From Bacteroidales bacterium (GTDB lineage Bacteria; Bacteroidota; Bacteroidia; Bacteroidales; UBA932), in NCBI GenBank assembly GCA_016290385.1, contig JAEETO010000010.1:1-40558 (forward strand): a stretch of 40,558 nt of DNA, in the 5' to 3' direction. How positions within the stretch are numbered: position 1 is the first letter of the stretch; each line of letters begins with the position of its first letter. Under the pieces are notes generated by a model, which saw only the letters and a program-made list of their open reading frames with translations, was not told where the DNA came from and made no database searches. Made by a program: the position numbers and the translations under genes. Positions 1-40,558 of this stretch are shown here, in pieces.

Positions 1-1
1 G

Positions 2-1525
2 CTGAACCTCTCCAACGGTCCTTTCCCGTTGATGTACATGGGCATCGAGCGCGCGAACCTTGTGATCGAGGGTATCCGTGAATACGGCAAGCCCGAGGAG
101 AATGCCGATATGGCTTATCTGCTCGGCGAGGCGCTGACGCTCCGCGCCATGATCTACTACGACCTGGTCAAGGCCTGGGGCGATGTCCCGGCCCGTTTCG
201 AGTCGCTGCAGAGCTCGACCATCTACATGCCCAAGGAAAGCCGCGACGTGATCTTCAACCAGATCCTCGGCGACCTGGAGGAAGCCATCCCGTACCTGCC
301 TTATCCGGGCAAGACCGACGCCACCTCCCGCACCGACCGCGTCAACAAGGTTTTCGCGGAAGGCCTCTATGCGCGCATCGCGCTGCTGGCTTCGGGCTAT
401 GCCATCCGTCCTGACGACGGCATGGTGGGCACCGGCGACCTGGGCACCGTCCGTCTCTCGAGCGATGCCAACCTCCAGAAGAGCGTGCTTTATCCGAAGG
501 CCCTTTCGTATCTGAAAGACGCTATCAATTCCGGCTCCGCCAGCCTCGAGAACGATTTCGAGCATTACTGGTACAAGCAGAACAACATGGACAACCTCGC
601 TGCAGGCCCTGCCTATGAGACTTTGTACGTGATTCCGTTCGGCGCCGGCCGCGGCCGCTGGAACTTCACCTTCGCCATTTCTTCGGAAGGCGCCAGCATC
701 TCGAACGGGGTGACCCGCGGTGGCGATGCCGGCCCGGTCCCGACCATGTATTTCAAATATGGTGCGAACGACCAGCGTCGCGATGTCAGCTGCGTCAATT
801 ACAAATGGAACAAGGACAATTCGATCGAGCCTGCCGGCATTGCCAAATGGTATTTCGGCAAATACCGCTTCGAATGGATGGATGCCCAGCCTTATTCGGG
901 CGGCAACGACGACGGCATCAAGCCGGTGGTCATGCGCTATGCCGATATCCTGCTGATGGCCGCCGAGATCGCCAACGAAGAGGGTGACCTCAATTATGCG
1001 AAGAGCTGCCTGCTGGAAGTCCGCGGACGCGCCTATACCGGTCATGAAGAGGAAGCAGAGGCCTATGTCAACGGTATAGCCGGCAAGGATGCCATGTTCA
1101 ATGCCATCGTGGACGAACGTGCCCTCGAGTTCTGCGGCGAATTCCTCCGCAAGGCTGACCTGATCCGCTGGAACCTGCTCAAGACCAAGCTCGACGAGGC
1201 GGCCGGCGACATGCTCGAACTGCGCGACCTCCAGGGTTCGTACAGCGGACTGACCGGCGACATCTGCTACGCCCTGACGCCCGACGAAAAAGCACTGGAC
1301 ATCCTCTTCCTGAAAGCGGGTGAGGAAATCCCCGGCGGATATGAAATTACCACGGGCTATGTCAACAAATATGATGACGGCAAGAAAACGGGCTTCTACT
1401 ACGACCGGATCAAGGGTATCTACTACCGCAACCCCGAACAGTACATGTTCTGGCCTATCTTCAACGACACCATGACCAACAGCCAGGGTTCCATCAAGAA
1501 CGACTATGGCTACGACAGCATCTAA
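2..1525 (+). CDS. SusD/RagB-family glycan-binding lipoprotein, 5'-truncated
   Basis: The reading frame is open from base 2, so the N-terminus, including the expected lipoprotein signal, lies outside the window; 507 residues remain. SusD proteins sit on the outer surface over a SusC TonB-dependent channel and capture oligosaccharides. The visible pattern is typical: a helical TPR-like stretch (ERANLVIEGIREYG, then EALTLRAMIYYDLVKAWGD), and C-terminal SusD signatures (MRYADILLMAAEIANEEG, a VRGRAYTG segment, ERALEFCGEFLRKADLIRWN). The partner susC should lie immediately upstream. The next gene starts 13 bases after the stop, so this gene heads the visible part of the pectin/uronate operon. Its ligand is probably a pectic oligosaccharide, which is inferred only from the downstream uronate genes. 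Confidence 0.93.
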   Translation: MNLSNGPFPLMYMGIERANLVIEGIREYGKPEENADMAYLLGEALTLRAMIYYDLVKAWGDVPARFESLQSSTIYMPKESRDVIFNQILGDLEEAIPYLPYPGKTDATSRTDRVNKVFAEGLYARIALLASGYAIRPDDGMVGTGDLGTVRLSSDANLQKSVLYPKALSYLKDAINSGSASLENDFEHYWYKQNNMDNLAAGPAYETLYVIPFGAGRGRWNFTFAISSEGASISNGVTRGGDAGPVPTMYFKYGANDQRRDVSCVNYKWNKDNSIEPAGIAKWYFGKYRFEWMDAQPYSGGNDDGIKPVVMRYADILLMAAEIANEEGDLNYAKSCLLEVRGRAYTGHEEEAEAYVNGIAGKDAMFNAIVDERALEFCGEFLRKADLIRWNLLKTKLDEAAGDMLELRDLQGSYSGLTGDICYALTPDEKALDILFLKAGEEIPGGYEITTGYVNKYDDGKKTGFYYDRIKGIYYRNPEQYMFWPIFNDTMTNSQGSIKNDYGYDSI

Positions 1526-1538
1526 TCGCAGGTTACTT

Positions 1539-4500
1539 ATGAAAAAGATCAAATTACTGAAATATGCACTGGCAGCATTCGTGGTTGCGCTGGGCCTGAG
1601 TGCCTGTGACAAACCGTTCGACGAGATCACGTCGCTCGACCTGAACCGCTGCCTGGAGCCGATGAACCTCAATGCGAGGGTCAACTCCGCGCTCGGTGAC
1701 GTGGTCACGTTCAGCTGGGATGTGTCCAAGGATGCAGAAAGCTACATCTTCACCGTCTATACGGACGCGAACATGACGCAGACCTATCTCACCGAGACGG
1801 TTTCCCCGTCGAACGTCCCGTACATCAAGAAACTGGACGCCGACAGGACCTACTATTTCACCGTACAGGCGACATCCGGCCGGAAGCAGTCGTCCAAGGT
1901 CGCCGCATACGACCTTGCCATCAAGACCTACGCCGTAAAGGACAATCTCTACCTGACTGTCCAGGAGCGTTACGTCGACGGCGCACTCCTTGTGTGGTCG
2001 ACCGATGTGGAAGACTATCTCGACGTGACCCATGTCACCGTCTCTCTTCCCGGTTCGGACGATCCGGTGAAGACCATCGAACTGACGGCGGGGGACAAGG
2101 AAACCGCGTCCCTCCTGGTCGATGGTCTCAGCGCTACGACCGAATATGTCTTCACCCTCTGGTACCTGAGCGCCAGCCGCGGCCAGGTGACGGCGTGGAC
2201 ACGTGCCGACACGGAGAATTTCACGCAAGTCCGCACGCTGGACGAACTGCTGAACGCCGTCAAGACACCGGGCGCCAAGATCGCCTTGCAGATGGACGGT
2301 TCTCCGTATGACATCGAATCACTCGACATCACCAACGGCTTCACCATTGTGGGCGTCAGCTCCGCCGACGGCAGCAAGCCCGTGATCCAGGGCGAATTCC
2401 ACATCTCCGATGCCTGGGCATCCGGCAACGAACTCTATTTCGAGGATGTCGAATTCAACGGCGGCCCCACGGCTACCGCTCCTTCAGGTTTCGGCTTCGC
2501 CATCCAGAACAAGAACGGCGGCACCGTGAAGGGCAAGGACATCGGCAACCTCACCTACAAGAACTGCGTCATCACCAACTATACGAAGGGCCTGATCTAC
2601 GAATGGGGCAACGACATGAAGCTGGGTGACGTGACGTATGAGAGCTGCGAGATCAGCAACATCAACTACGACGGTACGGTCGGCGGCGACGTGTTCGACA
2701 TCCGCCAGGCGACCACCGTTTCGAAACTTGCGTTCATCGACAATACGGTCTATCAGGGCATGCGTACCTTCGTCCGCTTCGACGCGGGTTCCGTCGGCGA
2801 ACTGGTGTTTGAGAACAACACGCTCCACAACCTGAACTTCGTGGACAACGCCAACAACGCGGGTGTCTTCGGTCTCCAGATCACGCCGGGTTCGTTCTCG
2901 TTCAAGAACAACCTCATCGTCAACATGACCGGCAAGGCCGTCCTGGCTGGTTCCAACGCCAAGTACGTGCCGGCTTCGTCGATGGGTGTGGCCGCCTCCA
3001 ACAACTGGTTCTATAACCTGCCGAAGGGGGACGACGGTTCCATCACCTACTTTACCGACAACTTCACCCTGGCCGACGCCAGCGGTACCATCCTCGAGGC
3101 CGATCCCTGCTACAACGCGCCGGCCGGCCTGTTCAACATCCTGCCCGATTCTGAAATCGCCGGCAAGGAAGTTGGTGCTTCGAAGTGGTGGACCCCGTAT
3201 GTGGAAGCTCCCGAAGACCTCACGCTCAACGTGATCGAGGGCAATCACACCTGGAACTTCGCCAACGCCAAGTTCTTCTCTGGCACGATCAAGAAACAGA
3301 TGGTCCGCGACCAGCTGTTCATCAATACCACCGACGGCTTCCCGATCGTGGTGGACGGCGGCATGCTGAACTTCCAGGCTGCAGCGGTGACCGACCGCAA
3401 GGGCGTTCCTGTGAACAATGTGCTGCAGTTCAAGGTGAACCAGCCGGGTTCCGTGGTCATCAAGGCCCAGGATCCCGATGCGAAGGGCAACCACTTCGTA
3501 GTGGGTGTCGGCCCTGTCGCCGGCGGTGAGATCGCCCTCAAGGGTGGTGTCTCGGCCATGGCCGATTCCGACACGCCGACGAAGATCCTCATCACTTCCA
3601 TCACGGAAGAGTCGATGGTCTACATCTATCCTTCCGGCCCGATCAGCCTGGAGAAACTGGCCTGGTCGACCGACGTGACGCCGATCAACACGGCGCTCCC
3701 GACGCCGGAGCCGAAGGCGGATCCTGCCTCCATCACGCAGGGTGACGCAGCTGACATCACCATCTCCTGGGATCCTGTCGACAATGCGGGCAGCTATTCC
3801 GTCGTGTTCAACGGCAAGACCAGCGTCGTGAACGAAGGCACTGAATTCGTGATCGGCGGCACCACGACGGGCATGCTCGATGCGGGCAGCTACAAGGTTG
3901 AAGTCTTTGCGAACCCCGGTCCTGAAGACATCTACAATACCGAGTCGGCTGCTGGCGTGGCTACCTTCGCCGTCCTCCCGAAGGGCGGTGGCGGCGGTGA
4001 CGACGAGTTCGTGGTCAAGGATGTCACCGAGCTCCTGGCCGCCATCGACGCAGGCAAGGCCGCTATCACCCTGGCGCCCGGCCTCTACGATCTGGGCGGC
4101 AGCCTGACGGTTACTGCACCGCTCGCCCTCAAGGGCCAGGATGGCGCGGTTGTCATGGGCGGCTTCAAGCTCAGCGGCGAAGTCGGCAGCTTCTCCATCA
4201 ATAACCTGACGGTCGAAGCCAACGGCGCCGACATCTTCGTGAACCTCGACAACGAAGCCGGTGTCAAGGCCGACGAACTGAGCATCCGCAACACGGTGAT
4301 CGACGGCTTCACGAAGAGCGTCATCTACGCTTCCAACACGGCCGACAAGTTCGAGATCCGCGATATCGTCTTCGACAATATCCTGGTGCGCAACCATGGC
4401 TCCGGACAGGGCGTCTTCGACCTCCGCAACGGTGCGTACGGCACGTTCACGCTTAAGGAAAGCACCGTCACCGGCGGCCGCGACTTCCTGCGTATCGACG

Positions 4501-6734
4501 CGCCTTGCTCCATCTACAGCGTACTGGTGACGAAGAATACGCTCGACAACCTGAACAACAGCGGCAACGCCGGTGGTGTGTTCTGCGTGCGGGCAACCCC
4601 GTCCAAGTACGAGGTCAGCAACAACATCGTAGCCAACGTCACCAATTCCATCAGCGGCCGTACCGCTGCCATGAAACCGAAGATGATCCGTAACGTCTGG
4701 TACAACATCGGTGAGACGTTCTACACCGGCTGCATCGATGCCGAGCTGGCACTCGACGGACAGGGCGTGAACCTGAGCGCCGATCCGTTCAAGGATGCTG
4801 CGACGGGCGACTACACCCTGACCAATGCCGTAGTGATGAGCCTGGGCTCCGGTGCTTCCCGCTGGAATCCTGCCATCGCGACGGTTGACGACAGCAATTC
4901 CTTTACGGTCAGTTCCGTGGAAGAGTTCACGGCGGCGCTCGAAGCCGGCAAGACGGATATCCGTTTCGAAGCCGGTGAATATGACCTGAGCGCTTCCGCC
5001 ATCACGCTGGGCGCCGGCATGCACCTGAGTTCGGATGGCTCCGCCATCGTGAAGGTCAGCCAGTTCAACTTGGCCGAAGGCGAGCTGGGCACCATCGTCA
5101 TCGAGGGCATCCGCTTCGAAGGTGACGGTTCCAACAACTTCATCAGTGTGTCGGACGCTTCGGTGGTCCGCAACCTGACGGTCAGGAACTGCTGGATCGA
5201 GCACATCGGCAAGAGCGTGTTCTATGGCAGTGCGGAAGGTTCCGCTTTCGATGCCCTGGTCTTTGAAGACACCTACATGGGCGAACTGGGCGGCGGACAG
5301 GGCACCATCGACATCCGCAAGGGTGCCTATGGCGTCGTGACCATCGAGAACTGTACGGTCGTCGGCGGACGCGACTTCATCCGCGCCGATGCCGGCAAGG
5401 TGACCGGCGCCGTGAACATCGTGAACAACACCTTCGACGGTGTCACGCTGAACAATGGCAACGGCATCCTCTACGTGCGTTCCACGCCGGAAAGCTATGT
5501 GTTCAAGAACAACCTGTTCCTGAATGAGAACGGTGACAACAACAAGCTGTCGAAGGACAGCGGAATCACGGTTCCGAACGAGGTGGCCTCCAACTTCTTC
5601 TACAATTGCGTGGCCGAAGCCTTCTGGACCGGCCTGATCAACCAGGAAGTCGCCCTGGCGAACGGCGGCGTCATCCTGGCCAAGGATCCGGTGGAGGATG
5701 CTTCTGTCCACAACTACATACTGGTCAATCCGCTCTGCCTGGCTTCGAATGTCGGTGCCGGCATGTGGAATGTGAACAAGGGCAAGATTACGTCGGAGAT
5801 TACGGTCAATGACGTGCTGGAACTGGTGAATGCACTGGATGCCGGCAAGCAGGGTATTACCCTGAATGCGGGTACCTATGACCTGCGTGAGGCTGCCGAA
5901 GGCGGCGTCATCAACCTGATCAACCCGGTCAGCCTCATGGGCAAGGGCCAGGTGGTCATCGTCGGTGGCTTCAATCTGGGTCTCGGCACCGGTGCGTTCA
6001 TGGCCGACGATATCATCTTCGACGGAGCGGAGAAGGCGATGGGCAATGCCCTTGAAATTGCTGAGGCGACCGAGCTGAGCCTGATCCGGATCACCGGCTG
6101 TGAATTCCGCGCCTACAACAAGAGCCTCCTCTATGGCAACGGTGCCGATTCCCAGGTGAAGGTGTTCGAATTCCGCAAGAACCTGGTTCACGGCTTCGGC
6201 ACGGGCCAGGGCATGCTCGACATCCGCAAGGGCGTCTATGGCTCCATCGATGTCTCGTTCAATACCTTCTATGACGGTGGCCGCGACTTCATCCGTTGCG
6301 ACAAGGAGATTGCCGGCAGCATCGCTATCACCCGCAACACTTTCGGCGCTTGCTCGATCGATGCGGGCAACGGCCTGCTGTGGATCCGTTCCTGCGCCGC
6401 CAATCCGGAGGACTACGTCGTGTCGAAGAACCTGTTCGTCAACCTGACCGGGGAGAAGACCATCCTGGCCAAGAGTGGCGCTACGGTCCCGACCATGTCG
6501 GAGAACTACTTCTTCAACGTGGGTGAGGCCTTCTTCACCGGTGCCATCGACGCTACGGTCGCAACGACGGACGGCGGTGTCCTGGAGGGAGATCCTTGCG
6601 TGAACTCCGCAGAATTCAACTTCCGTCTCGTCAGCGAAAGCCTGCGCAGGGCCGACATCGGCGATCCGCGCTGGAATCCTGGCTCTTCGGCCTATTACCA
6701 GGTCAAACCGCAGAACGGATTGAAAACCCGCTAA
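1539..6734 (+). CDS. Giant surface lipoprotein with four tandem beta-helix modules (DUF4957/DUF5123-like)
   Basis: This is a 1731-residue predicted lipoprotein. The start at 1539 places a lipobox (LSAC, Cys23) correctly; an in-frame ATG upstream at 1506 would bury it. Residues about 35-215 form two fibronectin III-like domains. Four right-handed beta-helix-like modules then begin near residues 234, 830, 1128 and 1427. Modules 2-4 repeat every 298-299 residues and share GQG..DIR.G.YG and GRDF[IL]R motifs; module 1 is divergent (MRTFVRF). Between modules 1 and 2 lie a beta-sandwich-like segment, another Ig/Fn3-like domain and a GGGGGDD linker. DUF4957 and DUF5123 proteins are common in Bacteroidota pectin loci, and their fold resembles pectate lyases. 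No catalytic lyase residues can be assigned here, so a pectin-binding surface glycan-binding protein is likelier than an enzyme. It lies 10 bases upstream of uxaC. Confidence 0.8.
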   Translation: MKKIKLLKYALAAFVVALGLSACDKPFDEITSLDLNRCLEPMNLNARVNSALGDVVTFSWDVSKDAESYIFTVYTDANMTQTYLTETVSPSNVPYIKKLDADRTYYFTVQATSGRKQSSKVAAYDLAIKTYAVKDNLYLTVQERYVDGALLVWSTDVEDYLDVTHVTVSLPGSDDPVKTIELTAGDKETASLLVDGLSATTEYVFTLWYLSASRGQVTAWTRADTENFTQVRTLDELLNAVKTPGAKIALQMDGSPYDIESLDITNGFTIVGVSSADGSKPVIQGEFHISDAWASGNELYFEDVEFNGGPTATAPSGFGFAIQNKNGGTVKGKDIGNLTYKNCVITNYTKGLIYEWGNDMKLGDVTYESCEISNINYDGTVGGDVFDIRQATTVSKLAFIDNTVYQGMRTFVRFDAGSVGELVFENNTLHNLNFVDNANNAGVFGLQITPGSFSFKNNLIVNMTGKAVLAGSNAKYVPASSMGVAASNNWFYNLPKGDDGSITYFTDNFTLADASGTILEADPCYNAPAGLFNILPDSEIAGKEVGASKWWTPYVEAPEDLTLNVIEGNHTWNFANAKFFSGTIKKQMVRDQLFINTTDGFPIVVDGGMLNFQAAAVTDRKGVPVNNVLQFKVNQPGSVVIKAQDPDAKGNHFVVGVGPVAGGEIALKGGVSAMADSDTPTKILITSITEESMVYIYPSGPISLEKLAWSTDVTPINTALPTPEPKADPASITQGDAADITISWDPVDNAGSYSVVFNGKTSVVNEGTEFVIGGTTTGMLDAGSYKVEVFANPGPEDIYNTESAAGVATFAVLPKGGGGGDDEFVVKDVTELLAAIDAGKAAITLAPGLYDLGGSLTVTAPLALKGQDGAVVMGGFKLSGEVGSFSINNLTVEANGADIFVNLDNEAGVKADELSIRNTVIDGFTKSVIYASNTADKFEIRDIVFDNILVRNHGSGQGVFDLRNGAYGTFTLKESTVTGGRDFLRIDAPCSIYSVLVTKNTLDNLNNSGNAGGVFCVRATPSKYEVSNNIVANVTNSISGRTAAMKPKMIRNVWYNIGETFYTGCIDAELALDGQGVNLSADPFKDAATGDYTLTNAVVMSLGSGASRWNPAIATVDDSNSFTVSSVEEFTAALEAGKTDIRFEAGEYDLSASAITLGAGMHLSSDGSAIVKVSQFNLAEGELGTIVIEGIRFEGDGSNNFISVSDASVVRNLTVRNCWIEHIGKSVFYGSAEGSAFDALVFEDTYMGELGGGQGTIDIRKGAYGVVTIENCTVVGGRDFIRADAGKVTGAVNIVNNTFDGVTLNNGNGILYVRSTPESYVFKNNLFLNENGDNNKLSKDSGITVPNEVASNFFYNCVAEAFWTGLINQEVALANGGVILAKDPVEDASVHNYILVNPLCLASNVGAGMWNVNKGKITSEITVNDVLELVNALDAGKQGITLNAGTYDLREAAEGGVINLINPVSLMGKGQVVIVGGFNLGLGTGAFMADDIIFDGAEKAMGNALEIAEATELSLIRITGCEFRAYNKSLLYGNGADSQVKVFEFRKNLVHGFGTGQGMLDIRKGVYGSIDVSFNTFYDGGRDFIRCDKEIAGSIAITRNTFGACSIDAGNGLLWIRSCAANPEDYVVSKNLFVNLTGEKTILAKSGATVPTMSENYFFNVGEAFFTGAIDATVATTDGGVLEGDPCVNSAEFNFRLVSESLRRADIGDPRWNPGSSAYYQVKPQNGLKTR

Positions 6735-6744
6735 TCGACCGGAT

Positions 6745-8160
6745 ATGAGTTTTATCAACGATAACTTCATGCTGCAGAGTGATACGGCGCGTGCGCTGTA
6801 TCACTCCCATGCAGCGAAGATGCCCATCATCGACTACCACTGCCATCTGGTGCCGCAGCAGATTGCCGAGAACATCCAGTTCCGCGACATCACGCAGCTC
6901 TGGCTGGTGGACGGCCACTACGGAGACCACTACAAGTGGCGGGCGATGCGGGCCAACGGTGTTTCTGAGGAGTATCTCACAGGCGGAACCAAATCCGCCT
7001 GGGAGACCTTCGAAAAATGGGCTGAGACCGTACCCTATACGATGCGCAACCCGCTGTACCACTGGACGCACCTGGAGCTGAGCCGCGTGTTCGGCATCGA
7101 CAAGCTCCTGTCGCCCAAGACGGCGCGCGAGATCTTCGAGGAATGCAACGCGAAGCTCGCCACGCCGGAATTCCGCGGCCAGGCGCTGATCCGCAAGTTC
7201 AACGTGGAAGTGGTCTGCACGACCGACGATCCGGCCGACGACCTGCGCTGGCACAAGATGATCGCAGAGCATCCTTTCGGCACGAAGGTGATTCCGGCCT
7301 GGCGTCCCGACAAGGCCATGGCCATCGAGAACCCGAAGGCCTACAAGGCTTATCTGATACAGCTGGGCGAGGCCGCCGGCATGGAGATCCGTTCCTACCG
7401 CGATCTGCAGGAAGCCCTGCAGAAACGGCACGACTTCTTCGCCGCCAACGGCTGCAAGCTCTCCGACCATGGGCTGGAGAACTTCTACGCCACGAGTTAC
7501 ACGGGACCTGAGATCGAACTCATTTTCCAGAAAGTATTGCTCGGGATCACCCCGAACGCGACCGAGCTGGAGAAGTTCCGCAGTGCCTTCCTCTACGACC
7601 AGGCCATCATGGATGCGGATGCCGGCTGGACCCAGCAGTTCCACATCGGCGCCATCCGCAACAACAACTCGAAGATGTATGAACGGATCGGTCCGGACAC
7701 GGGCTACGACGCCATACACGACGTGGACGTCGCCGTCCCCGGCCATCGCTTCTTCGACCGCCTGACAGCGGCCGGCAAGCTCACCAAGACCATCTTGTAC
7801 TGCCTCAATCCCAAGGACAACGCCGTGATGATGACTATGGCCTATACCTACAATGACGGTACGGTCCCGGGCAAGATGCAGTTCGGTTCCGGCTGGTGGT
7901 TCCTCGACCAGGAGGTCGGCATGCGCCGCCAGATGGACTCCCTGTCCGCCCTCGGCCTCTTCAGCCGCTTCGTGGGCATGCTGACGGATTCCCGCAGCTT
8001 CATCAGCTATCCCAGGCACGAGTATTTCCGCCGCATCCTCTGCGACGTGGTGGGACGCGATGTCGAGACTGGCAGGCTGCCGGCATCCGAACTCGATTTC
8101 ATCGGCCAGATGGTCGAAGACATCAGTTACAACAACGCAAAAAGGTATTTTAACTTCTAA
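6745..8160 (+). CDS. uxaC: Glucuronate/galacturonate isomerase UxaC
   Basis: At 471 residues this matches the usual UxaC length. The enzyme interconverts D-glucuronate with D-fructuronate and D-galacturonate with D-tagaturonate in the cytoplasm. It belongs to the amidohydrolase-like TIM-barrel fold. The metal-binding DYHCHL motif (His32, His34) is present, as are family-typical stretches such as the WLVDGHYGDHYKWRAMR segment and GWWF near the C-terminus. The start at 6745 lies 10 bases after the lipoprotein stop, consistent with co-transcription. With uxaB and uxaA directly downstream and no uxuAB visible, galacturonate is the likelier main substrate here. Confidence 0.97.
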   Translation: MSFINDNFMLQSDTARALYHSHAAKMPIIDYHCHLVPQQIAENIQFRDITQLWLVDGHYGDHYKWRAMRANGVSEEYLTGGTKSAWETFEKWAETVPYTMRNPLYHWTHLELSRVFGIDKLLSPKTAREIFEECNAKLATPEFRGQALIRKFNVEVVCTTDDPADDLRWHKMIAEHPFGTKVIPAWRPDKAMAIENPKAYKAYLIQLGEAAGMEIRSYRDLQEALQKRHDFFAANGCKLSDHGLENFYATSYTGPEIELIFQKVLLGITPNATELEKFRSAFLYDQAIMDADAGWTQQFHIGAIRNNNSKMYERIGPDTGYDAIHDVDVAVPGHRFFDRLTAAGKLTKTILYCLNPKDNAVMMTMAYTYNDGTVPGKMQFGSGWWFLDQEVGMRRQMDSLSALGLFSRFVGMLTDSRSFISYPRHEYFRRILCDVVGRDVETGRLPASELDFIGQMVEDISYNNAKRYFNF

Positions 8161-8164
8161 CGTC

Positions 8165-8185
8165 ATGCCCGGCCTGACCGGGCAT
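8165..8185 (+). repeat. REP-like intercistronic hairpin (copy 1)
   Basis: An 8-bp perfect stem (ATGCCCGG/CCGGGCAT) with a 5-base loop follows directly after the uxaC stop (CGTC precedes it). It has the same GTCAT-stem-loop-stem layout as the hairpins at 16282-16302 and, in reverse orientation, 8675-8693. It may protect mRNA ends or attenuate transcription between uxaC and uxaA; there is no T-run, so it is not a classical terminator. Confidence 0.75.
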
Positions 8186-8190
8186 ATACC

Positions 8191-9738
8191 ATGGATTACA
8201 TCAAGATCAATCCTTCTGACAATGTCGCCGTGGCGCTCACCGACCTTCGGGCCGGTGAGGCCGTGTGCGGCGTTACGCTCCAGTGCGACGTCCCGCGCGG
8301 ACACAAGATCGTCCTGCAGGATCTCAGGGCAGGGGAGAACGTCATCAAATACGGCTTCCCGATCGGCCATGTGACCCGCGATGCCGCGGCCGGCACGATG
8401 GTCGACCACAGTTGCATCAAGACCAACCTGGAAGGGCTGCTGGATTACAAATATGAACCGAAGATTTCTCCACTCGCTCCGCTCGGTCGAAATGACAAGG
8501 ATGCGCTCGGTGGGAATGGCGGGGATGTCATTTCGAGCGACGCCGAGGAATCATTCCGGGGTTACCGCCGCGCCGACGGCCAGGTGGGCATCCGCAACCA
8601 GATATGGGTGATTCCCACCGTGGGCTGCGTGAACGGCATTTGCGAGCAGATTGTCGCCCGTTTCAAGGATGAGATGCCGGATCAGGTCCGGCAAGACTGG
8701 GAATCCGGTGTCGACGCCGTTGTCTGTTTTCCGCACAACTATGGCTGTTCCCAGCTGGGCGACGACCATCGGAACACCCGGACCATCCTGGCCGACATGG
8801 TACACCATCCCAATGCGGGCGGCGTGCTGGTCGTATCGCTCGGTTGTGAAAACAACCAGCTGGATGCATTCAGGGAGATCGTTGGTAAAGTGGACGAATC
8901 CCGCGTACGGATGTTCGTCTGCCAGCAGGTGGAAGATGAGGTCGAATATGGCTTGCAACAGCTCCGCGAGATTTACGCGGTCTGCTCTCAGGACCGTCGC
9001 ACCGAAGTGCCCGTCAGCGAACTTCGCGTGGGCCTCAAGTGCGGCGGGTCGGACGGCCTGTCCGGCATCACGGCCAATCCGCTGCTGGGTGTCTTCTCCG
9101 ACTGGCTGGTGGCCCGTGGCGGCACGACGGTGCTGACCGAGGTACCGGAGATGTTCGGGGCGGAGACCATCTTGATGAACCGGTGCCAGGACAGGGCGAC
9201 CTTCGACAAGACGGTCAGCCTGATCAACGATTTCAAGGCGTACTTCATGCGCAACGACCAGCCCGTGTACGAGAATCCCTCGCCGGGCAACAAGGCGGGC
9301 GGCATCTCCACGCTGGAAGAGAAATCGCTGGGCTGCACACAGAAGTGCGGATCGAGCCTCGTCCGTGACGTGCTCCGTTACGGAGAACGGCTCTCTGTCA
9401 GGGGACTCAACCTGCTGAGCGCTCCGGGCAACGACCTGGTGGCATCGACGGCGCTGGCGGCTGCGGGCTGCCAGGTCGTCCTTTTCACCACGGGACGCGG
9501 TACGCCCTTCGGCAGTTTCGTTCCTACCATGAAAATTTCGACCAACACGCCGCTGGCGGAGCGCAAGCCCGCCTGGATCGACTTCAACGCAGGCGTGCTG
9601 GCGCAAGACGAGGAGATGGAAGCCGTCGCCGCCCGTTTCACGGACTACGTGCTCTCCGTCGCCTCCGGCGAACCCGTCAACAACGAGAAACATGGCATCC
9701 GCGAGATCGCCATTTTCAAGACGGGTGTAACCTTATAA
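8191..9738 (+). CDS. uxaA: Altronate dehydratase UxaA
   Basis: UxaA dehydrates D-altronate to 2-keto-3-deoxygluconate (KDG). Residues 1-88 form the N-terminal SAF-like domain (VPRGHKIVLQDLRAGENVIKYG). From about residue 125 the catalytic altronate/galactarate dehydratase domain runs to the C-terminus, with GYRRADGQVGIRN, the PHNYGCSQLGDDH cluster, LKCGGSDGLSGI, SLGCTQKCGSS and FTTGRGTPFGS. The linker at residues about 91-121 is encoded by a palindromic repeat (8463-8552), which makes it longer and more Gly/Asp-rich than normal. A second REP-like palindrome lies at 8675-8693, in frame. All signature motifs remain intact, so activity is expected. Confidence 0.96.
   Translation: MDYIKINPSDNVAVALTDLRAGEAVCGVTLQCDVPRGHKIVLQDLRAGENVIKYGFPIGHVTRDAAAGTMVDHSCIKTNLEGLLDYKYEPKISPLAPLGRNDKDALGGNGGDVISSDAEESFRGYRRADGQVGIRNQIWVIPTVGCVNGICEQIVARFKDEMPDQVRQDWESGVDAVVCFPHNYGCSQLGDDHRNTRTILADMVHHPNAGGVLVVSLGCENNQLDAFREIVGKVDESRVRMFVCQQVEDEVEYGLQQLREIYAVCSQDRRTEVPVSELRVGLKCGGSDGLSGITANPLLGVFSDWLVARGGTTVLTEVPEMFGAETILMNRCQDRATFDKTVSLINDFKAYFMRNDQPVYENPSPGNKAGGISTLEEKSLGCTQKCGSSLVRDVLRYGERLSVRGLNLLSAPGNDLVASTALAAAGCQVVLFTTGRGTPFGSFVPTMKISTNTPLAERKPAWIDFNAGVLAQDEEMEAVAARFTDYVLSVASGEPVNNEKHGIREIAIFKTGVTL
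8463..8552 (+). repeat. Inverted palindromic repeat inside the uxaA interdomain linker
   Basis: The left arm (8463-8496) ends in CGAAATGAC and the right arm (8527-8552) begins with its exact complement GTCATTTCG. Both arms read outward to a GAAATC or GAATC end, so they are two head-to-head copies of a GTCATTTCG-type element flanking a 30-base spacer. The whole unit is in frame and encodes the linker between the SAF and catalytic domains of UxaA. This is low-complexity sequence unlike the conserved coding sequence on either side. Confidence 0.7.
8675..8693 (-). repeat. REP-like hairpin within uxaA (copy 2, reverse orientation)
   Basis: A 7-bp perfect stem (TGCCGGA/TCCGGCA) with a 5-base loop. 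Read on the minus strand it gives GTCTTGCCGGACCTG followed by ATCCGGCATCT, which matches the layout of the intercistronic copies at 8165 and 16282. It encodes a short polar segment (MPDQVRQ) just before the conserved VDAVVCFPHNYGCSQ block of UxaA. Confidence 0.6.
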
Positions 9739-9763
9739 ATTGAATATTCATTAAATACGCTAT

Positions 9764-11203
9764 ATGGAAAGATTAAATCGTACGACGGCGCCTCAGGCGA
9801 AAACGTACACCGAGAAGGTGATCCAGTTCGGGGAAGGCAACTTCCTCCGGGCGTTCATCGAATGGATCATTTGGAAAACCAACCAGAAGACGGACTTCAA
9901 CGGCTCCGTAGTCGTCGTCCAGCCCATCGAGAAAGGCATGGTCAGCTGGCTCAACGAGCAGGACGGTCTTTATCACCTCAACCTGCAGGGCCTGCTCGAC
10001 GGCCAGCCCGTCGACAGCGTCGACCTGATCGACGTCATCTCCCGCGGCCTGAATCCCTACGAGGATTTCGATGCATACCTGAAACTGGCCGAACAGCCCG
10101 AGATCCGCTTCGTCATCTCCAACACGACCGAGGCTGGCATCGCCTTCGACCCTTCCTGCAAGCTGGATGACAAACCGGCCTCTTCGTATCCCGGCAAGCT
10201 CACGCAGTTGCTCTATCACCGTTATCAGTACGTCAAGGGCGACAAGGCCAAAGGCCTGATCATCTTCCCGTGCGAACTGATCTTCGAAAACGGCAAGCAC
10301 CTGAAAGAATGCATCCGCCAGTACATCGACCTGTGGAAACTGGGAGAAGGCTTCCGCGAGTGGTTCGAGACGGCCTGCGGCGTTTACAGCACGCTGGTCG
10401 ACCGTATCGTGCCGGGCTATCCCCGGGATACCGCCGAGCAGCTCTGTGCCCGTGCCGGCTATCAGGACAACCTGCTCGACAAAGCCGAGATCTTCCATCT
10501 CTGGGTCATCGAGGCACCCGCCGAAGTAGCCAGGGAGTTCCCCGCTGACAAGGCCGGGCTCAACGTGCTCTTCGTGCCCTCCGAGGCACCGTACCACGAG
10601 CGCAAGGTCACCTTGCTTAACGGCCCGCATACCGTGCTGTCGCCCGTGGGCTACCTGAGCGGTCTCAATACCGTAAAGGAATGCTGCGAAGACGAGCTGG
10701 TCGGTCCTTATGTGCGCAAAGTCATGTACGAGGAACTGCTTCCGACGCTCAACCTGCCGAAGGAAGAACTTGTGCAGTTCGCCGACGCCGTGATGGAACG
10801 TTTCCGCAATCCTTTCGTGAAACACTTCGTCACCAGCATCATGCTCAACTCCTTCCCGAAATTCAAGACGCGCGACCTGCCGGGCCTGAAAACCTACCTG
10901 GCCCGCAAGGGCGAGCTGCCGAAAGGCATCGTGCTGGGCCTGGCCGCCATCTGTACCTACTATAAAGGTGGGAAGCGGGGAGAAGACGAGATTGTCCCGA
11001 ACGACGATCCGAAGATCATCGCCCTGCTGCAACGTCTCTGGGCCACGGGCGACATCGCCGCTGTGGCCAAGGGTGTCCTGGCCGACGATTTCATCTGGGG
11101 TGAGGACCTCAACCAGATTCCGGGCCTGACCGCGTTGCTGAAGACCTACCTGACCATGATTCATGAAGCCGGCATGCGTGCCGCCGTTCAGAATATCCTG
11201 TAA
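9764..11203 (+). CDS. uxaB: Tagaturonate reductase UxaB
   Basis: This 479-residue protein is an NAD(H)-dependent reductase of the polyol/mannitol dehydrogenase family that converts D-tagaturonate to D-altronate. The N-terminus carries the nucleotide-binding start (EKVIQFGEGNFLRAFIEW). Further family blocks follow: ISNTTEAGIAF, PCELIFENG, VDRIVPGYPRD, a KVTLLNGPHTVLSPVGYL segment with the catalytic Lys region, and NPFVKHFVTSIMLNSFPKF. The length and all blocks agree with UxaB rather than fructuronate reductase UxuB. It lies 25 bases after uxaA and 11 bases before the transporter gene. The preceding gap contains a GAATATTC palindrome of unknown meaning. Confidence 0.96.
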   Translation: MERLNRTTAPQAKTYTEKVIQFGEGNFLRAFIEWIIWKTNQKTDFNGSVVVVQPIEKGMVSWLNEQDGLYHLNLQGLLDGQPVDSVDLIDVISRGLNPYEDFDAYLKLAEQPEIRFVISNTTEAGIAFDPSCKLDDKPASSYPGKLTQLLYHRYQYVKGDKAKGLIIFPCELIFENGKHLKECIRQYIDLWKLGEGFREWFETACGVYSTLVDRIVPGYPRDTAEQLCARAGYQDNLLDKAEIFHLWVIEAPAEVAREFPADKAGLNVLFVPSEAPYHERKVTLLNGPHTVLSPVGYLSGLNTVKECCEDELVGPYVRKVMYEELLPTLNLPKEELVQFADAVMERFRNPFVKHFVTSIMLNSFPKFKTRDLPGLKTYLARKGELPKGIVLGLAAICTYYKGGKRGEDEIVPNDDPKIIALLQRLWATGDIAAVAKGVLADDFIWGEDLNQIPGLTALLKTYLTMIHEAGMRAAVQNIL

Positions 11204-11214
11204 CAACGCTGTCT

Positions 11215-12678
11215 ATGACTACCCAACAGAAACTCATGTCCAACTGGCGCTGGTGGATCTGCTCGCTGCTCTTCGTTGCGACCACGGTCAACTATCTCGA
11301 CCGTCAGGTGCTCTCCCTGACCTACGAGGAATTCATCAAGCCCGAATTCCATTGGACCGATGCCAATTACGGCACCATCACCAGTTTCTTCTCCATCTTC
11401 TACGCCATCTGCTGCCTTTTCGCCGGCAAATTCGTGGACTGGATGGGTACGAAGAAAGGTTATCTGATCGCCATCGGCGTCTGGTCGGCCGGTGCGTGCC
11501 TGCACGCCGGCTGCGGCTGGGCTACCGCCCATCTTGAAGGCCTCGGCACCGTGGAGGCCCTGCGTGCCGTGCAGAGAGGTTCCCAGATCGCCCTGGCTGT
11601 ATCCACTACCTCTGTATTCCTGTTTATGCTCTGTCGCGGTATCCTTGCGCTCGGCGAGGCGGGCAACTTCCCGGCTGCCATCAAGGTGACGGCGGAGTAT
11701 TTCCCGAAGAAGGACCGTGCGTTCGCGACCTCCATCTTCAACGCCGGCGCTTCGGTCGGCGCACTCGCCGCTCCGCTGCTGATCCCGCCTCTGGCGGTGA
11801 AATACGGCTGGGAGATGGCCTTCATCATTATCGGCGGCCTGGGCTTCCTCTGGATGTTCTTCTGGGCCTTCATGTATGACAAACCGGAGAAGAGCAGGCA
11901 CGTGAACGCAGCCGAACTGGAATACATCCGCCAGGACGATGCCGAAGAGGCTGCCGAGAAGGCCGCCGCGGCCGAGGCTGCCGCCCAGGAGAAGGCGATC
12001 CCCTTCCTGAAGTGCTTCACCTACAAGCAGACCTGGTCTTTCATCGTCGGCAAGTTCTTCACCGACGGTGTATGGTGGTTCTTCCTGTTCTGGGCACCGT
12101 CCTATTTCAGCAACCAGTTCCATGCGCCGGCCACATCGACGCTGGGACAGTGGCTGATCTTCACGCTCTATCTCATCGTGACCGTGATCTCCATCTTCGG
12201 CGGCTATCTCCCGAAGGTCTTTGTGGAGAAGAAAGGCATGAATCCGTATTCGGGCCGCATGCTCGCCATGCTCATTTTCGCTTTCTTCCCGATTGCCGCG
12301 CTCTTCGCACAGCCGCTGGGCGTGAACCTCGGTTCTCCCTGGTGGCCGGCCATCCTCATCGGCCTGGCCGGTGCAGGACACCAGGCCTGGAGCGCCAACC
12401 TGTTCTCCACCATCGGCGACATGTTCCCCAAGAGTACCATCGCGACCATCACCGGCATCGGTGCCATGGCCGGCGGTATCGGCTCGATGATTATCCAGAA
12501 GGTGGCGGGCCACCTCTTCACGTATGCGGAGCATGCCGGCGAAGCCTTCAGTTTCCTCGGCTTCACGGGCAAGCCGGCCGGTTATTTCATCATGTTCTGC
12601 TTCTGCGGCCTGGCCTACCTGATTGCCTGGACCATCATGAAGATCCTGGTTCCCAAGTATAAACCCATTGAGCTGTAA
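11215..12678 (+). CDS. Hexuronate MFS transporter (ExuT-like)
   Basis: This 487-residue inner-membrane protein of the anion:cation symporter branch of the major facilitator superfamily has about 12 predicted helices. The N-terminus (RWWICSLLFVATTVNYLDRQ) and the GEAGNFPAAIKVTAEYFPKKDRA loop are typical of ExuT/glucarate-type transporters. An Ala/Glu-rich cytoplasmic loop (residues about 240-262) joins the two six-helix halves. Placement between uxaB and kduD points to import of galacturonate, glucuronate or unsaturated uronates from the periplasm. Exact substrate choice cannot be read from the sequence. Confidence 0.92.
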   Translation: MTTQQKLMSNWRWWICSLLFVATTVNYLDRQVLSLTYEEFIKPEFHWTDANYGTITSFFSIFYAICCLFAGKFVDWMGTKKGYLIAIGVWSAGACLHAGCGWATAHLEGLGTVEALRAVQRGSQIALAVSTTSVFLFMLCRGILALGEAGNFPAAIKVTAEYFPKKDRAFATSIFNAGASVGALAAPLLIPPLAVKYGWEMAFIIIGGLGFLWMFFWAFMYDKPEKSRHVNAAELEYIRQDDAEEAAEKAAAAEAAAQEKAIPFLKCFTYKQTWSFIVGKFFTDGVWWFFLFWAPSYFSNQFHAPATSTLGQWLIFTLYLIVTVISIFGGYLPKVFVEKKGMNPYSGRMLAMLIFAFFPIAALFAQPLGVNLGSPWWPAILIGLAGAGHQAWSANLFSTIGDMFPKSTIATITGIGAMAGGIGSMIIQKVAGHLFTYAEHAGEAFSFLGFTGKPAGYFIMFCFCGLAYLIAWTIMKILVPKYKPIEL

Positions 12679-12679
12679 T

Positions 12680-13534
12680 ATGAGGAAGATCTGGATGCTG
12701 ACCCTGGCGCTGCTGGCCCTGACGGGCTGCAAGTCGCCCGAAGCGACCGTAATGGCCCGCTATGTTCCGGAGCGCGCCGACGACTTCGTGTATGAAAACA
12801 ATCTGGTGGCCGGCCGTTTCTACGGCGAGGCCCTTGAAGGCAATCCCACATCCCCCGGCATCGACGTATGGGTGAAACTGCCCGGAAAACTGGTCGCTGA
12901 CGACTGGTACAAGGGGGCGATGGAGGATCCGGACTATTACCATCACGACCATGGCGGAAAAGACTGCTACAAGGTGGCGGTCTCCCTGGGCGGCGGCGCT
13001 TCCGCTCCGCTGATCGACGGGACACTGCGTTATCCGTCCACGAACTACCGTTCCTACGACATGCTGGAAGAGCGTCCCGACAAAGTGGTCTTCGTGCTCC
13101 ATTATCCCGCCTGGCAGGCTTCCGACGACGTGGCCGTTTCGCTCGACAAGCAGGTTACGGTCTTGCCGGACAGCTATTTCTGCATCGTGGAGGATACGTA
13201 TACGTTCACAGGTGCGGAGACCCTGACCATCGCCGCCGGCGTCAACCGCCATCCGGCGCTGGGCACGCTGGTCGATGAACTCATCATTCCGGGCCGTTAT
13301 GCTCTCTGGGAGCATGCCTCCGACCAGAGCATCGAGCCGGAAGACGGCATGCTCGGCGTGGCCGTCGTCGTCCCGGACGCGGAAACCGCCCGTATCACCG
13401 ATGACGGCGTCCATGGCATCTGCACCCTTGAGGTCCGCAGCGGGGAGCCCTTCCGCTACCTGTTCGGCTCCTGCTGGTCGAAAGGGGAGGTGAAGACAGC
13501 TGAAAACTGGTATGAAATCGTTAAAAAACAATAA
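12680..13534 (+). CDS. DUF4861 family lipoprotein, uronate-locus associated
   Basis: This is a 284-residue predicted lipoprotein; the start at 12680 gives a short signal with lipobox LTGC (Cys17) and leaves one base after the transporter stop. The mature part has DUF4861 features: a YVPERADDFVYENNLVAGRFYG opening, an acidic/His-rich YYHHDHGG segment, then beta-rich sequence (KVVFVLHYPAW, VTVLPDSYFCIVEDTYTF). DUF4861 genes recur beside kduI/kduD and polysaccharide lyases in Bacteroidota, but I know of no established reaction for them. Location suggests a periplasmic step on pectin-derived oligouronides. The stop is 4 bases before kduD. Confidence 0.8.
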   Translation: MRKIWMLTLALLALTGCKSPEATVMARYVPERADDFVYENNLVAGRFYGEALEGNPTSPGIDVWVKLPGKLVADDWYKGAMEDPDYYHHDHGGKDCYKVAVSLGGGASAPLIDGTLRYPSTNYRSYDMLEERPDKVVFVLHYPAWQASDDVAVSLDKQVTVLPDSYFCIVEDTYTFTGAETLTIAAGVNRHPALGTLVDELIIPGRYALWEHASDQSIEPEDGMLGVAVVVPDAETARITDDGVHGICTLEVRSGEPFRYLFGSCWSKGEVKTAENWYEIVKKQ

Positions 13535-13538
13535 ACCC

Positions 13539-14342
13539 ATGAACAATCCTTTTTCCCTGGAAGGCAAGAATGCCTGGATCACCGGCGCTTCCTATGGCAT
13601 TGGCTTCAACATTGCCAAGGCTTTTGTTGGCGCAGGCATCAAGAATATCATTTTCAACGACATCAACGAGGCGGCGCTGGAACGCGGCCTGGCCAATTAC
13701 AAAGAAGCCGGCATCACGAACGTGAAAGGTTACGTCTGCGACGTGACCAAGGAGGACGAAGTGAAGGCCCTCGTGGAGAAGATCCATGCCGAGGTCGGTC
13801 CGATCGACATCCTGGTCAACAACGCCGGCATCATCAAGCGCATCCCCATGCACGAGATGAAACGCGCCGAGTTCCAGGCCGTGATCGACGTGGACCTCGT
13901 GGCCCCTTATATCGTCTCCGCCGCCGTCCTGCCCGAGATGATGGCCCGTCATGAAGGTAAGATCATCAACATCTGTTCGATGATGAGTGAACTGGGCCGC
14001 GAGACCGTGAGCGCTTATGCAGCGGCCAAGGGTGGCCTGAAGATGCTTACCCGCAACATTTGTTCGGAGTACGGCTCCTACAATATCCAGTGCAACGGCA
14101 TCGGCCCCGGCTACATCGCTACGCCACAGACGGCACCGCTGCGCGAACGGCAGCCCGACGGGAGTCGTCACCCGTTCGACAGCTTCATCGTGGCCAAGAC
14201 CCCGGCCGGCCGCTGGCTGGACCCGAGCGAACTGGGCGGACCCGCCGTATTCCTGGCATCCCACGCCTCCGACGCCGTGAACGGCCACGTGCTTTACGTG
14301 GATGGCGGCATCCTGGCCTATATCGGCAAGCAACCGGAATAG
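13539..14342 (+). CDS. kduD: KduD-type 2-dehydro-3-deoxy-D-gluconate 5-dehydrogenase (SDR)
   Basis: KduD reduces 3-deoxy-D-glycero-2,5-hexodiulosonate (DKII) to KDG with NAD(P)H. The 267-residue classical short-chain dehydrogenase shows the TGASYGIG dinucleotide loop (residues 15-22), NNAG (94-97), Ser147 and the catalytic YAAAK (Tyr160, Lys164). The ATG at 13539 is chosen because an upstream in-frame ATG at 13512 lies inside the DUF4861 gene and precedes the normal SDR N-terminus. Position next to kduI supports KduD over a gluconate 5-dehydrogenase, which it also resembles. Confidence 0.93.
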   Translation: MNNPFSLEGKNAWITGASYGIGFNIAKAFVGAGIKNIIFNDINEAALERGLANYKEAGITNVKGYVCDVTKEDEVKALVEKIHAEVGPIDILVNNAGIIKRIPMHEMKRAEFQAVIDVDLVAPYIVSAAVLPEMMARHEGKIINICSMMSELGRETVSAYAAAKGGLKMLTRNICSEYGSYNIQCNGIGPGYIATPQTAPLRERQPDGSRHPFDSFIVAKTPAGRWLDPSELGGPAVFLASHASDAVNGHVLYVDGGILAYIGKQPE

Positions 14343-14372
14343 ATTCCCCGATACGTTCAGAATGACCGTCTT

Positions 14373-15215
14373 ATGAAAATCAATTGCCAAGTACGCCAGG
14401 CATCCAGCCATTTGGACGCCAGGCATTACGACACGGCCCGGATCCGTCAGGAATATCTGGTGGAGAACCTCATGCTTCCCGATGAGATCAACATGGTCTA
14501 TTCGATGTTCGACCGTATCATCGCGGGCGGAGCTGTCCCTGTGCAGGAGGACCTGCTGCTCAGCGCGCCCGAAATCCTGCGCGCGGACTATTTTACCCAG
14601 CGCCGTGAACTGGGCATCATCAATGTCGGCGGCACTGGTGTCGTCCGGGTAGGGGACGAGGAATACACGATTCCGTTCAAGGAGGCCCTGTATGTAGGGC
14701 GGGGCAACCGCCACGTCACTTTCAAGAGCGTGGATCCGCAGCATCCGGCCCATTTCTATTTCTGCTCGGCTACGGCCCATCGCGAGACGGGCGTGAAGCA
14801 GGTGTCGAAAAAAGATGCCGTGGTGATGCACCTCGGCTCGCTGGAGGAGTCCAACGAACGCACCATCAACCGTCTGCTGGTCAAGGAAGTTGTGCCCTGC
14901 TGCCAGTTGCAGATGGGCATGACCGAGCTGGCACCCGGCAGCACCTGGAACACGATGCCGGCTCATACGCACGACCGTCGCATGGAGGTATATTTCTACT
15001 TTGAAGTACCCGAAGACGCCGCTGTCTGCCACTTCATGGGAGAACCGCAGGAGACCCGGCACATCTGGATGCACAACGAGCAGGCTGTCATCTCGCCGCA
15101 GTGGAGCATCCACAGCGCCTGCGCCACCCGCAACTACACCTTCATCTGGGGCATGTGCGGTGAGAACGATGACTACAACGACATGGACTGGTGCGCCACG
15201 AAAGATTTAAGGTAA
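14373..15215 (+). CDS. kduI: 5-keto-4-deoxyuronate isomerase KduI
   Basis: KduI converts 5-keto-4-deoxyuronate (DKI), formed from unsaturated galacturonate released by pectate lyases, to DKII. The 280-residue cupin has the zinc ligands in family spacing: His198 and His200 (PAHTHDRR), Glu205 (MEVYFYFEVP) and His247 (SPQWSIHSA). Other family blocks are LGIINVGG, LYVGRGNRHVTF and NYTFIWGMCGEN near the end. Its presence shows that the operon handles lyase products as well as free galacturonate. Confidence 0.97.
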   Translation: MKINCQVRQASSHLDARHYDTARIRQEYLVENLMLPDEINMVYSMFDRIIAGGAVPVQEDLLLSAPEILRADYFTQRRELGIINVGGTGVVRVGDEEYTIPFKEALYVGRGNRHVTFKSVDPQHPAHFYFCSATAHRETGVKQVSKKDAVVMHLGSLEESNERTINRLLVKEVVPCCQLQMGMTELAPGSTWNTMPAHTHDRRMEVYFYFEVPEDAAVCHFMGEPQETRHIWMHNEQAVISPQWSIHSACATRNYTFIWGMCGENDDYNDMDWCATKDLR

Positions 15216-15235
15216 AACAAAACAAGCATGACTAT

Positions 15236-16273
15236 ATGGCAAAAGTAGTAACATTCGGCGAAGTGATGCTTCGCCTTTCGACACCGGGATTCCTGCGTTT
15301 CGCCCAGGCCCGGCAGTTCGATGCCACTTTCGGCGGTGGAGAGGCCAACGTGGCCGTCTCGCTGGCCAACTATGGCGTGGATGCGCATTTCGTGACGCGC
15401 ATGCCCAAAAACGATATCGCCGACATGTGCCTGGCTGAACTTCGCGGAATGGGCGTGCAACTCGACGGTGTGGTGTATGGCGGTGACCGCGTGGGTATCT
15501 ATTATCTGGAGACGGGAGCCGTGGCCCGCGGCAGCAAGGTGGTTTACGACCGTGCGAATTCCGCGATCGCCGAGATCAAGCCCGGCATGGTGGACTGGCA
15601 CAAGGTGCTGCAGGGTGCCGACTGGTTTCACTGGACGGGCATTACGCCGGCCCTGAGCCAGGGAGCGGCCGATGCCTGCCTGGAGGCGATCAAGGTGGCC
15701 AACGAGATGGGAGTCAAGGTATCCTGTGACCTGAACTACCGCAAGAAACTCTGGAAATACGGCAAATCTGCTTCGGAGGTGATGCCGGCGCTCGTGGAGG
15801 GCTGCGACCTGATCCTGGGCAACGAGGAGGATGCGGAGAAGGAATTCGGCATCAAGCCGGAAGGATTTGATGCGGAGAAGACGGGCGGCGAGATCGACCA
15901 GACCGCTTTCGTCAGCGTCTGCCGCCAGCTCATGGAGAAATTTCCGCGCTGCAAGAAGGTGGCGGTCACCCTTCGCGGTTCGATCAATGCGAACCACAAC
16001 ACCTGGGGCGGCGTGCTCTACGACGGCAAGACGCTCTGGCAGTCGCGTCGTTACGACATCACGCACATCGTGGACCGCGTGGGTGGCGGCGACTCGTTCA
16101 TGGGCGGCCTGCTCTATGGTCTTCTGACCTACGATACCGATCAGCAGGCGATTGAATTCGCTGCTGCGGCATCGGCTCTCAAACACACGATTATCGGCGA
16201 CTACAACCGCGTCACGGTCGCCGAAGTCGAAGGTCTCATGAACGGTGGCGGCAGTGGCCGGGTCTCCCGATAA
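15236..16273 (+). CDS. kdgK: 2-keto-3-deoxygluconate kinase KdgK (PfkB family)
   Basis: KdgK phosphorylates KDG to KDPG. The 345-residue protein is a PfkB/ribokinase-type sugar kinase: N-terminal FGEVMLRLSTPGF, the GGGEANVAVSLANYG substrate motif, CDLNYRKKLW, and the C-terminal anion-hole motif VGGGDSFMGG with catalytic base Asp286. The ATG at 15236 starts the conserved MAKVVTFGEVM sequence; an upstream in-frame ATG at 15191 lies within kduI. The C-terminus (GGGSGRVSR) is low-complexity and runs into the REP-like hairpin region. Confidence 0.95.
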   Translation: MAKVVTFGEVMLRLSTPGFLRFAQARQFDATFGGGEANVAVSLANYGVDAHFVTRMPKNDIADMCLAELRGMGVQLDGVVYGGDRVGIYYLETGAVARGSKVVYDRANSAIAEIKPGMVDWHKVLQGADWFHWTGITPALSQGAADACLEAIKVANEMGVKVSCDLNYRKKLWKYGKSASEVMPALVEGCDLILGNEEDAEKEFGIKPEGFDAEKTGGEIDQTAFVSVCRQLMEKFPRCKKVAVTLRGSINANHNTWGGVLYDGKTLWQSRRYDITHIVDRVGGGDSFMGGLLYGLLTYDTDQQAIEFAAAASALKHTIIGDYNRVTVAEVEGLMNGGGSGRVSR

Positions 16274-16281
16274 GTAACGTC

Positions 16282-16302
16282 ATTCCGGGCTTGCCCCGGA
16301 AT
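16282..16302 (+). repeat. REP-like intercistronic hairpin (copy 3)
   Basis: An 8-bp perfect stem (ATTCCGGG/CCCGGAAT) with a 5-base loop, preceded by AACGTC and followed by CTC. It occupies most of the gap between kdgK and eda and ends 15 bases before the eda ATG. The flanking TAACGTCAT matches the copy after uxaC, while the stem bases differ in a compensatory way. Confidence 0.75.
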
Positions 16303-16317
16303 CTCAAACCGAAGAAT

Positions 16318-16980
16318 ATGGCAAAGTTCAAGAAGATCGATACGATCAACATCATCCGCAGCACCGGCATCGTCCCGGTGTTCTACAACAGCGACGTGGA
16401 GCTGACGAAGCAGGTCGTGAAGGCCTGTTACGACGGCGGAATCCGGGCTTTTGAGTTTACAAACCGCGGTGACGGCGCCCACCGGGTGTTCAAGGACGTC
16501 ATCGCATATGTCCGGAAGGAATGTCCGGACATGGCGTTCGGCACCGGAACAATCCTCGACGCGCCGACGGCAGTCATCTACATGCAGCTGGGCGCCGATT
16601 TCCTGGTGTCCCCCTGTCTGTCCGAAGAAGTCGTCACGGTGGCCAACCGCCGCGGCGTTCCGTATTCGCCGGGCTGCGGCACGGTGACCGAGATCGTCCG
16701 AGCAATGGAGCTGGGTTGTGACCTGGTGAAAGTGTTCCCGGCCGGAACGGTCGGCGGTCCTGCTTTCGTCAAGAACATCCTCGCCCCGCTGCCCTGGGCC
16801 ATGGTCATGGCCACGGGCGCGGTGGAGCCCACCGAAGAGAACCTCAAGGCCTGGGCCGCCTCCGGCGTCACGGCCGTCGGCATGGGCTCGAAACTCTTCC
16901 CGAAAGAGAAACTGGCTGCGGGTGACTGGCAGGGAATCGCCGGTCTCTGCACGAAATGCCTCGACTGGTTCAGTCGCTAG
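16318..16980 (+). CDS. eda: KDPG/KHG aldolase Eda
   Basis: This class I aldolase splits KDPG to pyruvate and glyceraldehyde-3-phosphate, the last step of both uronate branches. The 220-residue protein has catalytic Glu46 (FEFTNR), the phosphate-binding region (SPCLSEEV, YSPGCGTVTE) and the Schiff-base Lys138 in LVKVFPAG. The ATG at 16318 (MAKFKKIDTI) is preferred; an upstream in-frame TTG at 16291 lies inside the hairpin repeat. The stop overlaps the convergent response-regulator gene by 11 bases, and a 12-bp hairpin starts 16 bases downstream. Confidence 0.96.
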   Translation: MAKFKKIDTINIIRSTGIVPVFYNSDVELTKQVVKACYDGGIRAFEFTNRGDGAHRVFKDVIAYVRKECPDMAFGTGTILDAPTAVIYMQLGADFLVSPCLSEEVVTVANRRGVPYSPGCGTVTEIVRAMELGCDLVKVFPAGTVGGPAFVKNILAPLPWAMVMATGAVEPTEENLKAWAASGVTAVGMGSKLFPKEKLAAGDWQGIAGLCTKCLDWFSR

Positions 16981-17665
16981 AAATCATTTTCCAGTAAGAC
17001 TCCCGGTAGGATTCTCCCACCGGGAGTCTTGTCTTATCATCGAGCGTCACTTCGTTGCGCCGGGCTTCCCGCACCCGGTCGAGCGCGATGATGTAGGAGC
17101 GGTGGATGCGCAGGAACCGGTCCTGTGGCAGTTCATCCAGGATATTCTTCATGCGATAGAAAACGATGGCCGGGGCATCTTCCCCGTCCAGATGGATCTT
17201 CAGGTATTCGCCCATGCCTTCGATGTAGCGGATACGTTGCGTTTCGATGCGGATCCCATGGTTGGCCGTGTTGAAACTGAGAAAGTTTCCTTTTGATTCG
17301 TCCAGGGCGCGTTTCATAGAAAGCCTGTCTTCCAGTTTTTTGACCGAATCCAGAAACTCGTTGAAGCTGAAAGGCTTCAACAGATAGTCAACCGCATTGA
17401 CACGGAAACCCTCCACGGCATATTCCGAATATGCCGTCGTAAAGATTACCAACGGTGGATGCTCGAGCGAGCGGACGAAGTCCATCCCATTGATATCGGG
17501 CATGTTGATGTCGACCAGCAGGGCGTCGGCCTGTTCGAGCCAGGGTTGCGCCTCGCGTGGGCTTGCACAGGCGGCCAGCAGCTGGAGTCCGGGAATCTTT
17601 TTGATATAGATTTCCAGGAGTTGCAGGGCAAGCGGTTCGTCATCGATGGCCAGAATCCTGATCAT
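16970..17665 (-). CDS. LytTR-family response regulator
   Basis: This 231-residue protein has a receiver domain with acidic pocket Asp8/Asp9, phospho-acceptor Asp52 (LLVDINMPDINGMDF), the switch Thr in FTTAYSEYAVEGF and Lys in DYLLKPFS. A C-terminal LytTR DNA-binding domain follows (residues about 125-231: IRYIEGMGEYLKIHL, RFLRIHRSYIIALDRV, LPVGESYRESYW). It overlaps the sensor kinase gene by 4 bases (ATGA), so the two are translationally coupled. LytTR regulators bind pairs of short direct repeats, and such a pair is present at 18667-18697. Its 3' end overlaps eda convergently. Confidence 0.95.
   Translation of the reverse strand: MIRILAIDDEPLALQLLEIYIKKIPGLQLLAACASPREAQPWLEQADALLVDINMPDINGMDFVRSLEHPPLVIFTTAYSEYAVEGFRVNAVDYLLKPFSFNEFLDSVKKLEDRLSMKRALDESKGNFLSFNTANHGIRIETQRIRYIEGMGEYLKIHLDGEDAPAIVFYRMKNILDELPQDRFLRIHRSYIIALDRVREARRNEVTLDDKTRLPVGESYRESYWKMISSD
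16996..17030 (+). terminator. Perfect 12-bp hairpin just after eda, inside the response-regulator 3' coding end
   Basis: The arms AAGACTCCCGGT (16996-17007) and ACCGGGAGTCTT (17019-17030) are perfectly complementary around an 11-base loop, starting 16 bases after the eda stop. The following plus-strand sequence is only moderately T-rich, so this would be a non-canonical terminator for the uronate operon. The same bases encode the RLPVGESYRESYW region of the convergent regulator, so coding constraint may also explain part of the pattern. Confidence 0.45.
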
Positions 17666-18627
17666 GCCTGTTCGCTTTTAGGAGTGAGAGGAATATCGAG
17701 CAACACGCGGTAGCTGTCGGGCTGTTCGTCGATATGCAAAGCGTAATCGCTGCCGTAGAGCAGGTCCAGGCGCTTGCGGATGTTGTCCATTCCTAGACCA
17801 TGCGGTTCTGTCTGCCTGGCGGGGTGGAGGGAGTTGGCGCAGGAAAAGAGAATGCGGCGCTGGGTCAGCTCCACGGAGAGCCGTACGAAAGAGGGGGCTT
17901 CATAACTGATGCCATGCTTGAAAGCGTTCTCCACGAACGAGGCCATCAGCAGCGGAGGGACTACAGCACTTCCAGCGTCGAAGGGCAACGCGTCCTCGAT
18001 CCGGACGGATTCCGGATAGCGAAGCCGCATCAGGGACAGGTAGTGGCGGAGATAATCCAGTTCATGGGATAGGGGAATGGTGGGCGCCTCTCCTTCGTAG
18101 AGTACAATGCGCATCAGCTTCGAGAACTCGCTCACAGCCTCCGTGGCCTTGTCCGGATCGGTGTAGATGAGCGACTGGATGTTGTTGAGCGTGTTCATGA
18201 AGAAATGCGGATTGATTTGGTAGCGGAGGGCTTCCAGCTGCCGGCTCACGTTGGCGGCCTGGAGTTCCTTCAGTTCGGCTTCATGTTTCCGCGAGCGGTA
18301 GAGGGCGGTCAGTCCCAAATCGCCGGCCACCAGCAGGATGCCGATGATCAGTTCCTGTGTTTCCGGACGGATCGGGCCCCGTCCGTCGGCGGGCGGCAGT
18401 CCGGGGCGGTCCATCCGCCATTCGTCGGGTGGCGGCCCAGGAAAACCCTCATCTTGCCAGTCGGACCTTCGGTCCGGGTAGAAACAGAAAATGCCGAATG
18501 CCGCGAGCAGGAGGAGCGTGAACAGCAGATACCAGAGCTTGTTCTTTCTCCGTGACAAAGGCTCCAGCAGGAAGTGGTGTATCAATACCAGGGCCAGGAA
18601 GGGGAGTATCTTCAGAATCACGTTCAT
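17662..18627 (-). CDS. LytS-type sensor histidine kinase
   Basis: This 321-residue membrane kinase has two N-terminal helices (residues about 5-22 and 30-48), a proline-rich periplasmic stretch (about 50-90), another helix (91-110) and a cytoplasmic His_kinase domain. Phospho-acceptor His141 lies in QINPHFFMNTLNNIQS. The ATP-binding domain shows an N-box (SFVENAFKHGISY) and G-box (GLGMDNIRKRLDLLYG). No known ligand-binding sensor domain is present, so the stimulus is unknown. It pairs with the LytTR regulator immediately downstream. A TAAATTTG promoter box (minus strand) lies almost at its start codon. Confidence 0.94.
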   Translation of the reverse strand: MNVILKILPFLALVLIHHFLLEPLSRRKNKLWYLLFTLLLLAAFGIFCFYPDRRSDWQDEGFPGPPPDEWRMDRPGLPPADGRGPIRPETQELIIGILLVAGDLGLTALYRSRKHEAELKELQAANVSRQLEALRYQINPHFFMNTLNNIQSLIYTDPDKATEAVSEFSKLMRIVLYEGEAPTIPLSHELDYLRHYLSLMRLRYPESVRIEDALPFDAGSAVVPPLLMASFVENAFKHGISYEAPSFVRLSVELTQRRILFSCANSLHPARQTEPHGLGMDNIRKRLDLLYGSDYALHIDEQPDSYRVLLDIPLTPKSEQA

Positions 18628-18631
18628 ATTG

Positions 18632-18639
18632 CAAATTTA
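18632..18639 (-). promoter_or_regulatory. Promoter -7 box for the two-component operon
   Basis: TAAATTTG on the minus strand matches the Bacteroidota TAnnTTTG box. It ends only 4 bases before the kinase ATG, so the transcript would be leaderless or nearly so. No good TTTG -33 box is seen at the expected distance. Confidence 0.45.
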
Positions 18640-18666
18640 CAGATAATTCTTCAATGCCCCCGCCGC

Positions 18667-18697
18667 TTCGTTGAAGAAAACAGGGCGTTCGTTGAAG
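18667..18697. promoter_or_regulatory. Putative LytTR operator (direct repeat, 21-bp period)
   Basis: The 10-mer TTCGTTGAAG occurs twice, at 18667-18676 and 18688-18697, exactly 21 bp (two helical turns) apart, in the gap between the kinase gene and the divergent cassette. LytTR regulators recognise pairs of roughly 9-bp sites containing GTT at this spacing. The second copy ends 27 bases before the TAACTTTA box, a typical activator position. Confidence 0.6.
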
Positions 18698-18724
18698 GAT
18701 CCTGAATTTGGCTGAGTAATTGAA

Positions 18725-18732
18725 TAACTTTA
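18725..18732 (+). promoter_or_regulatory. Candidate -7 box for the VTC/DUF4956 cassette
   Basis: TAACTTTA matches TAnnTTTG at 5 of 6 fixed positions and lies 17 bases before the ATG at 18750. No TTTG occurs at the normal 19-21 base distance, which fits an activator-dependent promoter served by the adjacent direct repeat. Confidence 0.4.
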
Positions 18733-18749
18733 TAAAAAACATCCACACC

Positions 18750-19166
18750 ATGATGAAATTCCTGCGATATATGCTGACGACCGCTTTCCTGCTGACGGCC
18801 GTCCTGCCTTCGCTTCAAGCCCAGGACAAGAAGATCAACAAGAAAAACCTTGTCATCAAGGAATGGAACGCGGACGTAAAAACCAACGCCAAGGTACTTG
18901 ACCACGTTACCACCTACAATGCCGACGGCAAGAAAATCGAAGAGATCGAGTATACCGGAAAGGCGCAGAAATGGCGCAAGCGCTATGAATACGATGCCGC
19001 CGGCAAGCAGGTCATGGAACTGGTCTACGATGAGCGCAACAGGCTGGTCAATATGAAGAAGTTCGAATACAACGAGTTCGGGCGGAAAAAGGTGACCTAT
19101 ACCTATGATGCGAAAGGAAAACTCACCGCGACCAAGTATTATGAATATTTAATGGAGGAAGAATGA
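18750..19166 (+). CDS. Small secreted protein with YD/RHS-like repeats
   Basis: The product is 138 residues (137 if ATG 18753 is used). It has a Sec signal peptide (FLRYMLTTAFLLTAVLPSLQAQ) and a mature part built of short beta-hairpin repeats: TTYNADGKKIEEIEY, YEYDAAGKQVMELVYD, FEYNEFGRKKVTYTYD and AKGKLTATKYYEY. These resemble single YD/RHS units rather than a full RHS toxin, and no toxin domain follows. Function is unknown. It opens the cassette facing the LytTR pair, with one base before the next gene, so it is probably co-transcribed with the surface protein, VTC-domain and DUF4956 genes. Confidence 0.75.
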   Translation: MMKFLRYMLTTAFLLTAVLPSLQAQDKKINKKNLVIKEWNADVKTNAKVLDHVTTYNADGKKIEEIEYTGKAQKWRKRYEYDAAGKQVMELVYDERNRLVNMKKFEYNEFGRKKVTYTYDAKGKLTATKYYEYLMEEE

Positions 19167-19167
19167 T

Positions 19168-21030
19168 ATGAAACGTTTATTTATGAGCATGATGCTGGTA
19201 TTGATCGCAATCGTCGTGTGCAATTGCATCGGCGACGACATCATTTCCGTCGTCGATGGCGGCGAAGAAGCGAGCTGGAACATCGTCACCCCGGTCGATA
19301 CCACGACTCCGCCTGCATCCCAGACGACTTCGACGGATACGACCGGTACCGATACGGGCGCCGTGACCACGACTTTCACGTCGGCGGGTGACAGTTCATC
19401 CGACGACGACATCTCCAATACGACTTTCACCCGGCTGGTGACCGTGACCTACGCTTCGGGCGGTGCCACCGTCACGGGCTACAATGCCGTCGCGGACGTC
19501 ATGAATGTCGTGGTGAGCGGCAATCAGGTGACCATTACCTATACTGGAAGCGAGAACGTGGCCTACAAACTGACCGGCACGGCGTCCGACGGCTTCTTCA
19601 AACTATACAGTTCCAAGAAACAGGCAATCTGGTTGAGCGGCGTCAGCCTTACAAACAGCGCCGGCGCAGCCATCAACAACCAAAGTGGCAAACGTACCTT
19701 CGTCTACGTGGAGGGTACCAACAAACTGGCCGATGGTGCTTCCGCGGCCTATTCGACCAGCAGCGACGAAGACATGAAGGGCGTGATCTTCTCCGAAGGC
19801 CAGCTCATCTTCAGCGGCAGCGGCTCGCTGAGCGTGACGGCCAACAACAAGCAGGGCAAGAGCGGCATCGTCTCCGACGACTATGTGCGCATGATGGCCA
19901 GCCCCACTGTTACGGTAACGGCCGGCAGCAGCGCGGGCCACGGCGTCAAGGGCAACGATTACATCCAGCTCTCCAACGGAACGCTGAACATCTCTACCGC
20001 TGCTGCCATGAAAAAAGGCATTACCTCCGACGACTACGTCCTGGTCGAGGGCGGCGTCACGACGATCCAGGTGACCGGCGGCGTGGCCTACGACAGTGAC
20101 GATAGCGAATACAAAGGTTCGGCCGGCATCAAGGCCGACAACTACTTCGCCATGACCGGTGGTACGGTGACCATTACCAACAGCGGCAATGGCGGCAAGG
20201 GCATCAGTGCCGGCAGCTATGATTACGACAGTACGACGCATGCTGTGGCGGACAGCTACATCTCCGGCGGGACGCTCAAGATCACTACGAGCGGCAGCGA
20301 ATCGAACGACGTGTCCTGCAAGGGCATCAAGATCGGCTGGGTCACCAAGAGCGGCAACAAGGTCACCGGCTATGCGGGCAACATGACGGTGAGCGGCGGC
20401 TCGATTGTCATCAACTGCGCGAAATCCGAGGGCTTCGAAGCCAAAGGCAACCTGACATTCAAGGGCGGTGAGACCTATGTGTACTCCACGGGCGACGATG
20501 CCATCAACTGTCAGGCTGAAATGAATGTCACCGGCGGCTATGTCTATGCCTATTCCACGGCCAACGACGCCATGGACGCCAACCATGACCTGAAGATCTC
20601 GGGCGGTTACGTCTTCGCCATCACGACCAAGGGCTCCCCGGAGGTGGCTATCGATGCCAATACCGAGGAACGCTACAAATTGTACATTACCGGCGGTGTC
20701 GTCGTGGCCTACGGCGGCCTTGAGAGCGGCTATTCCGCATCCCAGAGCGTTTATACCATGAGTTGCACGGGCGGCAGCTGGAATGCCCTTCACAACGGCA
20801 GTTCTTATATTGCTGCGTTCAAGGCGCCGTCGGGCATCTCGTCTGTGGCCGTTTCGGCCCCGTCGCTCAAGAATGGCTACAAGGGCGTATCCGTAGGCAG
20901 TACGACTTACTGCAACGTTGTATGGGCTACTTCCGGCATTTCCGGTGGTTCGTCTGTCTCCCTGAGTACCTATTCCGGTGGTGGAAGTGGTCCGGGCGGT
21001 GGTCCGGGCGGCGGCCCCGGCTGGCATTGA
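19168..21030 (+). CDS. Cthe_2159-like beta-helix carbohydrate-binding surface protein
   Basis: This 620-residue exported protein has a hydrophobic signal ending in VVCNC; it is a possible but non-canonical lipoprotein (Cys18 or Cys20, with Val or Asn at -1). Residues about 40-90 are a Thr/Ser/Asp-rich linker. Residues about 90-595 contain repeating beta-helix rungs such as SDDYVRMMASPTVTVTAG, KGNDYIQLSNGTLNIS and TGGYVYAYSTANDAMDAN, typical of the family named after Clostridium thermocellum Cthe_2159, a binder of cellulose and acidic sugars. The tail is a Gly/Pro repeat (GPGGGPGGGPGWH). Such proteins often neighbour VTC-domain and DUF4956 genes, as here. It probably binds or organises an anionic polymer at the cell surface. 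Confidence 0.82.
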   Translation: MKRLFMSMMLVLIAIVVCNCIGDDIISVVDGGEEASWNIVTPVDTTTPPASQTTSTDTTGTDTGAVTTTFTSAGDSSSDDDISNTTFTRLVTVTYASGGATVTGYNAVADVMNVVVSGNQVTITYTGSENVAYKLTGTASDGFFKLYSSKKQAIWLSGVSLTNSAGAAINNQSGKRTFVYVEGTNKLADGASAAYSTSSDEDMKGVIFSEGQLIFSGSGSLSVTANNKQGKSGIVSDDYVRMMASPTVTVTAGSSAGHGVKGNDYIQLSNGTLNISTAAAMKKGITSDDYVLVEGGVTTIQVTGGVAYDSDDSEYKGSAGIKADNYFAMTGGTVTITNSGNGGKGISAGSYDYDSTTHAVADSYISGGTLKITTSGSESNDVSCKGIKIGWVTKSGNKVTGYAGNMTVSGGSIVINCAKSEGFEAKGNLTFKGGETYVYSTGDDAINCQAEMNVTGGYVYAYSTANDAMDANHDLKISGGYVFAITTKGSPEVAIDANTEERYKLYITGGVVVAYGGLESGYSASQSVYTMSCTGGSWNALHNGSSYIAAFKAPSGISSVAVSAPSLKNGYKGVSVGSTTYCNVVWATSGISGGSSVSLSTYSGGGSGPGGGPGGGPGWH

Positions 21031-21043
21031 TCGGATCTGCGCT

Positions 21044-21841
21044 ATGGCTGATTTCCAACATCGATCCCTGGCGGAATCCCTCACGGCCATCGCTCCCATC
21101 ACCCTGGCGGAGATGGATGCCATTAAGTTGATGAACCGTATCGATACCAAGTATCTCACCAACGAAACTACGTTGGTGCAGGTACTGGCCGATGCGGCAG
21201 CGGCTGGCTACCGGGCGTTCGAGACGGAAGGGGAGAAGCGCAGTCCCTACAATTCCGTGTACTATGACACGGCAGGCCTGCGCATGTTCCTCGACCATCA
21301 CAACCGGCGCCTGGTACGGCAGAAGGTGCGCACACGCAGCTATCTGGGCAGTGGCTTGAGCTTTCTGGAGATCAAGCGCAAGAACAACAAGGGTCGCACC
21401 AGCAAAAAGCGCACGGCCATTCCCCCGGGTCAACTGATGGATTTCAGCGGCAACCCTGAAGCGTGCGCCTACCTGGCCCGCAAGTCTTGGTTCACGGCCC
21501 CGGAACTGTCTCCGGTACTCGAGACCCGCTTTACGCGGATTACGCTCGTCAATCCGGCCAGGACGGAGCGTCTGACCATCGATACGTGCCTGCAATTCAA
21601 GAATTTCCGAACCGGACTTTCGGCTTCGCTGCGGGACGCGGTCATCATCGAGCTCAAGCAGGACGGCCATGCCGACAGTCCCATGAAACGCATCCTGCTC
21701 GATCACCGGGTCAAGCCGGTACGGATCAGCAAATACTGTATTGCCGTCACCCTGACGGAACCTGCTGCACGTTCGGGCCGCTTCAAGGCCAAGGTACGGC
21801 AGATAGAAAAGACGATAAACCATAAAATCGACATACAATGA
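21044..21841 (+). CDS. VTC-domain polyphosphate-polymerase-like protein
   Basis: This 265-residue protein has the CYTH/TTM tunnel fold of the VTC polyphosphate polymerase domain. Recognisable elements are NRIDTKY (Arg32, Lys36), YYDT (73-76), the basic RQKVRTRSY strand (Arg92, Lys94, Arg96, Arg98), LEIKRKNNKGRTSKKR (Glu109, Lys111, Lys113), VIIELKQDG and the ISKYC block. In yeast Vtc4 these residues bind ATP/polyphosphate in a tunnel. Whether bacterial copies next to DUF4956 make polyphosphate or act on another polymer is not settled to my knowledge. The ATG at 21044 follows the previous stop by 13 bases; upstream in-frame codons lie in the Gly-rich tail of the previous gene. It overlaps DUF4956 by 4 bases. 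Confidence 0.88.
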   Translation: MADFQHRSLAESLTAIAPITLAEMDAIKLMNRIDTKYLTNETTLVQVLADAAAAGYRAFETEGEKRSPYNSVYYDTAGLRMFLDHHNRRLVRQKVRTRSYLGSGLSFLEIKRKNNKGRTSKKRTAIPPGQLMDFSGNPEACAYLARKSWFTAPELSPVLETRFTRITLVNPARTERLTIDTCLQFKNFRTGLSASLRDAVIIELKQDGHADSPMKRILLDHRVKPVRISKYCIAVTLTEPAARSGRFKAKVRQIEKTINHKIDIQ

Positions 21842-22605
21842 TACCCTTGCAAGACCTGGGCGAGTACACCCTCGCCGACGAGGAGCTCTTCGACGTGCAG
21901 ACCATTACCGATGCGATGATGACCACCTCGCAGAGCCTGGCCGAACTGGCCATCCGCTTCTTCCTGAATCTGGCGGTCTGCTGGATTCTGGTGCAGTTTT
22001 TCTACTACCGGAAGAGCCGGCGCCGCGACTACTATTTCACCTTCATGGTCTTCTCCTCCGCAATGCTGATGCTGCTCTACATGATGGGCAACGTCGAGGT
22101 GGGGGTGGGGTTGACCCTGGGCCTGTTCGCCATTTTCGGCGTGATCCGCTACCGTACAGAGACAGTACCTATCCGGGAGATGACCTATCTGTTCGTAATC
22201 ATCGCGCTGGCGGCCGTCAACGGCCTCGCGCCCGTCTACAAGCTTACTGGCGCCACGGGTCCGAATCCTCACTATGTGCTCAATGCCGGCTCTGTTGCGG
22301 TGACCGCACTAGCCAATCTGTTGGTGATTGTGCTGGTCTGGGTGCTCGAGAGTGAGCGGCTGCTAAAGCATACTTCGGCCAAGCTCGTGCTCTACGACCG
22401 CATCGAACTCATCGTGCCGGAACGCCGCGCCGAACTGGTCGCCGATTTGGAGAAACGTACGGGCCTGAAAGTGGACAACCTGGAAATCGGCCACGTCGAT
22501 TTCCTCAAGGATGCCGCCTTTATCAAGGTCTATTACACGCTGTCGAAAGGGCAGGCCGCCTCGATCGACACATTGACCAAGGCCAAGGATTTTATAGAAC
22601 AGTAA
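21838..22605 (+). CDS. DUF4956 integral membrane protein
   Basis: This 255-residue protein has about five membrane helices (residues roughly 37-57, 64-83, 87-106, 115-132 and 148-168) and a C-terminal cytoplasmic alpha/beta domain (about 175-255). The family hallmark GLTLGLFAIFGVIRYRTETVPIREMTYLF lies between helices 3 and 4 (only part is quoted as a motif: GVIRYRTETVPIREM). Its ATG overlaps the VTC gene's stop (ATGA), so the two products are probably made together and may form a membrane complex, with DUF4956 as the pore or anchor. Function is unknown. Confidence 0.92.
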   Translation: MIPLQDLGEYTLADEELFDVQTITDAMMTTSQSLAELAIRFFLNLAVCWILVQFFYYRKSRRRDYYFTFMVFSSAMLMLLYMMGNVEVGVGLTLGLFAIFGVIRYRTETVPIREMTYLFVIIALAAVNGLAPVYKLTGATGPNPHYVLNAGSVAVTALANLLVIVLVWVLESERLLKHTSAKLVLYDRIELIVPERRAELVADLEKRTGLKVDNLEIGHVDFLKDAAFIKVYYTLSKGQAASIDTLTKAKDFIEQ

Positions 22606-22608
22606 GCC

Positions 22609-23409
22609 ATGAGAAAGATTCTGACCGTCTGCCTGTTACTGATACTTGCGCTGCCGGGGCGCGGGCAGACTTCCTATACCATCCCGGTCGGGGTCATGGA
22701 AACTGACCTGGGCGGCCGTTTCTCGCTGGGCGTGGACAAGAAGCTGTCCAAGGGCCTGCACTTGTCAATCGGCGGCGAACTGCGCTTGAAGGACAACTTT
22801 TCCACTGTCGGCCGCTGGCAAGTCGGCGCAGACCTGAGCTACAAGGTGAATTCCTACCTGAAACTGGGCGGCGGCTACATCTTCATCGACAAGCTGAAAT
22901 CCAGCGGGGACTGGTCTTCGCGCCACCGGTTCTATGTCGATGCCACAGGCGGCATCCGGGTGGGCGACTGGCGCTTTTCCCTCAGGGAAAGGCTGCAGTT
23001 GACGCACCGCAACGCCGATGATATGAATGTCTTCCAGGCGAATCCCAATTCCCTGGCGCTCAAGAGTCGCATCAAGGCGCAGTACAAGGGGCGAAGCGTT
23101 AGTCCCTACGCCTATATCGAACTGCGCAATGTGTTCAATGATCCCGCCTGCACGGCGAAATATGATGGTTCCTCGTTCAGCGACTATGTCTTTACGGGCT
23201 ATACCGATGCATACGTCAACCGCTTGCGCGGGGCGCTCGGCCTGGAGTGGAAGCTGAGCAAGCAACATGCGCTCGATTTCACCCTGCTGGGCGATTACTG
23301 CTATGACAAAGTGGTGGATACGAACGCTGAAGGAACGAAACTCAAGTCGATCGCCTATGAGCGGGCGTTCAACACGAATATCTGTATCGGGTACAAGTTT
23401 TCGTTCTAG
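22609..23409 (+). CDS. DUF2490-like outer-membrane beta-barrel
   Basis: This 266-residue protein has a signal peptide (MRKILTVCLLLILALPGRGQ) and a succession of amphipathic beta strands with alternating charged and aromatic residues (LHLSIGGELRLKDNF, RWQVGADLSYKVNSYLKLGGGY, WRFSLRERLQLTHRN). It ends in YKFSF, a C-terminal aromatic signature for BAM insertion. This resembles DUF2490 proteins, whose role is unknown. It starts 3 bases after the DUF4956 stop and ends the cassette. In this setting it could be an outer-membrane exit or anchor, which is inference. The stop shares the palindrome CTAG with the convergent esterase stop. Confidence 0.85.
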   Translation: MRKILTVCLLLILALPGRGQTSYTIPVGVMETDLGGRFSLGVDKKLSKGLHLSIGGELRLKDNFSTVGRWQVGADLSYKVNSYLKLGGGYIFIDKLKSSGDWSSRHRFYVDATGGIRVGDWRFSLRERLQLTHRNADDMNVFQANPNSLALKSRIKAQYKGRSVSPYAYIELRNVFNDPACTAKYDGSSFSDYVFTGYTDAYVNRLRGALGLEWKLSKQHALDFTLLGDYCYDKVVDTNAEGTKLKSIAYERAFNTNICIGYKFSF

Positions 23410-24308
23410 TCTTCCGGCCGGAAGGCATGCTCCAGCAGGTAGCTGTAATAGTAGATCCAGTTGTACCAGTCGTGGATGCCTTCGGTGCAGATGTAGGTGT
23501 ACGGATAGCCGTGGCGGTCGAAGTGGCGGCGCAGGTTTTGGACGTGGAGATAGAAATAATCCTGGTCGCTGGTACAGACGTAGTAGCCTTTGGGAGGAGT
23601 GGGAACGAATTGCGTTTTCCACTTCTTTTTTATGCCGGAATAGAACAGGATATGCTGGCTGGGCTTGGGGATAACTTTCCAGAACGGGGAGAAGAGGCCG
23701 ATGTAGTCGAAGGTCTGCGGGGAATCGGCGGAGATGTACAGACTCTGCAGCGCGCCGACCGATAGTCCGCAGATGGCCCGGTGCGCCTTGTCAGGGATGG
23801 TGCGGAAGTGGTTGTCGACATAGCCTACGACGTCGTGCACGAACGCGCTTTCCACTGTTCCATCGATCTCGAAGAGCGACTCCAGGGCATCTTTGTAGCG
23901 GGAATTTTCAAAGTCCTCGTCGTCGTTGTACTGGTTGACATTGGGCAGTACAATGATGGCCGGGACGGCATGTCCCTGGCTGTAAATGCTGTCGGTGACC
24001 TGGAACACATGTCCGCGCTGGATCCACGCGGTCTCATGGCCACGGGCGCCGTGCAGCAGGTAAACGACGGGATAGCGCTGGTCGCCTTCCTCGTAGTCGG
24101 GCGGGAGATAGACGATCATGCGCCGCTGCGTCGGTCCCTTCACGGAACAGGGATACCATGCTTCAACCACATTGCCGACAGGCTGGTAGCCTGATTCGTC
24201 AACGGGTTCGCCGGCATAATAATAGGCCTCGCTCCGATTGCGAAACACCCCGCAGGAAGACAGCACTCCCAGCGCCAGCAACAGAACGATCAGTATCCTT
24301 TTTCGCAT
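23406..24308 (-). CDS. Esterase D/Fes-like alpha/beta-hydrolase lipoprotein
   Basis: This 300-residue predicted lipoprotein (lipobox LSSC, Cys19) has an esterase fold: PVVYLLHGARGHETAW, the nucleophile elbow GLSVGA (Ser183) and a C-terminal GIHDWYNW segment with the probable catalytic His near residue 283. Such enzymes in Bacteroidota often remove acetyl or feruloyl groups from plant polysaccharides, or cleave siderophores; the substrate here is not decided. It is transcribed divergently from the GH27 gene, which hints at hemicellulose or galactan side-chain removal. A TACCTTTG box lies 9 bases before its ATG. Confidence 0.85.
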   Translation of the reverse strand: MRKRILIVLLLALGVLSSCGVFRNRSEAYYYAGEPVDESGYQPVGNVVEAWYPCSVKGPTQRRMIVYLPPDYEEGDQRYPVVYLLHGARGHETAWIQRGHVFQVTDSIYSQGHAVPAIIVLPNVNQYNDDEDFENSRYKDALESLFEIDGTVESAFVHDVVGYVDNHFRTIPDKAHRAICGLSVGALQSLYISADSPQTFDYIGLFSPFWKVIPKPSQHILFYSGIKKKWKTQFVPTPPKGYYVCTSDQDYFYLHVQNLRRHFDRHGYPYTYICTEGIHDWYNWIYYYSYLLEHAFRPED

Positions 24309-24316
24309 ACCGGCCG

Positions 24317-24324
24317 CAAAGGTA
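24317..24324 (-). promoter_or_regulatory. Promoter -7 box for the esterase gene
   Basis: TACCTTTG on the minus strand is an exact TAnnTTTG match placed 9 bases upstream of the esterase ATG, predicting a very short leader. No clear -33 TTTG is seen. Confidence 0.55.
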
Positions 24325-24365
24325 CGAAATAATATGCTTCATCGCTGCCTAAGGGAAAAATAGAG

Positions 24366-24373
24366 TATCTTTG
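24366..24373 (+). promoter_or_regulatory. Promoter -7 box for the GH27 gene
   Basis: TATCTTTG is an exact TAnnTTTG match 25 bases before the ATG at 24398, divergent from the esterase promoter. The -33 region lacks a good TTTG. Confidence 0.55.
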
Positions 24374-24397
24374 TCAACACGCGCAAAACAAATCACT

Positions 24398-26596
24398 ATG
24401 AAAAAGTTCGTCATTGCTTGTTACCTGTTTTTCTGCTGCCTCTCCTTGGCGCTGGCCCAGGAGGTGAAAGTGTCTGACGCCCGTTTCTGCAAGGGCGACA
24501 ATGCCGCCTGGAGTGCGGCTGGTTTCGATGACAGTGCCTGGCCTGTGCTCTCCCTGGAGAAAAACTGGGATGACCAGGGTGTCAGGATTACGGAGGACTA
24601 CGGATGGTACCGCATCCATGTCGTCATTCCTTCCGTTTTGAAAAATGGAGCTTCCGGCCTGGTCCTGCTGGACCTCGGTCCCATTGACGATGCCGACCAA
24701 ACCTGGTTCAACGGCCAGCTCGTGGGAAAGACGGGTTCGATGCCTGATGATCCGGACGGCTATTCGAGCCAGTGGAGCACGCCCCGCCGGTATATCGTGG
24801 ATGCCGGTAAGGTCCGTTGGGACAAGGACAATGTGATCGCCGTGCGCGTGTATAACGGGGGAGACCCGGGTGGCTTTTTCGAACGGCCGGTGCGTATCGC
24901 TAAGCCCGGCCTGTCCGATGTCGTAACGCTGTCACTGACCGGGGAAAAGGACGCCTGCCGCATGAAACTCCGTAGTGCCATGAAGACCTCCGGCACACTC
25001 GAAGTGTGTATCAGTGAACCCGTTGTCGGGGATGTTTCCGGCAAGCTGGAAGAAAAGGCGCCCGTCGTACAGAAAGTCAAGCTCTCTCCGGGCAAGGAAA
25101 CCGTGCTTTCCTGGCCGGTTCCGGAGCAGGGCCGCATCAAAGTGACCTATCGCGACGACCGCTTCGACGGCATGCTGTCGGCCCGTTATGCTGCGCCGTA
25201 TATCCTCACGCCGCCCGCACCTGCCACGCCGCGTTACAACGGCCCTCTGGTGTTCGGTGTGCGCCCCGGATCGCCGGTGATCTTCCGCCTGGCCTTCTCG
25301 GGCGAAAAGCCCATGGTCTATGACGTCGAGGGTCTTCCCGAAGGCGTCGTGCTCAACCCGTCCAAAGGCGTGCTCAGCGGCAGCGTCGCGGAAAAAGGCG
25401 ATTATCCGCTGGTACTGGTAGCGAGAAATGCGCACGGCGAAGCCCGTCAGGCCTTCACCTTGAAAGTAGGCGACCAGATCGCCCTGACGCCGCCCATGGG
25501 CTGGAATTCCTGGAACTGCTGGGGCTTGAGCGTCTCGCAGGAAAAAGTGATGGCTTCGGCTGCCGCGCTCATCAACCGGGGCCTTGCCGATTATGGCTAT
25601 GCATATATCAATGTCGATGACGCATGGGAGGCGGAGGAAAGGGCTGCCGACGGCAGCATCGTCTGCAACGAAAAATTCCCGGACATGAAAGGCCTGGGCG
25701 ACTGGCTGCACGGAAACGGCCTGAAACTGGGCATCTATTCCAGTCCTGGCGATCGCACTTGTGGCGGCTACCTGGGCACGCTGGATCATGAAAAGCAGGA
25801 TGCCGAGACTTGGAACAGTTGGGGCGTGGACTATCTGAAATACGACTGGTGCGGCTATTCGAAAGTATTCAGGGCGCAGTCCGACAAGTCGACGGCTTCT
25901 TATGTGCGCCCGTACCTGAAGATGCAGGAATATCTCCGGCAGCAGCCTCGCGACATCTTCTATTCGCTCTGCCAGTACGGCATGGCGGATGTCTGGACCT
26001 GGGGCCACGCCGTGGACGCCAATTCCTGGCGGACGACCGGCGATATTACAGACACTTGGAAATCCTTGTACAACATTGGCTTCCAGCGTCAGACGGAACT
26101 CTATCCCTACGCGGGCCCCGGACACTGGAACGACCCGGACATGCTGGTGGTAGGGAAGGTGGGTTGGAGCGACCATCTCCGCGACAGCAGGCTCACGCCC
26201 GACGAGCAGTACACCCACATCACGTTGTGGTCGCTGCTGGCCGCCAACATGCTTATCGGCTGCGACATCGCCCAGATCGACGACTTTACCTTCAATCTGC
26301 TGTGTAATAACGAAGTAAATGCCGTCAACCAGGACATCCTGGGCCGGCAGGCGCATCGTGACGTCAACGAAGACGGCATGCAGATCTGGAGCCGTCCCCT
26401 GGCCGACGGCGGCACGGCCATCGGTATCTTCAATCTGAATGACGACGATGTCCCCGTGAATCTCGCCGGCGCTCTGGCCAAGATCGGCCTGACCGGCCTC
26501 TCGACCGTCCGAGACCTCTGGCGCCAGCAAGACATCCCTGTGGACGCCGTCTACACCATTCCCACCCACGGCGTCCGCTTCATCAAAGTAAAATAA
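24398..26596 (+). CDS. GH27 alpha-galactosidase with N-terminal beta-sandwich and Ig-like domains
   Basis: This is a 732-residue secreted enzyme with a signal peptide ending LALAQ. Residues about 25-175 are a GH2-type sugar-binding-like jelly roll (FDDSAWPVL, WYRIHVVIP, WFNGQLVG). Residues about 285-355 are a putative Ig domain (YDVEGLPEGVVLNPSKGVLSG). The GH27 barrel starts at about 361 (LTPPMGWNSWNCWG). The nucleophile is Asp483 in YLKYDWCGYS and the acid/base Asp581 in GHWNDPDMLVVG. A C-terminal beta-sandwich closes the protein. It hydrolyses terminal alpha-galactosides, or possibly beta-arabinopyranosides, which GH27 also covers. The ATG at 24398 follows the promoter box; an upstream TTG overlaps it. 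A T-poor repeat region follows the stop. Confidence 0.93.
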   Translation: MKKFVIACYLFFCCLSLALAQEVKVSDARFCKGDNAAWSAAGFDDSAWPVLSLEKNWDDQGVRITEDYGWYRIHVVIPSVLKNGASGLVLLDLGPIDDADQTWFNGQLVGKTGSMPDDPDGYSSQWSTPRRYIVDAGKVRWDKDNVIAVRVYNGGDPGGFFERPVRIAKPGLSDVVTLSLTGEKDACRMKLRSAMKTSGTLEVCISEPVVGDVSGKLEEKAPVVQKVKLSPGKETVLSWPVPEQGRIKVTYRDDRFDGMLSARYAAPYILTPPAPATPRYNGPLVFGVRPGSPVIFRLAFSGEKPMVYDVEGLPEGVVLNPSKGVLSGSVAEKGDYPLVLVARNAHGEARQAFTLKVGDQIALTPPMGWNSWNCWGLSVSQEKVMASAAALINRGLADYGYAYINVDDAWEAEERAADGSIVCNEKFPDMKGLGDWLHGNGLKLGIYSSPGDRTCGGYLGTLDHEKQDAETWNSWGVDYLKYDWCGYSKVFRAQSDKSTASYVRPYLKMQEYLRQQPRDIFYSLCQYGMADVWTWGHAVDANSWRTTGDITDTWKSLYNIGFQRQTELYPYAGPGHWNDPDMLVVGKVGWSDHLRDSRLTPDEQYTHITLWSLLAANMLIGCDIAQIDDFTFNLLCNNEVNAVNQDILGRQAHRDVNEDGMQIWSRPLADGGTAIGIFNLNDDDVPVNLAGALAKIGLTGLSTVRDLWRQQDIPVDAVYTIPTHGVRFIKVK

Positions 26597-26711
26597 AAGG
26601 AAAAAGGCAGTTGCTTTGCAACTGCCGCGCTACAAAAGCGAAGCGCCGGCCGGAACGGCCGAGGGGTCTGGGGATGTGCCCCAGTGGAAAAGGAGGCTGC
26701 TCGCAGCCTCC
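26597..26711. repeat. Tandem hairpin modules between GH27 and tRNA-Glu
   Basis: This gene-free stretch contains perfect 9-bp hairpins at 26606-26626 (GGCAGTTGC/GCAACTGCC) and 26692-26711 (GGAGGCTGC/GCAGCCTCC). Weaker hairpins lie at about 26648-26660 and 26668-26684. Both strong hairpins are followed on the plus strand by the same GCGCTACAAAA. On the minus strand each therefore reads TTTTGTAGCGC, hairpin, then a T-run (CCTTTTTCC or CCTTTTCC), which looks like a repeated terminator module. The stems differ by compensatory changes. No convincing gene is present here. Confidence 0.7.
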
Positions 26712-26764
26712 GCGCTACAAAATAAAAGAGAAGCTCCGAGAGCTTCTCTTTTATTTTGTAGCGC
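26712..26764 (-). terminator. Long perfect palindrome downstream of tRNA-Glu, likely bidirectional terminator
   Basis: Two perfectly complementary 25-base arms (26712-26736 and 26740-26764) surround a 3-base loop. The core AGAGAAGCTC/GAGCTTCTCT is followed by TTTATTTT on the plus strand and, by symmetry, on the minus strand, so it can terminate both the tRNA and the GH27 transcript. The outer arms include the 3' acceptor end of the tRNA (GTAGCGC), meaning the acceptor segment is duplicated in inverted orientation. Confidence 0.7.
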
Positions 26765-26831
26765 TACCGGGATTCGAACCCGGATTTCAGCCTTGAGAGG
26801 GCCGCGAACTAAACCCTTATTCGATAGCGCC
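26759..26831 (-). tRNA. tRNA-Glu (anticodon CTC)
   Basis: A 73-base cloverleaf folds on the minus strand: acceptor GGCGCTA/TAGCGCT (one G-T pair), D-arm GAAT/GTTC with GG in the loop, anticodon arm CGGCC-CTCTCAA-GGCTG with anticodon CTC (reads GAG), a 4-base variable loop, and T-arm CCGGG-TTCGAAT-CCCGG. CCA is not encoded. A CTC isoacceptor fits the GC-rich codon use of the window. A full promoter lies upstream at 26848-26878 and a terminator-like palindrome follows. Confidence 0.93.
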
Positions 26832-26847
26832 ATGGGGTTTGGGACTG

Positions 26848-26878
26848 CAAATGTACGCCAAACTTTTGATTTTCCAAA
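26848..26878 (-). promoter_or_regulatory. Consensus Bacteroidota promoter for tRNA-Glu
   Basis: On the minus strand TTTG (26875-26878) and TACATTTG (26848-26855) are separated by exactly 19 bases, the consensus -33/-7 arrangement of the Bacteroidota primary sigma factor. The box ends 16 bases before the tRNA 5' end. Confidence 0.8.
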
Positions 26879-26945
26879 AAAAAATCCAAGAAACTGTTTT
26901 GAACTGCCAAAATGTCTGTCATTTTACGATGGCAGGTATTTTGAT

Positions 26946-26953
26946 TATCTTTG
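26946..26953 (+). promoter_or_regulatory. Promoter -7 box for the grpE-dnaJ operon
   Basis: TATCTTTG matches TAnnTTTG exactly and lies 27 bases before the grpE ATG. The -33 position holds only TTTT/TTTA (26922-26926), a near match. No CIRCE or other heat-shock operator was recognised. Confidence 0.6.
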
Positions 26954-26980
26954 TGACCGGAAAATAAGCCCGATAAAGAT

Positions 26981-27550
26981 ATGGAAGAAGAAATCAAAAA
27001 CATAGAAAACACAGAACAGAAAGAAGAGAAGCCCGTATCGGAGAAAGACCGTAAGAAAAAGAAAATCGCCGAACAGGCCGAACAGATCAAAGCTCTGACC
27101 GAAGAACTCGAAAAGGCCCGCGAAGAAGTGGCGGAAACAAGGGACCAGCACCTGCGCCTGCAGGCCGAATGGGACAACTACCGCCGCCGTACCGCCAAGG
27201 AACGCCTCGAACTCATCGACAGCGCCGGCAAGGACATCCTGACGGGCTTCCTGCCCGTGGTGGACGACTGCCAGCGCGCCCTGCAAGTCCTGCGCGAATC
27301 CGGCGCCGACCCGGCCGCCATCGAAGGCACGGAACTGATCTACAACAAACTGATGAATTTCCTGAAGCAGCGCGGCGTGGAGCCGATCCCTGCCCGCGGC
27401 GCCGCATTCGATACCGATTTCCATGAGGCCGTGGCCAAGTTCCCGGTCGAAGACCCTGAGAAGAAGAATACGGTGATTGACGTGACCCAGGAAGGGTACA
27501 CGCTTAACGGCAACGTGATCCGCTACGCAAAAGTCGTGGTGGGCATCTGA
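26981..27550 (+). CDS. grpE: GrpE nucleotide exchange factor
   Basis: GrpE releases ADP from DnaK. The 189-residue protein has a charged, Lys/Glu-rich N-terminus (residues 1-30), a long coiled coil (about 30-70), the conserved QAEWDNYRRRTAKER helix, a four-helix region and the C-terminal beta wing (FDTDFHEAV, VIDVTQEGYTLNGNVIRYAKVVVG). It lies 21 bases before dnaJ, a common Bacteroidota arrangement; dnaK is not in the window. Confidence 0.97.
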   Translation: MEEEIKNIENTEQKEEKPVSEKDRKKKKIAEQAEQIKALTEELEKAREEVAETRDQHLRLQAEWDNYRRRTAKERLELIDSAGKDILTGFLPVVDDCQRALQVLRESGADPAAIEGTELIYNKLMNFLKQRGVEPIPARGAAFDTDFHEAVAKFPVEDPEKKNTVIDVTQEGYTLNGNVIRYAKVVVGI

Positions 27551-27557
27551 GCCTGAC

Positions 27558-27563
27558 AGGAGG
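27558..27563 (+). promoter_or_regulatory. Strong Shine-Dalgarno AGGAGG before dnaJ
   Basis: AGGAGG ends 8 bases before the dnaJ ATG at 27572. Perfect Shine-Dalgarno sequences are rare in Bacteroidota and absent before almost all other genes here. Confidence 0.55.
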
Positions 27564-27571
27564 AACGAACA

Positions 27572-28684
27572 ATGGCAGAAAAAAGAGATTACTACGAAGT
27601 GCTGGGCGTCGACAAGGGCGCCTCGGCAGAAGACATCAAGAAAGCCTATCGCAAGAAGGCCATCCAATACCATCCCGACAAGAATCCCGGTGACAAGGAG
27701 GCAGAGGAGAAGTTCAAGGAAGCAGCGGAAGCCTATGACGTCCTGAGCGATCCGCAGAAACGCGCCCGCTACGACCAGTTCGGCCACGCCGGCATGAGCG
27801 GCCAGGGCGGATTCAGCGGCGGTGGCTTCTCGATGGAAGACATCTTCTCGCAGTTCGGCGATATCTTCGGCGGCGCTTTCGGCGGTGCGTTCAGCGGCTT
27901 CGGCGGTTCCCGCAGCAGCGGCGGCCGTCGCGTGGCCCGCGGCACCGATATCCGCATCAAAGTGAAACTGAGCCTGGCCGAGGTGATGAAAGGCGTCGAG
28001 AAAACCGTCAAGATCAACAAGATGGTGACCTGCCCCGACTGCCATGGCAGAGGCGCCGTGAGCGAGGCCGATATCAAGACCTGCGACCATTGCCACGGAA
28101 CCGGTGTGGTGACCAAGATCGCCAACACCATCCTGGGCCAGATGCAGACCTCTTCACCCTGCCCGTACTGCGGCGGCGAAGGCAAGAAGATCACCAATCC
28201 CTGCCGCAAATGCAGCGGCTCCGGCCTGGTGAAGAGCGCCGAGGAGATTACCTTCAAGATCCCGGCCGGCGTGCAGGAGGGCATGCAGCTGACCATCCAG
28301 GGCAAGGGCAACGCCGCCCGCAACAACGGCGTCCCGGGCAACCTGCTGGTCGTCATCGAGGAGGAGGGGCCCAAGGAAGGCGGCCTCCAGCGCGATGGCA
28401 ACGACTTGATCTACAACCTGAACCTGTCGATCCCGGACGCCGTCCTCGGCTGTTCGGTCGAGATTCCGTACATCGACAGCAAACTCAAGATCAAGGTCGA
28501 TCCCGGCACGCAGCCCGGAAAGATCCTGAAACTCCGCGGAAAAGGCATCCCCGATGTCAACGGTTACGGAAGCGGCGACTACCTGATCTACGTGCAGGTC
28601 TATGTGCCGAAGAAACTGGACCGCAAAGAAAAAGAAATCATGGAAAGCTGGCGCGATTCATCTTCCTTCAAACCCAAGTCATGA
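27572..28684 (+). CDS. dnaJ: Chaperone DnaJ
   Basis: This 370-residue class A J-protein stimulates DnaK ATPase and delivers unfolded clients. It has a J-domain with HPD at 34-36, a Gly/Phe-rich stretch (about 70-120), four zinc motifs ([32 protein letters not shown]) and the substrate-binding beta-barrels to the C-terminus. The last codons overlap the M23 peptidase gene by 4 bases (ATGA at 28681-28684), an unusual coupling of a cytoplasmic chaperone to an exported cell-wall enzyme. Confidence 0.97.
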
Positions 28685-30324
28685 AGCGATTCTTCCCGCT
28701 GGTTTTCGCGCTGGTTCTCAGCTTGAATGCATGGGCACAGGAGCAGGCCATACGGCCGCTCGATGTGCCCATGTCGTTTGCCGGCACCTATGGCGAGCTC
28801 CGGCACGACCACTTCCACAGCGGGGTGGACTGGCGCGTGGGCGGCAAGGTGGGCGATGACATCCATGTGATCAAAAGCGGGTATATCTCCCGCGTGAGCG
28901 TGTCTCCCTGGGGCTACGGCAATGGCATCTACGTGACGCATCCCGACGGAACGACCTCGGTCTACGGCCATTTGCTCCGTTTCTGCGAGCCCGTGGCCCG
29001 GCGCGTGGAGAAAGAACAGTACGCGACGGAAAGCTTCAGCGTGAACCTCCGCTTTGCTCCCGATGAATTTCCTGTAAAACAGGGCGATGTCATTGGACAG
29101 GTGGGAAATACCGGCTCTTCCGCCGGCCCGCACCTCCACATGGAAATCCGAGACACGGAGCAGGACCTGAGCCTGAATTACATCTCCCGGGGCGTTTACA
29201 AGCCCATTGACAAGACGAGCCCCCAGTTCCACCGGGTGTGCTTCTATGCCCTCGACACGCTGCCGCTGGCCGGGAGCTGGCGCATCCACAACCTGACGAA
29301 GCCCGAGGCCGTGCGCGACACGCTTGTGCTGCCCTGGCGCAGCTACGTGGCCATTGATGCCACGGACCGCCAAGAAGGGACAGGTGCCAAGCTGGCCGTG
29401 GAACAATATCGCGTCAGCCTTGACGATACCTTGCTCTTTGCCTTCAAGGTGGGTGACGTGCCCACGGACCGCGGACGCTATATCCGCTCGCTCATCCAGT
29501 ACGACGAAAGCCGCCGGGGCGGCCGCGACCTGGTGAAGAGCCTCGTGGAGCCCGGCAACCGGCTCGACGACCGCATTGAAAGCCGCCATCGCGGGGTGAT
29601 CGAGCTTGACGACGAAGCCGTCCATACCCTGATGCTCGAAGCTATCGACGAACATGGCAACCGGGCTGCGCTGCGTTACCGCGTGCGGCACGGGGACGAA
29701 CGCTTCCAGGCTCCCGTGCGCGACAGTACGCTGCAAGCGCTTCCCTGGCTCTGGTATATGCAGAACAGTGTGACCGACAGCACGATGAGCTATTATCTGC
29801 CTGCCGGTGCGCTCTGCGACAACATCTATTTCACATGGAAGAAAGTGGCCGGTCCCGATCCGGCCCGAGGCATCGTGTCCGACGTTTGGCAGATCGGCTC
29901 GCCCGACATTCCGCTGATGCGGGCCGGGGCGTTGGAGATCGCTGCTGACGTACCCCCGGAACTCGAGGACAAGGCCTATATGGCCAACTATGGCCGGACA
30001 TTGAGCTATTCGGGCGTCAATGTCCGTTTCGGAACCTATTGCGTGGCCATCGACACGGTGGCGCCCGCGATCCAGTTCGTGGAACGCAAGAAGAATATCG
30101 TTGACGGCAGCCGCATCCGCATCCGCGTGCGCGATGACGGTTCCGGCATCGAAGCAGCGCGGGTGGAGATTGACGGGAAATGGTATCTGTCGATGCTTCG
30201 CAACGGCGTTGTATCGCTGGAACTCAAACCGGAGCGCCTGCGCCGCGGCAAACATGCAATCAAAGTGATCGTTACAGATATCTGTGGAAATGAAAGCCAT
30301 GAAACCCGGGACTTTTCATATTGA
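28681..30324 (+). CDS. M23 (LytM-type) metallopeptidase, exported
   Basis: This 547-residue protein has a signal peptide ending NAWAQ. The M23 domain occupies about residues 25-180. Zinc ligands are present: HSGVD (His46, Asp50) and PHLHMEIRD (His151, His153), so it should be an active peptidoglycan endopeptidase and not a degenerate activator. The C-terminal 350 residues are beta-rich, with Ig-like features ([36 protein letters not shown]), and probably tether or regulate it. The ATG at 28681 overlaps dnaJ; the 3' end overlaps anmK by 26 bases. Confidence 0.92.
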
Positions 30325-31372
30325 CGTGGTGGGCCTGATGTCGGGCACGTCGCTCGACGGGCTCGACCTGTGCTGCGTCCATTTTGACTATGACGGCAGC
30401 TGGAATTATCACATTGTCAAGGCTGAAAGCGTTGACTATCCGGAAGGATTGCGACAGCGGCTGGCTACGGCCCAGACGATGTCGGCGCTCGACTATGCGC
30501 GGCTCCACTCGGACTACGGCCTGTATCTGGGTGAGAAGGTGCGTGATTTCATCGCTCGCAACGGCCTGAAGGTCGACCTGGTCGCTTCGCACGGCCAGAC
30601 GATCTTCCATCAGCCATCCGTGCGCTTTACGGGCCAGATCGGCTCCGGGGCGGGCATTGCTGCGATGACGGGCATCGATACGGTGTGCGATTTCCGGACG
30701 ACCGACGTGGCGCTGGGCGGGCAGGGTGCTCCGCTGGTTCCGATCGGTGATGCGGTCTTGTTCGGCGATTACGACTACTGCCTGAACCTGGGCGGTTTTT
30801 CGAATATCTCGTATGCGGAGGGCGGCAAGCGGCTGGCCTACGACATCTCGCCGGTCAACTATGTGCTCAATCATTATGCCGGCCGGCTGGGCATGGCGTA
30901 CGACCGCGACGGGGAGACGGCGCGGAGCGGACAGGTGTGCACTGCGTTGCTGGATGCCTTGAATGCGCTGCCTTTCTATACGCAGGCCGGCCCCAAGTCG
31001 CTGGGACGCGAATGGGTGGAGGCGGAGGTCTATCCGCTGATCGAGGGTTACGGCCTTCCCGTGGCGGATGTGCTGGCGACATTTGTCGAGCATGTGGCCG
31101 TCCAGGTCGGACGGCACGTCCGCAGTGGACGGGTGCTGGTGACCGGCGGCGGTGCGCGCAACCGCTTTCTGGTCGGGCGGATGCAGGCGCTCGCGCCGCA
31201 GGTGCAGTACGTAGTGCCCGACGCTTTGACGATCGATTTCAAGGAGGCGCTGATCTTTGCGCTGCTGGGTGCGCTCTATATGGCCGACCGGCCCAACTGC
31301 CTGGCTTCTGTGACGGGGGCCTCGCATGACAATATCGGAGGTTGTTTATACAAAGGAAACAGAATAAGATGA
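30299..31372 (+). CDS. anmK: Anhydro-N-acetylmuramic acid kinase AnmK
   Basis: AnmK phosphorylates and opens 1,6-anhydroMurNAc released during wall turnover, giving MurNAc-6-phosphate. The 357-residue ASKHA kinase shows VGLMSGTSLDGLDLCC, ASHGQTIFHQP, FRTTDVALGGQGAPLVPIGD, LNLGGFSNIS and VTGGGARNRFLVGRM. The ATG at 30299 places the SGTSLDG loop at the usual distance; an in-frame ATG (30290) or GTG (30284) upstream is possible. Overlap with the M23 endopeptidase gene links wall cleavage with muropeptide sugar recycling. Confidence 0.95.
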   Translation: MKPGTFHIDVVGLMSGTSLDGLDLCCVHFDYDGSWNYHIVKAESVDYPEGLRQRLATAQTMSALDYARLHSDYGLYLGEKVRDFIARNGLKVDLVASHGQTIFHQPSVRFTGQIGSGAGIAAMTGIDTVCDFRTTDVALGGQGAPLVPIGDAVLFGDYDYCLNLGGFSNISYAEGGKRLAYDISPVNYVLNHYAGRLGMAYDRDGETARSGQVCTALLDALNALPFYTQAGPKSLGREWVEAEVYPLIEGYGLPVADVLATFVEHVAVQVGRHVRSGRVLVTGGGARNRFLVGRMQALAPQVQYVVPDALTIDFKEALIFALLGALYMADRPNCLASVTGASHDNIGGCLYKGNRIR

Positions 31373-31944
31373 AACGTTATTTCGTAATCGCGCTGGCGCT
31401 GCTGGCGCTGGCTTCCTGCACGAAGAAGCAGGCCGATCCCGTGGCCGATGCCATCGTAGCTGAGATGATGAAAGATGTCGACCAGCCTTATCAGCTGCAA
31501 ATCACGGATTTGAAGTTGTTGGACTCCACGACCTTCTCCACGGAGTTCCAACGCCGCATCGGAATCTACAATACGCGGCTCGACCAGAACACGGCCCGTT
31601 TGGAGAAATACATGAAGCAGGGCATGAAGAAGAATGCTTCCCTGATGTTCGAGTCCCTGCAGAAAGACACGAAGATCTACAATGAGCTCATCACGATGAA
31701 GGAGATGATGGGTGACGATACCCTGAATGTGGCCTATTACGACTATTCGTACACCTACAGCGGCAAGGTGGGGAAGACCCGCATTCCGGCGCAACAGGCC
31801 TTTGCGACAGTGACGCCTGACTACCGCGTGCTGACCTGCGTGTCGGACCAGCGTGACATGCACAAGGCCACGGGCCTGGTCATTCCGGGCTACAAAGAGT
31901 TGCTGGACAGTTTCAAGGAAAGCGAAGAAGAGCAAGAACAATAA
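31369..31944 (+). CDS. Small lipoprotein of unknown function
   Basis: This 191-residue lipoprotein has lipobox LASC (Cys17). The mature part is mostly helical and charged (PVADAIVAEMMKDVDQPYQLQITDLK; RLEKYMKQGMKKNASLMFESLQKD), then beta-like (VAYYDYSYTYSGKVGKTRIP), with an acidic Glu-rich tail. I recognise no family. The start overlaps the anmK stop (ATGA at 31369-31372), so it belongs to the same transcript. An upstream TTG at 31342 would spoil the signal peptide. Confidence 0.85.
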   Translation: MKRYFVIALALLALASCTKKQADPVADAIVAEMMKDVDQPYQLQITDLKLLDSTTFSTEFQRRIGIYNTRLDQNTARLEKYMKQGMKKNASLMFESLQKDTKIYNELITMKEMMGDDTLNVAYYDYSYTYSGKVGKTRIPAQQAFATVTPDYRVLTCVSDQRDMHKATGLVIPGYKELLDSFKESEEEQEQ

Positions 31945-31955
31945 AAGAACATACT

Positions 31956-32147
31956 ATGAATCCTGGCGACAAACTCCTGGTTATCAGCATTGATAGCTCC
32001 GACGGCCGCGAGGCGGCCGCCTCCGACCTTACCGGCGTGGAAGCCCGCGTCGAACGTGTCAACGACGATGGCACCATCTATCTGGAAGGCCATTCCTACC
32101 CGGTTATTTCCGGCCGCGACGTCTATACCATTACAGAAATCGGCTGA
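31956..32147 (+). CDS. 63-residue beta-rich cytoplasmic protein, unknown
   Basis: The protein has no signal peptide and is acidic. The sequence (PGDKLLVISIDSSDG, VEARVERVNDDGTIYLEGHSYPVI) suggests a small beta-barrel of SH3 or OB type. Codon use matches its neighbours, and it fits between the lipoprotein (11 bases upstream) and the SH3-domain gene (6 bases downstream), which supports a real gene. Function is unknown. Confidence 0.7.
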   Translation: MNPGDKLLVISIDSSDGREAAASDLTGVEARVERVNDDGTIYLEGHSYPVISGRDVYTITEIG

Positions 32148-32153
32148 TGATCT

Positions 32154-33233
32154 ATGGCTATGAGACACTTGATTCTGACAATTCTGGTCCTGCTTTGTTC
32201 GCTGTCCCTGCGGGCACAGGACACTTTCACCATCGACGAACTCCGCACGGAGTGGGCCAATGAGGCCATCGGCCTCCAGACGCGTCCCGCGAAGCCCGGC
32301 ATTGCCGACTTTGCCCTGGCCTTCGCCTACGGCCACCAGGGCATGGTGCTGACCGACGAACTCATCCGGCTGATGACCCGCGAGAATTACGTTAACGAGG
32401 ACGTGGCTGAGTTCACCCTCGACCGCAAGGCCGGGTACCTGGCGCTGCAGATGGTATCCGACGGCACTCAGGCCATGGAGATGTGCTACTGGAACCTACC
32501 CGACGGCAGAAAGCGTGTCGCTGTCAGGCTGCAGGACGCTTACGACCCCGATCCCAATCCGTTCCTCCGCTTCTATGACTACGATGCGGAGCGCAACGAG
32601 CTGGTGGCGCTGAACCCGCCGCCGGTTGACGTGCAGCTAGACCCTGCGCTCTGCAACTATTCGTTGCCGCGTGTGGGAAAGGACATCGAGATAGCCTGCT
32701 ATTATACGGATGATCCGGCCCGATATGCCTATGCCGGCCTGGATGGCTTCCGCTACGAAGGCCCGGAGTATCTCAAGCCCGGTCCCGTAGAGCCGGCACT
32801 GGGCGTCTACCTGATCTCGGGCAAGTCGAAGATGAACCTGCGCGACGCGCCCGGTGGTGACGTCGTGGTACAAGTTCCGCCGGAGATCTATTATCTTACC
32901 GTGGCGGAGCCGACGGATGGCTGGTGGCGGATTACGGGCCGGATGATCTGGGCAGTGGAAGGGGAGAACTTCTTCCTGCCGGGCGGCCCATACTGGATCA
33001 GCGCGTCACTGCTGGGACTGGGCCTGCGCAACTATGGCGGCGAGCCGGTCGACTTGCGCACCGAGCCGCGCGACGATGCGCCGGTAGCCGGCACGGTTAC
33101 CGAAGAGGCAGCGAGTGTCACGCCCCTCGACGTGACGAAAGATCTCGAATGGGTCAAGGTCCGCTGGGGCCAGCTCGAAGGCTGGGTCCGCAGCGAGATG
33201 GTCTGCGACAACCCGGTCAGCAACTGCTGCTGA
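32154..33233 (+). CDS. Secreted protein with two bacterial SH3-like domains
   Basis: The product is 359 residues (357 from ATG 32160), with a signal peptide ending SLRAQ. Residues about 25-210 are unassigned and beta-rich. The first SH3-like domain is about 222-285 (KSKMNLRDAPGGDVVVQVP ... GWWRITGR) and the second about 298-355 (VDLRTEPRDDAPVAGTV ... VKVRWGQLEGWVRSEM). The NLR.xP and GWV motifs are typical of bacterial SH3 domains that bind peptidoglycan. It follows the M23 and anmK genes on one strand, consistent with a cell-wall role. It ends 21 bases before the convergent peptidase stop. Confidence 0.82.
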   Translation: MAMRHLILTILVLLCSLSLRAQDTFTIDELRTEWANEAIGLQTRPAKPGIADFALAFAYGHQGMVLTDELIRLMTRENYVNEDVAEFTLDRKAGYLALQMVSDGTQAMEMCYWNLPDGRKRVAVRLQDAYDPDPNPFLRFYDYDAERNELVALNPPPVDVQLDPALCNYSLPRVGKDIEIACYYTDDPARYAYAGLDGFRYEGPEYLKPGPVEPALGVYLISGKSKMNLRDAPGGDVVVQVPPEIYYLTVAEPTDGWWRITGRMIWAVEGENFFLPGGPYWISASLLGLGLRNYGGEPVDLRTEPRDDAPVAGTVTEEAASVTPLDVTKDLEWVKVRWGQLEGWVRSEMVCDNPVSNCC

Positions 33234-33254
33234 CAAGGATCGACGCGTACGCCG

Positions 33255-34301
33255 TCAATGATACAGGTAGCCGGCTTTTCGCAAGTCTTTCAAGTTCTTG
33301 AAGGGCTTGGGCGGATTGAGGTATCGGGCCAGGAAGGCGTAAGTGTCCAGACGAATCTCGCAGGCTTCCATAGAGTCGATGCGCTCGAAGGCATGGGCTC
33401 CGGGCATCTTCGGGAACACCTTGTATTCAAAGTCCTTATTGTAGAAAGTCAGTGAGTCGATCATCCGCTGCACTTCCGTGACGCTGACGTCGTCATCGTT
33501 GGTGCAGGTGACGATGCGCAGCGGACGTGAAAGCTGCCTGGCGTAGGTGACAGGGGAGCGGCGGGCATATTCCTCCGGCTTCTCCTGAGGCGTGGCGCCG
33601 ATGTGATACTCCACAGTAAAGTTCTTGCTGTAGTCGGGCTGCTGGTAGCTCAACCGGTAGCCAACGTCACTCACGGGTACGCCGGCATAGCCGCAGGCAA
33701 ATTGATCCGGGTAACGCAGGATGTTCATCAGCGTAATCATGCCGCCGTGGCTCCAGCCGATGATGCCCACGCGATCCGGGTCCACGATGTCGTAGCTCTC
33801 CACCATGTAGTCGCGCGCAGCCATCACATCCTCGTTTTCCAGCCCTCCGTAGTCGATGTTTTCATAAAAGCCCCGCCCGTACCCCGTGCTGCCGCGGTAA
33901 TCCGGTGCCACGATGATATAGCCCTGCGCCAGCATTTCTCGCAGGATGTGCACCGATCCCGAGGTGAAGTTGCTGTGTACGCCGCCGTGCGGGAACACCA
34001 GCAGCGGATATTTCTTGTTCTGCTTCGTCTCCCGGGGAATGAACACGTAGGCATAGAACTTCAGCTGGTTGCCGAGCAGGGAGTCTTTGAATGCGGTACC
34101 TGTTTCCTTCTGATAGGCCGGGGCCGGTCCGGCCAGTCGCACCACGTCCACATATGCGATGTCGTCCAGCCGCTCCATCAGCAGCAGCGTCTCGACTTTC
34201 CGGTCGACGGTCTGGGTGGCGAAGTTGGAATTGTTTTCCTGGCCCTGCAGGTTTATGGTCAGGATGAGAAGGAGCGCAAGGGTTGTGAAGATGGCTTTCA
34301 T
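33255..34301 (-). CDS. S9-type prolyl oligopeptidase-like hydrolase, exported
   Basis: This 348-residue protein has a signal peptide (ATG at 34301, MKAIFTTLALLLILTINLQG). It consists of the alpha/beta-hydrolase catalytic domain alone: FPHGGVHSNFTSG oxyanion region, APDYRGSTGYG, nucleophile GWSHGG (Ser184), the Asp region (CTNDDDVSV) and PGAHAFE (His). The beta-propeller of classic S9 enzymes is missing, as in S9C/BAAT-like esterases. Substrate is unknown. An ATG at 34319 is in frame but lies at the predicted transcription start, so 34301 is preferred. Confidence 0.85.
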   Translation of the reverse strand: MKAIFTTLALLLILTINLQGQENNSNFATQTVDRKVETLLLMERLDDIAYVDVVRLAGPAPAYQKETGTAFKDSLLGNQLKFYAYVFIPRETKQNKKYPLLVFPHGGVHSNFTSGSVHILREMLAQGYIIVAPDYRGSTGYGRGFYENIDYGGLENEDVMAARDYMVESYDIVDPDRVGIIGWSHGGMITLMNILRYPDQFACGYAGVPVSDVGYRLSYQQPDYSKNFTVEYHIGATPQEKPEEYARRSPVTYARQLSRPLRIVTCTNDDDVSVTEVQRMIDSLTFYNKDFEYKVFPKMPGAHAFERIDSMEACEIRLDTYAFLARYLNPPKPFKNLKDLRKAGYLYH

Positions 34302-34323
34302 ACGTCTTTCGTTGAGCATACTG

Positions 34324-34331
34324 CAAAGTTA
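34324..34331 (-). promoter_or_regulatory. Promoter -7 box for the S9-like gene
   Basis: TAACTTTG on the minus strand matches TAnnTTTG exactly. It puts the transcript start near 34317-34320, which argues for translation from the ATG at 34301. Confidence 0.55.
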
Positions 34332-34362
34332 TGAAAAACGAGGATGTTCAAGTTTTCTTTTT

Positions 34363-34370
34363 TATCTTTA
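34363..34370 (+). promoter_or_regulatory. Candidate -7 box for the C_GCAxxG_C_C operon
   Basis: TATCTTTA matches TAnnTTTG except the last base and lies 25 bases before the ATG at 34396, divergent from the S9-like promoter. Confidence 0.4.
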
Positions 34371-34395
34371 CAAAAGAATAATTCAAAACCACACA

Positions 34396-34794
34396 ATGGA
34401 AACAAGAAAACATCTAGCTGCGGAGAAAAACCGTCAGAAGACACATAACTGCGCCCAGGCCGTAGCCTGTACCTACTGTGACCTTTGTGGCCTGGACCCG
34501 AAGGTGGCGGAAGATATCGCCGGGTCCTTCGGCCTGGGGATGGGTAACATGGAGGGAACTTGCGGCTCGCTTGTCGGTGCCGGGATGATCCTGGGCCTGA
34601 TGACGAAAGACCGCGACCTGGCCCGCAAGCGCATGAAGATCATCATGGACAAATTCAAGGCGCGCAATGGCGCGACACAGTGCCGCCAGATCAAGGGCGT
34701 CGACACGGGGCACGTCCTTCGGGAATGTCCTGACTGCGTTGCCGACGCCGCCGGGTTCCTGGAAGAGGTCCTGACCGGAGACACCAGGATATGA
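34396..34794 (+). CDS. C_GCAxxG_C_C family redox-type protein
   Basis: This 132-residue cytoplasmic protein has the family cysteine pattern: NCAQAVACTYC, the GTCGSLVGAGM block, QCRQIKGVD and RECPDCV near the end. Members are small redox or metal-binding proteins of unknown reaction, widespread in anaerobes. The ATG at 34396 starts the conserved helix; an open frame continues upstream through the divergent promoter and is not used. It overlaps the HAD-like gene by 4 bases (ATGA). Confidence 0.88.
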   Translation: METRKHLAAEKNRQKTHNCAQAVACTYCDLCGLDPKVAEDIAGSFGLGMGNMEGTCGSLVGAGMILGLMTKDRDLARKRMKIIMDKFKARNGATQCRQIKGVDTGHVLRECPDCVADAAGFLEEVLTGDTRI

Positions 34795-35207
34795 GTATCG
34801 CCAAAGCCTTTGAATCTGCCTTCCGCCGCAAGCGAGAGAAGGGGTGGGATAAGATCTATGTCGTCGTGGACATCCACGACACGATCCTGCGGGCCTGCTA
34901 CCAGGAGGAGGAAACCTATGACTATCTGCCTTACGCCAAGTCCGCCCTGCAGCTGCTGTCCAGCCGCGACGACATCTGCCTGATCCTCTGGAGCGGCTGC
35001 CACCCGGAACGGCTGGAGGCCTATCGTCAGCGTTTCGCCCGGGACGGCATCCACTTCGACTACCTGAACGAGAACCCGGAGGTCGGGAACTCATCCTTCC
35101 AGAACTTTGACAAGAAACTCTATTTCAATGTCGGCATCGACGACAAGTTCGGTTTCGATCCCGAAACCGACTGGGTGGGAATATTTCTGTATCTAAAGTG
35201 CTTATGA
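34791..35207 (+). CDS. HAD-like hydrolase with atypical motif I
   Basis: This 138-residue small single-domain HAD-like protein has motif I at VVVDIHDTIL, where the usual DxDxT reads DxHxT, so the general acid/base Asp is replaced by His. Motif II-like Ser lies in LILWSGCHPE, a Lys in QNFDKKLYFN, and motif IV-like acids in GIDDKFGFDPETDW. No cap domain is present. It could be a phosphatase with altered chemistry or a non-enzymatic HAD. ATGA overlaps join it to both neighbours, suggesting coupled expression with the C_GCAxxG protein and the EEP-family gene. Confidence 0.7.
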   Translation: MSIAKAFESAFRRKREKGWDKIYVVVDIHDTILRACYQEEETYDYLPYAKSALQLLSSRDDICLILWSGCHPERLEAYRQRFARDGIHFDYLNENPEVGNSSFQNFDKKLYFNVGIDDKFGFDPETDWVGIFLYLKCL

Positions 35208-36175
35208 ATAGAAAAACAGTTCTTTTCTGCGTCGTATTGGCCATCTTCGCCATCATCTTGACGGCATCTTCATCACGCTCTTCAGGGAACTTCAGGCTCC
35301 TCTATTGGAACATCCAGAACGGGATGTGGGACGGGCAGCCTGACAACTACGACCGCTTTGTCGCCTGGGTCAAGGCTAAGAGGCCCGACGTCTGTGTGTT
35401 CTGCGAGGCGGCGACGATTTTCAAGGACGGAACCGACGAATACATGCCGGAGGAGGACCACTACTTGCCGGAGCATTGGAAAGAGTTGGCTCGCCGCTAC
35501 GGGCACAAGTACGTGTTTCTGGGCGGATGGCGGGATGACTATCCGCAGGTCATCACCTCGCGCTATCCCATCGAGGAGGTGGCCCGCATCACGGGCAACG
35601 AAGACACGCTGGTCTGCCACGGGGCGGGGTGGGCGAGATTGCGCGTGCATGGCAAGGAATTGAACATCGTGACGCTGCACACCTGGCCGCAGGCGTATGG
35701 CTTCCGCGTGCCGAAGGAGGACCGGGAACGTAGCAAGGCCGCTCGTGAGGGCGACTACTACCGTCGGACGGAGATGGAATACATCTGCCGGCATACAATC
35801 GGGACGGTACCTGCCGAAGAGGTCTCCCGCCAGTTCTGGATGATGATGGGCGACTTCAACAGCCGCTCGCGCGTGGACAACTGGGTGTACCATTACCCGG
35901 AGGATGATTCGCGACTGCTGGTGCATGACTACATTCATGCTGCGACGCCTTACATCGACGTCGTTCACGAGCGCCACCCTAATGACTTCTACACCACTAC
36001 CGGCGGCCGGGCCCGCATCGACTACGTCTACTGCACGCGGCCGCTCTACGATTGCATCGTCTCCGACCGCATCGTCTCCGACGAATATACCACCCCCGTC
36101 CGGAATCCCCAGAAAATCTCGAACTTCTGGCACCCGTCGGACCACAGGCCCATCATCGTCGATTTCGACCTTTGA
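35204..36175 (+). CDS. Endonuclease/exonuclease/phosphatase family protein, membrane-anchored or secreted
   Basis: This 323-residue protein has an N-terminal hydrophobic segment (residues 5-22) acting as signal or anchor. The EEP fold follows, with active-site blocks in order: LLYWNIQNGM (Asn), CVFCEAA (Glu), MMGDFNSRSR (Asp/Asn), RIDYVY and a C-terminal HPSDHRPIIVDF (Asp/His). Such proteins cleave phosphodiesters in nucleic acids, inositol phosphates or lipids. Extracytoplasmic location favours nutrient scavenging, though the substrate is open. The ATG at 35204 overlaps the previous stop (ATGA). Confidence 0.88.
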   Translation: MNRKTVLFCVVLAIFAIILTASSSRSSGNFRLLYWNIQNGMWDGQPDNYDRFVAWVKAKRPDVCVFCEAATIFKDGTDEYMPEEDHYLPEHWKELARRYGHKYVFLGGWRDDYPQVITSRYPIEEVARITGNEDTLVCHGAGWARLRVHGKELNIVTLHTWPQAYGFRVPKEDRERSKAAREGDYYRRTEMEYICRHTIGTVPAEEVSRQFWMMMGDFNSRSRVDNWVYHYPEDDSRLLVHDYIHAATPYIDVVHERHPNDFYTTTGGRARIDYVYCTRPLYDCIVSDRIVSDEYTTPVRNPQKISNFWHPSDHRPIIVDFDL

Positions 36176-36191
36176 TCAAGCATATAGAACA

Positions 36192-36233
36192 ATGAGAATA
36201 CTTGTCATCGTCGGCATGGTCGGCCCCCTATAG
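36192..36233 (+). pseudogene. Possible remnant start of a P-loop protein gene (13 codons)
   Basis: Sixteen bases after the EEP stop an ATG opens MRILVIVGMVGP and stops after 13 codons. This resembles the first strand and the start of a Walker A loop (VVGMPGSGKS-type), broken off before GK[ST]. It overlaps the 3' end of the convergent M1 gene by 29 bases, and could be a deletion scar or simply chance. Confidence 0.25.
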
Positions 36234-38571
36234 GAAAGCTATCGAAGAGTAGCGGGTCGGCAGCCTGGAGAATCTTGTTCAGGAGCAGGGTTGGGTAGTC
36301 CGGATGGGCGTCGAGCCAGTCCCGCACAAGGGTTGCTGCCTCTGGGCTGTCATGGCCGGAGAGCGTGGCCGTAATCCAATTCTTGGGGAAGAAGATGTCA
36401 CCGGTGCGCTGGATCTCCTGCATCTCATCGAGCGCAGGCACGATGTATCCCAGCGCTTCTTGCTGCCGGAGCGGATGGTTCAGCAGGCGCAGGCTTTCCA
36501 GCGCCCAGGGCTCCGTGGCGCGGTTCCCGGGCTCAAGCAGCGACAAAAACACGGAATCCCGCACGGCCTTGTCCGGGGAAAGGGACGGCCACACATAGTC
36601 GAAGCGGGCCAGCCGGTCGGCGTTGGAAATCCGGCTTCGTTGGACCTGGCGGATCCGTTCTCTGTCGGCAGGACGCCGCAGTGCCAGTTCGCAGGCGAGC
36701 GTGTTGTAGTCTTCAGCCGACAACTGCAGCCCGGGCAAGGGCTGCTGCCGGAGCCAGACCTGCCAGAGCTCCTCGTCAACAGTGGCATCGCGGTGCAGAT
36801 GCACCAGGCTCCGGAAAGCCGACAGCCGCACCTGCGCGGGGATGTCCCCGCTCTTGGCCAGGCCATGCAGCAGCGCTTCCACCTCGGCAGGACAATGACG
36901 CCAGACTTCTCCCAAGTAGCCCAATGCGGAAGAGGCGACGAGCGGATCTTTCTCTTTCCGGAGGACTTCCTCCAGGCAGGGGGACATCTGTTCCGGCGTC
37001 AGGCGTCCGTGCAGCATATTCTCGTACAGGTTGGCCAGCGTCGACAGTCGCTCGTACGGCTTCTCCAGGGACGTGACGGAAGCCAGTGCAATCGCGATGG
37101 CGTTGCTGGACATAGGGTAATAGCCATAACCCAGCGCTGACAGGTTGGGCAGGGCGTCGGATTCCGGATACGCCGGCATGCCTTTCTCCTCCACCCATTG
37201 ATGGCTCCAAGCCTTGAGGTTGGCCTCGGTGTATTTGTCCAGGATGTCGATCAGCGCCGGCCAGGTGGCGTTGCCGTACAGATATCGGTGCAGGTATTCC
37301 TGCAAGCCCTTGCGGAAGGCATCCGCTCCCAGCGTATCGGCCAGCATGCGCATCACCACGGGGGACTTGTCGTAGACAATGTTGCCGTAGATAAGACCTG
37401 CGTCCTGCAGGTTGTCAAGCCGCTGCCGGATCGGTGTCGTACCCGCGGTCCGGTCTTCCTCGTAGGCGCGGATGTTGAAATTTCGGAAATCCATGGTGCG
37501 GAAGTCGATCTCCGGGAACAGCGGCCGCGTGATCTGGGCAGCGAAATGTCCCGCGAAGACTTCCTTGGTCCAGACGTCGTCGAACCATTCCATCGTGACA
37601 GCGTCCCCGAACCAGAGATGCGCTGTCTCATGGGAGATCAAGTCCGTGCGCGAAAGCTTCTCCACGTCCGTCGGCGCCTCGCCCAGAAACATTCTGGATT
37701 CGTTGAAGAGGATGGCGCCCGGGTGCTCCATGCCGCCGAACTGGAAGCCCGGCACGATGACGCAGTCATATTTCGGGAAGGGCATGGGGATGCCCGTGTA
37801 GTCTTCCATCCAGTCAAGGGCACAGTCAATCTGCCGGAAGATCTCGGGCAGCTGCGCCAGTTTCGCAGGGTCAGTTTCCCGGTGGTAGATGTGGACGGGC
37901 TGTCCGTCGCGGTCGAAAGAAGCGATATCCCATTTCCCAGTCGCGAATGAGAAGAGATAGGTGGGCAGGGGAGCGCTTTCCTCGAAGCGGATGTGCTTCC
38001 TGCCGCCCGAAAGGCTTTCTTCCTTCACGGCTCCGTTGGAGACGGCTGCCCAATCTGCAGGAAGGTCCAGTGTGAGAGTGAACCTTGCCTTCAGGTCCGG
38101 CTGGTCGAAGCAGGGGAAGAGCGTCCGGGCACGGTCCGGCACCAGGAGGGAATACAGGAACTCCGGCCGTCGGTTGAGCGGGGCGTCATCCGGCGTGAAG
38201 GAGACGGCTATCTCGTTCGGTCCCTTCTGCAGGGCTTTGCCCGGAATGACGATGTGCTCATCCCGCACGTCTGCCGGCCATTCGCGACCGTTGACGACAA
38301 GGCCGTACACAGCTTCGGCACCGGGCCGGAAATCCAGCTGCAGCGGACCCTTGCCCCCGAGGTTGAAGCGGAGCGTGACTTCTCCGGAGCAGGGCTCTTC
38401 CTGGGACGCCGGGATGCTGAAGGTCAGGTCATAGCGCAGGTCCGAGATCCGCGCCACCCGATCCCGGGCCAGATTGCGGCTTACGCCGGATTCGACCGGA
38501 GAAACTTTCGTGCAGGCCGTCAGGGCCAGCAGCAGAATCAAACAGGGAAAGACAAACGGGAAGTGTTTCAT
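36205..38571 (-). CDS. M1-family metallopeptidase lipoprotein
   Basis: This 788-residue predicted lipoprotein has lipobox LTAC, Cys20. Residues about 40-215 form the N-terminal beta domain, followed by the gluzincin catalytic domain: exopeptidase-type loop GGMEHPG (279-285, GAMEN in classical members), zinc motif HETAHLWFGD (His314, Glu315, His318) and third ligand Glu337 in WTKEVFAG, exactly 18 residues on. Residues about 490-780 form a helical HEAT-like C-terminal domain. It probably trims peptides at the outer envelope for nutrition. The last nine codons (PIGGRPCRR) overlap a broken plus-strand minigene and may not be original. Confidence 0.9.
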   Translation of the reverse strand: MKHFPFVFPCLILLLALTACTKVSPVESGVSRNLARDRVARISDLRYDLTFSIPASQEEPCSGEVTLRFNLGGKGPLQLDFRPGAEAVYGLVVNGREWPADVRDEHIVIPGKALQKGPNEIAVSFTPDDAPLNRRPEFLYSLLVPDRARTLFPCFDQPDLKARFTLTLDLPADWAAVSNGAVKEESLSGGRKHIRFEESAPLPTYLFSFATGKWDIASFDRDGQPVHIYHRETDPAKLAQLPEIFRQIDCALDWMEDYTGIPMPFPKYDCVIVPGFQFGGMEHPGAILFNESRMFLGEAPTDVEKLSRTDLISHETAHLWFGDAVTMEWFDDVWTKEVFAGHFAAQITRPLFPEIDFRTMDFRNFNIRAYEEDRTAGTTPIRQRLDNLQDAGLIYGNIVYDKSPVVMRMLADTLGADAFRKGLQEYLHRYLYGNATWPALIDILDKYTEANLKAWSHQWVEEKGMPAYPESDALPNLSALGYGYYPMSSNAIAIALASVTSLEKPYERLSTLANLYENMLHGRLTPEQMSPCLEEVLRKEKDPLVASSALGYLGEVWRHCPAEVEALLHGLAKSGDIPAQVRLSAFRSLVHLHRDATVDEELWQVWLRQQPLPGLQLSAEDYNTLACELALRRPADRERIRQVQRSRISNADRLARFDYVWPSLSPDKAVRDSVFLSLLEPGNRATEPWALESLRLLNHPLRQQEALGYIVPALDEMQEIQRTGDIFFPKNWITATLSGHDSPEAATLVRDWLDAHPDYPTLLLNKILQAADPLLFDSFPIGGRPCRR

Positions 38572-38609
38572 GCGATAAAATTACAAAAAAACAATTGAAG
38601 ATTTCTTGT

Positions 38610-38617
38610 TAACTTTG
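38610..38617 (+). promoter_or_regulatory. Promoter -7 box for the flavin-reductase-like gene
   Basis: TAACTTTG is an exact TAnnTTTG match 23 bases before the ATG at 38641, so the transcript includes the signal-peptide start and not only the internal ATG at 38725. Confidence 0.55.
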
Positions 38618-38640
38618 TAGATGACACTTTCTCCTGAAAT

Positions 38641-39240
38641 ATGAAACGATTACTGATAATCCTGGCCGTCATTCTTTCCATGACTGGCTGCAAGAACAAG
38701 GACAATCATATTTTAAACAACGCCATGACTGAAATCCTACCTACCGAGATCAAGGAGAATCCCATCCAGTTGTTTGACCAGAGCTGGGCGCTGCTGACGG
38801 CAGGCCACGCCGGCGACCTCAATACCATGACCATCTCATGGGGCTCGCTGGGCGAGCTCTGGAACAAACCCGTCGTCACGGTGTATGTGTCCAGCGACCG
38901 CTACACGCACGCGTTCATGGAACGCGAGGACCGTTTCACTGTCGCATTTTTCCCTGAGCAGTATCGTCCGGCGCTTACCTATCTGGGTACCCATTCCGGC
39001 CGTGACTCCGACAAAATTGCCGAGTCTGGGCTTACGCTGGAGTTCCTCGCCAGCGGCCAGCCTTCTTTCGCCGAGGCCGACATGGTCATCGAGGCACGGA
39101 AGATCTACGGCGCTCCGTTTACGGCGGAAGGCTTCGGCGATGTCCCTGCGTCATTCTACGCTTCCCGCGGCATGGGTGTCCATTCCGTCTACATTGGTGA
39201 AATCGAGCACGTCTGGGTGCGCGGAAGGGAGGGGGAATGA
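38641..39240 (+). CDS. Flavin-reductase-like split-barrel protein with lipoprotein signal
   Basis: This 199-residue protein has a flavin reductase-like FMN-binding split barrel from about residue 36 (FDQSWALLTAGHAGDLNTMTISWGSLGELWNKP, VTVYVSSDRYTHAFMEREDRFTVAFF, SGRDSDKIAESGL). Usual members are cytoplasmic, but here the gene starts with a signal peptide and lipobox MTGC (Cys17). An in-frame ATG at 38725 (MTEILPTEIKENP) would yield a standard cytosolic form of 171 residues. The two starts could make two locations, or one may be unused. It overlaps the next gene by 4 bases. Confidence 0.85.
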   Translation: MKRLLIILAVILSMTGCKNKDNHILNNAMTEILPTEIKENPIQLFDQSWALLTAGHAGDLNTMTISWGSLGELWNKPVVTVYVSSDRYTHAFMEREDRFTVAFFPEQYRPALTYLGTHSGRDSDKIAESGLTLEFLASGQPSFAEADMVIEARKIYGAPFTAEGFGDVPASFYASRGMGVHSVYIGEIEHVWVRGREGE

Positions 39241-40037
39241 TAATTATGAGAAAGTTCTTTTTTATAGCCATCCTTACACTGCTTTCAGTGGTGTGTTTTG
39301 GTCAAGACGGTGGAGTGATCAAGTTCCTGGGCATTCCTATCGATGGGCCGGAGGCTGAGTTCGCAAATCAGCTTATAAGCAAAGGCTTTACCTACGACGC
39401 TGTTAGCGAAAGCTACAGGGGACAGTTCAACGAGAAGACCGTCGACGTCACCATTCATACGAACCACGATATTGTCGATCGTGTGTATGTAGCATTTCCG
39501 TACACGAAAAAGGAGGAAATCAAGGGCGAGTATAACAAGCTGCTCAGGCAGTTCAGGAATGATGCAAAATATGTCGATTTTAGCCTGAACGAAGAAATAC
39601 CGGATAAGGATGATATCCCACACGAAATGTCCGTAAATAACAAGCGATATAAGGCCAGCTTCAGTTACTACGACGCCGACAGGGATCCGGTCGAAATGAT
39701 GAATGCCCTTCTCGATAAGTTTACGGACTTCTATACGCCTGAACAGCTGGAAAAACTCAAGGGATATGTCGCGGAAGCAGCAGCGGCACCGGATGATCAA
39801 AAGTCAGCAGTCAAGGATAAGATGTTTGCAGCGATGCGGATTATGGCTTTCGGAGGTACCCCCGGCTCTGAGCCGGATGCGGATAAAGCCATGAAGTTCC
39901 TGGCCACATTCATGGAGGGCCTGAAATCTCTGGAGGACGGTACCGTTTGGTTCATGATCCAGGAAAATCATGGTCGGTACTACATAGGCCTTTATTACGA
40001 CAACATTCATAACCAGGCGCAGGGTGAGGATTTATAA
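39237..40037 (+). CDS. Secreted protein of unknown function
   Basis: The product is 266 residues, or 263 from ATG 39246 (MRKFFFIAIL). It has a signal peptide ending VVCFGQ. The mature part has two alpha/beta-like halves: LGIPIDGPEAEFANQLISKGF with VDVTIHTNHDIVDRVYVAF, then a helical stretch (TPEQLEKLKGYVAEAAAAP) and a C-terminal GTVWFMIQENHGRYYIGLYYDN. The LGIPIDG opening is common in small Bacteroidota exported proteins without known role. It overlaps the flavin-reductase-like gene (ATGA). Base composition is less GC-rich than its neighbours, which may indicate separate origin. Confidence 0.78.
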   Translation: MIIMRKFFFIAILTLLSVVCFGQDGGVIKFLGIPIDGPEAEFANQLISKGFTYDAVSESYRGQFNEKTVDVTIHTNHDIVDRVYVAFPYTKKEEIKGEYNKLLRQFRNDAKYVDFSLNEEIPDKDDIPHEMSVNNKRYKASFSYYDADRDPVEMMNALLDKFTDFYTPEQLEKLKGYVAEAAAAPDDQKSAVKDKMFAAMRIMAFGGTPGSEPDADKAMKFLATFMEGLKSLEDGTVWFMIQENHGRYYIGLYYDNIHNQAQGEDL

Positions 40038-40058
40038 ACAACTGTGAAATTGGGTTGA

Positions 40059-40532
40059 ATGATGGTTATACAAGGAACATATACCTACGAATATCCCCGT
40101 CCTGCCGTGACGACGGACTGTGTACTCTTCTGCCAGGACCATGAGGAAGGGCTTTCGGTCCTGCTCATCGAGCGGGGCGGCGAACCTTACAAAGGCTGCT
40201 GGGCCTTCCCGGGTGGATTTCTGGAAATGGATGAAACCGTGGAAGAGGGAGCTGTACGTGAGTTGCAAGAGGAAACGGGCCTGATCCTTTCGCTGGATGA
40301 CGGCCGTCTCAAGCAACTGGGTTGCTACTCGAAGGTAGACCGAGATCCGCGAGGCCGCGTCATCACCATCGCATTCTACGCGATCGTCGACAAGGCCGAA
40401 GTCAAGGGCAGCGACGACGCCCGTGACGCCCGGTGGCTCCCTGTCTCGGCCCTGCCGCCCCTGGCCTTCGACCATGATGTGGTCCTTCGGGATGCACTTC
40501 GGCGGCTGGAAACGGACTCGCACATGCACTGA
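40059..40532 (+). CDS. Nudix hydrolase (ADP-ribose pyrophosphatase-like)
   Basis: This 157-residue cytoplasmic protein has a complete Nudix box at residues 53-75 (GFLEMDE through REL.EETGL), fitting GX5EX7REUXEEXGU with metal-binding Glu71 and Glu72. The N-terminal YEYPRPAVTTDCVLF and Pro-Gly-Gly before the box resemble the ADP-ribose/NUDT-like subgroup in Bacteroidota. It cleaves a nucleoside diphosphate linked to another group, and the exact substrate is unknown. The gene is complete; the last 26 bases of the window hold nothing recognisable. Confidence 0.93.
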   Translation: MMVIQGTYTYEYPRPAVTTDCVLFCQDHEEGLSVLLIERGGEPYKGCWAFPGGFLEMDETVEEGAVRELQEETGLILSLDDGRLKQLGCYSKVDRDPRGRVITIAFYAIVDKAEVKGSDDARDARWLPVSALPPLAFDHDVVLRDALRRLETDSHMH

Positions 40533-40558
40533 ATCATACCGACGAGGACGTTTAGATT

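Follow-up and report, generated by a model that had tools for sequence, protein, structure and literature searches.

The closest described systems combine a VTC polymerase with a membrane partner. In yeast VTC, polymer synthesis is coupled to a membrane channel, according to the available part of PMC9911596. In bacteria, the available part of PMC7112168 describes cotH-PPP-DUF4956 genes in Gram-positive Pel loci, in which VTC (called poly-phosphate polymerase) adjoins DUF4956. C. perfringens NELoc-2 carries VTC and CotH genes, with VTC adjoining a cytoplasmic-membrane protein called tubulin/FtsZ (PMC2879425), which is taken to be DUF4956. The cotH-VTC-DUF4956 group is already published, and the cassette reported here is a newly described variant of that group. 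It differs from the Pel-locus genes and NELoc-2 in having no CotH, and in carrying a Gram-negative envelope set (DUF2490, Cthe_2159 and YD proteins) together with a LytTR switch. In the literature searched, we found neither a function assigned to VTC plus DUF4956 nor a report of polyphosphate from a bacterial VTC protein.

We analyzed a stretch of 40,558 nucleotides, called the window, and all coordinates are counted from its first letter. The first-pass annotation had described a LytS/LytTR pair facing five same-strand genes, and the seven genes, their families, coordinates, strands and intergenic gaps (1, 13, -4 and 3 bases) all hold (Table 1, in which every Pfam match exceeds its cut-off). 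One point of that description is corrected: the LytTR pair and the five genes are divergently oriented. Read by eye, ATG 18750 is a more probable start of the YD gene than the listed TTG 18720, and the Cthe_2159-type protein is a probable lipoprotein with a Gly-rich tail, judged from its lipobox. The 287-aa VTC frame matched VTC alone in Pfam, with no match to an SPX or membrane domain, and the DUF2490 protein also had an OMP_b-brl match (Pfam, 26.8 bits) slightly below the cut-off. No sigma-70-type promoter was found in 18500-23700 by a scan that does not model Bacteroidetes promoters, and a PHROGs scan of three proteins gave no matches.

Table 1. Genes and predicted operator of the cassette and its switch
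Feature	Coordinates	Strand	Evidence
Response regulator, receiver and LytTR DNA-binding domain	16970..17665	-	Pfam PF00072 61.8 bits, PF04397 60.3 bits
LytS-type sensor histidine kinase	17662..18627	-	Pfam PF06580 (His_kinase) 89.3 bits
Predicted LytTR operator	18667..18697	+	TTCGTTGAAG twice, 21 bp apart, 11-bp spacer
Small secreted YD-repeat protein	18750..19166	+	Pfam RHS_repeat 27.8 bits (weak); signal peptide by eye
Cthe_2159-type beta-helix protein	19168..21030	+	Pfam PF14262 149.8 bits, cut-off 25.8
VTC-domain (TTM tunnel) enzyme, polyphosphate-polymerase type	21044..21841	+	Pfam PF09359 105.1 bits
DUF4956 membrane protein	21838..22605	+	Pfam PF16316 169 bits
DUF2490 protein, outer-membrane beta-barrel type	22609..23409	+	Pfam PF10677 74.4 bits

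Comparisons between loci were based on two sets, one of 80 loci hand-picked among the VTC matches listed, the other of the 80 nearest of at least 523 confirmed DUF4956 loci. The 161 loci correspond to 158 distinct ones, since two records occur in both sets and L116 and L117 share one DUF4956 end; in the genus set, L213 duplicates the record of L115. Gene maps were produced by ORF and HMM scripts and are not curated calls; differences between the two locus maps in the YD, CotH, HK and RR counts come from how overlaps were handled and from a limit of 7 kb. The set with one genome per family comprises G000-G119 minus G008, as numbered in the genome listing.

VTC and DUF4956 are a genuine pair, in line with the first-pass annotation, which named them as genes that often co-occur. 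Among 295 genomes of the order, 139 have both, 5 have VTC alone and 12 have DUF4956 alone, so that VTC is present in 144 and DUF4956 in 151, about half of the genomes sampled. With one genome per family (n = 119), the corresponding numbers are 57, 1 and 6. In the 158 distinct loci, VTC and DUF4956 stand side by side on one strand 150 times, beyond what chance would give, at a median distance of 4 bp, and in the locus maps the two VTC groups are each paired solely with their own DUF4956 group. As a weak lead, a HlyD-like protein precedes the b-type VTC; among its 12 aligned members, Pfam HlyD_D23 matched 2, at best with 4.8e-6.

The DUF4956 protein is modeled with about five long helices followed by a C-terminal alpha/beta part (pLDDT 82.7); positions 104 and 106 are basic and position 114 is acidic in every aligned row that is ungapped there. 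No solved structure resembling DUF4956 was found (best Foldseek E 0.38), and no sequence match either. A channel function is a guess, because a relative of known structure is not detectable. Kinship with MgtC is unsupported: the two look alike by eye, but hhalign gave a probability of 7.8% and an E-value of 0.0044 against an MgtC profile of only ten proteins. PDB sequence searches with A3 and the window's Cthe_2159 protein as queries gave no match. In the available part of a B. thetaiotaomicron iron study, a table gives -7.6 with 0.175, not significant, for DUF4956/DUF2490 genes (PMC10434189).

Residues and fold support assignment of the VTC enzyme to the Vtc4 type. In an alignment of 54 of the 81 VTC sequences collected at that point, residues equivalent to Vtc4 K200, R264, R266, K281, K294, R361, R373, E426 and K458 were identical in 54/54. 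The basic tunnel residues, which had been called intact from the sequence, do align with Vtc4 at nine of the ten positions checked, the exception being K455, which is not conserved. The VTC model (pLDDT 96) retrieved only VTC-protein chains at Foldseek ranks 1-13 (best E 8.3e-14), and other TTM enzymes followed from 2e-9. The enzyme shares with the yeast VTC complex the tunnel fold, nine of the ten tunnel/catalytic positions checked and a membrane partner that is nearly always present. It differs from it in that no SPX or membrane domain was matched in the VTC chain, the membrane partner belongs to another family, DUF4956, and an acidic residue takes the place of Thr198 of Vtc4 (position 34, Asp or Glu in 54/54). 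In our own mapping of the acidic patch of TTM phosphatases, R32, K121/R123 and K205 are basic and position 34 is acidic in 54/54. R92 and K94 are invariant among the aligned VTCs, versus Ala260 and Ala262 in Vtc4.

PPK1 is an enzyme family different from VTC, whose polymer would be the same as that of VTC. VTC as a replacement for PPK1 was rejected, as the two are statistically independent in the 295 genomes (both in 90, VTC only in 54, PPK1 only in 101, neither in 50; p 0.47). PPK1 was not found in the window's genome, which is 83.5% complete.

The link between the LytTR pair and the cassette gains support from a perfect 10-base direct repeat with 21-base spacing, the predicted operator, located between the sensor gene and the cassette. 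In its own assembly, this was the sole match to a relaxed pattern allowing up to 2 mismatches. An exact 10-mer at a spacing of 20-23 arose in 4 of 5000 shuffles that kept base composition; a further shuffle set kept dinucleotides. LytTR repeats have spacers of 11-13 bp according to the available part of PMC6193735, and the present locus shares with the systems described there the LytTR domain and direct repeats with an 11-bp spacer beside regulator genes, whereas here a sensor kinase/regulator pair faces a surface-protein cassette. The genome has three LytTR matches, the window's response regulator among them. Across 40 same-genus genomes, the ten sites that matched with at most one mismatch all stand at the start of a Cthe_2159 gene or of a YD-Cthe_2159 pair. 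Six of these ten best sites come from genomes in which VTC had no match, and the operator tracks Cthe_2159 rather than VTC. Sensor homologues adjoin a cassette gene in 15/158 distinct loci, about a tenth, L182 being counted via a Cthe_2159 gene on the opposite strand.

The cassette is composed of two modules. Its exact gene order is local but not unique to this genome, being seen again in the same-genus loci L212 and L217, and in 21/158 distinct loci, window included, all five genes share one strand, with their order varying. Six same-genus genomes (assemblies 78-98% complete) have the site and a Cthe_2159 gene without a VTC match, and five of the six also have the sensor and regulator. In two same-genus genomes, a deletion has taken VTC and DUF4956 together with the first part of DUF2490 and left Cthe_2159 intact; these look like natural deletions. 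The five genes are thus not one obligate machine, since Cthe_2159 and the site occur without VTC and the deletions spare Cthe_2159. The earlier proposal that all five proteins form a single machine is unsupported in that form, and VTC-DUF4956 often occurs without Cthe_2159: in the 81 order-wide VTC loci, DUF2490 is present in 44 and Cthe_2159 in 10. Among the DUF4956 loci of the second set, 35 of 80 have a Cthe_2159 gene. Counting one gene per contig stretch, at least 18/69 Cthe_2159 genes have VTC or DUF4956 within 6.5 kb, far more than expected by chance (the P value is rough); this is a lower bound, because the 44 VTC/DUF4956 places were hand-picked and the Cthe_2159 genes were taken among the matches listed.

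We favor, at close to an even chance, a reading in which VTC and DUF4956 (with DUF2490) are an optional unit that would make and export polyphosphate beside a switch-controlled surface protein. The LytS-type sensor would act on the LytTR regulator, which would bind the paired repeat and control the Cthe_2159-family surface beta-helix protein with the small YD protein (module 1). Module 2 is optional and probably lies in the same transcription unit. In it, cytoplasmic VTC would make polyphosphate from ATP and hand the chain to DUF4956 in the inner membrane, which would pass it on to the periplasm; the DUF2490 barrel may serve the polymer at the outer membrane. There, the polymer could decorate or act on a surface layer containing the beta-helix protein, with which it would come into contact.

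Alternatively, VTC and DUF4956 may place polyphosphate or another phosphoryl donor beyond the inner membrane, in surroundings poor in ATP, for CotH-family kinases that phosphorylate surface proteins such as the beta-helix. We consider this unlikely, even though VTC and CotH are clearly associated. Both occur in 123 of the 295 genomes, VTC only in 21, CotH only in 62 and neither in 89 (odds ratio 8.4); one genome per family, the sole correction for ancestry, gives 48/10/22/39 (p 3e-7), and the PPK1 control shows no link to VTC in either set. CotH is present in 23/158 distinct loci, and among six proteins of ~1000 aa adjoining DUF4956-VTC, CotH was found in 4/6 and Beta_helix in 4/6, not necessarily in the same four. 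The window's genome has one CotH, outside the cassette (G000:C56), and cotH-PPP-DUF4956 genes are also those of the Gram-positive Pel loci in the available part of PMC7112168. Against this, 21 genomes have VTC without CotH (5 of them have Cthe_2159, genome-wide and by eye), and CotH does not need VTC, because 62 genomes have it without VTC. By Pfam, CotH is absent from the proteins of the window's cassette, and CotH and Cthe_2159 occur together in 1/158 loci versus about 6 expected (p 0.005), in locus sets that were picked differently and in differing lineages; these counts do not show the two to be complementary. Bacillus CotH, moreover, is a protein of the mother-cell cytoplasm that uses ATP.

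The locus could also be one for pectin adhesion, its core being a Cthe_2159 protein under LytTR control to which acidic plant polysaccharide is held, with VTC-DUF4956-DUF2490 as a loosely linked passenger; this seems to us distinctly unlikely. Upstream of the regulator in the window is a run of genes for uronate catabolism (UxaC, altronate-dehydratase type, mannitol-dehydrogenase type, MFS transporter, gluconate 5-dehydrogenase, KduI, PfkB kinase and KDPG aldolase), and both cellulose and polygalacturonic acid are ligands of Cthe_2159 proteins according to the available part of PMC6712302. The protein here shares the PF14262 beta-helix with that family and differs in that a LytTR-type repeat precedes it and a VTC enzyme is its neighbor; any such ligand is putative here. 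The persistence of site and Cthe_2159 in same-genus genomes without VTC also fits. However, the passenger role is at odds with the frequency of Cthe_2159 genes near VTC or DUF4956 given above, and by blastn the uronate end beside the regulator is common to only 1 of the 14 same-genus loci compared (L219), with a short aldolase end in another (L222). Least probable is that VTC, as a TTM enzyme, does other work here, such as hydrolyzing tripolyphosphate or sensing nucleotides, and regulates DUF4956 instead of supplying it with polymer: TTM folds host several activities (PMC4641920, available part), and acidic position 34 and invariant R92 and K94 depart from Vtc4, but K458 and basic residues at other acidic-patch positions, in our mapping, are Vtc4-like, and VTC chains outrank phosphatases in the fold matches.

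Returning to the make-and-export reading, a broader form of it, which we hold to be possible but doubtful, is that of a bacterial equivalent of yeast VTC. A cytoplasmic polymerase and an inner-membrane exporter unrelated to the yeast one, DUF4956, would deliver polyphosphate to the envelope, there to decorate surface beta-helix proteins or to serve as phosphoryl donor for CotH-type envelope kinases, under a LytTR switch in some lineages. Genetics may be possible in Bacteroides cellulosilyticus DSM 14838 (L135), which has genes for VTC, DUF4956, DUF2490, Cthe_2159, the sensor and the regulator in one place. If VTC and DUF4956 do make and export polyphosphate, these bacteria would possess a second polyphosphate pathway, one directed to the envelope, and it would become testable how kinases outside the cytoplasm are supplied.

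The gene identities and intergenic gaps that the first-pass annotation gave for the cassette were all confirmed by the ORF list and Pfam. As listed, the VTC frame opens at 20978 and overlaps the Cthe_2159 gene; the ATG at 21044 gives the 13-base gap. Judged by DUF4956, and among the nearest 80 of at least 523 DUF4956 loci, the closest relatives that bear a name belong to Bacteroidales, and many come from rumen.

Features of the window beside the cassette
Feature	Position	Location
1742-aa protein, repeated DUF4957/DUF5123 units	1506-6734	after SusD-like gene
Uronate (pectin) catabolic run	6745-16980	directly upstream of LytTR pair
Direct repeat TTCGTTGAAG	18667-18676 and 18688-18697	between sensor gene and YD gene

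VTC and DUF4956 belong together. They are present in 144 and 151 of the 295 genomes of the order, respectively (both in 139, VTC alone in 5, DUF4956 alone in 12, neither in 139); for one genome per family (n = 119), the corresponding numbers are 57, 1, 6 and 55. We collated 161 loci (the window, 80 order-wide loci and the 80 loci closest by DUF4956). Of these, 158 are distinct, and they contain 150 VTC/DUF4956 pairs that adjoin on the same strand, the median gap being 4 bp. The first 81 loci contain two sequence groups of VTC (58 and 23) and two of DUF4956 (56 and 23), and according to the gene maps each VTC group is partnered by its own DUF4956 group. At one locus (L115 7977-9467, equal to the L213 record), DUF4956 and DUF2490 share a single open frame of 496 aa, which could reflect either a natural fusion that joins the inner-membrane part to the barrel or a single indel.

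Judging from sequence and model, the VTC protein is of the Vtc4 type. Vtc4 was its best relative of solved structure (E 2.4e-14), and structure matches 1-13 of the model (pLDDT 96) are VTC-protein chains, with other TTM enzymes only below. Nine of ten Vtc4 positions checked (K200, R264, R266, K281, K294, R361, R373, E426 and K458) are identical in all 54 aligned proteins, and the tenth, K455, is not conserved; K200, K281, K294, R361, R373 and K455 count among the tunnel or catalytic residues of Vtc4. Unlike yeast Vtc4, which has Thr198 there, all 54 aligned VTCs carry Asp or Glu at position 34. Changes of R264, R266 or E426 are described as inactivating Vtc4 (PMC9911596), and K458 is described as catalytic (PMC4641920). 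PPK1 was not found in the genome of which the window is contig C77 (2.36 Mb, estimated 83.5% complete). VTC as a simple substitute for PPK1 is ruled out, because the two occur independently over the 295 genomes (both 90, VTC only 54, PPK1 only 101, neither 50).

The DUF4956 model (pLDDT 82.7) has long helices N-terminally and a beta-alpha-beta-beta part C-terminally, and the fold search matched no solved structure resembling it. Its fully conserved charges, in every aligned row that has no gap there, are the basic residues 104 and 106 and the acidic residue 114; the positive-inside rule, applied by eye, would place them on the cytoplasmic side.

An exact 10-mer at 20-23 spacing arose in 4 of 5000 composition shuffles. 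With up to three mismatches, the repeat pattern has a single occurrence in the window and none in 100 dinucleotide shuffles; the relaxed pattern (up to two mismatches) occurs once in the window's own assembly. Spacers of LytTR repeats are given as usually 12 bp, sometimes 11 or 13, with 11 in Bacteroides examples (PMC6193735). The comparison covered eight relatives in which a sensor or regulator gene runs divergently: L212 and L217 have an exact repeat of at least 9 bases at 21 bp, L112, L113 and L214 a degenerate version (by eye), L216 the site with one mismatch, L116 a different repeat pair spaced at 22 bp, and L117, nearly a twin of L116, one copy. We infer that the regulator would bind the repeat. 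The sensor gene adjoins a cassette gene in 15 of the 158 distinct loci.

The first-pass annotation had suggested that the five genes form a LytTR-switched machine making, exporting or anchoring an anionic polymer. The cassette falls into two modules: neither the surface protein Cthe_2159 nor its switch requires VTC, since sites and Cthe_2159 persist in genomes without a VTC match. VTC was matched in 9 of 40 genomes of the genus, 8 above the cut-off. Many two-mismatch matches of the relaxed pattern were found across these genomes, and some must be chance, because the reversed control pattern also scores. All ten sites with zero or one mismatch sit where a Cthe_2159 gene or a YD-Cthe_2159 pair begins (at L223 there is overlap between the site and the ORF as listed, but the true start of the gene is probably downstream of the site). 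Four are in VTC genomes and six in genomes without a VTC match; at five of these six (L218-L222) sensor and regulator face the gene, and at L223 they do not.

Across regulator, sensor, YD and Cthe_2159, L221 aligns with the window at 83.5%, keeping the Cthe_2159 stop codon, and then jumps to the DUF2490 end: VTC, DUF4956 and DUF2490 residues 1-202 are missing, as is the alpha-galactosidase gene further along. Missing from L222 are VTC, DUF4956 and DUF2490 residues 1-106, and Cthe_2159 is whole. Between the L221 junction and the end of a contig there is about 1.5 kb; the L222 junction is internal. Different end points and different sensor-tree groups (L221 clusters with L217 and the window, L222 with L219 and L220) suggest separate events. 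In the tree of 26 sensors, where several rows are on long branches, the seven VTC-less rows (including L225, without adjoining Cthe_2159) require 5 changes, of which supported branches force 4; a value as low was reached in 67 of 500 shuffles.

Cthe_2159 is present in 52 of the 295 genomes, 38 of them with VTC, and at least 18 of 69 Cthe_2159 genes are no more than 6.5 kb away from VTC or DUF4956. Across whole genomes, CotH kinases go along with VTC (both 123, VTC only 21, CotH only 62, neither 89; one genome per family, 48, 10, 22 and 39). Six proteins of about 1000 aa adjoining b-type DUF4956-VTC were aligned (L079 1465-4488, L053, L093, L102, L084, L055); CotH was matched in four and right-handed Beta_helix in four, the first member having neither. 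In the window's genome one CotH gene was found, outside the cassette (554 aa; L192, G000:C56, region 853-3186); its product appears lipoprotein-like by eye, and only 3 bases separate the end of the gene from an MgtC gene that converges on it. Elsewhere, an HlyD/membrane-fusion-like protein with weak Pfam support directly precedes b-type VTC-DUF4956 (L034 4921-5988, with 11 relatives aligned to it). At L059, L060, L064, L069 and others, YD-VTC-DUF4956-DUF2490 has arylsulfotransferase, propeller and CotH proteins upstream, and all three scanned representatives carry Por_Secre_tail sorting domains.

In Gram-positives, cotH, poly-phosphate polymerase and DUF4956 are described as adjoining Pel genes (PMC7112168), and C. 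perfringens NELoc-2 as carrying VTC and CotH genes (PMC2879425). Among published open-licence papers, searches for DUF4956, VTC, CotH, Cthe_2159 and the B. thetaiotaomicron locus tags turned up, apart from a table row in PMC10434189, nothing that deals with the Bacteroidales cassette or the switch.

The window context also suits pectin use, because the upstream run is uronate-catabolic (UxaC, altronate-dehydratase type, mannitol-dehydrogenase type, MFS, DUF4861, gluconate 5-dehydrogenase, KduI, PfkB kinase and KDPG aldolase). Pairing, Vtc4-type residues and fold, the repeat and the separability of the modules are shown by the data, whereas binding, product, export and purpose are inferred. The simplest explanation would be that a block for making and exporting a polymer, itself optional, is joined to a switch-controlled surface protein: the switch would control the surface protein to which the block is attached, and the block would make a polymer and export it.
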